Shown here piece after piece: positions 1 through 42,990 of a DNA stretch of 42,990 nt. A program made the position numbers and the translations under genes. The stretch is from a virus, in the IMG/VR virus record IMGVR_UViG_3300021962_000212, positions 1 to 42,990 of that record; one strand, written 5' to 3'. Positions within the stretch are counted from its first letter, which is position 1; each line of letters starts with the position of its first letter. The notes beneath the pieces were generated by a model. That model was not told where the DNA came from, searched no databases, and was given only the letters and a program-made list of their open reading frames with translations.

Positions 1-49
1 AATCAACCTCTCTGACGAGTACGCCTGGAGATAATTGAGGAGTCGCCAT
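1..49 (-). CDS. 18: Tail sheath protein gp18 (N-terminal 16 codons only)
   Basis: Only the first 16 codons lie in the window; the gene runs off the left edge. The start reads MATPQLSPGVLVREVD, which matches the N-terminus usual for T4-like cyanophage tail sheath proteins. A GGAG ribosome binding site lies just upstream of the ATG (read on the minus strand), and a NATAAATA late promoter is about 35 bp further up. Gp18 forms the contractile sheath that polymerises around the tail tube. Its place directly after gp17 repeats the T4 order 13-14-15-16-17-18. The identification rests on a short peptide plus synteny. Confidence 0.85.
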   Translation of the reverse strand, partial: MATPQLSPGVLVREVD

Positions 50-82
50 GTTTTTCTCCGTAAATCTCAGTTAACTAAAAAT

Positions 83-90
83 TATTTATT
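83..90 (-). promoter_or_regulatory. Late promoter AATAAATA upstream of gp18
   Basis: The minus strand reads AATAAATA about 35 bp before the gp18 start codon, in the gap after the Cys4 protein gene. It fits the NATAAATA late-promoter word of T4-like cyanophages, recognised by the gp55-type sigma factor. Spacing to the start and the presence of a ribosome binding site support it. Confidence 0.6.
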
Positions 91-130
91 AAAAAGTTAC
101 TTTACGTGGAAGGAAACATGACGTGAATAT

Positions 131-361
131 CTACCAATCAGGATATTCGGTCTCTAGAAAGTGATGATTTATTTTTCTAGAGTCTACTACTCTTTTTATA
201 GTGCATTCTTTACACTCATATGAATATGAAGATGCCACTGGTCCTCTATCTTTTCTTGTCCTATAAAACTCTCCTACTAAATTTTTCATTTCGCCACAAG
301 TTCTGCACTTTCGATCTGTTAATAGTAAGTGACCTAATCTTATCTGCTTATCAATGTCCAT
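131..361 (-). CDS. Small Cys4 zinc-binding-like protein between gp17 and gp18
   Basis: This is a 76-residue protein starting MDIDKQIRLG. I chose the ATG at 359-361 because it forms a TAATG stop-start overlap with the terminase gene; a start six codons further up would run into gp17. It has two CxxC pairs (C19/C22 and C50/C53) separated by a basic, aromatic segment (FYRTRKDR, then SSYSYE), the pattern of a zinc knuckle or treble-clef fragment. Such fragments occur in HNH-type nucleases, but I see no HNH histidines. Proteins of this type sit beside the terminase in many cyanophages. Function is unknown; a role linked to packaging is only suggested by position. Confidence 0.8.
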   Translation of the reverse strand: MDIDKQIRLGHLLLTDRKCRTCGEMKNLVGEFYRTRKDRGPVASSYSYECKECTIKRVVDSRKINHHFLETEYPDW

Positions 362-2007
362 TATGATAGATATTCCCACATATACGCACGATCTCCATAT
401 TCATCAGTAAACCAACGATCACCATCATTATCAACAAAACTTGTATCATCTAAACCATCTGCAATAAATCCAAAAGGAGACATATCCTGTTCAATTTGAT
501 TTTTTTGCTCTTCATATAAACGTTTTCTAACATCTTGATCAGTAAGTTCTTTAAAATAATCTTGAGCAACCAACCAAGCATAGATTACAAGACACATTGC
601 TAGGTCATCATTACAACCTTCCTCTGCTTCAAATGAATTATGCTTTTGAATGAAAGTTGTTAACTCACTCATTATTTCATAATCTTTGAAGAGAAGTTTA
701 CTCTCTTCGATCATTGTTTTTAAGTTCAGACACCCTACTTTTTTAACGGTCTTGGACATTTTTACGCCCAACTGAGTTTTCTTTCCAGAGAATCCTTGAC
801 CAACAATCTGACCTGCTCTTCCTCTCATGGAGCACATAAGAAGATTATTATACTCTAAATCATAATGAATAATTGATGCTACTTGATCACCAACATCATT
901 AACTTCGCATAGAATATATGCATTGTTATAATTTTTCGCTACATCTACAACAATGCTTGGAAACAACATAGGTTTAATTTCATTGTTTCTATATTTTGCA
1001 ACTACTTGGTGTGGAAATGTAGTGATGTCAATTACAGTGAATGCTGAATAATCGTTTCCTACGCCTCTAGCAACGTCTACAGTCATCAAGTAATCGTGAT
1101 TGTCAATAGAGTCCTCATGAACGTCTAGACCACCACTGCTGGTCTTTGGGTGGTCATATACGAGAGATCTGAGTTTACTTGGTGCAATGAGAGTATCGAC
1201 AGATCCTAAGAATTCGCATTCAAACTCAACTTTGAACTGTTGTTCTGATGTGTTTGCAATCGTTTGTTTTTTCCATTCCTCATCTCTACCTGGAACTTCA
1301 CTCCAATGAACATCGGTAAAGACATATTCGTTTTTACCTTTTTCTGCATCATGCCACATTCGGTAGAAGTGATTCATACCGTGAGGTGTAGAAACTATAA
1401 TAACCTTAGTTTGTTTACCTGAAGTAATTGTAGGATAAACTGATGCAAAGAATGAATCTGCAATGTGGTTTGGAACGAACGCAAATTCGTCCAAGAATAG
1501 AATGTTGAATGACATTCCTCGAACAGCAGATGCAGAGGTTGATGCTGCTAAAATCTTAGAACCATTTTCAAGTTCTAAAGAACCTTTGTTCCAAGAGATA
1601 ATACCTTGTTGCATCCACTTTGGAAGATTTTCATAAGCAGTCTGCAATCGGTCTAATAGTTCTCTTGCAGTTGCCGCTTTGTTGGCGAGGATGCCGATGT
1701 TTACATTATCATTAAAAACTGCATAGTGAAGCAAAAAAGATACCACAGTGGTTGACTTACCAGTCTGTCGTGGCATTTTACAGATATTGAATCTGTGATT
1801 GTGAAAGTTATTAATTAATCTCTCTTGAAAATGATATGGTTTAAAAGTTTGTAGACCGTGATCCAATGTTACAATCTTTACATAATTATTTGCAAAGTAA
1901 ACCGGATCATCCTTACACTTAACAAACTCAAGAATTTGTTCTTGAGTAAATTCAATAGGAGTATTTGCTTTTTTTAAAAGCGGATTACCAAGATATACAT
2001 CACTCAT
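361..2007 (-). CDS. 17: Terminase large subunit gp17 (packaging ATPase/nuclease)
   Basis: This 548-residue protein is the motor that pumps DNA into the prohead and cuts the concatemer. The N-terminal ATPase shows a Walker A motif, MPRQTGKS, at residues 78-85, a Walker B motif, ILFLDE, at 169-174, and a TPHG coupling motif at about 207-210. The C-terminal RNase H-like nuclease has its acidic residues in MTVDVARG (D311), CEVND (E368) and CNDDLA (D467/D468). Length is slightly below T4 gp17 (610). Gp17 works with the gp16 small subunit, encoded two genes upstream. The gene is preceded by the 643-residue ORF and overlaps the Cys4 gene by one base. No intron or homing gene is visible inside it, although this is a frequent insertion site in T4-like phages. 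Confidence 0.97.
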   Translation of the reverse strand: MSDVYLGNPLLKKANTPIEFTQEQILEFVKCKDDPVYFANNYVKIVTLDHGLQTFKPYHFQERLINNFHNHRFNICKMPRQTGKSTTVVSFLLHYAVFNDNVNIGILANKAATARELLDRLQTAYENLPKWMQQGIISWNKGSLELENGSKILAASTSASAVRGMSFNILFLDEFAFVPNHIADSFFASVYPTITSGKQTKVIIVSTPHGMNHFYRMWHDAEKGKNEYVFTDVHWSEVPGRDEEWKKQTIANTSEQQFKVEFECEFLGSVDTLIAPSKLRSLVYDHPKTSSGGLDVHEDSIDNHDYLMTVDVARGVGNDYSAFTVIDITTFPHQVVAKYRNNEIKPMLFPSIVVDVAKNYNNAYILCEVNDVGDQVASIIHYDLEYNNLLMCSMRGRAGQIVGQGFSGKKTQLGVKMSKTVKKVGCLNLKTMIEESKLLFKDYEIMSELTTFIQKHNSFEAEEGCNDDLAMCLVIYAWLVAQDYFKELTDQDVRKRLYEEQKNQIEQDMSPFGFIADGLDDTSFVDNDGDRWFTDEYGDRAYMWEYLS

Positions 2008-2022
2008 AATAAACTCTACTTA

Positions 2023-3954
2023 TTAGTTACAATTCCAACGACGAAGTGCTTTGTTAATATTGCTGTCGGGATCTCTTGCAGTTTTTGCTGAAGTTAGTTT
2101 GGACTTCATACCTTTCATACGACGACAGAATGAAGCACGACGCTTTGCTCTTTTACCTTCTGGATTTTTCTCAGTTACTGCAGTCTGAAGTTTTGAACCT
2201 GGATTTTCTCTACGATAAGCAGAAACTGCGGCTTTACTTAATCCAGCAGTCCTATCTTGACGATTAACTTTCTGCCAATCTTCATCAAACTCAACTTCTT
2301 CTTCCATTGGTTTTACATAATTTTTATTTGGTCCTGGTTTAGCATTACTACCACCCTGTGGACCACAAGCCTGAATAATTGGTTCACCTGAAGTAAATTC
2401 AGATACTGAATGATAAACTACCTTTGAACCTGGATAAACCTTTTGAAGTTCATCATTAATTTCTTGACGTGAAGGTGTTTTGATTTGCGGAAAGAACATT
2501 CTTAAAGAATAATATTTTCCTCTCCACATTAAAGTGACAGCAATAACATTACCTGTTTGCGCTTGAAGTCTTGTTGCCTCATCAACCTGAGATTTAAATC
2601 CTTTAATTGGTTCTGGTTGAATCAAATCTACTACCTCGGCAAAAGTATTTCCGTTAGCATCTTCAATAGTTACATTCTCCGCTTTTACACAATTTGGATA
2701 TCTTTTTCCAAACATAGTTTTCATACCTTTCTTTTTATAACCAGACCAACACTTTTCAGATAAAACATCATCTAAAATTTTATCAACTAATTTTTGTTCT
2801 TCCATCTCACCACTTGCAATATAATCTGCTGCAGTATCGATATAATCCGCTGCTTTAGTTATTTTTGACTGAACCCATGCTTCTAGATCACCTTCTCCTT
2901 TACCAACTTTTACTTTAAGTCTCTTTACTGCATCTTCAATCGTTTTAAGTTCCGATCTTGCCATTGAATATTCTTCATCTTTTACGGAGACTTTATCCCA
3001 TGCTTTTCCTCCGTAAGAGCATTCAGATCTTGTTTCTCTTTTATCACATAAAGGACAATATCTTTCTTCTTCGTGCATAGTTTCCTCCGATTTTGTTCCC
3101 CAGTTTGCAGCACCAACTTTACGACACTTGACAAGTGCTCCTGATGCATATGCACTTGGCCAAACATCATACCTAGACTTTACTTTATGGTAACAGGCGT
3201 CTTTTTTGCCACTACCTTTACCTGGTTTGTCCTTTACTTCTTGTAAGTCCATTTCTTCAGTTCTAACGTTCGTTGGTCTTGCTGCACCAGTTTTTTGTGG
3301 TTGGTTTGGATCTTGAATATTTTTTCTACGTCTTGCTGCTTCCTCTTCTTTAGCACTTAAATCTCTTTTTATTTTAGAACTTCCGCACTTTGGTGTTGAA
3401 GTTTGTCCAGGTTGACGAGCACATGGTTTACCTGACCACTTTCCTCCAAGTTGAACCCATCCTTTTTTGCCATCTGATGATTTTGATTTTCCAAACCAAT
3501 CATGAAGACCTTCATCTCCAGATTTAGTTTCTTCTTTTAACTTTGCAGGAATTGAGTATATATCCCAACATGTAGGACCATACTTACATTCACTTCTTAA
3601 CTGAACTTTTTTGCACTTTGGGCAGTATCTTTTATCAAGTTCTAAGTGTACAGAATGTGCGTTATGATATTGGATTGGAGAATCCATATCATCAACACCA
3701 TCAACATCTTCTTTGACATCTTTAAATTTTTTATGATGCTTTTTAGCATCTGCTTCCATTTTTTTTAAACGAGTATAATAATCTGGAATTTCATCAAGAT
3801 GTTGAAGAGCAATATCTCTGGCAAGATCATGATCTTTTGTATGTTCATGCTCAATTGGTTCGCCCATTTCAAGTTGCTTCTGTATAAAAGAAACATCAAG
3901 ACGATGCTTCTTTGCAATTTGCTCAACTGTTTTATGTGACTTGATCTTGGGCAT
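2023..3954 (-). CDS. 643-aa multidomain protein with duplicated zinc ribbons, inserted between gp16 and gp17
   Basis: I see a string of short modules. Residues about 5-66 form a helical His/Asp-rich segment resembling DUF5661. A zinc ribbon-like unit RYCPKCKK at 109-131 is repeated as RYCPLCDK at 298-320, each followed by RSEC, a YG pair and WD. Next to the first lies a segment with GKWSGKPCARQPGQ (about 171-184), and before the second a segment with KKDACYHKV and WPSAYASG (about 250-272). A basic C-terminus, AYRRENPGSKLQTAV to LRRWNC, covers about 590-642. Modules like these recur in cyanophage proteins of unknown role. The gene lies between the terminase subunits in the late cluster, starts with a TAATG overlap, and is therefore probably made late. 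A capsid- or packaging-associated DNA-binding role is a guess from position, zinc pairs and basic charge. Confidence 0.85.
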   Translation of the reverse strand: MPKIKSHKTVEQIAKKHRLDVSFIQKQLEMGEPIEHEHTKDHDLARDIALQHLDEIPDYYTRLKKMEADAKKHHKKFKDVKEDVDGVDDMDSPIQYHNAHSVHLELDKRYCPKCKKVQLRSECKYGPTCWDIYSIPAKLKEETKSGDEGLHDWFGKSKSSDGKKGWVQLGGKWSGKPCARQPGQTSTPKCGSSKIKRDLSAKEEEAARRRKNIQDPNQPQKTGAARPTNVRTEEMDLQEVKDKPGKGSGKKDACYHKVKSRYDVWPSAYASGALVKCRKVGAANWGTKSEETMHEEERYCPLCDKRETRSECSYGGKAWDKVSVKDEEYSMARSELKTIEDAVKRLKVKVGKGEGDLEAWVQSKITKAADYIDTAADYIASGEMEEQKLVDKILDDVLSEKCWSGYKKKGMKTMFGKRYPNCVKAENVTIEDANGNTFAEVVDLIQPEPIKGFKSQVDEATRLQAQTGNVIAVTLMWRGKYYSLRMFFPQIKTPSRQEINDELQKVYPGSKVVYHSVSEFTSGEPIIQACGPQGGSNAKPGPNKNYVKPMEEEVEFDEDWQKVNRQDRTAGLSKAAVSAYRRENPGSKLQTAVTEKNPEGKRAKRRASFCRRMKGMKSKLTSAKTARDPDSNINKALRRWNCN

Positions 3955-4109
3955 TATTCAACTGGTTTTGATTTAGTCTGCTCACCTTTTGCTCTTTTTC
4001 TTCTCGCTGCACAATGAGCACGTTGAGAGAATCCTTTCGGATTTGAGCAATCAATACTCTTTTTATATTTATTACTCCAGTCTTCTTGAAACTGTTTAAA
4101 CGTTTTCAT
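3954..4109 (-). CDS. Small basic Cys-containing protein, 51 aa
   Basis: This 51-residue protein starts MKTFKQFQEDW and contains SIDCSNPKGFSQRAHCAARR followed by a Lys/Arg-rich tail. The start lies 14 bases inside the end of the gp16 gene and the stop overlaps the next ATG (TAATG), so it is held in a translationally coupled chain. The Cys/basic pattern resembles the C-terminal module of the neighbouring 643-residue protein (FCRRMKG, ARDP, LRRWNC), so it may be a freestanding copy of the same module. Function unknown. Confidence 0.75.
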   Translation of the reverse strand: MKTFKQFQEDWSNKYKKSIDCSNPKGFSQRAHCAARRKRAKGEQTKSKPVE

Positions 4110-4530
4110 TTTCCGTTTGTTGTTTTAATAGTTTTGCTAATTCTGCTGTAGATCCGACAAAAAGTGCATTATTGACAGTGGTTGGTCCTTTTCCTACCTT
4201 TTCTTCTTCAATATCTTTAAGTTTCTTTTGGAGATCCATTAACTTATCGGTTGCATCTGCTACGTTCTTAATCAATTGACCGGCAACTTCATAAGCACGA
4301 GGCATCTCACTCTCTTGTGCTAACTCAAGAATGCCATTAATTGCTTCTTGACCTTTTTCAATAAGTGAGTATAAATTGCCTCTAGTATAATCATAATCTT
4401 TTTTAATATCATCAACTACTGTTGATATTTTTTCAATCTTTTCAATAACTGCCTCTGATTCAACGGGAACTATCTCACCATCGACATTGAAGGTTTCATT
4501 TAATTTGTCAAACTTTTTTGTCATTTTCAT
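4096..4530 (-). CDS. 16: Terminase small subunit gp16
   Basis: This 144-residue protein is the DNA-recognition partner of gp17. The core region DYDYTRGNLYSLIEKGQEA, then the SEMPRAYEVAGQLIKN helix and the long DKLMDLQKKLKDIEEEK helix, matches the central coiled-coil oligomerisation domain of T4 gp16 (with T4 motifs DDYGVVRRN, SPRHMEV, NKEILKLHKE). The C-terminal VNNALFVGSTAELAKLL corresponds to T4 NATVFMGSPTELM. Two in-frame starts, two codons apart (4530 and 4524), are possible and cannot be separated. It lies between gp15 and gp17 as in T4, but here two extra genes intervene before gp17. Confidence 0.92.
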   Translation of the reverse strand: MKMTKKFDKLNETFNVDGEIVPVESEAVIEKIEKISTVVDDIKKDYDYTRGNLYSLIEKGQEAINGILELAQESEMPRAYEVAGQLIKNVADATDKLMDLQKKLKDIEEEKVGKGPTTVNNALFVGSTAELAKLLKQQTENENV

Positions 4531-4536
4531 AACTTA

Positions 4537-5538
4537 TCAAAAAACACTTCCACTAAATCCAAAATCATCACTTTCTTCGACAAGTGCATTATCTGCAGTA
4601 GTGATTGATTTAACTTGAGATCCTGCCAAATGCGCTGTAATTGTTGTGTTATCTCTTCCACGATCAACAGTAAAAACATTTCCAGATTTAGAAGTCACAT
4701 AAACCTCTTCTCCTTCCAGATCAAGATATGTATTTACTGAAATTGCACTCGCATCATTTACAGTAATTAAAGTATCTGTAGTCGATATATCATTAGTCAA
4801 GTTAGTAATGATAGTTCCTGTATAATTTTTAATTGCTCTTGGTTCTGTAGAGTATACGACTTCTCTTGTTGGTGAAGTTGTAAGATCTCCAGCAACATAA
4901 CCAATAGTTGCTTTTTTGATAATATCTCTTGTTGCAGAAGAAACAGGACCAAAAATATAAGTTTTAGCAGTAAATCTTAATGTATAAATTAATACTCTTC
5001 TTGTAGTAAAATCACCTTCATAGTCATCTTGCATCGTAATATTTTCAAGAACTACAGGAATATCTCTTTTTTCATTAATTGTATCAACTAAATCAACCGT
5101 CATCGTGTATGCTGGTTGAAAATATGGTAGAATTTGTTCTACAATTTGAAGAGCATCATCATTTAATTTGCACATAATACTCAACTCAAACTGCATATTA
5201 TAAGGAACAGGAAGATATGCTTTTTTGGTTTCAGTTCCGTCTGCTGCAGATTTAGCAGTAAAGTATTGTGTAGTTGTTGATTTTCTTGAAGAATCATAAA
5301 TCAGTCCAGTAAATTCAAATGACATTCTTGGTAATGTAATTTGAACTGGTTTGTTTAAATTTGGAGACTGATTTAATCTAGCAAGAAACTTTTGAGTTGG
5401 CCCATATGCAAGAGGAACCTTAATAACACTAACAGTATCATTAGAATTATTTGTATGTTTAATGCTTATCTCATTAAATAGAGAACCAAAAGCAATTACA
5501 GTTCTTCTTAAAATTTCGTGATAAAAATATTCAAACAT
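4537..5538 (-). CDS. 15: Tail sheath stabiliser/completion protein gp15, with C-terminal extension
   Basis: This 333-residue protein caps the tail and joins it to the neck. Residues 1-210 follow T4 gp15: an MFEYFYHEILRR start, a KVPLAYGPTQKFLARLN segment, and the diagnostic IVEQILPYFQP (about 143-153). From about residue 240 there is an extra domain with the pattern DTLITVNDAS, LEGEEVYVTS, FTVDRGRDNTT and AHLAGSQV. T4 gp15 lacks this domain, and related stretches occur in both giant baseplate proteins of this window. A perfect TATAAATA late promoter lies 34 bp upstream of its start. Confidence 0.93.
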   Translation of the reverse strand: MFEYFYHEILRRTVIAFGSLFNEISIKHTNNSNDTVSVIKVPLAYGPTQKFLARLNQSPNLNKPVQITLPRMSFEFTGLIYDSSRKSTTTQYFTAKSAADGTETKKAYLPVPYNMQFELSIMCKLNDDALQIVEQILPYFQPAYTMTVDLVDTINEKRDIPVVLENITMQDDYEGDFTTRRVLIYTLRFTAKTYIFGPVSSATRDIIKKATIGYVAGDLTTSPTREVVYSTEPRAIKNYTGTIITNLTNDISTTDTLITVNDASAISVNTYLDLEGEEVYVTSKSGNVFTVDRGRDNTTITAHLAGSQVKSITTADNALVEESDDFGFSGSVF

Positions 5539-5571
5539 ATTGATACTGCTATTTTACCAATTAATAACAAG

Positions 5572-5579
5572 TATTTATA
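5572..5579 (-). promoter_or_regulatory. Late promoter TATAAATA upstream of gp15
   Basis: A perfect T4-type late promoter word TATAAATA reads on the minus strand, 34 bp upstream of the gp15 ATG and in the gap after gp14. It would drive gp15, gp16, the 643-aa gene and gp17. Confidence 0.75.
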
Positions 5580-5583
5580 TTAT

Positions 5584-6996
5584 CTACGGCATTCCGAATG
5601 GATTTGTTTCGTTAAAATCTATAATACCATTCGCTTCTTCCTCAATTTCTTCATTTGCCACATATCCGTCATTAACTGGAAATACATCTATAGAACGTAA
5701 GTAATGTGAAGCACTTGAAGCAGAACCTACGATATTTTCTCCAGTTACAAACTCACCATCAACGTTTGAAACTTGAAGAATGTTAGTAATAGAATTCCAA
5801 GATTTAACCCTTGCAGTTACTCCGCTTTGAGATCCTGTTACAATTTCATTAAATATAAAGTTTCCTGTAGATGTCAACGCTGGATTTCCAATAGTAATTG
5901 TTGGTGCAACGGTGTATCCAAGTCCAGAATTTGTAATATAAATTGAAGTAATTGTTCCAGCAGCAGAAACAACTGCCGTTGCAGCCGCAGATACTGTGGA
6001 TATTCCAGTAAGTGTAATTGGTGGTGGAGTTGCATATCCAGAACCAGCATTTGTAACTGTTATTATGCCAATAATACCATTTCCTATAGATGCAATGCCA
6101 GTTGCTCCTTTACCTCCACCGCCAATAAATCTTACCTGAGGAGAAACTGTATAACCATATCCTGCATTTGTAATTAATGCTTCTTGGACTGATTGTGCTT
6201 TTGGATTAATATTTGTATTGCAAACTACAATACCATCAATCATTCTAGCAATTGCAGTCGCTGTTTTTCCTCCAGATGGTGCGGAAGAAATTCCAACAGT
6301 TGGCGTGCTCGTATATCCGCCACCACGATTTGTAACTGTAATATATCTTATACCACCATTCACTATCGATGCCGTTGCCGTTGCAGTAGATCCAAAACCT
6401 ACCATTGTAAGGTTTACTATATTTCCAACTGGAACTCTATCAGAATCTGTTGAATCATTTCCTCCAATAAGTTCGTCAATTTCATCTATACTTGTATCAA
6501 TAACTTCATCCTCATACCTAAAGAGTTCACATCTAAGTTGATATGTATATAACCCTTGAAGTTGATAGAAAGGTTTTTCGTGTTCTACATATTTGACTTC
6601 AAATAATCTTTTACCTAAAGGAAAATAAATTAGATCTCCTTCCTTTGGTCTAGATGATACTTTTATATTTGGTTGATTTTGAACTAGAGGTGAAATGTAA
6701 TTTTTAAATCTTTCTCTTGAAATAGTTAACGTTATTTCATTCAGGGCTTGAATTCCAAACTTTGATAATATAGTAGGATTGTCACTATATCCTTCATAGG
6801 TATCAACATATGCTTCGATTGGATATGCATTATTGAATTCAGATTCAATAACTTCTCTTATGACTGTTTTTTCGGTAATAAATTGTCTAGGTAGATAATG
6901 AACCTCAACGCCATACATCCTCAATTGTTCATTTATTAGATCCTGAATAAGACCCTGTTCTGTCTTAGAACCTTGAAGAAAGAATGGATTAAGCAT
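5584..6996 (-). CDS. 14: Neck protein gp14 with four GxGY modules at the C-terminus
   Basis: This 470-residue protein joins the head to the tail with gp13. Residues 1-165 match T4 gp14: EQLRMYGVEVHYLPRQ (T4 IQMRGVECYYVPRE), DTYEGYSDN, KFGIQALNEITLTIS, PKEGDLIYFPLGKRLFEV and PFYQLQ. After an acidic linker (165-190) comes a beta-rich extension of about 280 residues not found in T4 gp14 (256 aa). It carries four repeats ending in GGGYTSTP, GYGYTVSP, GSGYATPP and GLGYTVAP at about residues 226, 280, 319 and 359. The same repeat type occurs in gp8 and both giant proteins, so the neck may display the same surface modules as the baseplate. Confidence 0.93.
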   Translation of the reverse strand: MLNPFFLQGSKTEQGLIQDLINEQLRMYGVEVHYLPRQFITEKTVIREVIESEFNNAYPIEAYVDTYEGYSDNPTILSKFGIQALNEITLTISRERFKNYISPLVQNQPNIKVSSRPKEGDLIYFPLGKRLFEVKYVEHEKPFYQLQGLYTYQLRCELFRYEDEVIDTSIDEIDELIGGNDSTDSDRVPVGNIVNLTMVGFGSTATATASIVNGGIRYITVTNRGGGYTSTPTVGISSAPSGGKTATAIARMIDGIVVCNTNINPKAQSVQEALITNAGYGYTVSPQVRFIGGGGKGATGIASIGNGIIGIITVTNAGSGYATPPPITLTGISTVSAAATAVVSAAGTITSIYITNSGLGYTVAPTITIGNPALTSTGNFIFNEIVTGSQSGVTARVKSWNSITNILQVSNVDGEFVTGENIVGSASSASHYLRSIDVFPVNDGYVANEEIEEEANGIIDFNETNPFGMP

Positions 6997-7000
6997 ATGA

Positions 7001-7855
7001 TTAACCTATCATATCCAGAGGTGGAAGTTCGTAAGTGTTTGACATTTTTTCCATCAAAATATCAATCTCTCGTTGAGCATCATCATACATTTGTCTTCCA
7101 TTTAATTCAACACCACCTGGAAGTTTAACTCCAGTAAATTTCATCATATTTTGTCCCCATTGCCTTTTAATCAGAGAAGTGAGGTATGGTTTTAAAAAGG
7201 AATCATTCCAGACTCTTGAATAATCATTAGGATCAAGAGTTGAGTAACAATCAATAATAAAGAACTGATCTGCTCTTACAGAACTCCAATCTATATCCAA
7301 ATATAATCTATCTTGTCTTTTATTAAATCTTATCTGTTTTTGAGTATTAAGGAGAAAATCTAGATCTTCTAAGTATGTCTTAACCATCGCATAACTTAGA
7401 AGTTCAGTTGTACCCCAATAATAAATGTCATTCAGAAAAAGTTGATACTTTACACTAAACATATTATGTGTAATAGTATTTGCTCCATCAAAGATAAAAA
7501 TCTTGTTTACTCCAATAATATTTGGAGGCATTTGAAGATAATTACTGTTTTCATAAAAGTTAAATGTAGTTGCAGTTCCTACTATATTTGCTGTTGCTGA
7601 AGTGCTTGCAATACCAACAGAACTAACTGCATTACTTGCAGTTCCTGCTCTTCCTCTATCAATGTCTGCTTGAGTTACTTTATACTTATAGAAGGTTGAA
7701 TATACACCATCAAAGTGTCTTTCTTGAAAAAACTGAACAGCATCATCTACAAGATCTTCAATTTGCTCATCTGCAACGTTAATTTCCAAAACTGGAGCAC
7801 CCAGTTTTCTCTTGCAGTAATCAATAAGTTCTTGCCTAGTAGATGGTTGTGCCAT
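7001..7855 (-). CDS. 13: Neck protein gp13
   Basis: This 284-residue protein forms the connector ring above the tail. The N-terminus RQELIDYCKRKLGAPVLEINVADEQIEDLVDDAVQFFQERH is typical of T4-like gp13, as are the MPPNIIGVNKIF strand region and the C-terminal KRQWGQNMMKFTGVKLPGG segment. A short Ser/Ala/Thr-rich insert (about 70-95) interrupts the N-terminal half. It lies directly before gp14 with only a four-base gap and overlaps the upstream 56-aa gene by one base. Confidence 0.93.
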   Translation of the reverse strand: MAQPSTRQELIDYCKRKLGAPVLEINVADEQIEDLVDDAVQFFQERHFDGVYSTFYKYKVTQADIDRGRAGTASNAVSSVGIASTSATANIVGTATTFNFYENSNYLQMPPNIIGVNKIFIFDGANTITHNMFSVKYQLFLNDIYYWGTTELLSYAMVKTYLEDLDFLLNTQKQIRFNKRQDRLYLDIDWSSVRADQFFIIDCYSTLDPNDYSRVWNDSFLKPYLTSLIKRQWGQNMMKFTGVKLPGGVELNGRQMYDDAQREIDILMEKMSNTYELPPLDMIG

Positions 7856-8025
7856 TAGATTTTAAAACCTGCAACTACTTCTTGTTGTTTAAAGTATAGT
7901 TTAATATAAGATTTTGCTAGATTTCTCAAAGTTTCAATATCTTCTATACTATCTATATCTCTAGAAAGTTTTTCATATTCAAATAATTTACTCATATTTT
8001 CTAGAGATATTTTATCAGGATCCAT
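7855..8025 (-). CDS. Conserved small helical protein, 56 aa
   Basis: This 56-residue protein runs MDPDKISLEN to VVAGFKI. It is highly charged and almost certainly all-helical, with the segment FEYEKLSRDIDSIEDIETLR followed by KSYIKLYFKQQEVV. It is coupled to gp13 by a TAATG overlap and its start lies inside the end of the 74-aa gene. Small proteins like this precede gp13 in related cyanophages. Function unknown; position suggests a head-tail joining accessory or chaperone, which is inference only. Confidence 0.8.
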   Translation of the reverse strand: MDPDKISLENMSKLFEYEKLSRDIDSIEDIETLRNLAKSYIKLYFKQQEVVAGFKI

Positions 8026-8239
8026 TTGCTAAACTCCTCAATAAATTTTTAATTTCATTCAAATCACTTTTTATTTCACTTACATCACTTTCAAGATTTT
8101 TGATTCTCTGTGATTCATTATATGCTTTTTTATAACTTTGAATGTATGCATTGTAACTATCAACATCAGTACTTACAATTCCATGAGAGTAAGTATCTCT
8201 TTCAAGATGATCCTTATCTTTTACTTTAATGTAATCCAT
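8015..8239 (-). CDS. Small coiled-coil virion-operon protein, 74 aa
   Basis: This 74-residue protein starts MDYIKVKDKDHLERDTYS. The first 30 residues are of mixed type (HGIVSTDVDSYNAYIQS). Residues 38-70 form a clear heptad coiled coil (RIKNLESDVSEIKSDLNEI, then KNLLRSL). It lies between the giant DUF4815-like gene and the 56-aa gene with an 11-base overlap. Conserved cyanophage protein of unknown role; the coiled coil suggests an oligomeric adaptor. Confidence 0.8.
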   Translation of the reverse strand: MDYIKVKDKDHLERDTYSHGIVSTDVDSYNAYIQSYKKAYNESQRIKNLESDVSEIKSDLNEIKNLLRSLANGS

Positions 8240-8247
8240 ATAAAAAT

Positions 8248-11200
8248 TTATGCCTGTGGTGGAATTGGACCGGGTCTTGATGTAGCAATTGCTCTTAATT
8301 GCTTAACCAAAGGCGGAATTGCTTGATTGTCTCCAGCCATCACAATTTTAATTGAGAAAGCAGTAAAATCGGGTAGATCATCAATAGAATATTCATAATC
8401 TCTGAAAGATCTATCTGAACCAAATTCAACTTTAGAATCTGCGGATCCATCATTTCGAGATGCATCAATCACCCTCTTAATTCCTTGACCATCGACTTGA
8501 TAATTTTTATAACCAGGGAATAATTCATAATTTTGAGAAATTGCTGAAGAATCTTCTCTAAAAATTCTATAAAGAACTCTTATATCATTGTTAGTAGTAT
8601 GACTTGCAGATAAAAGAACCTTGATTGAATTTGCCGGAATTTTCAATCTTACTGGTTTTGAAATATAAACAGTTTCGTGTTTATCGTCATATAAAGATCT
8701 AACCGTATCTTCATTTGCATAATCAGAGGTATCATTCAGACCAACAGGACTATTAATTAAGTTAGAAGTTAATACTGTATTAACTTTAATTAAATCAATA
8801 ACAGGAGATACTCTTGAATCTGCGGTATTCATCAAGAACTCCATGGTGAATGATTTATTTCCTGGCGATTCTGTTATGAATTCCTGTTCATTTACATCAG
8901 AACAAATCAATCTTGGAGAATCGAAATAAAATGTTGAGTCTAGAGGAATTGCAGTAAATCCTTTATCAGTGAAAGATTTCTCTGATCCACTTATACTAGT
9001 TCCGGTAAAGGTTCTTACTCTTGCATTAAGATTAGTCTTTCCGGGAATAATATAAGAAACATTTGGTGTAATTGCTTCGAATTGAATGTTATTTGTAATT
9101 ACAGTTCCTGGTTCTCCAATTTGTGCTGTTTGTCTGAAGTATAAATTATTTGTACGATCAGATCCTATACCAACATTATCATAATCAGTATCAGAAGGAT
9201 CGATCTTAATATGATAAGAATTGAGCGTTATTGGATGATTAGCATCGACTTCAGCAAAATTATGAACTTTATTAATTCTTCTTAATGAGAATCCATTAAA
9301 CTCATACTTATAAACAGGAACATTAGCATTATAAGGTTGTGCTTGAGTCCCATCAACTCCTCTTTGAGTTACTGTAAGAGTGTTTGCACTTGCTGATGTA
9401 TATTTAATGACTTCATAACCAATAATTGCATATCCTGGATTAGTTGCACTAACCGCAACTCCTTCAAAGGTTTCGAATCCTGTAGAAGAAATTACTGGAA
9501 TTGATAATGCACTATTCGTAATTGCTTGAGAAAGTCTAGAATTAACTTCATTTTGAAGAGGTCTCATATCGCTAATTCTTACATAGTTTTCAGATGAATG
9601 CATACCATGATTCATCTGAGTAACTTTCATATGCAGTCCATCATAGTATGTGTCGGGAATAATTGATCCAATTGTAGCTCCTGTTGATACAGTGCTTCCA
9701 ATAGAATTTATGTATGTTAGAGAAGTGATTCCAACACTAAAGTTTCCTTGGACATTATCTAAAACGAATGCATTTGATATGTTTGATGTAGCAGTAACAG
9801 TTAGTTTTCCTCCAAATCCAACATTAAGACCATATTCCTTTTCTGGAATAATTAAAGAATCTCCTTGAACATATCCAAAACCACCATTAGTAATCGTTAC
9901 AGTAGCAATTCCAGAACTTACTACTCCAATTGTTGCTTGAGCACCAAAACCAACTCCCGTTTCACTTTCTAAGGAAACACCCGTAAATGTTCCATTTGTA
10001 TAACCAATACCAGTGTTAGCAATACTGATAGAAGTGATACTCCCTGCAAGACCAACTAGTTTACCAGTGGCAGTTCCTTGTTTAATTTCAAGACCAGTGG
10101 TTATTCCGGTGGTGCTGTATCCTGTAGACCCAAGGCCAACAGTGATTCTCTTAGAAAGAGGCAAGAACTGATTACTTCCAGTTACAGTGACTTTTTTATT
10201 ACCAAGAGAAAGTTTTGGATTAAAGAATCTAACAAGACCTTGTGGAACAAAATCTGCTCTATAAAGTCTATATTTGAGATCTTCTAGTTGTGCGGGAGAC
10301 CAAGTTGATCCGTTTTGTGACTTAAATAGACTTCCAAGTGTTGGTTGTGCTGATATTCTAACTCCTGTTTGAATATCATTAAAACCAAGTTCAGAAATAA
10401 ATACTCTATACTGAGGACTTCCTGAAAGTAACACTATTGTAAATTCTGAGGTTTGTTGACTTCCAACAGGAGCATTGCGAACTTCAAGTTGTTGAGGGCC
10501 TGGTAAATACACTGGAGATGGGAACGTAAATCGAGTTGCAACTGAACCATCTACAGAAAGATTTACTTGGTCTGGATCTAAAGTAACTTCAGAGAAAGGA
10601 ACGACCATATTACTAGGAACACCTGCGATCATAGGTCTGATTTGAAGTGTTACTGGTAAAACTTCATCCTTTGTTTCAAAGAAAACTTCAACTGAAGTTA
10701 AAAATACTCCAGTATTATCACGGACATAGAAAGATTGTGCTAAAGGATCATGTGTTTCCCAAATTCTAACTTGATTTTGTCCTGCAGTTTGTGTCTGTGT
10801 TTGTGTTACTGTAGTTGTATTTGTGGTTGTATTTGTAATAGTATTTGTGTTTACATTATAACTTTCTAAAATTGTTATATTTCTAGTTGTAAGGATATTT
10901 GTTGCAGTAACATTTGCAATTGCAGATGATGAGAAATCTTCTTGCGCGGAACTTTCATTTACTCTTGTATTTGAAATGAACTCATTATAAGTCCTTCCAA
11001 TATCTTGTAAATTTGGAGTGTCGATAACAGTGAATGTGTTTTTTCCATTTACCCATTGAGGATTTCCTGGAACATTTGAATCCGGAATAAACAGAGAACC
11101 AATAAGTCTTCCGCTGTTATCGGAAAGTAAACGAATATTACTAATTCTAGCAACAGCACCAGAGGTCTTTCCGATTAATTGCATACCTTGACCAATCTGA

Positions 11201-14200
11201 CCATAAAATTCTACTTCTGATGGAAGTTCAAGTGCTCTTGTGTCTACATTTAAAAATGTAGAAGATTCGGTATAATTAGCGGGAATTGGTTGTTGGTTAT
11301 ATGGATTCAATTTAAATACATCTCTAGAAATATTTCTCACAGTGCCATCAGGATTTAAAACTGATCCAAGAATAGGAGAACCATCAAAAGGTCCAGTTTT
11401 ATGATCTGGTTTGCAAAGTCTGAATCTTATTCTTGCTGATGGAAAATGAGGATCACTTTCTACAGTTTCTCCAATTTGGAATCTACCCGAAATCATTTGA
11501 ATTTCAAGTAGTTTTGGAATTATATACTTACTGACATCAATTCCTTGGAAAAAACTATAGAATCTAGTACGAGGTCTTAATCCTCTTACATCAAATTCTA
11601 TATTTCTACTTCTCAAATATCTAACTACCTCTGTATAGTTAGATATGGATTGCGAAGTAGTATCTGCGCTGATAATTTCTTCAGGAACAATAATTGTATT
11701 AATATTACTTGTAGAAGTAGTAGATGTTGTAGTATCACGAGATTCGGTTATTTGAGTTCCTCCAGACTGTCCTGGTGTAAAATTAATCAGAACTCTTCTT
11801 GATCCAGTATTAGTGTTTATTTGCGTTATAAATTGAGATGCTACATCGGGAGGAAGAAGACGATTAATTAGATCGCGATCACCTTGTCCTATTCGGTCTT
11901 TAAAAACTTCTAAATGCAGAGTACCATTAATTAGACCTGATCCACCAAGAACTCCATTTGCTCCACCTGCTCCAAGAAACCACTGAGATTCCCTTTTTGA
12001 TCTTTCTAGAGATGCAGCATTTTGTATTGGTATTCCACCAATCGTTGATACATTAGCGAGAAGATTTCTAGCGTTACTAATCCAATCAAAAGGAGGAATT
12101 CCTGTTTGTGAATTTGGAGGATTAAAAACAAATACTTCTCTATTAACAGTGACATTATTTGTAACTGTTAAGTTCTGGTCTGCTCTGTCTACTCTATTAG
12201 TTACTTCATTATAACTTGTTGTAGTAACTGCTTTTTCATCAATCCAACTATCCATTGGTGGATTGAGTGTAATAAATCCACTCCAATATCTAACTAGGAA
12301 CGGAGTAACACTTTCAGTTTTAGTTGCATAAATTTGCTCAAAGTAAAGAACTTCATTATAATTAAGTGTGAGTAAGTCTCCTGTTTTTCTAATGTTTGGA
12401 GATCCCAAATCAGTTACATAACTTTGGTCTGCATTTGGATTAAATGTTTGACCAACTCCACTAATTGCTTCAGATCCCAATTGTAAGTCTAAAGAAGTAG
12501 TATAATGTAGTGGTCTTAATGTATTAGAACTTGTATCGATACAAGATTTGAACGCTGGATTTTGAAGGTCATGATATTGATGAGAACTGAAGTTATCAAC
12601 AAAAAATCCGCACTTAAATCTGTCTAATCCAGTTTCTGCATCTTTAATTGTAAAGTTTTCTGTTTTACTTTCAAGCATCGATAAAGTAGTAAATCTCTCA
12701 ACTCTTTGAATTCTATTTTCAAGTAATGCAATGTCCGACATTCTATATCTCTTATGTTCAGACATATCGACATTTACATTTTTTACGTCATAAACATAAG
12801 GAGGAATAAAGATAGTTGCAATATCTAATGAAGTGTCTTTTAGTGGTGGTGGAATTGGTCTTCCTGATGGATCTCCTTGAACAACTTCAAATGTTCCATC
12901 GCTGTTCAAAAATACTCTATCAATTCTACCAACATAGTATGAGTATGAAAGGAATAAATTCTCTCCGGGAGCAAGAATATATTTTGAATATTGTCCATCA
13001 CTTGCAAAATTTCTTGAGTCAAATTCAAAAGGAGATTTTGAAGTTCCAGAATATGGAGCAACTCTTGGTCTAATATCAATAAAATCCATCAACCTTGAGT
13101 TTTTATATAAAGGAACATTATTTTTAAAGTCACTTACAGCGTAACTATTTGCGGTAATAATTTCTCCAGTATCTGTAGAATCAATAGTATAATTTTGGAA
13201 TATAATTTTTAACTTTCCTTTTGGTTCTTCTATATTATTATTTCTAATAATTCTTGAAAAATCATAAAAAGTATCTCTCTGTCCATTATCGAAAATAAAA
13301 TTCTGAGTGATATTTTTATCGCCCAATGTTTTACTTGTAATAACAGATTCTTCTTTCGAATCCTGTCCTAAAACGATTTCATTCAATTCAAATTGAATCG
13401 TATTTAAATAAGTATACTCTAACTTATCAGAATCAATTTTTGCGGTAATAATAGCTACAGCACCTGAAGTTTTACCTTCAATTTGCTCACCAACTACGTA
13501 TTTTGTATTTCCAGATGCATTTCCACTAATTTGTAGTGTTGGAAGACTTGGATTAGAAATTCCAGTTGATTCATAAACACCAAGAACTCTTACTACATCG
13601 GGAAGATTTAGACTGATTTCCTTATCTTGAACTCTTGTTCCATAGATTTGACTATAAGTTAATCCATCGTTTAGAGTTGTAGTTCCAATTCCAGATGAAA
13701 CAAATTTTGAGTTAGAGACTAAAATTGAAGAAACTTTATTTAACTTTTTAATTTTTGAATTAACTTTAATATTTTTAACCGTTGCAATTAATTTTGCATT
13801 TGTGCCGCTAGATTTTGTAAGACCATTAAATGTTAGAGTTTTTCCATCCAAACTTACATTATACTTATCCGATCTCATTGGTTCTATAGAACCATCACTA
13901 TAAGTTATAACAAATCTATCTTCATCAAAGGAATCAAAATAAATATCAGTATCTCCGGGATCGATCGTTACAGTAATACTATTTCCAGAAAATGAAGCAA
14001 TATTATATGAACGTCTTTGAAGAACTTCGTTACCCTCTAGAGTAACAGAAGAAATATTATCCGCATTTAATCTTGTCAATAATGAAGAGTCTTCTATATT
14101 AATAGAAGGTGCAATCTTAATTATATTTGTAACTTGGAAAGTTCCTGTTTGTAGTTTTCCATTACAAACACCAGAAACTGTTGTAATTCCTGCAATTGTA

Positions 14201-16080
14201 AAGTTAGTTCCGCCAGAACCTACTGCAGTTACCTTATTATAAATTGGATCACCGGTAAAAGTAGTACTTGCATATGAAACAATGTCACCAACTTTTACAA
14301 TATTAGTAAATACATTTTCAAGACCTGCAGATACAAGTCCATTATTAATATTAAAAGTTGTTCCTGGTTTTGCGATATATGATCTTCTTGTTAAAACTAA
14401 ATCTGCATTAAATGTCGTTACTCCAACCTGAGAATAAACTGATTTAATATCAGAAACTGAATAGTCAGTTACTGAATCAATTAATCTACCATTATCAATT
14501 CCATTAATTATAATTTGTTCATTCTCTAAGAAATTGCCGGTTGTTTCATATAATGTTAGTGTGGTACTACCAGCAGAGACGGTACTCTTTAGATATCCAG
14601 TTGCTTTACTTTTCTTACCTTCAACAAAGGTAGGAACTGTAAGATTTGTTGAAAAAGATGATGTGAGACCAATAGTTGTAAACGTCTGAATATCAAAAAG
14701 TCTTAAATTTAATCTACTTGTATCATCTACATAATCGCTTTCAGGAACAAAATCATATATTCTTGCAACTCCAATAGTTGTTCCTGCTGCTACATGAGAA
14801 GAAACTCCAATACGAGAATCCATCAAACTTATTGTAGCATCGGTTCCTAGTCCAATGGAAGGAGCGCCATATCCATTATTAACTACTACTAGATTTCCTG
14901 CATTATAAGGAATAACTTGATTCTCAACAGTTTCGGTAGTTCTTGGTTTAGGAACATCTAAAAGTCTTGGTGCGATAGTTTCTACATCATATCCATTTAC
15001 ATATGCCTTTCCTGGTCCAATCTGATAGATCATCAAATCTTCAGATGGATTATTTCCTTGAACGGTCTTTTGGTCTTTGAAATATATACCGTTATTTAAA
15101 ACTCTATCATTTAAACTATCTCTAACAAATAGTGTAAAAGGTGAAACAAAATAATTGCCAGACTCATCAAAAGTTCTTCTTGCTAATTCGTCTCTAATTA
15201 AATTATATTGTGAGTTCTTATTAAAGAATTGTGGAACACCGTTCTCAACTCTTAAAATTTCTACGAAACTATCAGTTTCTGTATCATTAATAGATTTTTT
15301 AGATAATTCTAATGTAATTCTAAATCTATCTGCACCAGGTGCTGCATAGTTTGAGAATCCCTGAGCATTATCAAATAAAGTAGGATCTTGATCTGAAGTT
15401 ACAATTTCTTCAATAATATTAAATCCAACTTTATATGATGGAGTAATAGAATACTGATCAAGAATAATAGTCTGTTCAGATACTCTTGCAAAAGTACCTC
15501 TTACAAAATAAACTCCACTTGCAACTGAAACTGCAGATCCTTCAGAAATTGCATTTGTGGATATTGTATTACAAATACCTTGCCCAACTTGAATGGTAAA
15601 GTTTCCATAAGTTAATTCACTTTCAAGTATTAAAGATTCTGAATTTTGAAATGTTCTGCTTTCAAAATCAGCACCACCACTTTCTAAGTATTTTAAGTAT
15701 AAAGTATAATTTCCTCTTTCGGATTCTGTATTTTTGAGTAAATAAACAACCTCTGCAGAAACTCCACTAACTGACCCTCTAATTTTTTTACCAAAAATTT
15801 GATCAAAATATAAAGAAATTGGAGCACCATTAAAGGTAGACTCAATTTCTACGGCATAAAGTGGATTTTGATATTTTAACTGTCCAGGAATTACAACAGA
15901 TCCTTCTTTAAAAATATGTTTACCGTATTGTTCGACTTGATTCTGGAGAATTGACTGTAATGTTGTCAGTTCTCTTGCTTGAATAGGATATCCCGGTTTA
16001 AATAAAACTTTATAGTAGTCTTTATTGACATCAAAATCATCAAAATATGGAGAGACGTTGAGGTTAGTTTCCTGTGGCAT
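8248..16080 (-). CDS. Giant virion protein, DUF4815-like (2610 aa), gp9/gp10 position of the baseplate
   Basis: The N-terminus NVSPYFDDFDVNKDYYKVL, then FKPGYPIQARELTTLQSIL, is the signature of DUF4815 proteins of T4-like cyanophages. The protein is beta-rich throughout. Residues of note: a helical ENRIQRVERFTTLSMLESK stretch near 1110; a Thr/Asn/Gln-rich low-complexity linker near residues 1735-1765; a DPLAQSFYVRD region right after it; GxGY modules GIGYTNG and GGFGYVQG near 2030-2070; and an RG-type module VTQRGVDGTQAQPY near 2240. It follows gp8 directly, where T4 has gp9/gp10, so I infer a peripheral baseplate or fibre-attachment protein. At roughly four times the size of T4 gp10 it may replace several T4 proteins. 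No late promoter is visible in the short gap before it. Confidence 0.88.
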   Translation of the reverse strand: MPQETNLNVSPYFDDFDVNKDYYKVLFKPGYPIQARELTTLQSILQNQVEQYGKHIFKEGSVVIPGQLKYQNPLYAVEIESTFNGAPISLYFDQIFGKKIRGSVSGVSAEVVYLLKNTESERGNYTLYLKYLESGGADFESRTFQNSESLILESELTYGNFTIQVGQGICNTISTNAISEGSAVSVASGVYFVRGTFARVSEQTIILDQYSITPSYKVGFNIIEEIVTSDQDPTLFDNAQGFSNYAAPGADRFRITLELSKKSINDTETDSFVEILRVENGVPQFFNKNSQYNLIRDELARRTFDESGNYFVSPFTLFVRDSLNDRVLNNGIYFKDQKTVQGNNPSEDLMIYQIGPGKAYVNGYDVETIAPRLLDVPKPRTTETVENQVIPYNAGNLVVVNNGYGAPSIGLGTDATISLMDSRIGVSSHVAAGTTIGVARIYDFVPESDYVDDTSRLNLRLFDIQTFTTIGLTSSFSTNLTVPTFVEGKKSKATGYLKSTVSAGSTTLTLYETTGNFLENEQIIINGIDNGRLIDSVTDYSVSDIKSVYSQVGVTTFNADLVLTRRSYIAKPGTTFNINNGLVSAGLENVFTNIVKVGDIVSYASTTFTGDPIYNKVTAVGSGGTNFTIAGITTVSGVCNGKLQTGTFQVTNIIKIAPSINIEDSSLLTRLNADNISSVTLEGNEVLQRRSYNIASFSGNSITVTIDPGDTDIYFDSFDEDRFVITYSDGSIEPMRSDKYNVSLDGKTLTFNGLTKSSGTNAKLIATVKNIKVNSKIKKLNKVSSILVSNSKFVSSGIGTTTLNDGLTYSQIYGTRVQDKEISLNLPDVVRVLGVYESTGISNPSLPTLQISGNASGNTKYVVGEQIEGKTSGAVAIITAKIDSDKLEYTYLNTIQFELNEIVLGQDSKEESVITSKTLGDKNITQNFIFDNGQRDTFYDFSRIIRNNNIEEPKGKLKIIFQNYTIDSTDTGEIITANSYAVSDFKNNVPLYKNSRLMDFIDIRPRVAPYSGTSKSPFEFDSRNFASDGQYSKYILAPGENLFLSYSYYVGRIDRVFLNSDGTFEVVQGDPSGRPIPPPLKDTSLDIATIFIPPYVYDVKNVNVDMSEHKRYRMSDIALLENRIQRVERFTTLSMLESKTENFTIKDAETGLDRFKCGFFVDNFSSHQYHDLQNPAFKSCIDTSSNTLRPLHYTTSLDLQLGSEAISGVGQTFNPNADQSYVTDLGSPNIRKTGDLLTLNYNEVLYFEQIYATKTESVTPFLVRYWSGFITLNPPMDSWIDEKAVTTTSYNEVTNRVDRADQNLTVTNNVTVNREVFVFNPPNSQTGIPPFDWISNARNLLANVSTIGGIPIQNAASLERSKRESQWFLGAGGANGVLGGSGLINGTLHLEVFKDRIGQGDRDLINRLLPPDVASQFITQINTNTGSRRVLINFTPGQSGGTQITESRDTTTSTTSTSNINTIIVPEEIISADTTSQSISNYTEVVRYLRSRNIEFDVRGLRPRTRFYSFFQGIDVSKYIIPKLLEIQMISGRFQIGETVESDPHFPSARIRFRLCKPDHKTGPFDGSPILGSVLNPDGTVRNISRDVFKLNPYNQQPIPANYTESSTFLNVDTRALELPSEVEFYGQIGQGMQLIGKTSGAVARISNIRLLSDNSGRLIGSLFIPDSNVPGNPQWVNGKNTFTVIDTPNLQDIGRTYNEFISNTRVNESSAQEDFSSSAIANVTATNILTTRNITILESYNVNTNTITNTTTNTTTVTQTQTQTAGQNQVRIWETHDPLAQSFYVRDNTGVFLTSVEVFFETKDEVLPVTLQIRPMIAGVPSNMVVPFSEVTLDPDQVNLSVDGSVATRFTFPSPVYLPGPQQLEVRNAPVGSQQTSEFTIVLLSGSPQYRVFISELGFNDIQTGVRISAQPTLGSLFKSQNGSTWSPAQLEDLKYRLYRADFVPQGLVRFFNPKLSLGNKKVTVTGSNQFLPLSKRITVGLGSTGYSTTGITTGLEIKQGTATGKLVGLAGSITSISIANTGIGYTNGTFTGVSLESETGVGFGAQATIGVVSSGIATVTITNGGFGYVQGDSLIIPEKEYGLNVGFGGKLTVTATSNISNAFVLDNVQGNFSVGITSLTYINSIGSTVSTGATIGSIIPDTYYDGLHMKVTQMNHGMHSSENYVRISDMRPLQNEVNSRLSQAITNSALSIPVISSTGFETFEGVAVSATNPGYAIIGYEVIKYTSASANTLTVTQRGVDGTQAQPYNANVPVYKYEFNGFSLRRINKVHNFAEVDANHPITLNSYHIKIDPSDTDYDNVGIGSDRTNNLYFRQTAQIGEPGTVITNNIQFEAITPNVSYIIPGKTNLNARVRTFTGTSISGSEKSFTDKGFTAIPLDSTFYFDSPRLICSDVNEQEFITESPGNKSFTMEFLMNTADSRVSPVIDLIKVNTVLTSNLINSPVGLNDTSDYANEDTVRSLYDDKHETVYISKPVRLKIPANSIKVLLSASHTTNNDIRVLYRIFREDSSAISQNYELFPGYKNYQVDGQGIKRVIDASRNDGSADSKVEFGSDRSFRDYEYSIDDLPDFTAFSIKIVMAGDNQAIPPLVKQLRAIATSRPGPIPPQA

Positions 16081-16086
16081 AATTCT

Positions 16087-16278
16087 TTAGAATTGCAAAA
16101 TAACTTTGATATCTTCTTTTTGGTTTTGTGACCTGGTAATCGAAGGTCTATTATCGATGTAAATAATATTTCCTGAGTATTTTTTAACCTCTGGATTTGC
16201 AATACCTTCGATAAAAAATTGACCAAGATTATATGTTCTATTATTTATTGAAGTAGACACCAGTAAAAGTTTTGTCAA
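16087..16278 (-). CDS. 8: Baseplate wedge gp8, C-terminal part in the +1 frame
   Basis: This reading frame encodes STSINNRTYNLGQFFIEG and ends with KKYSGNIIYIDNRPSITRS, then QNQKEDIKVILQF. That ending corresponds to the C-terminus of T4 gp8 (GEMIYMENRPPIIMAMDQ, then TEEINILFTF), so it is the missing end of the gp8 encoded just upstream and not a separate gene. Its only start-like codon is a TTG at 16276-16278 without a ribosome binding site. It overlaps the upstream frame by 38 bases and lies one base forward (+1) of it. Either a real or assembly indel splits gp8, or ribosomes shift frame here. Without this tail gp8 would lack a conserved segment. Confidence 0.8.
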   Translation of the reverse strand: MTKLLLVSTSINNRTYNLGQFFIEGIANPEVKKYSGNIIYIDNRPSITRSQNQKEDIKVILQF

Positions 16279-17644
16279 TGTATAAGTTTGTTCCTGTTAT
16301 AAATGTTGTGCCACCAGTTCCAACAGAACTAGTGAATCTATTTAAGTTAATACCATAAGTGGGTGAGGAATTTTGAGAACCATCTGTGTTAAATCCAGCA
16401 AGACTTTTATCTTGCCAGTACTTTAAAACGCCCGTATTTTGATCATAAGAAACTACTCTACCAACAGCAGTTGTTCCTGTACTTATAGTTTGAGTAAATC
16501 TTGAATTTGTAGTAAAAGTTGTGCTACTATAACCTATACCAGTAAGTCTTAAAGCATAAACAGCACTAGCTTTATCAACATCCAGTAATGAGGTTGAATT
16601 ATATGTTTGAGGATTTTCTACAATTCCAACTCTGGCAATTTTATTTCCCGTTATAAAATCTGGATTTTCTAAATCATTTTCAATTCTAGAATAAATTAAA
16701 ACATTATAAGCACCCAATTCTCTATAAATGTCTGCACCATGACCACCTTTTGGTGGAATGATTACATTAAAAGTAGGAGTTCCATTTAATCCAGTACCAA
16801 TAGGAACATTTCCTCCTACCAAATCAACAGTTCCATAAGTATATCCACTGCCACCTGATGAAATTGTCACTGATTCTACTTTAGAATCGTTGTTAATTAC
16901 TATTGTTGCTTTGCCACCTGTTCCATCACCTTTGATTGGAACATTTGTATAAGTTCTATTTGCTGTACCAACTCCAACACCACGATTTGTTATTGTAATT
17001 ATTTTAAGTTGATTATTTGAAGCAGCGGCGTTATTTCTAATTGCTGCGTTTTCTGTACTTGTTTCCCAATTTTTTGGAACAGGTATAAAGTTTACAGTAT
17101 CAAACTTTACAATGTCACTGGGTTTAATTGTATAAAGATATTTCCAAATATATCCATCGCCACTATCACCTGCAGCCTTTGGTTCTAAATCAGTAAATGT
17201 TGGCTCATCAAGTGAAGGTCTTCCTGACGGATTTTCTGGATCTGTTCCATTTTGGAGACAAATATAGACTTTGTAGTCACTGTTTATGATATAATAATTT
17301 GCTGAGTAAAGACTAGTGGCACCAGATGGTTTTGATGTGTTGGTTCTACTAATGTCATGGCGATACATATCATAAATAGTTCCTGAAGACCAAGTTATTT
17401 TTCTAACAACTTGATTTACATCGGATACTTTGATTTTCTTCAGTGCAACCATAGTATCCCAATAATCATTTTCTTGGTCAAAACTATCTTTGGGAGCTGG
17501 AGGATTGCTTTCCCACCCCGAAGAGTAATCCGTTGCATTAGTTAAACCAACAAAAGCATAATAAGAATTTGACGAAGAAGTTGCTGCAGAAACAAAATTC
17601 TTCGCATTCAAAATTCTTAATTGGTCAGTTATAATTGCAGACAT
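16241..17644 (-). CDS. 8: Baseplate wedge protein gp8, N-terminal 467 codons (frame ends early)
   Basis: Features shared with the gp8 family are: the YYAFVGLTNATDY start; PPAPKDSFDQENDYWDTM, comparable with T4 PPYPTDSVLGVTDMWTHMM; a YKVYICLQNG segment, comparable with T4 WLVYRCLD; and GDGYIWKYLYTIKPSD, comparable with T4 GDGYVWEYLFEIPPD. An inserted beta domain with GGSGYTYG sits at about 215-275. The ORF stops at TAA 16241-16243 after GVYFNK, while the conserved gp8 ending continues in the +1 frame down to 16087. Gp8 is part of the (gp6)2-gp7-gp8-gp10-gp25-gp53 wedge. A CATAAATA late promoter stands just upstream of this gene. Confidence 0.92.
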   Translation of the reverse strand: MSAIITDQLRILNAKNFVSAATSSSNSYYAFVGLTNATDYSSGWESNPPAPKDSFDQENDYWDTMVALKKIKVSDVNQVVRKITWSSGTIYDMYRHDISRTNTSKPSGATSLYSANYYIINSDYKVYICLQNGTDPENPSGRPSLDEPTFTDLEPKAAGDSGDGYIWKYLYTIKPSDIVKFDTVNFIPVPKNWETSTENAAIRNNAAASNNQLKIITITNRGVGVGTANRTYTNVPIKGDGTGGKATIVINNDSKVESVTISSGGSGYTYGTVDLVGGNVPIGTGLNGTPTFNVIIPPKGGHGADIYRELGAYNVLIYSRIENDLENPDFITGNKIARVGIVENPQTYNSTSLLDVDKASAVYALRLTGIGYSSTTFTTNSRFTQTISTGTTAVGRVVSYDQNTGVLKYWQDKSLAGFNTDGSQNSSPTYGINLNRFTSSVGTGGTTFITGTNLYIDKTFTGVYFNK

Positions 17645-17660
17645 TTTACCGTTTTTTATC

Positions 17661-17668
17661 TATTTATG
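17661..17668 (-). promoter_or_regulatory. Late promoter CATAAATA upstream of gp8
   Basis: CATAAATA on the minus strand overlaps the TAA stop of the 4079-residue gene and lies 17-24 bases upstream of the gp8 ATG. It matches the NATAAATA pattern of the other late promoters here. The short spacing would give a leader of only about ten bases. Confidence 0.55.
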
Positions 17669-20600
17669 AGGTTGAATAACCAATATACTTTAATCTATTA
17701 TATCTTTGGACTATTGGTGAGGTTGAAATTCCACCCGTATTTGCATACGTTGTAAACTGTTCTGGAGTAGAACGAACTGGCGTTAAGATTCTTCCCCAAC
17801 TATATTCTCCATAGAAACCACTAAATCCAAGACCCGTTAAACCATTGTATCCAGAGACACTCACCGTAACTTTAGCAACATTGGTAATACCAACACCTGC
17901 CACTGCAGTTTGTGCGATTGATACTGCAGCAACTTGATAGATATTATCTATGAATGTTGTTCCTATACCTACAACGCCACCAGAAGAATTAAGTGAAGTT
18001 AATCCCTTACCTACGTTTGATTTGGACACTACAAAGTAGTAACCTGTTTGAATACCACTAATTCCTGTTGTTGCAATACCAACTTTTACAGTTTTGCCAT
18101 CTCTTAAAACAGAATTATTTGGAATAAAGAAATCAAATACAATTCCAGTTGATGCAACACCGACAGAAGTGGTATTAATACCAGTAATTAGTCCAAAGTC
18201 ACCATCATAAGAAACTTTATCAATGACTTCATAATTTAATGATGGAGATTCAATTAAAACGGCAGGTGGTTCAGAAGAAGAATATCCAAGTCCAGAAGTT
18301 GTTATTGCAATTCCTGTCACAACTCCATTCGATATTGTTGCGGTTGCTTTTGCTGTATTTTGTGATACTGTCGTTCCAAAACCAATTGGGCCTGCAATTG
18401 TTATGGTAGGTATAGTTGAATATCCAACTCCACCGTCAGAAATGATAATTGAAGAAACTGTTCCTGAAGAAGATACTACTGCTGTGGCAGCAGCAGATGT
18501 TATATTATCTTGAGATATAATAAGGATTTTATTCTGTGGTTTTTCTGTTGTTCCATCATGAACATATTCTTTTTCGCTATCAAAGAATGTCTTAACGCTT
18601 TCTACAAAAATAGAAGTAGATCCTGTGCTTACATTTTGAATAATGTTCGTATTTGGATTTATATATGGTTCATAGATATTTCTATCTTTAGCTACATAAG
18701 ATCCATTTACAAACATATCTTCAGTTTGTCTACACCAAGTTAATGGTCTTAATAATGCATCAACTTTGCTTACTCCTGGACCAGGATAAAGATTAGTATT
18801 AATTACATCCGAAGAAGTAATTTCTGTTACAACTCGGTCATTTTCTGTCAACTCGATACTTTCGTCTTTTAAAGAAACACTATCACCAACTTTAATCGTT
18901 TCCAATATATCCACATTTTGTGTATCTAAGTCTCCAGTACCTCTATAGAATAATATTTTTGAGGTGTCTCCTTCTTTTGGAGCTTCTGTAAATCTTAAAA
19001 TACTTCCTCCATTAAATGTATAACCACTTCCAGGCACTTGAAGGACATCGTTGATAAACACCAATAGAGTCGCTTGAACATCGACATCAGATCCTCTTCT
19101 GGATCTAATTGTAGTTTGATTACCATTAATAAGAATCGGGAATGTTTTTCTATTTCCATCAAATAAAGAATCTAATGGATCTATAACTTGAAGTCTTCCA
19201 ACTGTCCAAGCGGCAAAATTATCAGACTTGATTTTATCCACTGTAATTTGGAATTCTGAGAAACTTAAAGAAGTATTTGTTGGTATTCCTGTAGTTCCTC
19301 CAATAGAAACTGTTAAAATCTCATTTTGTTTGTATCCATAACCTAAATTTTTCAGTTCAAATGAAATTACACTAGATCCTTGTCCAACAACAATATCCGC
19401 AACAAGACCTGTTCCAACACCTGATGATGATTGTGAACTATAAATCAAAGGAATATTTGAATATGACAACGGATAATCAAAAACGACAATTGGTGGATTT
19501 GATGATGTATAACCAACACCGGGATTAGTAATGGCAACACTGACTATGTTACCATTACTAATTGAGGCAATTCCTACAAATTCAATATTTGAATCTTCAC
19601 TACCTATTGCCTTGACACCAACATTTACAATAGTTTGAATTCCTACTCTGTAACCAGACCCACTATTTCCTATACTAATAGATTGAATTGTTCCTGCTGT
19701 CGATACAATTGCAGTTCCACCTGCAGATACAAGTGGTTGATAACCAAATCCTTGAGTAGAACCTATTGATAATATAATTCCACCTCTAGGAATACTCGCT
19801 GTGTTTACATCATGAGTCGCTGCTGAATTTCCAATAAAGGTAATTGTTGTAATTCCGGAATTTTCTACTAAATTATAATTATCAATAATATTTGGTGCAT
19901 TTGGACCTTGGAATATATTATTAATTAAAACAATTGCATTGTCAGTTGATATTCCAGTAACATTTGATCCATCTGTTTTTAAAACAAAAGTTTTATCTGA
20001 ACCATTAAAATTATCTGAAATATCATCAAATATGTAATTCTGTGCATAAGGTTCTGTTGATGTATTTTCTTCTCCAGATCTTAAGAATACTCTTCCAGTA
20101 AATGTTGCTCCAGTAGCAATTCCAATATAGTCAAGTTCATCGGGTCTATTTGTAGGATTTAAGATAGGTACTTTACCATAAGGTGCTTCATCAAAATAAA
20201 GTGTGTTGTCAACTATATTATAGTTACCAAAAACTTTTGTAACGAGTGCAGATGAAGTATGTGTCGATAGTCCAGTTCCCAACCAAGGTCTTAGAACAGA
20301 AATTGTATTTGTACTTCCAACTCCAACTGAAGTAACCCTCATAATTTCATTATCAATTTTTAGCAAATCTCCTCCAAATATCGTAGAAATTCCTGAGATA
20401 GTTATTAGAGAGTCAAAAAGTCCGACATTTTTAGAAAGAGTAGTCGTTACCGCTGTCGATGTAACTGGCGATTGTATTAAATTATCAATGCTAATAATTG
20501 ATTTTTTATTTTGATTTTTAGAAGTAAATATGTGAGAACTTCCAATTCCTACCGCAGTTATATCTAAAACATTTGGAATAGATTTGAGTGCGTTAGATGC

Positions 20601-23600
20601 TGAAGACGCTACTTGAACATCAAGATCGTTGATTTTAACGATATATAATGTTGAAGGTAATTTATCCGTTGTTCCAATACCTGGTATAGAAGTTGTTGCA
20701 ATTCCAATAGAATTTGATCCTGTTCCAGAATAAGAATATTCAACTTCTTCACCAGTAACAAAGAAATGGTTTGGAATTCTAATAACGTCAGTATTTGTTC
20801 TTACTACAGAAGAACTGCCTCCATCAAAGTATTTTTGGAAGATAGGATCATTTTTGTGAGTTAAGTTAAAACTCTTTTTAATATCGTTATCTGTTCCTAC
20901 ATAAGTTCCATAATCATAATGTAAACCACCATTGATTAATGACAAGTCAAATGTTTGATCTGATAACTGAAGTGCAACTTGAAAGACCTTAACATCAACA
21001 TCAATATTTGCAATTGGTGTAAAATAAGTTTTTGTATGTTCTCCCAAAATACCTGCAGTTGTTATTCCTAAAGAATTTCCAGAATTTAAGGTTCCAAATT
21101 CCAATATATAACATTCGTTATTTGATAGATCTGTAATTGTTAAAAATTCAGAAATTTGATATTGAGAATTTGTTTTATCTTCAATACTTATTATTGAATA
21201 AGAACAATCATTCTGAGGTAATCCAGAATTAAACGTGCTAGAGTAACTAGAAATTATATTTGCTACAGGAGAAGTACTTGCTGCAATTGATACTGATGAA
21301 GAATCCAAAGATGCTCCCCCAATTGTTTGTGTACCAACCCCACTTAAACTTGTATTTGCAAGAGAAACGTTAAAAGTATTAACCACATAATCAACAGTTG
21401 TAGAATCATTTGGTATTAAATCAATTAATACATTATTTCCAGAAATGTATGCATTATATGTTCCTATTCCTGAAGTTGACTTTGAAATAAAATTGTCAGT
21501 TGTTATTTGTCCATAATCAATAAAGAAAACCTCAGATCCATTATGAATATATGTAATTTCATCATATTCATAATAAGAAGAATCTGTTGCTCCAATTTGA
21601 ACTAAAACTTTTGATGATCTATAAGTAGATGCAATACCAACAATTGTTGTTGAAGTATTAGTTCCTGTCGGTATAGTAGTTGTATTTGTTCTAATACGAA
21701 CAGAATTTCCTAAATCAACTGTTCCAACGCCACTAACTACATCATTTAATGAGAATGATACGTTCGCAGTATAATAATCATTGAATTTAGATTTTATTGG
21801 ATAAAATAGTAAGTTTCCTTCTGTTCCAGTAATATTAAAATCAAAAAATCCCAAATCATTTGAGGAATTAACTCCATACTGATTTAAAAATCCATTATTA
21901 GTATCATTAACTAATGATACTAAAGAAACTTGAACTTCATTTGATAATTTTCTGTCTTTTACTAAAATAATATATTTTTGAGATCTGAAGTCACTGAGAG
22001 TGAAAGAATCGATAGTGCTGAAAGATGTTGACCTTGGATTACTGTTAAATTGATTTGAAATATTATCAATCATTAATACTTTATTTCCAATAGATTCAAT
22101 ATAATCCTGTATGATTCTAGAATTAAAAATTATTTCATCAGAAGAAACAATTCCATCAATAATCAAATTATTTTCTCTTGCAAGATCAAAATCTTGTACA
22201 CAGTTTAGATCAATAAATCTCGATAAATCTGCAGTGCCAGAAAAATCACCTTGGTTTTGATCAGTCGAAATTCCAGAGAAAATTGGATTTGATTCTATTA
22301 TTAAGTTTCCAAATTTTTTAAATCCTGCAGTGTGGTTTAAATTACTTACAGAATCATTCCAGGTATCTAAATCTTTTTGAGATTTGAGAGCATAAGAAAA
22401 ATACTGATAGTAATCGCTATCATGAATTCTTTGTAAATTATTATTTAAAAATCCAGTTTCTGTATTCCATCCTTTTCTTAGTTTAGAATATGAATTTAAA
22501 CCATAGTCAGAATCAAATTTTATTATATTTTTAATTAGTGATACTGAACCTAATGTTTTGCTTCTTATAATTTCATTTACTTTAAAATTCTGATCAGTAC
22601 TAACTTTTAAATATTGATTGATAGGATCCCAAAATTCTACCGTTCCTAGAGCAGAAGATGAATAAACATCCTCTCCTCTATAAAAATTGTTTTTCTTAAG
22701 AACGGGGTTAAATATTGGAAAATGTGATTGAGGTATTATTTTTCCAGAAGAGTAGAAACTGTTGAAGTTTCCTGGGATTTCTCCATTTGAAATATATTCA
22801 GATAAACTGTAAGTAACAATTCCATTTGCTCCTCCAAGTTTGGGATCTACAGATTTAACTGTAAATAATGCATAATCATAATTTGAAGAGTTATATCCTT
22901 TTTCGGTTGTCGCTATTCCAACACTAGTTCCTTCTATTAAGACTTTTTCTCCAACAAAAAATGGAAAATCTTCAGGGTCACTAAAACTAGAACCCAAAGT
23001 CACAGTAACATCTTTTGTAGAGTTATTAAATACTATATTTTTAATCTTAATTCCATTTGAATTATTTACTGGAACTATTCTTGGAGTTGCTTTACTTATC
23101 TCTGTACTATTTTTTAAGATAGTAACCTGAGAATCTCCTGACTGATAAGTTAAATCAACATCTTTGATGACTTTATTTGTTAGTCCATCAATAACTACTA
23201 AATTTGGTGGAGTATTATAATTTCTACCAAAAGAACTAATTCCAATATAATCAAAAGATGATAGTGAATCAAGAATTAATATTTCTGGAAGATTTGGTTT
23301 TGGTCTTATGCTATAATCTGAAGGATAATCAAATCCAATATCTTGAATTTCTGTAGATACAATTTTTCCAATAGAATTACTAATAGGATTTAAAATGGCT
23401 CCAGTTCCAGAATTTGATGCAATGGAAGTGATGCCCGGAAGAACACTATATCCTCTTCCACCATTTTTCAAATTAATTTCATAAATTGATCCTATTACTG
23501 AACTTGAATTTGTATAATATTCTATTCCTGTAGAATATGAAATAGACTCTGGAATCTCTAAGATATTATATTTAAATGATTCTGTGGTAACACCAACAAC

Positions 23601-26600
23601 AACATGATTTCCATTATATCCACTTTCTAATAAAGTAAGTTGATTATAACCAGATACATCACTATCAATTATAATTTCTTTTTTAGTCTGCGAATTAATA
23701 TTTAAGTTAATAGGAATCAACTTATAATACAAATTATTTGGAACATTATCATTCAATGATAATGTAACTTTTGCTGTTGAATCAATCCCAATATTGCCGG
23801 TTTTTGTTAACTCAAAGATTGTTGAAGATTCTGTGGTATTGAATTCTTCTATAAATCTTTCGTCCTTATAGAGTCTAAAATCAAATGCAGAATAAGTAAT
23901 ACCAGCACCAATAAATGATAGAGATGTGTCAGAGAGATCAAAAACTACAGTTTGATTTTTTATTAAACTTATAGGTGGATTTATTGAAGAAATAGTTCCG
24001 GGTTGTGAAGATGAAATATTAATAACTTCAGGAATTACTTTTGTTGCTTGATAATAAGAATTGGATAATTTAATTTTATTCGAATCAATAACTACAACAT
24101 AGTAAATTGCATGATTAACTAATCCAGAGGCGGGTGTTGTTGCAGTATAGATAACTTTTTGTCCAGTATAATATCCATGATTATTAATTGTAATGATACT
24201 GTTTACTATGTCAATTGTTGAGAAAGTTTTTGGATTTACTACTAATCTTCTGTTATAATCGTTGTACTTAACTGTAATTGTTGTTGAAATTCCTGGTTTT
24301 ACGTTAACTGTTATGTTATCGAGTAAAGATAATCCATGAGTTTCTGCTGTAGAAACAGTTACTACATTTTTACTAATTTGTCCAGATAAAGTGTTTGTAT
24401 AATTTGTTTTGAAACTATGAGTGTTTCCAGTTCCTACAGAGGTAAAATATAAAATACCACTTTGAATTGTTGATCCAGCAGAAACAAAAGTACCGGTTGA
24501 TCCTACACCAACTTTAATAGTTGAAATACCAATAAGATCATTAGAAATTTTTGCAACATAAACAATAGATTTTTCACCTAATACAAAAGAAGAAGATCCA
24601 TTAGTAGAAACTGATAACCTAGTTCCACCATTTGAAGAATAAATTAAAGAATCACCAGTGTTTAAGTTGTGATCCTTAATATAGATTGATTGTGTTGGAA
24701 TTTCTAATATATTCCATTTGTTAACGTATGCAGTAACGCCTACACCAGAAAGAGAGGACGAATCAAAATTAATTTTAATTGAAGTTGCACCAATTCCAAT
24801 TATTTTTTGTTTTGTAGTATTAAAAGAAGTATTTGTTGCATTTACAATATCAATGTATCCACCAGACTTATAATTTTGAAGATCTGAAAGATTATTAAAG
24901 AATAAAAATGTAGTAGATCCAGTTCCTATTGATACTTGATTGTTAAAATTATTGACACTGACAAAGAATGTAGAATTTATACCAACACCAGAAGTAGTTC
25001 CAAGTCCAACTGACTCATTTGGATTAAAATAAAACTCTTTATCAATATCAAAATTATATGAGGTTGAAATTCCAAAATTAAGTTTGAACTTTCTTGGTTT
25101 TTCAGTAAGAGCAATTCCCGCAGAATATGAAGTTACTCCTGTAGTTCCATTTTGATTACGAAGAACTCTAATTCTTGATGATACTGGATCAATATTTAAA
25201 ACTTTAATCTCTTCGCTTCCAATTTGATATATATCATTTTCTTTAATGTTTGGAAAACCTAAGTTACCAGTAACACTAAAGTAAGTAACAAGACCTGTAT
25301 ATTGTGCTGATCCAACACCAGAGATTAATGCTAAATTATTTGCGTTGACAGTTATATTTCCAGATTTTTTATAATCGTATTTGCCAGTAAATGTAACTAA
25401 GTCATTGTTTAAGTAGTTATGTGGGACCGAAGTGAATCCAATAAACTCTTGATTATAAGGATAGAATTGAACATCATCAAAAGATGAAGTGGCAACACTA
25501 ATTTGATTAACTAATTTTCCTTTTATAAGTGAAACTTTTGCTTTAGCACTTTGTATTGAAGATCCACTAAAAATAACTTTATCATTCACTTTATAGTTCT
25601 GTCCTCCAGTTTCAATTCCTATAGAATCTACGGATCCAGTAGAAATACTTTTAACAATAGAGTTTTGAGATTTGATTGTATTTGGATTTAAAATGTAATC
25701 ATATAGAGAAATATTATATGGACTAATATTTCTTCTCCATCCAGTCTGATTTATATCAATATTGTCTTGGTTGGAAGTGCTTTCAAAGTTAAAATTAATT
25801 GGTCTTGATTTATATGATGGTCCTATGACATAAGGAAAAACTGGTTTTTTGTAATTTTGAAATAAACCAGATGATTCTACTAGACCATTATTAATGGACG
25901 TGAAGTATGCATACACGCCATTTGGATATTCCGGAGTGATTCCAAATCTTCCATTATGTTCATCTAAATCTCCATTACCATCATAAATATAGTCCTCTAC
26001 AAAAAGTCCTTCCGAATAAATTGAAGTACTTGGTCTAGATGGATCGTTAATTATGTTTTGTTTTTTTACATATCCCGGAACTAAACATTTTACTGCCCCA
26101 CCAGTTTTAGATGAATATCCATAAGGACCATAAATTGGATTTCCATCATATGCCCATCCAATTATTGGAGAGTGTGCATTTGAATCAAGTTCTTTGTCAT
26201 TTAATAATTGTAAATCTTGTACATATACTTTTTTTCCATCTTTAAATCTTGATCCTTGTACAGAAGACCTCAGATTGCGTGGAGCATATGCATGAGTATA
26301 TTCTAGACCATATTCATTATTCAATCCAGTCGATAATATTCCATCATCCTCCGGTATTTGAGAATTTTGTATTAATCTTTCAACTAGATTTATCTTCCAA
26401 GATTTTATTTGTGCTTCTAATTTAGCACCACTTCCGGCAGGTATTACATCTATTGAAGTATTTGCTGATCGATATCCAATTCCACCATAAATTACTTTTA
26501 CTTCAACCAAAGATCCATTTGAAAAAATGGGAGTTAGTATTGCACCCACACCAGTTCCATTGATTTGGAGAGTTGGTGGAGAATTATAACCACTTCCAGG

Positions 26601-29600
26601 GCTATTGATTAAAACATCAACAATTTGACCATTTGATATAACAGGAGTTAATTGAATTCCTGAACCAGAATTAAAATCAAATAGTGGTTGACGGTTATAG
26701 TTTATAATCTCTTCAGATCCATATTGCTCACCACCAGATTGAACAAATACAGATTGAACTTCTCCTCTAAAAACAGGTTGAATAACTGCATTAAAGTCCT
26801 GTCCAGAAAGTGTAGAAACCCCAATTCTTCCAGTAACAGTTACTTGAATTTCTGGATAATTAAACTTATGTGTTCCACTACCAACAGAAGTTAAATCAAT
26901 ATATTGTTTAGTATCATAGTAAAAAGAAGTTGTAACACCTACAGTACCAATTCCAAGTTGAGATAGTCTAAAATGATTATCATCTACTCTAGTTACATAA
27001 TAAGATGTGTTAGATGACAGACCTCCAACAGAAGTTTCTGTGGCATTATATACAATAATCTCACCACTTTGATATCCATGATCTGTTATCGTAATAACGT
27101 TAAGTGCAGTATTAATTCCACTTACGCTTGTTGTTGTTAACTTATTTTGATAATTAGTACCACTATTTTCTATTACAATTGATCCAATTTTTTTCTTTTT
27201 ATTCTTGGATTTAAATGAATGATTTCCTACTCCGTAAGAAGTAATTTGAAATGTATTAATACCGGCAACAGCATCTTCAAATGATCTATGAAGTTTTATG
27301 TTAAATGCATCTTGAACCGAAACATAATAAGTGGAGTTTGTAGAAAGACCACTTATTGTAGATATTCCACCAACAATAGGTGATTGTCCATCAGTAACAT
27401 AAACAACCTCTTCTGCATCTCTAAACTTATGATGACTTGAAAAACCAATTGTGTTTACTGGATTTAATTTTACCAGACCGGCAGAACCTTGCGAATTGAA
27501 AGAAACAGAATGGTCAAAACTAATTAATTTTGCAACAGCAGAAGCACCCGATCCATTTCCTCCAGTAATATTAATCTTAGGATCTTCCAAATAGTCAAAT
27601 CCAGGATCAATAATATCAATTCTTTCAAGTCCACCTATAACTGAACAATGTGCTTCTGCTCCAAATCCAATAGGATCAGTAATAGTTACTGTTGGAGTGT
27701 TAATAATATCATATCCAGATCCAGGTGCTATTGGAATAATTTTTTCAATTGGACCATAGTAAACATTATCTTTTGACTTATAATTGAGAACTTCAATACC
27801 GTTTACAAAAATACCAGTTAATCCAGGATTTGTTTCATAAGTATTTCCATCATTTTCTGGTGATGAAATTTTTCTAATTAACTTCTGAGATTCTAATGCC
27901 TGAGTGCTTAAATTTCTATAAGTAAAATCAGTTAATTCAAATTTTGCATTTGTGACCGTTCCATCAACAGAGACAAAATTTTCTGTAAAAATATTTGTTC
28001 TACTTCTTGCTAACTTTACTTGAGTATCACTTACTTTTTTTATAAAATATACACCAGTTGATATCCCTAAGGTATTTGTTGGTGATGGTTTATAAACTAT
28101 TGAATCTCCTGTATAAAATCCATGAGAGATTCCTAAATCTAAAGTTGTTCCTTTTGTTAAGTCTTCGACATCATCTGGCACAAATGTTCCACTAAAGACT
28201 ATTGATCTATCATTTATTTTTAAAGTTCTATTCAGATAGGTTGGAAGTGATGATGCAGAAACATATAAAGATTCATCATTCTCATAGTAAATGTTCTGAA
28301 TATTTGATGTATATTGATTTACTGAAGGATAATTTTCCGAAGATACTTTTGTTATATTTTTTTTAGCGAAATATAAAAGACTTGTATCTAATAGTATATT
28401 TTCTGATCCAAGTTGAACAGTAAAAGATTTTTCATTGATAAAGGAAATAACAAATCCAGTATATTCTACTCCACTTGAAGATAATAAAGAAACTGAATTA
28501 CCTATCTTAAAAAAGTGATCATCATAAAGATTGATTATGTAAGACTTATCTGAACTATCTAAAAGTTCTATAGATTTTACTTCATATTTTACTGAAATAT
28601 TAAAAAACCAGTTATTTGACTTATAATCTTTAAGATCTATACCAAGAGTTTTTATTTTTATTATATCTTCTTTTGAATAAAAATGAGTATTATCTGGTAA
28701 ATTTAATTTAGATAATACGCTCATTATTCTAATTTTTACATTTTCATCTTTTGAAGATGCAAATCCATTTGTTTTTATTTCTGTAGATTCTGGAATATCT
28801 TGAGTTATTCCATTGCATTCTAAAAATTGGTTTAATGTTTTTTTCGTATAAGTAACACTTAAAGATGTTCCATTTTCCAAATCAATGACAAGATTTCCAT
28901 TTGTTTTTGGAAATCCTACTGTAGAATCAACTTCTAAAGTATTTGAACCAGAGATTGTAGTTAAAATGTTTTTTGTTTTTGGATGGATAAGAAAATTTCC
29001 GTAAACAGATCCTACTGGTTGTATATCTTTGTCGTAGTCTGAATCTAAACTTATGGTATAATAGTCTTTTTCACCTCTTCTAATTTTTTCTACTTTGGTT
29101 ACAGTTCCTTGTGCAATTATTTCTCCATCAGAATCTTTTTGATAAAGAGTTTCATTAACTAAATCTTCAGGATTACCTTCAATTTCTTCTACAACCAAGT
29201 CAGAAGTAATTCTATATTGTGCATCAGATGGTTGAATTAAATAATCTCTAGGTCTAATAACTTCAACATTTTGACCATACAGAGCACCAAATAAAATCTT
29301 AAAAGAATTATCAGTTCCTTTTGAGGAATAAAAATCTATAGATTGCTTAATAAAAAGATTTTCATTTAATTCAGAATATAACTCTCTTTCTTCAAATCCA
29401 GGAGTTACTTGTTTTTTAACTTTAATTAAAAATTCTTTTAGAAAAAGAATACTTAGATTGGATACTATTGTAGATGCGCTATGCTCTTGCGCTTCAGTTT
29501 CTGTAAAAGTTAATTCATCTTTTGTTTTATAAGAAGTTACACCATTGAATCCACGCACACATCCTTCAAAAGTCGTAGAGGTTTTTGAAGTATATGTAAT

Positions 29601-29903
29601 GACTTCAGAATCAATTAATAAGAGACCATAAGATTCTGGAAATCCCGCAGTGGAAGTTACATTTATTGTGGTATCAAAAAAAGTTACATCAGATATTAAT
29701 TCGGTTGACTCAATTAGATTAGTTAAAGTATCAACTTTAATATATTGATCAATGTTTTGAAGGATATCACTTACGTTTCCTTGACTTTCTAAAGAAGTAT
29801 AATATTGTGATAAGAATTCGGAAACAAGAGGAAACTCTTCTAAAACAAACTGAGGTAGTTGATTTTCAACGATGGAATTGATTTTGATTCTGGTTTCTGT
29901 CAT
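17664..29903 (-). CDS. Giant virion protein (4079 aa) in the gp7 position, YHYH-type motif
   Basis: The N-terminus MTETRIKINSIVENQLPQF, the LSILFLKEFLIKVKKQVTPGF stretch and DFYSSKGTDNSFKILFGALYG belong to a cyanophage structural protein family found between gp6 and gp8, where T4 encodes the wedge organiser gp7 (1032 aa). The N-terminal 250 residues probably anchor it in the baseplate. Near residues 1245-1265 is IIGWAYDGNPIYGPYGY, the signature of YHYH-type domains. At least six degenerate repeats start with an HGxxTGDxVxY-like strand followed by YYV (near residues 594, 828, 941, 1748, 1911 and 3051), several ending in GSGTHxF. More than ten GxGY modules are spread over the length. It is about four times the size of gp7, so I infer an anchoring head and a long beta-repeat shaft. 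The gp7 assignment is positional. Confidence 0.88.
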   Translation of the reverse strand: MTETRIKINSIVENQLPQFVLEEFPLVSEFLSQYYTSLESQGNVSDILQNIDQYIKVDTLTNLIESTELISDVTFFDTTINVTSTAGFPESYGLLLIDSEVITYTSKTSTTFEGCVRGFNGVTSYKTKDELTFTETEAQEHSASTIVSNLSILFLKEFLIKVKKQVTPGFEERELYSELNENLFIKQSIDFYSSKGTDNSFKILFGALYGQNVEVIRPRDYLIQPSDAQYRITSDLVVEEIEGNPEDLVNETLYQKDSDGEIIAQGTVTKVEKIRRGEKDYYTISLDSDYDKDIQPVGSVYGNFLIHPKTKNILTTISGSNTLEVDSTVGFPKTNGNLVIDLENGTSLSVTYTKKTLNQFLECNGITQDIPESTEIKTNGFASSKDENVKIRIMSVLSKLNLPDNTHFYSKEDIIKIKTLGIDLKDYKSNNWFFNISVKYEVKSIELLDSSDKSYIINLYDDHFFKIGNSVSLLSSSGVEYTGFVISFINEKSFTVQLGSENILLDTSLLYFAKKNITKVSSENYPSVNQYTSNIQNIYYENDESLYVSASSLPTYLNRTLKINDRSIVFSGTFVPDDVEDLTKGTTLDLGISHGFYTGDSIVYKPSPTNTLGISTGVYFIKKVSDTQVKLARSRTNIFTENFVSVDGTVTNAKFELTDFTYRNLSTQALESQKLIRKISSPENDGNTYETNPGLTGIFVNGIEVLNYKSKDNVYYGPIEKIIPIAPGSGYDIINTPTVTITDPIGFGAEAHCSVIGGLERIDIIDPGFDYLEDPKINITGGNGSGASAVAKLISFDHSVSFNSQGSAGLVKLNPVNTIGFSSHHKFRDAEEVVYVTDGQSPIVGGISTISGLSTNSTYYVSVQDAFNIKLHRSFEDAVAGINTFQITSYGVGNHSFKSKNKKKKIGSIVIENSGTNYQNKLTTTSVSGINTALNVITITDHGYQSGEIIVYNATETSVGGLSSNTSYYVTRVDDNHFRLSQLGIGTVGVTTSFYYDTKQYIDLTSVGSGTHKFNYPEIQVTVTGRIGVSTLSGQDFNAVIQPVFRGEVQSVFVQSGGEQYGSEEIINYNRQPLFDFNSGSGIQLTPVISNGQIVDVLINSPGSGYNSPPTLQINGTGVGAILTPIFSNGSLVEVKVIYGGIGYRSANTSIDVIPAGSGAKLEAQIKSWKINLVERLIQNSQIPEDDGILSTGLNNEYGLEYTHAYAPRNLRSSVQGSRFKDGKKVYVQDLQLLNDKELDSNAHSPIIGWAYDGNPIYGPYGYSSKTGGAVKCLVPGYVKKQNIINDPSRPSTSIYSEGLFVEDYIYDGNGDLDEHNGRFGITPEYPNGVYAYFTSINNGLVESSGLFQNYKKPVFPYVIGPSYKSRPINFNFESTSNQDNIDINQTGWRRNISPYNISLYDYILNPNTIKSQNSIVKSISTGSVDSIGIETGGQNYKVNDKVIFSGSSIQSAKAKVSLIKGKLVNQISVATSSFDDVQFYPYNQEFIGFTSVPHNYLNNDLVTFTGKYDYKKSGNITVNANNLALISGVGSAQYTGLVTYFSVTGNLGFPNIKENDIYQIGSEEIKVLNIDPVSSRIRVLRNQNGTTGVTSYSAGIALTEKPRKFKLNFGISTSYNFDIDKEFYFNPNESVGLGTTSGVGINSTFFVSVNNFNNQVSIGTGSTTFLFFNNLSDLQNYKSGGYIDIVNATNTSFNTTKQKIIGIGATSIKINFDSSSLSGVGVTAYVNKWNILEIPTQSIYIKDHNLNTGDSLIYSSNGGTRLSVSTNGSSSFVLGEKSIVYVAKISNDLIGISTIKVGVGSTGTFVSAGSTIQSGILYFTSVGTGNTHSFKTNYTNTLSGQISKNVVTVSTAETHGLSLLDNITVNVKPGISTTITVKYNDYNRRLVVNPKTFSTIDIVNSIITINNHGYYTGQKVIYTATTPASGLVNHAIYYVVVIDSNKIKLSNSYYQATKVIPEVINISSSQPGTISSINPPISLIKNQTVVFDLSDTSLSFIGAGITYSAFDFRLYKDERFIEEFNTTESSTIFELTKTGNIGIDSTAKVTLSLNDNVPNNLYYKLIPINLNINSQTKKEIIIDSDVSGYNQLTLLESGYNGNHVVVGVTTESFKYNILEIPESISYSTGIEYYTNSSSVIGSIYEINLKNGGRGYSVLPGITSIASNSGTGAILNPISNSIGKIVSTEIQDIGFDYPSDYSIRPKPNLPEILILDSLSSFDYIGISSFGRNYNTPPNLVVIDGLTNKVIKDVDLTYQSGDSQVTILKNSTEISKATPRIVPVNNSNGIKIKNIVFNNSTKDVTVTLGSSFSDPEDFPFFVGEKVLIEGTSVGIATTEKGYNSSNYDYALFTVKSVDPKLGGANGIVTYSLSEYISNGEIPGNFNSFYSSGKIIPQSHFPIFNPVLKKNNFYRGEDVYSSSALGTVEFWDPINQYLKVSTDQNFKVNEIIRSKTLGSVSLIKNIIKFDSDYGLNSYSKLRKGWNTETGFLNNNLQRIHDSDYYQYFSYALKSQKDLDTWNDSVSNLNHTAGFKKFGNLIIESNPIFSGISTDQNQGDFSGTADLSRFIDLNCVQDFDLARENNLIIDGIVSSDEIIFNSRIIQDYIESIGNKVLMIDNISNQFNSNPRSTSFSTIDSFTLSDFRSQKYIILVKDRKLSNEVQVSLVSLVNDTNNGFLNQYGVNSSNDLGFFDFNITGTEGNLLFYPIKSKFNDYYTANVSFSLNDVVSGVGTVDLGNSVRIRTNTTTIPTGTNTSTTIVGIASTYRSSKVLVQIGATDSSYYEYDEITYIHNGSEVFFIDYGQITTDNFISKSTSGIGTYNAYISGNNVLIDLIPNDSTTVDYVVNTFNVSLANTSLSGVGTQTIGGASLDSSSVSIAASTSPVANIISSYSSTFNSGLPQNDCSYSIISIEDKTNSQYQISEFLTITDLSNNECYILEFGTLNSGNSLGITTAGILGEHTKTYFTPIANIDVDVKVFQVALQLSDQTFDLSLINGGLHYDYGTYVGTDNDIKKSFNLTHKNDPIFQKYFDGGSSSVVRTNTDVIRIPNHFFVTGEEVEYSYSGTGSNSIGIATTSIPGIGTTDKLPSTLYIVKINDLDVQVASSASNALKSIPNVLDITAVGIGSSHIFTSKNQNKKSIISIDNLIQSPVTSTAVTTTLSKNVGLFDSLITISGISTIFGGDLLKIDNEIMRVTSVGVGSTNTISVLRPWLGTGLSTHTSSALVTKVFGNYNIVDNTLYFDEAPYGKVPILNPTNRPDELDYIGIATGATFTGRVFLRSGEENTSTEPYAQNYIFDDISDNFNGSDKTFVLKTDGSNVTGISTDNAIVLINNIFQGPNAPNIIDNYNLVENSGITTITFIGNSAATHDVNTASIPRGGIILSIGSTQGFGYQPLVSAGGTAIVSTAGTIQSISIGNSGSGYRVGIQTIVNVGVKAIGSEDSNIEFVGIASISNGNIVSVAITNPGVGYTSSNPPIVVFDYPLSYSNIPLIYSSQSSSGVGTGLVADIVVGQGSSVISFELKNLGYGYKQNEILTVSIGGTTGIPTNTSLSFSEFQITVDKIKSDNFAAWTVGRLQVIDPLDSLFDGNRKTFPILINGNQTTIRSRRGSDVDVQATLLVFINDVLQVPGSGYTFNGGSILRFTEAPKEGDTSKILFYRGTGDLDTQNVDILETIKVGDSVSLKDESIELTENDRVVTEITSSDVINTNLYPGPGVSKVDALLRPLTWCRQTEDMFVNGSYVAKDRNIYEPYINPNTNIIQNVSTGSTSIFVESVKTFFDSEKEYVHDGTTEKPQNKILIISQDNITSAAATAVVSSSGTVSSIIISDGGVGYSTIPTITIAGPIGFGTTVSQNTAKATATISNGVVTGIAITTSGLGYSSSEPPAVLIESPSLNYEVIDKVSYDGDFGLITGINTTSVGVASTGIVFDFFIPNNSVLRDGKTVKVGIATTGISGIQTGYYFVVSKSNVGKGLTSLNSSGGVVGIGTTFIDNIYQVAAVSIAQTAVAGVGITNVAKVTVSVSGYNGLTGLGFSGFYGEYSWGRILTPVRSTPEQFTTYANTGGISTSPIVQRYNRLKYIGYSTS

Positions 29904-29907
29904 TTTA

Positions 29908-31818
29908 TTATATTCTTACGAGGTCTCCGTTAGTGTAACTTGATGTAACTTTATATGTTGATCCAGATATATCTGAACCAGAAGAAATTTCATCCGACAA
30001 CATATTTAATACACTTTTATTAACATCTAATTGCAAATATAAATCTTGCAATCCAATGACATCATTTGATTTTGGAACAGCAGAAATTTCAATTATTGGT
30101 TGAGAAAAAGAAGTTTTTGAAGTAGTACTTATATTCACTGGATATAATCTTATCTCACCCTTTACATAATCAATCTTACCAACATTCTTTCTTACAACTA
30201 TTGGTTGTGTTGCAGACTGTAATTTAAAGAAAAAGATACTTCCAGTTAATCCATTGGAATCTGGAAGATCTGACATATAAAGAGTATCGTTAATTCCAGC
30301 AACACGGAATCCCGAAGATTTAATATTGTATCCACTCATATTTTTAATATGAAACTGATTTCCATAACAAATTTCATAATCCGCAAATTTATTAACTTCT
30401 GCTCTTAAATCACGTCTCATTATAACTTTGGTAATATTAGATGTAATTGCAGAATTAGAGTCATCAATTATTTTGAGGTACTTACTGTATTTGAATCTTG
30501 CTCCATATTTGTTAAGTTCCTTTGAATTTGCATAGTTTTTAATATTATTGAAAATAATGTCTTTTAAATTATTTGCATCATTAGTTGCGTTTGCATTATA
30601 ATATGCAGTAGTATCCGTTTCTAGATATAGGTATTTGAGATCAATGATTTCTGGAACAATGCCAGCAACTGCATATCTTCTCAATTCTCTCTCAATATTA
30701 TCTTTAACTTGATTCGAAACAAATGGACCATTAATTGGTTTAATGCTTATAAAGACTCTTCCATATTTTCGAGGTGTTAAGTCCTCGCCACCAAAAACAG
30801 AAATAGATTCTGCTTCTGAATAGATTGAAGGTATGATCGTCTCATAATCTGTTGCAGTAACTGCACGATTTTGTGAAGAATACTTTCTTGGTGCGTATTT
30901 TTTGATGGATTCAACAGATTCAATTTCTCTTCCATTTTGTGATGAAGAATTTGTTGTAATTAATGAGATTCCTGTTGTAACTACTCTATTATTATTATCT
31001 ACAATACGTCCATTGAAATTAAACGATGAAATACCATTACCACTTTCTCCATTTGTTACATTATAAGAAACTTCAATATAATTTAAGTTTTCAAGTTTTT
31101 TACCAAATACTCCATCTCCAAAAATCAATTCATATCTCTGATCTTCTATTTCTTGGATAAAAAATACTCTCGACTCAAAATTGATATCAAAAAGATTTCT
31201 TGACAATTTGTATACGTTTTTAACAGTATTTAATTCACTATCTCTTACAAAAACACGAATAGAATCAACATCAATATTTGCATTATCTAAAATAAATTTT
31301 TGATTTGGATTATTTGCATCGACAGTAAAATTATTAATAATATAAGTTCCTTCATAGATATTGATGTTTTCAAATAAAGCAATACCATTTACTACAGGAA
31401 CAGTAATATCTTGTGGAATTGTAAATGAGAAACTTTGATTTCCAAAAGAACTACTTGAAGTACAAATAACTCCATTTTTAATTGTTAGTGTAAGTGGATT
31501 AGTAGTAAATCCTGTCGTATCTACAAAAAATGAGATATTTGCTTTTGATGATGCGCGAGAATGTGGAACGTATCCAATGTTACGTGCAAGAGAGACTACA
31601 TTTTCTCTTAGTGTTGCACTATCAATGAATACCTCATTGCTAATCATATTAGCATTATATGAGGAAATATATGTATTATATGCTAAAACATCAACCAAAG
31701 TTGAAAGATTGGATCCTTCAAAATCATAATCAGTAAAATTCGAATTCGCTCTTAGATACTCGCGAATTGAACTTTTTATTTGATCGAAATCTAGATTTGT
31801 AAAATTAACTAGTGCCAT
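29908..31818 (-). CDS. 6: Baseplate wedge protein gp6
   Basis: This 636-residue protein has the N-terminus FDQIKSSIREYLRANSNFTDYDFEGSNLSTLVDVLAYNTYISSYNANM, followed by ATLRENVVSLARNIGYVP. This is the typical gp6/J-like baseplate wedge start, and T4 gp6 is of similar size (660). Further hallmarks are YELIFGDGVFGKKLENLNYIEVSY and KKYAPRKYSSQNRAVTATDYE. Gp6 dimers form the inner iris ring that links the wedges. It abuts gp25 without a gap and ends five bases before the 4079-residue gene, so the three are one transcription unit. Confidence 0.96.
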   Translation of the reverse strand: MALVNFTNLDFDQIKSSIREYLRANSNFTDYDFEGSNLSTLVDVLAYNTYISSYNANMISNEVFIDSATLRENVVSLARNIGYVPHSRASSKANISFFVDTTGFTTNPLTLTIKNGVICTSSSSFGNQSFSFTIPQDITVPVVNGIALFENINIYEGTYIINNFTVDANNPNQKFILDNANIDVDSIRVFVRDSELNTVKNVYKLSRNLFDINFESRVFFIQEIEDQRYELIFGDGVFGKKLENLNYIEVSYNVTNGESGNGISSFNFNGRIVDNNNRVVTTGISLITTNSSSQNGREIESVESIKKYAPRKYSSQNRAVTATDYETIIPSIYSEAESISVFGGEDLTPRKYGRVFISIKPINGPFVSNQVKDNIERELRRYAVAGIVPEIIDLKYLYLETDTTAYYNANATNDANNLKDIIFNNIKNYANSKELNKYGARFKYSKYLKIIDDSNSAITSNITKVIMRRDLRAEVNKFADYEICYGNQFHIKNMSGYNIKSSGFRVAGINDTLYMSDLPDSNGLTGSIFFFKLQSATQPIVVRKNVGKIDYVKGEIRLYPVNISTTSKTSFSQPIIEISAVPKSNDVIGLQDLYLQLDVNKSVLNMLSDEISSGSDISGSTYKVTSSYTNGDLVRI

Positions 31819-32220
31819 TTATCGTGTTGGCTGAAGTGCAAATGATAACTGTTGAGGTAAAACGTCAATGCCTACAATTCTATAATTTATAGTTACATTG
31901 AACTCATTATTATCATAGTTAGGAGAGACAACCACCTCAATTAAATCAACTCTTGGTTCATAATTTCTAATAGTATTTTCGATTTCATCTTTAATAACCG
32001 ATGCAGATATGTCATCCATATTCTCAAAAAGAGAACGACTCACCTTTGAACCTAGATTTTCATTAAAAAACTTTTCTCCTGGATATGTAAATACTAAATT
32101 TCGAATAGAGCGAGCAATTGCAGTCTCATTTTTAAGTGCAATGAGGTCATAATTGATTGGATTGGCCTGAAATGTCATACTCAGGTCTTTGAAACCTTTA
32201 CTGACTCGCTCTAAAGGCAT
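31819..32220 (-). CDS. 25: Baseplate wedge protein gp25 (lysozyme-like fold)
   Basis: This 133-residue protein is of T4 gp25 size (132). It contains ALKNETAIARSIRNLVFTYPGEKFFNENLGSKV and LFENMD, then IENTIRNYEPRVDL, the usual core of the gp25/GPW family that binds gp6 and connects wedge and sheath. The ATG is followed directly by the family start PLERVSKGFKDLSMTF. It is the first gene of the baseplate unit gp25-gp6-giant-gp8, with an AATAAATA late promoter 30 bp upstream. Confidence 0.96.
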   Translation of the reverse strand: MPLERVSKGFKDLSMTFQANPINYDLIALKNETAIARSIRNLVFTYPGEKFFNENLGSKVSRSLFENMDDISASVIKDEIENTIRNYEPRVDLIEVVVSPNYDNNEFNVTINYRIVGIDVLPQQLSFALQPTR

Positions 32221-32249
32221 AAAAATGTATAAAGATATAAAATCTGTAT

Positions 32250-32257
32250 TATTTATT
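32250..32257 (-). promoter_or_regulatory. Late promoter AATAAATA upstream of gp25
   Basis: AATAAATA on the minus strand overlaps the TAA stop of the 85-aa gene and lies 30 bp upstream of the gp25 ATG. It fits NATAAATA and would start the 24-kb baseplate operon. Confidence 0.6.
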
Positions 32258-32510
32258 CGCCTTTTTTCGATTCATAAAGTGGTTCTGTTCCATAATTCCA
32301 GTCATCATAATCCTCATCATTACGAATTTTTGAGTGAATTTCGTTTTGATGATAAAAATCATGTTTTTTAGGTGTCAATTCATCATTTGCAATCTCACGA
32401 AGCATTTTTTGCTTCTGAATTTGAGTTTCCCACCCATATTCACTACTCAAATACTGAGTTCCCCACTCATTTCGCATAAAATTTTGATCTTTATCGACTT
32501 TTTTGGTCAT
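32253..32510 (-). CDS. Conserved hypothetical protein, 85 aa
   Basis: This 85-residue charged protein starts MTKKVDKDQNFMRNEWGTQY and ends NYGTEPLYESKKGE. An AGGAG ribosome binding site stands eight bases before the ATG, and the start lies inside the end of the 223-aa gene (20-base overlap). It is rich in Trp, Tyr, Asp and Glu in its second half. I do not recognise a family function. It is the last gene before gp25, and its stop codon is part of the gp25 late promoter. Confidence 0.75.
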   Translation of the reverse strand: MTKKVDKDQNFMRNEWGTQYLSSEYGWETQIQKQKMLREIANDELTPKKHDFYHQNEIHSKIRNDEDYDDWNYGTEPLYESKKGE

Positions 32511-33162
32511 TTTGTGCTCCTGATTCGTTAAAATCAGAACTTTTTACGGGGTTGCTATCCCGAATATCAACATAAAATCCTCTTCGAAGATAATCTTCGT
32601 CTTCAACAAAGATAAAACTATCTATTTGTTTTACTTCTTCTCCTTTCCAAATTGGAATTGCAATTGAATTACCATAACGAAAGTCTGGATTGCGTCGAAA
32701 ATGCACTTCAATAAGTTTATTTCCAATAAATTCACAGTTAATCCATTCATAGTTTCCTTTTAGGTTGGTTAATACTTCTGGAAATTGAACTTCTTGTTCT
32801 ATTTTAGTCCATTTTTTCCATTTGTACAGCGAATCATTACTATCTCGTTCACCTAATATTACAAGTTCTGCCTTTTTATCTCTAAAATCAACACTTATAT
32901 GATTTCCATGGAACCTTTGACACCAAAATTCTGATGGATGAAAGTCATCAGTGTATTTGTAAATCCATTCAATACGAGAAAATCGTCCCATACCAAGTAA
33001 ATTAATACTTGGTCGGACGATATAATAGTCTGGAGATGGAACAGAGGTCCCTACAGGACCACACAGATACCCCAGAGAGTGTGATAGAAAAAGTTTGTTA
33101 TATACCCACAAATCATCCTTATGAATTGAATTCCATTCATCTACTGGATCTGTGTAGTACAT
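32491..33162 (-). CDS. Conserved cyanophage protein of unknown function, 223 aa
   Basis: The protein starts MYYTDPVDEWNSIHKDDLWVYNK and carries LGYLCGPVGTSVPSP, IVRPSINLLGMGR, a PSEFWCQRF segment and FRRNPDFRYGNSIAIP. These Gly/Pro-rich loops and aromatic strands look like an enzyme or nucleotide-binding fold, but I cannot assign a reaction. I recognise the overall type as conserved in T4-like cyanophages next to the gp25/gp6 block. It overlaps the downstream 85-aa gene and the upstream 75-aa gene by 20 bases each, so all three are coupled. Confidence 0.8.
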   Translation of the reverse strand: MYYTDPVDEWNSIHKDDLWVYNKLFLSHSLGYLCGPVGTSVPSPDYYIVRPSINLLGMGRFSRIEWIYKYTDDFHPSEFWCQRFHGNHISVDFRDKKAELVILGERDSNDSLYKWKKWTKIEQEVQFPEVLTNLKGNYEWINCEFIGNKLIEVHFRRNPDFRYGNSIAIPIWKGEEVKQIDSFIFVEDEDYLRRGFYVDIRDSNPVKSSDFNESGAQNDQKSR

Positions 33163-33368
33163 ACGTTAAATCCTGATGGATTGTTTCGATGAAGAGTATA
33201 GTTCTTCTGAATACGAATGTCCGAATTTTTAAAAGTCCAACATTCTCCATTACTATCTAGAAAGACAACCCATTCAAGATCATGTTCTTGAGAGCGATCG
33301 ATCATAAAAAAAGCCCAACCATTACCTTTAGGAGTAATGACTGGGATTTGAGGATTAAGTTGAATCAC
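33141..33368 (-). CDS. Conserved hypothetical protein, 75 aa (GTG start)
   Basis: This 75-residue beta-rich protein contains GWAFFMIDRSQEHDLEWVVF, then SNGECWTFKNSDIRIQKN. The start is GTG, sharing bases with the TGA stop of the 47-aa gene (GTGA overlap), which argues for coupled translation. The WVVFLDSNGECWTF pattern looks like a small barrel. Its partner is probably the 223-aa protein it overlaps; this is positional inference. Confidence 0.75.
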   Translation of the reverse strand: MIQLNPQIPVITPKGNGWAFFMIDRSQEHDLEWVVFLDSNGECWTFKNSDIRIQKNYTLHRNNPSGFNVCTTQIQ

Positions 33369-33508
33369 CGACCTTGACCGCGATACCTCTTCTTACGTCC
33401 ATTACGAGAGGTTGCACTAAGTAGTGTACGAGCAGAACGTCCTTGACGAGTCTTCTTCGGTGCTCCGGGTTCAAAAATAGTCTTATTAGATCCACCGCCT
33501 TTAGCCAT
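33365..33508 (-). CDS. Small Arg/Lys-rich protein, 47 aa
   Basis: This 47-residue protein starts MAKGGGSNKTIFEPGAPKKT, and its C-terminal half is strongly basic (RQGRSARTLLSATSRNGRKK, then RYRGQGR). It probably binds nucleic acid or an acidic protein surface. The ATG lies eight bases before the stop of the 53-aa gene, with GGAGGA about ten bases upstream as ribosome binding site. It is too short for standard ORF cut-offs but is framed by tight overlaps on both sides. Function unknown. Confidence 0.75.
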   Translation of the reverse strand: MAKGGGSNKTIFEPGAPKKTRQGRSARTLLSATSRNGRKKRYRGQGR

Positions 33509-33662
33509 TTGTAATTTCCTCCATTTCAATTAAATTAGGATCAATGTCTTCTCCTGAGTAAAAACGCTCTGAGAAGTCTTGTAGGATCTCAGCACAGTCT
33601 TCTGCACTGAGATCTTTATAAATTTTACGCCCTTTGTATAAAAGATTGTAAAGTGTACTCAT
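33501..33662 (-). CDS. Small acidic protein, 53 aa
   Basis: This 53-residue protein starts MSTLYNLLYKGRKIYKDLSAEDCAEI and continues with LQDFSERFYSGEDIDPNLIE. It overlaps the upstream glycosyltransferase gene (TAATG) and the downstream 47-aa gene (8 bases). The SAEDCAEILQDFSERFY helix is a protein-protein interaction type, but no family is recognised. It probably belongs to one mRNA starting at 34454-34483. Confidence 0.75.
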   Translation of the reverse strand: MSTLYNLLYKGRKIYKDLSAEDCAEILQDFSERFYSGEDIDPNLIEMEEITNG

Positions 33663-34429
33663 TAGATTACGCGAGTTTTTTCATGTCCAACTCTAATACG
33701 AGGATCGCACCAGATTTCAAAGCCCGCCTCTTTTGCATCGAGACAGAATGAAACATCCTCACCACACATATCCTGAACTTGTCCAGATTCAAATTGTTGC
33801 ATCTTAGGTGCAAACCAAGGATACTCAAGATTCTCAAAGACACCCTTCTTAATCAGAACCCAACCAAAACCAGTATAATCAACTGTGAAAGGCTTTCTGC
33901 GCTTTTGAATTGAATCAACGGTTTCATGATTCATTACACCACCATTCTTGCGGAAGTCTTCTTCTTCTAACCAGTGTGCTACTGAGGTCGTGTGACCATC
34001 TTCTGTGGCATACCAACCAGCAACAACTTCTTTCTCTTCACCTTCTTCATTCAGTGCAACATCACAGAGTTGCCAGAACTTTTCTGTGTTAAAGACAATA
34101 TCCGAGTCAATCCAAAGTTGATAATCATATTGTAGTTTACCATCCCAAGGAATTTGCTTCGGACCACGGAGAACATTTGCACCAAGACATTTGCATCGTG
34201 CAAAGTTAACCATAGAAGAGTAATCTTGAGAAATCTGAATACTCATTCCATTTTGTACAAGATCAAAACAAAGTTGTACAAATGCTTTTAGAAAAATAAA
34301 CGAACATCCTCTACCAGGAAGACAGAAGACAATCGACTTACCTTTCATCCTTTCTTTAATCGCATCATAATCCCATTCTTGTTCTTTGGGCTTAGGTGCT
34401 GTTGCTTTTACTGTAAATCCTTTTGCCAT
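33662..34429 (-). CDS. Putative GT-A glycosyltransferase, 255 aa
   Basis: KSIVFCLPGRGCSFIFLKAF near residues 31-50 forms the first strand and loop of a nucleotide-sugar domain. LWIDSDIVF carries the DxD motif (D108-S109-D110) that binds the metal and sugar nucleotide in GT-A enzymes, preceded by a conserved ARCKCLGANV region. FTVDYTGFGWVLIKKGVFE and GEDVSFCLDAKEAGFEIWCDP are acceptor-side motifs seen in phage GT2-like enzymes, ending with VGHEK. Substrate unknown: virion or DNA modification, or host surface glycan, are possible. It has a sigma70 promoter of its own upstream and no Shine-Dalgarno, unlike the late genes, so it is probably expressed early. Confidence 0.7.
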   Translation of the reverse strand: MAKGFTVKATAPKPKEQEWDYDAIKERMKGKSIVFCLPGRGCSFIFLKAFVQLCFDLVQNGMSIQISQDYSSMVNFARCKCLGANVLRGPKQIPWDGKLQYDYQLWIDSDIVFNTEKFWQLCDVALNEEGEEKEVVAGWYATEDGHTTSVAHWLEEEDFRKNGGVMNHETVDSIQKRRKPFTVDYTGFGWVLIKKGVFENLEYPWFAPKMQQFESGQVQDMCGEDVSFCLDAKEAGFEIWCDPRIRVGHEKTRVI

Positions 34430-34453
34430 AAAATTAACAAACCTTCAGATCAA

Positions 34454-34483
34454 TTTTATCAGTCTATATATGCTTTTGTCAAT
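34454..34483 (-). promoter_or_regulatory. Sigma70-type promoter upstream of the glycosyltransferase gene
   Basis: On the minus strand TTGACA (34478-34483) and TAAAAT (34454-34459) are separated by 18 bp, with the start codon 25 bp further on. This is close to the host vegetative consensus and suggests early expression of the 34429-32253 gene string. Confidence 0.7.
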
Positions 34484-34488
34484 TCGCC

Positions 34489-34683
34489 TCAATGAGAAGA
34501 ATTGAGTAATACTTCCTTATTCACATAAAGTTCTTCATAACTTAAATCTTCTTTTGTAAGATCCAAATCAAGTAGATCAACCATTCTGTGCATCATCTCC
34601 CAGGTCTCAGAGAATTTACTCTCTGATAAACTGTGATACACACACCGATCCTTTGCATATATGTGATAAACCTTTTCAGTCAT
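34489..34683 (-). CDS. Conserved hypothetical protein, 64 aa
   Basis: This 64-residue protein starts MTEKVYHIYAKDRCVYHSLS and continues with ETWEMMHRMVDLLDLDL and SYEELYVNKEVLLNSSH. I recognise the type as widespread in T4-like cyanophages and usually placed near this block; no function is known to me. It ends just before the glycosyltransferase promoter, which lies in the gap between the two genes. Confidence 0.8.
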   Translation of the reverse strand: MTEKVYHIYAKDRCVYHSLSESKFSETWEMMHRMVDLLDLDLTKEDLSYEELYVNKEVLLNSSH

Positions 34684-34715
34684 AAAAATATTTTCCGGAA
34701 TTTTTTTAGTACTTT

Positions 34716-34874
34716 TTATTTTGTAACCGCATTATATATCAGAACCAATAAAAAACCAACAGTACCTCCGAAGATCGTAAAGCATTGCCGTGGATACCTT
34801 ATTAACCATCCCGCAAAGACTACCTTCCAAAAATTCCAATAAGGTCTACTTTTTTTTCCTCTTACGCGCACCAT
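34716..34874 (-). CDS. Small single-pass membrane protein, 52 aa
   Basis: This 52-residue protein starts MVRVRGKKSRPYWNFWKVVF. It has a positively charged N-terminus, a WNFW aromatic girdle, and one hydrophobic helix FTIFGGTVGFLLVLIYNAV near residues 32-50. The positive-inside rule puts the N-terminus in the cytoplasm. It overlaps the end of the 36-aa gene by 29 bases in another frame, so the start choice is uncertain, but the frame is open and membrane-like over its full length. Could act on the host membrane; function unknown. Confidence 0.6.
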   Translation of the reverse strand: MVRVRGKKSRPYWNFWKVVFAGWLIRYPRQCFTIFGGTVGFLLVLIYNAVTK

Positions 34875-34956
34875 TTGCTTTTGCTTGACTCTTGTAACTC
34901 TTACAACGTTTATCTGGTCTGGACTTACCGTTCTTATGAATCCAACGAGTAAACAT
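34846..34956 (-). CDS. Very small Lys/Arg-rich protein, 36 aa
   Basis: This 36-residue protein starts MFTRWIHKNGKSRPDKRC and ends ANGARKRKKK, with about 40 percent basic residues. A GGAG ribosome binding site stands seven bases before the ATG, which supports real translation. The ending resembles DNA- or RNA-binding tails and the 47-aa basic protein at 33365. Function unknown. Confidence 0.6.
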   Translation of the reverse strand: MFTRWIHKNGKSRPDKRCKSYKSQAKANGARKRKKK

Positions 34957-35005
34957 TTTTATCTCCGGAAAAATTTTATGAGGTTGATATTTAGAAGTCG
35001 ATTTG

Positions 35006-35113
35006 TCACCTCTGTAGGTTAAGGTAGTTATGCTTTTTTATATACGCAACGCCGCCGCGACGATATAACAACGCCCCGCAAATAACTGCCGGATCACTGT
35101 CATCGCCAAGCAT
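35006..35113 (-). CDS. Possible 35-aa protein
   Basis: The frame reads MLGDDSDPAVICGALLYRRG, then GVAYIKKHNYLNLQR. It fills most of an otherwise empty 200-bp gap. It has a sensible composition and a short GC-rich stretch (CGCGGCGGCG) unlike its neighbours. No clear ribosome binding site is present. It is supported only by composition and position, and could instead be untranslated sequence downstream of the hairpin at 35121-35148. Confidence 0.4.
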   Translation of the reverse strand: MLGDDSDPAVICGALLYRRGGVAYIKKHNYLNLQR

Positions 35114-35120
35114 AACATAA

Positions 35121-35148
35121 GTGCCCCTCACAGTCAAGCAAGGGGCAC
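35121..35148 (-). terminator. Strong hairpin after the 56-aa gene (weak terminator candidate)
   Basis: GTGCCCCT and AGGGGCAC form an eight-pair stem with a 12-base loop, beginning 14 bases after the stop codon of the gene at 35163. On the minus strand it is followed by TTATGTTATG rather than a T run, so it is a poor intrinsic terminator and may instead protect the mRNA end. Confidence 0.5.
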
Positions 35149-35162
35149 ACAGTTAGACTACA

Positions 35163-35333
35163 TCAGAACGCGATTTCCTCCAGAGTAGGAATACCAAGTG
35201 CCTGCTCAATCATAGGCGACTCGATATAATCGAAACCAGCAACATTATCAGAGGTGAGTGCATCAAGAATCGAAAGAATCTCAGTGCCAGTGTTACCTTG
35301 TGCCAGCATCGAAAGCATCACAGACTTAGACAT
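35163..35333 (-). CDS. Conserved small protein, 56 aa
   Basis: This 56-residue protein starts MSKSVMLSMLAQGNTGTEIL, then SILDALTSDNVAGFDYIESP. I chose the ATG at 35331-35333 because the upstream in-frame codons read as an A/C-rich leader, not protein. The sequence is helical at the start and acidic at the end. It resembles small proteins common in T4-like cyanophages; function unknown. It is the last gene of the 36428-35163 early string. Confidence 0.75.
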   Translation of the reverse strand: MSKSVMLSMLAQGNTGTEILSILDALTSDNVAGFDYIESPMIEQALGIPTLEEIAF

Positions 35334-35411
35334 TTTATGCGTTTGAGTGTTAGTTAGTGTGTGTTGAGTGAGTGTCTTTTTAGAGGCGCATCTCATTCCT
35401 CTTTGTATACC

Positions 35412-35657
35412 TTACTGTACGCCTTCGAAGATGTACTTATCCATCAAACTTTCGATCGGACTAGACTGGCAAAGGTTGACGAATTGAGTAACAGCAAGAG
35501 TGACATTCAGCTGGTGATCTTCTTCATCAATGTCGTCGCATTCTTTACTCACAAAGTCCTGATAATACTTCGAGCACATACCAATCCGCACAAGATCGCG
35601 GAGCATAGTCATCTCTTCATCGTTGAGTTTGATGGTATACTTAGTGGAGGTTTTCAT
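35412..35657 (-). CDS. Hypothetical protein, 81 aa
   Basis: This 81-residue protein starts MKTSTKYTIKLNDEEMTMLR, followed by DLVRIGMCSKYYQDFVSKEC and DDIDEEDHQ, with an acidic centre. The leader before the ATG is A/C-rich and lacks a Shine-Dalgarno. The shape (short strand plus three helices) is compatible with a small regulator, but I recognise no motif. Confidence 0.7.
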   Translation of the reverse strand: MKTSTKYTIKLNDEEMTMLRDLVRIGMCSKYYQDFVSKECDDIDEEDHQLNVTLAVTQFVNLCQSSPIESLMDKYIFEGVQ

Positions 35658-35710
35658 GGTGAAAAGTGTTGATTAGTGTGAAACGAGTGAGTGTTACTTA
35701 AGACTGATAA

Positions 35711-35914
35711 TCAGGCAGAAGGCATAACACCTTGGAGCATCAGATTGAGGTTCGTTTCGTTATGCTCAGACTCGATAACTTCGATGTGCTCAACGTTACC
35801 GATCATCTGAACATTGTGCAGACGCTCATACCAGGCGTCGAACAGTTCCCAACTCTTAGCGGCACAAAGTTGGAAGGCATTCTCGATAGCGGTGTTCAGT
35901 TCGATTTGAGACAT
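35711..35914 (-). CDS. Hypothetical protein, 67 aa
   Basis: This 67-residue protein starts MSQIELNTAIENAFQLCAAK, followed by SWELFDAWYERLHNVQMIGN. It is probably helical with an acidic C-terminal half (HIEVIESEHNETN). It heads the unit after repeat copy 1, with 24 bases between TAGTAT and the ATG. Function unknown. Confidence 0.7.
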   Translation of the reverse strand: MSQIELNTAIENAFQLCAAKSWELFDAWYERLHNVQMIGNVEHIEVIESEHNETNLNLMLQGVMPSA

Positions 35915-35938
35915 TTAAGGTCGTTTGAGTTGGTGTCT

Positions 35939-35969
35939 ATACTACTGATGCACTTTGAAGGGCCCAGTT
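35939..35969 (-). repeat. Unit-head repeat, copy 1
   Basis: Full 31-bp copy reading on the minus strand AACTGGGCCC first and TAGTAT last. One loop base differs (TTCAAA for TTGAAA). The upstream gene's stop is four bases before it and the next ATG lies 24 bases after it. Confidence 0.9.
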
Positions 35970-35973
35970 TTAA

Positions 35974-36177
35974 TCAGCAGTGGCCAGAAGTGTGATAGAT
36001 CTTGTTGCAATCCTGCATCTGTGCTTTACCTGAACGGCGACTAGATGCTTTCATCTTCACGCCTAAAGCTGACTTGCGGTTATAACGTACTGCAGAGGGC
36101 AATACTGTTACACAAGGCACCACACCTGCACTCTGAAGATCATCAATCAGTGACAGGAGTTGTTGAGTGGAAGTCAT
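35974..36177 (-). CDS. Hypothetical basic protein, 67 aa
   Basis: This 67-residue protein starts MTSTQQLLSLIDDLQSAGVV, followed by a basic middle (VRYNRKSALGVKMKASSRRS) and a His/Cys-containing end (CNKIYHTSGHC). The cysteines and histidines could bind metal, but spacing gives no known finger. It is the only gene in the unit after repeat copy 2. Confidence 0.65.
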   Translation of the reverse strand: MTSTQQLLSLIDDLQSAGVVPCVTVLPSAVRYNRKSALGVKMKASSRRSGKAQMQDCNKIYHTSGHC

Positions 36178-36199
36178 CAGATGTTTCAGTGTGGTGCTT

Positions 36200-36230
36200 A
36201 TACTACTGATGCACTTTCAGGGGCCCAATA
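36200..36230 (-). repeat. Unit-head repeat, copy 2
   Basis: Full copy with small differences: TATTGGGCCCC at the 5' side and CTGAAA in the loop. GGGCCC and TAGTAT are intact. The change C to T in the stem still allows a G-T pair. Start codon of the next gene is 22 bases after it. Confidence 0.88.
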
Positions 36231-36254
36231 GTATTCACTGTGCGTCCTTATGTG

Positions 36255-36428
36255 TTACCAACGGTCGGGAGTTGACAGGTCTTCCACATAAGCCTCACAC
36301 CTCTCAGCTGGTTCCAACTTGAATAGTTTCTCCCAGTCAATCTGATGCGGGTCAAAGTCAGGAAACGCGGAGATGTCTAGAGTGATCCTATAACGAACCT
36401 TCTGTGCTTGACTGTATGCTACGGACAT
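36255..36428 (-). CDS. Hypothetical protein, 57 aa, first gene after the main promoter
   Basis: This 57-residue protein reads MSVAYSQAQKVRYRITLDIS, then AFPDFDPHQIDWEKLF and ERCEAYVEDLSTPDRW. It has the best ribosome binding site in this region (AAGGAG, seven bases before the ATG) and lies 29 bp from the -10 box of a consensus promoter, so it should be strongly expressed early. Function unknown. Confidence 0.75.
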   Translation of the reverse strand: MSVAYSQAQKVRYRITLDISAFPDFDPHQIDWEKLFKLEPAERCEAYVEDLSTPDRW

Positions 36429-36456
36429 AAGTGCGCTCCTTGAGTGTTATGGGAGT

Positions 36457-36485
36457 ATTGTAAGATGTCTGAGAGTGGATGTCAA
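36457..36485 (-). promoter_or_regulatory. Consensus sigma70 promoter, leftward
   Basis: TTGACA (36480-36485), 17-bp spacer and TACAAT (36457-36462) on the minus strand: a perfect -35 and five of six at -10. It drives the 57-aa gene and probably the units down to 35163. Confidence 0.85.
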
Positions 36486-36556
36486 GGTCTGGGGAGTATT
36501 TATGGAGTGCCTGTGGATTTTTTCGGGGTATCTGTGTGGATTTTGTGACGCGGGAC

Positions 36557-36585
36557 TTGACAAACTGTGTGAGAGTGTGTTATAG
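36557..36585 (+). promoter_or_regulatory. Sigma70-type promoter, rightward toward the homing endonuclease
   Basis: TTGACA (36557-36562), 17-bp spacer and TTATAG (36580-36585) on the plus strand. It diverges from the leftward promoter, with about 70 bp between their -35 boxes. It would give a leader of about 210 bases before the endonuclease gene. The 371-bp gene-free stretch 36429-36799 holds the two promoters, this leader, and the late-type word at 36766. Confidence 0.7.
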
Positions 36586-36632
36586 CTTGCAACGTAAGAT
36601 AACGACCTAGAGAGACATTTAAATCACACATT

Positions 36633-36684
36633 ATTCTCATCAATAAACACTATTGATTCTCAACAAACTAACACATATTGAGAA
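36633..36684 (+). repeat. TTCTCA inverted-repeat cluster in the endonuclease leader
   Basis: Three related arms occur: TTCTCAT (36633-36639), TTCTCAA (36657-36663) and the inverse TTGAGAA (36678-36684). The last two can form a seven-pair stem. Could be a leader hairpin or a protein-binding site; no further support. Confidence 0.35.
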
Positions 36685-36765
36685 CAAATACACACTCCAT
36701 TTATGTTTATTTGCACATAAACTTTTCATCCATTTAGTATAGCAACTTACCAGTGTAAAACCTGC

Positions 36766-36773
36766 TATTTATA
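36766..36773 (-). promoter_or_regulatory. TATAAATA late-promoter word facing left, between control region and endonuclease
   Basis: A perfect TATAAATA reads on the minus strand 27 bp before the endonuclease start and 340 bp upstream of the first leftward gene. If active, it would re-transcribe the small-gene string late and be antisense to the endonuclease leader. Chance is possible in AT-rich DNA. Confidence 0.4.
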
Positions 36774-36799
36774 CATAGAACTAGAGCGTCTTATCAGTA

Positions 36800-37576
36800 A
36801 TGAATCAAGGTATCATTTATGCCATCTACAATAAAGAAACAGGCAAATATTACATCGGTCAAACTATAAAAGAACTCAACAAAAGATGGCAAGAACATCT
36901 ATACGAAGCAAAGAGAATGAGGGATACTCCACTATACAGATCTCTTCGCAAATATGGAGCAGATAAGTTTAAAATAAGAGTGATAGAAGAGTGCTCAGTT
37001 GATGTACTTGACGAAAGAGAAACTTACTGGATAAGTGAATACAACTCATACGATAATGGATATAATCAAACTGATGGATCTGGTGGTCAGTATAGAATAA
37101 GCGAAGAAGTAAAAGATAAAATAAGCGACTCAATGACTGGAGTTCAGAAGACACCAGAACACATTGAAAATATTAGAAAATCAAAAAAAGGTAAAGGAAT
37201 TGGTTTTACTATAAGAGGTGACGGTAAGCATAGTCGTGTTAAGATAAAAACAATAAACGTTGATACCTTGGAAGAAACTTTCTATGATAGTATAACTGAA
37301 TGTGCAAGTGGTTTAGGTATAGCAGTTTCTAATCTTCACCGTAGTATAAAGAATGGATGGAAAGTTAAAGGACACAGAATCATCAAGTTAGAAGATAAAA
37401 AGCAAAGTCACGCAATCTATGGCGTCGATAAAGTAACAAACAAAGTCAAATATACCTTTCCAAGCATAAGAGCAGCTGCAAGAGAATTGGGTTGTGGTTG
37501 TGACACTACTTGCAGAAGGTCACTCAAATATCCACACAAATATACCTGGAAAGGTTGTTACTGGTTTTACCAATAG
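36800..37576 (+). CDS. Freestanding GIY-YIG homing endonuclease, 258 aa
   Basis: This is the only plus-strand gene of the window. Residues 4-20 carry the GIIYAIYN and YYIG motif pair; the conserved Arg is in LNKRW (R29), and the catalytic Glu is in the ETYWISEYNS segment (about 74-80), followed by NGYN. Residues about 103-130 look like the NUMOD3-type linker (SEEVKDKISDSMTGVQKTPE). Two IENR1/NUMOD1-like DNA-binding repeats follow at about 150-195 and 205-255 (SITECASGLGIAVSNLHRSI; SIRAAARELGCGC). It cuts DNA at a defined site and promotes its own spread into phage genomes lacking it. It sits between the leftward early promoter and a terminator, typical of insertion into an intergenic gap. No Shine-Dalgarno precedes the ATG. 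The frame is intact, so it is probably active. Confidence 0.92.
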   Translation: MNQGIIYAIYNKETGKYYIGQTIKELNKRWQEHLYEAKRMRDTPLYRSLRKYGADKFKIRVIEECSVDVLDERETYWISEYNSYDNGYNQTDGSGGQYRISEEVKDKISDSMTGVQKTPEHIENIRKSKKGKGIGFTIRGDGKHSRVKIKTINVDTLEETFYDSITECASGLGIAVSNLHRSIKNGWKVKGHRIIKLEDKKQSHAIYGVDKVTNKVKYTFPSIRAAARELGCGCDTTCRRSLKYPHKYTWKGCYWFYQ

Positions 37577-37580
37577 ACAT

Positions 37581-37607
37581 AAAAAAGAGAGGAAACATAT
37601 CCTCTCT
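37581..37607 (-). terminator. Intrinsic terminator for the leftward small-gene cluster
   Basis: On the minus strand AGAGAGGA and TCCTCTCT form an eight-pair stem with a six-base loop, followed by a T5 run. It starts directly after the stop codon of the 41-aa membrane gene and ends five bases from the endonuclease stop, separating the two convergent genes. It ends transcription coming from 42990 toward 37608. Confidence 0.85.
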
Positions 37608-37733
37608 CTATTGATTCTGAACTGCGAAAGATTCGATTCCATTGACTACTCTATTGCCTAGATTAGCAAGTCCATTGAATCCTACTGTTGAAAGAATGAT
37701 ACCAACGACTACACCAATGAAGAACTTTGACAT
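37608..37733 (-). CDS. Tiny membrane protein, 41 aa
   Basis: This 41-residue protein starts MSKFFIGVVVGIILSTVGFN, followed by GLANLGNRVVNGIESFAV. Residues 4-20 form a single hydrophobic helix with a small-residue (Gly) face; the rest is polar. It could be an uncleaved signal anchor. Its ATG shares one base with the stop of the 42-aa gene (TAATG), and its stop precedes the terminator stem immediately. Function unknown; membrane proteins of this size could affect the host envelope, but nothing specific is seen. Confidence 0.75.
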   Translation of the reverse strand: MSKFFIGVVVGIILSTVGFNGLANLGNRVVNGIESFAVQNQ

Positions 37734-37861
37734 TATACTAACTCAGCAGGACTTCCACATGAGAGATAGAACTCTACCATACGTTTTGCCTCATCTAATG
37801 TAGAGAATGACTGTGTTCTCCATTGTTGTTGATAAGGTGTAAAGTAACGGATCGTGAACAT
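37733..37861 (-). CDS. Hypothetical protein, 42 aa
   Basis: This 42-residue protein reads MFTIRYFTPYQQQWRTQSFS, then TLDEAKRMVEFYLSCGSPAELV. The beta hairpin plus helix with TLDEAKRMVEFY is a known style of small phage proteins that process inputs with a strand-strand-helix fold. Spacing: 11 bases after the 55-aa gene and a TAATG overlap with the 41-aa gene. Function unknown. Confidence 0.7.
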   Translation of the reverse strand: MFTIRYFTPYQQQWRTQSFSTLDEAKRMVEFYLSCGSPAELV

Positions 37862-37872
37862 TTTTATTTGAT

Positions 37873-38040
37873 TCAGTTAGAGTGAAGAATGGTGATCATC
37901 TTTTGGTGATAGTCGTTTGCTTCTACCTCACATTGATGAGACTGTGTTGCATCTTCGATCTCATATTGTTTCATATCAAGACGATGAATGACGCTTTCTA
38001 GAAGATCAGTTAATGCTTCGATCTTTTGTTCGTTAGTCAT
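37873..38040 (-). CDS. Hypothetical helical protein, 55 aa
   Basis: This 55-residue protein starts MTNEQKIEALTDLLESVIHR, followed by LDMKQYEIEDATQSHQCEVE. Two amphipathic helices with heptad character suggest a dimeric coiled coil. A longer reading of this frame upward overlaps the 105-aa gene, so I start at the ATG seven bases after that gene's stop. Function unknown. Confidence 0.7.
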   Translation of the reverse strand: MTNEQKIEALTDLLESVIHRLDMKQYEIEDATQSHQCEVEANDYHQKMITILHSN

Positions 38041-38047
38041 CACTTTA

Positions 38048-38365
38048 TCAGTTAAGGCGCATACCATTGAAGAAAGGAATTGTAGTTCCATCAGACATAC
38101 GGAACTGCCAAACATAGTTCTTTTGGAATACACTTTCATTGCCAATTCCATGAGCACGGAGAAGTGCATTAAGACGGCTCTTTGTGGTGTTTGATTGCCA
38201 ACCACCATCGAAAAGTTGCATCCAGGTATCACCAATCTTAGCGATCAGATTGTTGTGCAGATACACCTCAGATACACCTTCATAGTTGATCACTTGAGTA
38301 TTGTCTTTCTTCCAGTCAATCTCTTGAATGATTGCCTGATTCATTTGGGATTCGATCTTACGCAT
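38048..38365 (-). CDS. Hypothetical protein, 105 aa
   Basis: This 105-residue protein contains YEGVSEVYLHNNLIAKIGDTW and DGGWQSNTTKSRLNALLR, then VFQKNYVWQFRMSDGTTIPF. Strand-rich ends around a KSRLNALLRAHGI helix suggest a small alpha/beta domain. The phrase TKSRLNALL occurs in phage proteins that I cannot assign. Alternative start eight codons in (MNQAIIQEID). It heads the four-gene unit after repeat copy 3. Confidence 0.75.
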   Translation of the reverse strand: MRKIESQMNQAIIQEIDWKKDNTQVINYEGVSEVYLHNNLIAKIGDTWMQLFDGGWQSNTTKSRLNALLRAHGIGNESVFQKNYVWQFRMSDGTTIPFFNGMRLN

Positions 38366-38391
38366 GATTTGTTTGTTGAAGTGTTGTGCTT

Positions 38392-38422
38392 ATACTACTG
38401 ATGCAGTTTCAAGGGCCCAGTT
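38392..38422 (-). repeat. Unit-head repeat, copy 3
   Basis: Full copy with one change (ACTGCATC for GTGCATC region, base 17 G to C), the same change as in copy 7. Upstream stop seven bases before it, next ATG 26 bases after TAGTAT. Confidence 0.9.
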
Positions 38423-38429
38423 CTTATCT

Positions 38430-38702
38430 TCAGAACTTTTCGATCCATTGTGCAATCTTTTGCAGTGCAGTTTCCTTATCATTGCACTTGCACTTACGGA
38501 ACTTAGTAGTGTTCAAACCTTTTGAAATCAGTTCCAGTTTGCCATCAGCAAGACAGAAGATTCCGTAGCGAGAGTTATGAAAGATATTGTTAATCCACTG
38601 ATCTTGACTATCAGCACTGACCTTAAAAAAGGTGGAAGTGTGATTCGCAAGAGTGCTATTGTCGATGTGAAGGTAAGGAAAGGACATTTGATTGTTGCTC
38701 AT
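38430..38702 (-). CDS. Hypothetical protein, 90 aa
   Basis: This 90-residue protein starts MSNNQMSFPYLHIDNSTLAN, followed by HTSTFFKVSADSQDQWINNI and a KCKCNDKETALQKIAQWIEK end. The first ATG is made by the last bases of repeat copy 4; a second in-frame ATG six codons in (MSFPYL) is an alternative start with spacing like other units. Function unknown. Confidence 0.7.
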   Translation of the reverse strand: MSNNQMSFPYLHIDNSTLANHTSTFFKVSADSQDQWINNIFHNSRYGIFCLADGKLELISKGLNTTKFRKCKCNDKETALQKIAQWIEKF

Positions 38703-38731
38703 ACTACTGATGCACTTTCAAGGGCCCAGTT
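38701..38731 (-). repeat. Unit-head repeat, copy 4
   Basis: Consensus copy. Its TAGTAT is followed by G, so the start codon of the 90-aa gene lies inside the repeat end. The upstream stop codon is four bases away (TGATAGA junction, as at copy 6). Confidence 0.92.
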
Positions 38732-38735
38732 TCTA

Positions 38736-38942
38736 TCAGGCAGCGATTGCAGACTCTACACATACCTCACGAGTATCCATGAGAGAGTAATCGAAACCTT
38801 CATTCTCTTCTAGATGCTTTTGATAAGCAACAGCAGCAGAGAAGCAATCAAACAAGCGGAGAGATTTGAAGTCTTCACCTTCATAATCAAAACCACCGAT
38901 GACAGCGTAGACTTTAGACATTTGAGAAGTTGCAGTGTTCAT
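38736..38942 (-). CDS. Hypothetical protein, 68 aa
   Basis: This 68-residue protein has the core MSKVYAVIGGFDYEGEDFKS and LRLFDCFSAAVAYQKHLEEN. The strand-loop-helix form with an acidic loop is a frequent design among small cyanophage proteins. Seven extra N-terminal residues (MNTATSQ) are read if translation begins in the repeat; MSKVY at codon 8 is the more natural N-terminus. Function unknown. Confidence 0.72.
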   Translation of the reverse strand: MNTATSQMSKVYAVIGGFDYEGEDFKSLRLFDCFSAAVAYQKHLEENEGFDYSLMDTREVCVESAIAA

Positions 38943-38971
38943 ACTACTGATGCACTTTCAAGGGCCCAGTT
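38941..38971 (-). repeat. Unit-head repeat, copy 5
   Basis: Consensus copy, directly abutting the TAA stop of the 46-aa gene with no spacer. The next gene's first ATG is formed at its end. Confidence 0.92.
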
Positions 38972-39112
38972 TTATTCAACATAAACATATTCTCCTTCAG
39001 TATGGCAAAACTCCATAAGATAGTAATCAATACTAACACCAATTTCTTGTGCTTCAGTATAGAACTGTTGGTATTGTTCTCCGTTCAGAATGAAGTAATT
39101 TGTCTCAATCAT
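38972..39112 (-). CDS. Hypothetical protein, 46 aa
   Basis: This 46-residue protein reads MIETNYFILNGEQYQQFYTE, then AQEIGVSIDYYLMEFCHTEG and EYVYVE. It is acidic and aromatic. It follows the 65-aa gene after 48 bases and ends flush against repeat copy 5. Function unknown. Confidence 0.68.
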   Translation of the reverse strand: MIETNYFILNGEQYQQFYTEAQEIGVSIDYYLMEFCHTEGEYVYVE

Positions 39113-39160
39113 CAGTGGTGAAAGTAATAACGAATCAGGATAGATGCGAACAAAGAAAGA

Positions 39161-39358
39161 TTAAGCATTGATGATTTCGTAGTTCAGAGACTTAATGCAC
39201 CAACCAGTATTGTTGGTAATCGTATCAGTCAATTCATCCTCAGAAGGTGAAGTCCAGAGGCAAGATGTAGTCTCATTGATGATCTCATCTTGCTCGTCTT
39301 GAGTGAGATCTTCACCGTCGAAATCAAACTCAATGTTTGTTACTTTGTAGTAGTTCAT
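39161..39358 (-). CDS. Acidic protein, 65 aa; paralogue of the 70-aa protein at 40092
   Basis: This 65-residue protein reads MNYYKVTNIEFDFDGEDLTQ to TNNTGWCIKSLNYEIINA. It shares the frame (F/Y)xVTxI(E/D)FDF, EDEL/EEDL, IT, TGWCI(K/R)S(L/I)(N/D)Y with the protein at 40092-40304, so the two are duplicates or independently acquired members of one family. Strongly acidic. No function recognised. Confidence 0.75.
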   Translation of the reverse strand: MNYYKVTNIEFDFDGEDLTQDEQDEIINETTSCLWTSPSEDELTDTITNNTGWCIKSLNYEIINA

Positions 39359-39374
39359 CGTTCGTTTTGCTCTT

Positions 39375-39405
39375 ATACTACTGATGCACTTTCAAGGGCC
39401 CAGTT
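39375..39405 (-). repeat. Unit-head repeat, copy 6
   Basis: Consensus copy. Upstream stop four bases before it with the same TGATAGA junction as copy 4; next ATG 16 bases after TAGTAT. Confidence 0.92.
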
Positions 39406-39409
39406 TCTA

Positions 39410-39631
39410 TCAGGCAACAACAGTGTTCACATCAGGATTGAAAGTAACTTCAGTAATCACATCGAAATCATCACTCATTTTAACATAATTCCAGAGAGTG
39501 TCAGTCTCATCATCTACATTTTCCTGATAAAGATGAATGAAACCGTTCTCATCTTGCTTTACATAGCAACCATCATAATTCTCATCATCGAATACATAAC
39601 CAGATGCAATCAGTGCTTCAGTGAATGTCAT
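39410..39631 (-). CDS. Very acidic protein, 73 aa
   Basis: This 73-residue protein reads MTFTEALIASGYVFDDENYD, then GCYVKQDENGFIHLYQENVD and FDVITEVTFNPDVNTVVA. It is high in Asp and Glu with few basic residues and has the look of a small strand-rich fold. Acidic phage proteins can mimic DNA and inhibit host enzymes; that is only a possibility. Only gene in its unit, between copies 6 and 7. Confidence 0.75.
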   Translation of the reverse strand: MTFTEALIASGYVFDDENYDGCYVKQDENGFIHLYQENVDDETDTLWNYVKMSDDFDVITEVTFNPDVNTVVA

Positions 39632-39653
39632 TTTGTGTTTGTGTGTTGTGCTT

Positions 39654-39684
39654 ATACTACTGATGCAGTTTCAAGGGCCCAGTT
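39654..39684 (-). repeat. Unit-head repeat, copy 7
   Basis: Full copy with the same base-17 change as copy 3. One base separates it from the upstream TAA; the next ATG is 22 bases after TAGTAT. Confidence 0.9.
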
Positions 39685-39685
39685 C

Positions 39686-39907
39686 TTATTGACTGGTGAC
39701 ACTTTCGATCATTTCGTTCACATACTCTTCGTCATAGAATTGTGAAATCTCTTCGATCAATTCATCAGGAGTAGAGCAACTCTCACGCAGATTCATTTCA
39801 ATTTGTTCGGATACAAATTGCACCAAACTATCCAGATCCATTCCATCAACTAACTGCTCAACATAGTTGGCAAGAAGTGAATCGTATTGTGTTTGAGTAA
39901 GTTCCAT
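39686..39907 (-). CDS. Conserved acidic protein, 73 aa
   Basis: This 73-residue protein starts MELTQTQYDSLLANYVEQLV, followed by DGMDLDSLVQFVSEQIEMNL and PDELIEEISQFYDEEYV. I start at the ATG of MELTQ; ten upstream codons are in frame but sit in A-rich leader. The type (MELTQxQY, then DGMD and EELIEEI) recurs in T4-like cyanophages; function unknown. It is the last gene of the five-gene unit after copy 8. Confidence 0.78.
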   Translation of the reverse strand: MELTQTQYDSLLANYVEQLVDGMDLDSLVQFVSEQIEMNLRESCSTPDELIEEISQFYDEEYVNEMIESVTSQ

Positions 39908-39933
39908 TTTTGTGTAAGGATTAGGAAGTGAAA

Positions 39934-40095
39934 TCACCAGTTGATCAGTGTAGCTACATTACCAAGTTTATTCTGTTCGTCTACAATCTCCATCGCATGA
40001 TTATATGTTTTGACGGAGATGTAACGTGCTTTTCCTCTTGTCTCAGGAAACAATCCTAGTTTGTCAATGATACGAACTGTGTTTGAATGTTTCAT
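39934..40095 (-). CDS. Hypothetical protein, 53 aa
   Basis: This 53-residue protein reads MKHSNTVRIIDKLGLFPETR, then GKARYISVKTYNHAMEIVDE. Basic at the start, helix-turn-helix-like length but no clear motif. ATG overlaps the TGA of the 70-aa gene (ATGA), so it is translated by coupling. Function unknown. Confidence 0.7.
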   Translation of the reverse strand: MKHSNTVRIIDKLGLFPETRGKARYISVKTYNHAMEIVDEQNKLGNVATLINW

Positions 40096-40304
40096 TTCAG
40101 AACGTGACGATAATCAATGGATCGAATACACCAACCAGTGGCAGCTGTGATTTCTTCGATTAGATCTTCTTCATCATCAGCTTCCCAGATTTGACCTATC
40201 GTTTCCTCTGTGATTTCTTGTTGATAATCAGGATCTACATCGCCCCAGGTATCATCATCAGAGGAAAAATCGAAGTCGATTTGTGTAACTTGGAATTGCA
40301 TCAT
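40092..40304 (-). CDS. Acidic protein, 70 aa; paralogue of the 65-aa protein at 39161
   Basis: This 70-residue protein starts MMQFQVTQIDFDFSSDDDTW and ends TAATGWCIRSIDYRHVLK. The same TGWCI and FDF frame as at 39161 is present; between these lies an extended acidic loop (DPDYQQEITEETIGQIW). It is coupled to both neighbours by four-base overlaps. Function unknown. Confidence 0.75.
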   Translation of the reverse strand: MMQFQVTQIDFDFSSDDDTWGDVDPDYQQEITEETIGQIWEADDEEDLIEEITAATGWCIRSIDYRHVLK

Positions 40305-40435
40305 TTGCAGTAGGAAGGATCAACTTGGCAGAAACGATCAGCTTGTCTTTCTTGATACTCATTCACCGTTGCATAAGCTGGAATTGCAACTTTAAGACTC
40401 AGAGCAAGAGTAGCAATCAGAAGTGCGATTCTCAT
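40301..40435 (-). CDS. Small exported protein with signal peptide, 44 aa
   Basis: This 44-residue protein reads MRIALLIATLALSLKVAIPAYA, broken here after the likely cleavage site AYA (residues 20-22), leaving about 22 mature residues (TVNEYQERQADRF, then CQVDPSYCK). A basic residue, a hydrophobic run and the A-x-A box give a classic Sec signal. Two cysteines in the mature part could form a disulfide in the periplasm. It is one of few visible envelope-directed products here. Confidence 0.72.
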   Translation of the reverse strand: MRIALLIATLALSLKVAIPAYATVNEYQERQADRFCQVDPSYCK

Positions 40436-40441
40436 TGTTAA

Positions 40442-40615
40442 TCAGTCAACGACAGAGTAGCAAGCAACCCAGGAAGGAATCCCAGAAAGTGATAACGAAC
40501 CGTTGCGGGCATCGCAATAATCTTGGGCGTCATCTTCGGAGTAGAAAGGTCCAATATACTCGGGAGAATCGAGTGCATTGGAATCGAAGCGAACTGTGAA
40601 AGTGGTTTGTGTCAT
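40442..40615 (-). CDS. Hypothetical protein, 57 aa
   Basis: This 57-residue protein starts MTQTTFTVRFDSNALDSPEY, then IGPFYSEDDAQDYCDARNGS and SWVACYSVVD. A strand plus PFYSEDDAQDYCD helix is the frequent small fold seen in this cluster. The only usable start is the ATG at the end of repeat copy 8, which shows that this element must tolerate translation starting in its last bases. Function unknown. Confidence 0.72.
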   Translation of the reverse strand: MTQTTFTVRFDSNALDSPEYIGPFYSEDDAQDYCDARNGSLSLSGIPSWVACYSVVD

Positions 40616-40644
40616 ACTACTGATGCACTTTCAAGGGCCCAGTT
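40614..40644 (-). repeat. Unit-head repeat, copy 8
   Basis: Consensus copy, directly abutting the upstream TGA stop. The ATG of the 57-aa gene is formed at its end and there is no other nearby start, an important constraint on what this element does. Confidence 0.92.
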
Positions 40645-40818
40645 TCAGTAACCGTTCAGGAAGTCAGCAAGTGCTTCCTGATACTCAGTTTCAGTCTGAA
40701 AGTTACGATAACCAATCGTGAGAGGAAAGGTACGCTTTGGAGCAGAAGCTTTAGGCAGGTCACGACCTTTATCGAGAACCTGTTGAGTGTAAGGATTGGA
40801 GTTGTAGTTAGTGTTCAT
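40645..40818 (-). CDS. Hypothetical protein, 57 aa
   Basis: This 57-residue protein starts MNTNYNSNPYTQQVLDKGRD, then LPKASAPKRTFPLTIGYRNF and QTETEYQEALADFLNGY. Start codon again at the end of a repeat (copy 9), with no other Met nearby. Single-gene unit flanked by two repeats, so it looks like a movable cassette. Function unknown. Confidence 0.72.
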   Translation of the reverse strand: MNTNYNSNPYTQQVLDKGRDLPKASAPKRTFPLTIGYRNFQTETEYQEALADFLNGY

Positions 40819-40847
40819 ACTACTGATGCACTTTCAAGGGCCCAATT
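40817..40847 (-). repeat. Unit-head repeat, copy 9
   Basis: Full copy with one change (AATTGGG for AACTGGG), which keeps a G-T pair in the hairpin. The stop codon of the 47-aa gene overlaps its first two bases. Confidence 0.9.
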
Positions 40848-40989
40848 ACTTGAACACACCGTTGACACCTACAACTTTTGCAGTAGGATTTCGTGCTTGT
40901 GCAGTCTCACGCGCATCTTTTGGAGAGTTAGCATACACTTCCTCCTTAAAGACTTTACCACCAACGTATAACTGAACTTCGTATTTCAT
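40846..40989 (-). CDS. Hypothetical protein, 47 aa
   Basis: This 47-residue protein starts MKYEVQLYVGGKVFKEEVYA, then NSPKDARETAQARNPTAKVV. It has the strand-strand-helix-strand form typical of small cyanophage proteins in which a ribbon is followed by a helix APRDARE-like segment. The ATG overlaps the upstream stop (ATGA). Function unknown. Confidence 0.75.
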   Translation of the reverse strand: MKYEVQLYVGGKVFKEEVYANSPKDARETAQARNPTAKVVGVNGVFK

Positions 40990-41177
40990 AGTGTTTGAAA
41001 CTCCTGTGCTTCTTTGATGTTAGAATTGAAGAACTTTTGCAGAATGGAAGTGATTACAGGTTGCCATTCTTTATCTTTAATCAGGTCACGATTTTGTGCT
41101 TCAACAAGAAACTTAAGAATACAAGTTTCTTCATTGGCAGTGAAATTAACGCGAGTGAAAGTGTAACCGTCAGTCAT
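40986..41177 (-). CDS. Hypothetical protein, 63 aa
   Basis: This 63-residue protein starts MTDGYTFTRVNFTANEETCI, followed by a helical part (LKFLVEAQNRDLIKDKEWQP). I prefer this ATG to a TTG two codons up, because it gives the TGATTATGA junction seen at three neighbouring joints. Function unknown. Confidence 0.72.
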   Translation of the reverse strand: MTDGYTFTRVNFTANEETCILKFLVEAQNRDLIKDKEWQPVITSILQKFFNSNIKEAQEFQTL

Positions 41178-41179
41178 AA

Positions 41180-41512
41180 TCAAACTCCTAGCAGTTCGCG
41201 TTGCTCTGGTGTGAGAGATTCAATCAGTTCTTTACGCTTTTGTGCTTTGATTTCTTTCTCTTGTTGTTTCACAAGCATTTCATCCAAAATGTTATCCATT
41301 GTGTAGAAATCATAGTCTCCTCCATTATTCCAAGTGGATTCACCTTCGTTATCTACAAAGATGCTTTGATTGTAGAAGTCACCATCAACACACCAATCAC
41401 AATACAGAGTGATTTTATAACCTTCATCAGTTTGACGAAAGGTTGCGCCAGAAGGAGAAAGTTTCTGTGCTTTACAGAGAAAGTTCAGCAGTTCGGTTGC
41501 TTGGATTGTCAT
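41180..41512 (-). CDS. Hypothetical protein, 110 aa
   Basis: This 110-residue protein starts MTIQATELLNFLCKAQKLSP. It contains a Tyr/Trp-rich strand domain (YKITLYCDWCVDGDFYNQSI and NNGGDYDFYTMDNI) and a charged helical C-terminus (LVKQQEKEIKAQKRKELIES, then LTPEQRELLGV). Start chosen two codons below a TTG for the TGATTATGA junction. It resembles conserved cyanophage small proteins, but no activity is assigned. Confidence 0.75.
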   Translation of the reverse strand: MTIQATELLNFLCKAQKLSPSGATFRQTDEGYKITLYCDWCVDGDFYNQSIFVDNEGESTWNNGGDYDFYTMDNILDEMLVKQQEKEIKAQKRKELIESLTPEQRELLGV

Positions 41513-41514
41513 AA

Positions 41515-41682
41515 TCAAACAGGGGTAACTTCAACAGAACGGATCAGATTGGTGCGATCTTGTGCTAAGTAATCATCAGCAATTTTACCACAAGATGAAC
41601 GCGATTTCACAATCTTTTCTTCATACAGGTTCTCATCTTCATCAGGAACCCAATACTCAATCAGAAGACGGTAAGTGTTCAT
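41515..41682 (-). CDS. Hypothetical protein, 55 aa
   Basis: This 55-residue protein starts MNTYRLLIEYWVPDEDENLY, followed by EEKIVKSRSSCGKIADDYLA and QDRTNLIRSVEVTPV. A beta strand, a charged helix, and a final strand: compact alpha/beta fold. Joined to both neighbours by TGATTATGA. Function unknown. Confidence 0.72.
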   Translation of the reverse strand: MNTYRLLIEYWVPDEDENLYEEKIVKSRSSCGKIADDYLAQDRTNLIRSVEVTPV

Positions 41683-41684
41683 AA

Positions 41685-41927
41685 TCAGTACAGAGGGCAG
41701 AAAGAACCACAGAACTTACGAACCCACTGCAAAGTGTCATAATGACTGCGGGGTTTCGACATCACCATGCTTTTGTTTGTTTCAGTGTTGAGAGCAATAG
41801 CAACGTATTTGTGGTCACATTCTTGATACTCAGGAGTGATTTGTTGAATGAACATTTGCATCACCTTGCCTTCTTTCCAGTTGGTGACATAGTGAAAAAC
41901 TTGATCCATTTCGGTGGTTGTGCTCAT
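41685..41927 (-). CDS. Hypothetical protein, 80 aa
   Basis: This 80-residue protein starts MSTTTEMDQVFHYVTNWKEG, followed by KVMQMFIQQITPEYQECDHK, YVAIALNTETNKSMVMSKPR and a C-terminal WVRKFCGSFCP. Cysteines and histidines are scattered without a finger pattern. Second Met at codon 7 (MDQVF) is an alternative start. First gene of the five-gene unit after copy 10. Confidence 0.72.
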   Translation of the reverse strand: MSTTTEMDQVFHYVTNWKEGKVMQMFIQQITPEYQECDHKYVAIALNTETNKSMVMSKPRSHYDTLQWVRKFCGSFCPLY

Positions 41928-41956
41928 ACTACTGAAGCACTTTCAAGGGCCCAGTT
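41926..41956 (-). repeat. Unit-head repeat, copy 10
   Basis: Full copy with one change in the unpaired bulge base (GCTTCAG for GCATCAG). Upstream stop four bases before it; the ATG of the 80-aa gene is formed at its end. Confidence 0.9.
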
Positions 41957-41960
41957 CTAT

Positions 41961-42215
41961 TCACCAGCGGCCTTGTTGGATGAGAATCTTTTTGATCTCG
42001 CTATAAATGAACTGACGAAGTTTAGTGTCGGTAGTGTTATCAAAAGCATAATAAAGACGATTCAGATACTCATTCTGTGTGACACCAATGTTACCATCAC
42101 CACCGATCTCATTGAGTGATGAACCTGCTTTAGCTTTGGGTTTGCCAAAGTTACCAGTGATGTTACCTTGTGTCCTCAGTTTAGGACGAATCTTTGAGAG
42201 GTTAGAATAAGTCAT
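41961..42215 (-). CDS. Hypothetical basic protein, 84 aa
   Basis: This 84-residue protein starts MTYSNLSKIRPKLRTQGNIT. A Gly/Lys-rich basic first half (GNFGKPKAKAGSSLNEIGGD) precedes a helical tail (NEYLNRLYYAFDNTTDTKLR, then QFIYSEIKKILIQQGRW). Disordered N-terminus plus helical C-terminus is a nucleic-acid- or partner-binding design. It overlaps the 50-aa gene by 14 bases. Function unknown. Confidence 0.72.
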   Translation of the reverse strand: MTYSNLSKIRPKLRTQGNITGNFGKPKAKAGSSLNEIGGDGNIGVTQNEYLNRLYYAFDNTTDTKLRQFIYSEIKKILIQQGRW

Positions 42216-42354
42216 AATTCCATCCAGATTTCAAAGATTTAATCATTTCAGACAAAGTTTGTTCGCTACCTTTTAATCTAGGATTGCAACGACGTTTCTC
42301 AACTGGAGGTGGATTGTAGAGTTTGATTGTTGATGCTAAACGCAAATCATTCAT
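42202..42354 (-). CDS. Hypothetical protein, 50 aa
   Basis: This 50-residue protein reads MNDLRLASTIKLYNPPPVEK, then RRCNPRLKGSEQTLSEMIKS. The Pro/Arg-rich centre and a short C-terminal helix look like an adaptor peptide. Start overlaps the upstream stop (TGAATGA junction) and its end overlaps the 84-aa start. Function unknown. Confidence 0.7.
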   Translation of the reverse strand: MNDLRLASTIKLYNPPPVEKRRCNPRLKGSEQTLSEMIKSLKSGWNYDLF

Positions 42355-42527
42355 TCTTCATCCTCCTCATAAGGGAACATTTCATCATACTCTTCGTCTG
42401 TGAGAGTAAGATACTGAATATTAGCGTTCTTGTGCTCTTCAGCATACACTAACTGGTAGTGTGCGAAAGAAGAAGAGCTGGTGCTAGCAAACTCTACTAG
42501 ACCATCAACTAAACAAAGGTAGTTCAT
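42351..42527 (-). CDS. Hypothetical protein with acidic tail, 58 aa
   Basis: This 58-residue protein starts MNYLCLVDGLVEFASTSSSS and ends LTDEEYDEMFPYEEDEE, with nine acids in the last 16 residues. I choose the ATG overlapping the upstream TGA (ATGA) over a start nine codons up, which would be in the 150-aa gene. Function unknown. Confidence 0.72.
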   Translation of the reverse strand: MNYLCLVDGLVEFASTSSSSFAHYQLVYAEEHKNANIQYLTLTDEEYDEMFPYEEDEE

Positions 42528-42976
42528 TTTGCGTACAGATAACCACCCGACCAATCTGCATTTTGCAGAAGATATTCACGATCTTTGATCAATCGCAGAT
42601 CATAACGAACACCTTTCGCAGGACTACGCCAGGTTGCAGACTTGTAAACTTCACCAGTGTTCTTATCAATGAAGCAATGAACACTGCGGGAACCGCCACC
42701 ACTCACAAAGATGACTTTATGATACTTTTTACCAGTCTCAATCACATAATCAATGTCGCTCTTTCCAGACTTAAGTTCATCAATCTTGCGCTGATGATAC
42801 TCTCTACTACTCACAAGTGTAGTGCAATCTCCATAAGTATCAAGATGTCGTTGATGACCGCGAATAGAATACTGACGATAGTTGTCCTTCAGTGCTTCAA
42901 TTAGCAGCAGAGTATTCTTGAGAACATTCTCTGCAATAGTTTGTTTTGCTTGTGCTTGCATGGTAGTGTTGCTCAT
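42524..42976 (-). CDS. Conserved cyanophage protein, 150 aa
   Basis: This 150-residue protein has a helical N-terminal half (AENVLKNTLLLIEALKDNYR) and a strand-rich C-terminus: IFVSGGGSRSVHCFIDKNTG, then EVYKSATWRSPAKGVRYDLR and LIKDREYLLQNADWSGGYLY. The second part is a compact signature I recognise as widespread in T4-like cyanophages, of unknown function. The first ATG is formed at the end of the partial repeat copy 11; a second Met at codon 6 is an alternative. Confidence 0.82.
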   Translation of the reverse strand: MSNTTMQAQAKQTIAENVLKNTLLLIEALKDNYRQYSIRGHQRHLDTYGDCTTLVSSREYHQRKIDELKSGKSDIDYVIETGKKYHKVIFVSGGGSRSVHCFIDKNTGEVYKSATWRSPAKGVRYDLRLIKDREYLLQNADWSGGYLYAK

Positions 42977-42990
42977 ACTATGGATGCACT
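42975..42990 (-). repeat. Unit-head repeat, copy 11 (cut by window end)
   Basis: Only the last 16 bases of the element are in the window (AGTGCATCC followed by ATAGTAT). TAGTAT is kept and two bases of the hairpin arm differ. The rest of the copy is beyond the edge. Confidence 0.75.

Follow-up and report, generated by a model that had tools for sequence, protein, structure and literature searches.

A 31-bp element that heads units of small, early-type genes in uncultured T4-like cyanophages is probably a compact promoter, the counterpart of and replacement for the palindromic promoter of cultured relatives, with a transcription start predicted directly after TAGT. As a signal for transcription start, it seems to be of a type not described before. 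It was analyzed in a 42,990-nucleotide IMG/VR fragment (the window) and in related contigs. Most genes in the early regions of T4-like cyanophages, which are abundant phages, have no known function; the 31-bp sequence is a simple marker to find and delimit early-type units in uncultured cyanophages. If the promoter reading is right, the swapping in of a promoter class without a recognizable -10 box at orthologous genes would amount to a shift in transcription specificity inside a single phage family and would implicate a phage factor.

Copies and conservation of the element

The window derives from a T4-like cyanophage; its minus strand encodes terminase, baseplate wedge and neck proteins. Its first kb matches the 219-kb contig G001 at 82%. 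G001 is a near-complete relative with 47/49 core cyanophage genes plus psbA and psbD, and the T4 core genes and these photosystem genes bear out the cyanophage assignment of the sequence-only reading. Very large structural ORFs of 2610 and 4079 aa occupy the baseplate region of the window (8248-16080 and 17664-29903, minus strand). A psbA-like reading frame in cultured phage S-SRM01 (207459-209450) is split into three parts by stop codons, which may reflect an intron or a disruption.

Ten full copies of AACTGGGCCCTTGAAAGTGCATCAGTAGTAT are present in the window, each with 0-3 mismatches and all on the minus strand; the chance expectation from 100 dinucleotide shuffles is 0. The ten full copies and one partial copy were found where the sequence-only reading had placed them, in one orientation, and the invariance it described holds. 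GGGCCC is unaltered in 10/10 full copies, with no other GGGCCC site in the window, and TAGTAT is unaltered in 11/11 copies, the partial one included. The copies do lie just after stop codons, which fall at -5 to -14 relative to GGGCCC (-31 for copy 2). The statement that every short operon begins with the element was too broad, as some gene borders at 35.1-35.7 kb are without it.

Copy 1, 35939-35969, minus strand: predicted +1 at 35940 (ATA, no start codon); heads gene 35711-35914.
Copy 2, 36200-36230, minus strand: the most divergent, 3 mismatches; predicted +1 at 36201; heads gene 35974-36177.
Copy 3, 38392-38422, minus strand: heads gene 38048-38365 (Kyano_Gp96, PF23790).
Copy 4, 38701-38731, minus strand: in-frame ATG at 38702 overlaps TAGTATG, second in-frame ATG at 38687; gene 38430-38702.
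Copy 5, 38941-38971, minus strand: in-frame ATG at 38942 overlaps the element, second ATG at 38921; gene 38736-38942.
Copy 6, 39375-39405, minus strand: predicted +1 at 39376; gene 39161-39358.
Copy 7, 39654-39684, minus strand: predicted +1 at 39655; gene 39410-39631.
Copy 8, 40614-40644, minus strand: gene 40442-40615 (MTQTTFTVRFDSNALDSPEYIG) has no in-frame start other than the ATG at 40615 (in TAGTATG).
Copy 9, 40817-40847, minus strand: ATG at 40818 is the only start of gene 40645-40818 (MNTNYNSNPYTQQ).
Copy 10, 41926-41956, minus strand: ATG at 41927 in frame, second ATG at 41909; gene 41685-41927.
Copy 11, 42975-42990, minus strand: cut by the contig end, complete in contig L002; heads gene 42524-42976 (DUF7717).

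The partial copy reads AGTGCATCCATAGTAT, and L002, which is 99.7% identical to the last kb of the window, reads a complete AACTGGGCCCTTGAAAGTGCATCCATAGTATGAGC at this place. The contig terminus inside copy 11 is likely an assembly break at a repeat. A GIY-YIG/HNH-type homing endonuclease gene (phrog_314; 36800-37576, plus strand) interrupts the small-gene region, lying between copy 2 and copy 3 on the strand opposite to the element copies.

Pattern scans of IMG/VR yielded 54 usable contigs, in which copies were then called by weight matrix. This search for copies and their orientation, proposed in the sequence-only reading, returned 245 distinct copies in 48 contigs, 198 of them non-redundant after redundant contexts were dropped, and none of the contigs carried copies on both strands. 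The weight matrix found no copies in a reversed-sequence control, and its scores were bimodal, with no intermediate or degraded copies. The 12 copies found in G001 all sit near the two ends of the contig, either at 199.7-214 kb or around 5 kb. The element was absent from 84,980 bacterial and archaeal species genomes, which rules out a host origin, and from four cultured phage genomes scanned directly; no convincing hit came from searching 50,697 phage records with short words. G001 has 10 non-element GGGCCC sites versus about 7 expected, so avoidance of GGGCCC outside the element (restriction) was not seen there.

With GGGCCC numbered 0-5, the consensus is A[C/T]T GGGCCC [C/T/G]T[G/C] AAA G TG C ATCAG TA[G/A]T[A/G]T [G/A]A[G/A]CAC. 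GGGCCC, A10, A11, T13 and G14 are invariant in the 198 non-redundant copies and T21 (99%), A22 (95%), T24 (99%) and T26 (96%) are conserved, position classes that were partly set by the pattern seeds in copies and related contigs that are not independent. Positions 16-20 are variable and tend to be phage-specific. The sequence upstream of -12 has no conserved columns apart from the stop-codon preference, which leaves no further promoter common to the copies. Even where the upstream gene terminates elsewhere, T[G/A]A is often found at -11 (57/143), and the 5' edge of many copies holds stop codons in two reading frames. In related contigs, TA[A/G]TGTAAG variants place ATG or GTG directly before TAA, a start-stop pair within the element, and head genes whose start lies further downstream.

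A hairpin with a TTGAAA loop, earlier considered possible, was ruled out by pair counts over the 198 copies and by folding. Pair 4/13 of this hairpin is C-T in 198/198 copies and the outer pairs vary independently. No base-pair covariation was found in these copies, fold z-scores were 0.1 to 1.4, and an Rfam search of the window gave no match.

The element marks the beginnings of units, as the sequence-only reading had held. Junction gaps in related contigs, based on simple ORF calls, have a median of 46 nt at the element versus 4 nt at other junctions, where the mode is -4 (ATGA). The suggested link to gene shuffling also finds support: across element borders 18-22% of comparisons keep the same neighbor gene, versus 33% at other joints, the comparisons not being independent of one another. 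Copies differ less within one phage than between orthologous genes (3.63 versus 4.69 differences). The raised border shuffling and the within-phage likeness of the copies fit recombination at repeated borders.

Exchange with the palindromic promoter

S-CRM01, S-SRM01, P-SSM2 and Syn9 carry a different dispersed repeat (TGTGCCA-N10-TGGCACA, 28-31 nt, then TATAAT), which is taken as their early promoter. The repeat was derived by an unbiased k-mer count of short-gene regions, and the promoter thresholds were set by hand. In 2016 Doron et al. reportedly found, in Syn9 and P-SSM2, a regulatory element of early genes that was new at the time, and the palindromic promoter is presumably this "novel regulatory element" for early genes.

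The palindromic promoter lies directly upstream of 13/26 orthologs of element-headed genes versus 15/430 others (Fisher p = 5e-11), with orthologs taken from four cultured phages, among them Syn9, P-SSM2 and S-SRM01, and a control set that includes genes outside small-gene regions. Three head genes in the window illustrate this equivalence. The Syn9 ortholog of the copy 3 gene is headed by a palindromic early-type promoter, and palindromic promoters also head the S-SRM01 ortholog of the copy 9 gene and the P-SSM2 ortholog of the copy 11 gene. The same gene, at up to 96% protein identity, has the palindromic promoter in contigs L002, L038 and L030 and the element in G005, G008 and L117. Several genes differ in this way between close relatives, and DNA homology at the swapped gene heads begins only at the coding sequence. 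Both promoter types are mixed on one strand in element-bearing phages (G007, L002 and others), with at least six palindromic promoters in G007, one in L002 and one in G001. The window has no palindromic-type promoter, and the element there has only GGGCCC as a palindrome match. The one G001 unit with a palindromic promoter offered no candidate regulator: it encodes ten small proteins, which belong to PHROGs of unknown function or to none. The palindromic promoters of G007, L002, L030 and L038 have terminator-like hairpins (e.g. aggggacttgcgaagtcctcttttt) between the palindrome and the -10 box; palindrome, hairpin and -10 box form a true terminator-promoter composite in these cyanophages.

It is mainly because of this equivalence of gene heads and the swap that the element is called a putative promoter, in agreement with the promoter-like role first suggested. 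The element would serve as the functional counterpart of the palindromic promoter, whose place it would have taken at many shared gene heads.

Predicted transcription start and competing explanations

The ATG at position 25 of TAGTATG copies (ATG25) is in frame with the head gene in 84/91 copies; the same frame is found in 18/33 copies with A instead of G after TAGTAT. ATG25 is the sole possible start within 15 codons in 26 genes, and in one gene family the S-SRM01 and P-SSM2 orthologs have their N-terminus at the corresponding place. The mRNAs of the 26 genes must therefore include ATG25, at least on read-through transcripts, and read-through from upstream units could likewise select for an in-frame ATG. 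The S-SRM01 initiation region (R-T-A-A-n-C-A-A from +1) fits best at position 25 among 120 registers, an optimum not reproduced when P-SSM2 and Syn9 are pooled with S-SRM01, which blurs the alignment. Leader length from R25 has a median of 20 versus 16.5-19.5 in cultured phages, and in some palindromic promoters of element-bearing phages ATG follows the -10 box after exactly 6 nt, a leaderless arrangement. The ATG25 frame, the initiation-region alignment, the leader length and the leaderless palindromic promoters together predict +1 at the purine directly after TAGT.

Recognition would occur through the near-invariant block A[C/T]T-GGGCCC-nTn-AAAGTGC-n5-TA[G/A]T. TAGTATG copies would give leaderless mRNAs beginning with AUG, and mRNAs from TAGTATA, TA[G/A]TGTAA and TAGTATC copies would carry leaders of some 15-24 nt that lack a Shine-Dalgarno sequence. 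The model thus predicts many leaderless mRNAs, from about half of the units. The predicted start leaves no TATAAT-like sigmaA -10 box, and we infer that a phage-encoded or phage-modified specificity factor would be needed. No sigma-70 region 4 protein scored above the cut-off in G001 or the other relatives searched. A two-step cascade is a tentative elaboration. The element would then define a second early-type class without TATAAT, at which a phage factor recognizes GGGCCC-N3-AAAGTGC; the few palindromic promoters that remain, read by the host polymerase, would fire first and make this factor, and element mRNAs would start leaderless or near-leaderless at the base after TAGT.

The counterpoint to this start is that TA[G/A]T[A/G]T resembles a weak -10 box (T-12, A-11, T-7) located 17 nt after YTGGGC. 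A host sigmaA promoter with YTGGGC as a weak -35, a 17-nt spacer, TAGTAT as -10 and an activator at GGGCCC would start about 7 nt after TAGTAT and use its activator as T4 middle promoters do. The spacing is optimal, GGGCCC would be centered near -30 like a MotA box, and T21, A22 and T26 are conserved like -12, -11 and -7. We consider this organization unlikely, since TATAAT stands at the place of TAGTAT in 0/198 copies, T24 is nearly invariant where -9 is normally a weak A, leaders would come out about 8 nt shorter than in relatives, and 26 head genes would be without a start codon in their own transcript. TAGTAT is probably not a -10 box because of these start codons, and the same evidence contradicts the original expectation of a start within 10 bases after TAGTAT. 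A sigma54 -24/-12 promoter was rejected on a by-eye comparison, its spacing being off by 2 nt.

The chances are small that the element acts in the RNA, as a 5'-leader or intercistronic signal for translation in place of the Shine-Dalgarno sequence at unit heads, with transcription starting elsewhere. ATG overlaps the element or follows closely, the leaders have no Shine-Dalgarno sequence, and the ATG25 frame is under selection. However, the element has neither structure nor covariation, and upstream of it there is no other shared promoter. Relatives with the palindromic promoter also have no Shine-Dalgarno sequence, yet do not carry the element. The leader signal is less likely chiefly because the element shares gene heads with the promoter of relatives and swaps with it.

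A promoter of a single-subunit (T7/Syn5-like) RNA polymerase with a start at G12 is very improbable. The Syn5 promoter ATTGGGCACCCGTAA followed by G+1 (PMC3950665) fits at 12/15 positions in an ungapped, equal-length, by-eye alignment, and the start would fall upstream of ATG25. Against this, PF00940 is absent from the near-complete G001 (47/49 core genes) and the other contigs searched, although the Syn5 positive control matches, and conservation runs 15 nt beyond the predicted start. The candidate was dismissed for want of a polymerase. It is equally hard to credit a cassette, mobile or recombinational, that homologous recombination has spread and that regulates nothing itself: the shuffling of element borders, the closer likeness of same-phage copies and the two-frame stop codons favor it, but the strict unit-head position, single strand, frame-dependent base 27 and promoter equivalence do not.

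Comparison with known regulatory elements

PeSLs are promoter-early stem-loops of RB49-type T4-like phages, for which recombination at repeated borders has been proposed. The promoter-like element resembles them as a small regulatory cassette dispersed between genes of hyperplastic regions and tied to shuffling (0.18-0.22 of neighbors kept versus 0.33). The PeSL analogy drawn in the sequence-only reading fails in the strict sense because the element has no stem-loop and no terminator; terminator hairpins in these phages are a feature of the palindromic promoter. The element also differs from an early sigma70-type promoter sequence, with 0/198 TATAAT at the place of TAGTAT and an ATG that excludes TAGTAT as the -10 box for 26 genes.

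With TAGTAT as the -10, the element would share with T4 middle promoters (MotA box plus -10) a short block of conserved sequence some 30 nt ahead of the start. The element differs in the absence of TATAAT, and the start-codon evidence opposes that register. Marine T4-like cyanophages are without motA/asiA (PMC5780444). The Syn5 promoter has a similar GGGC..CC core, but a single-subunit RNA polymerase gene was not found in element-bearing phages by the PF00940 search.

The palindromic cyanophage promoter is unrelated in sequence apart from AACTGG. The element has no TGTGCCA-N10-TGGCACA palindrome (24 bp), TATAAT or internal terminator hairpin, and is of fixed length and near-invariant. The two are alike in heading the same gene families in early-type units (13/26 versus 15/430, and the swaps), in lying on one strand in many copies per genome of the same phages, and in A/C-rich leaders that start R-T-A-A without a Shine-Dalgarno sequence and are sometimes dispensed with altogether.
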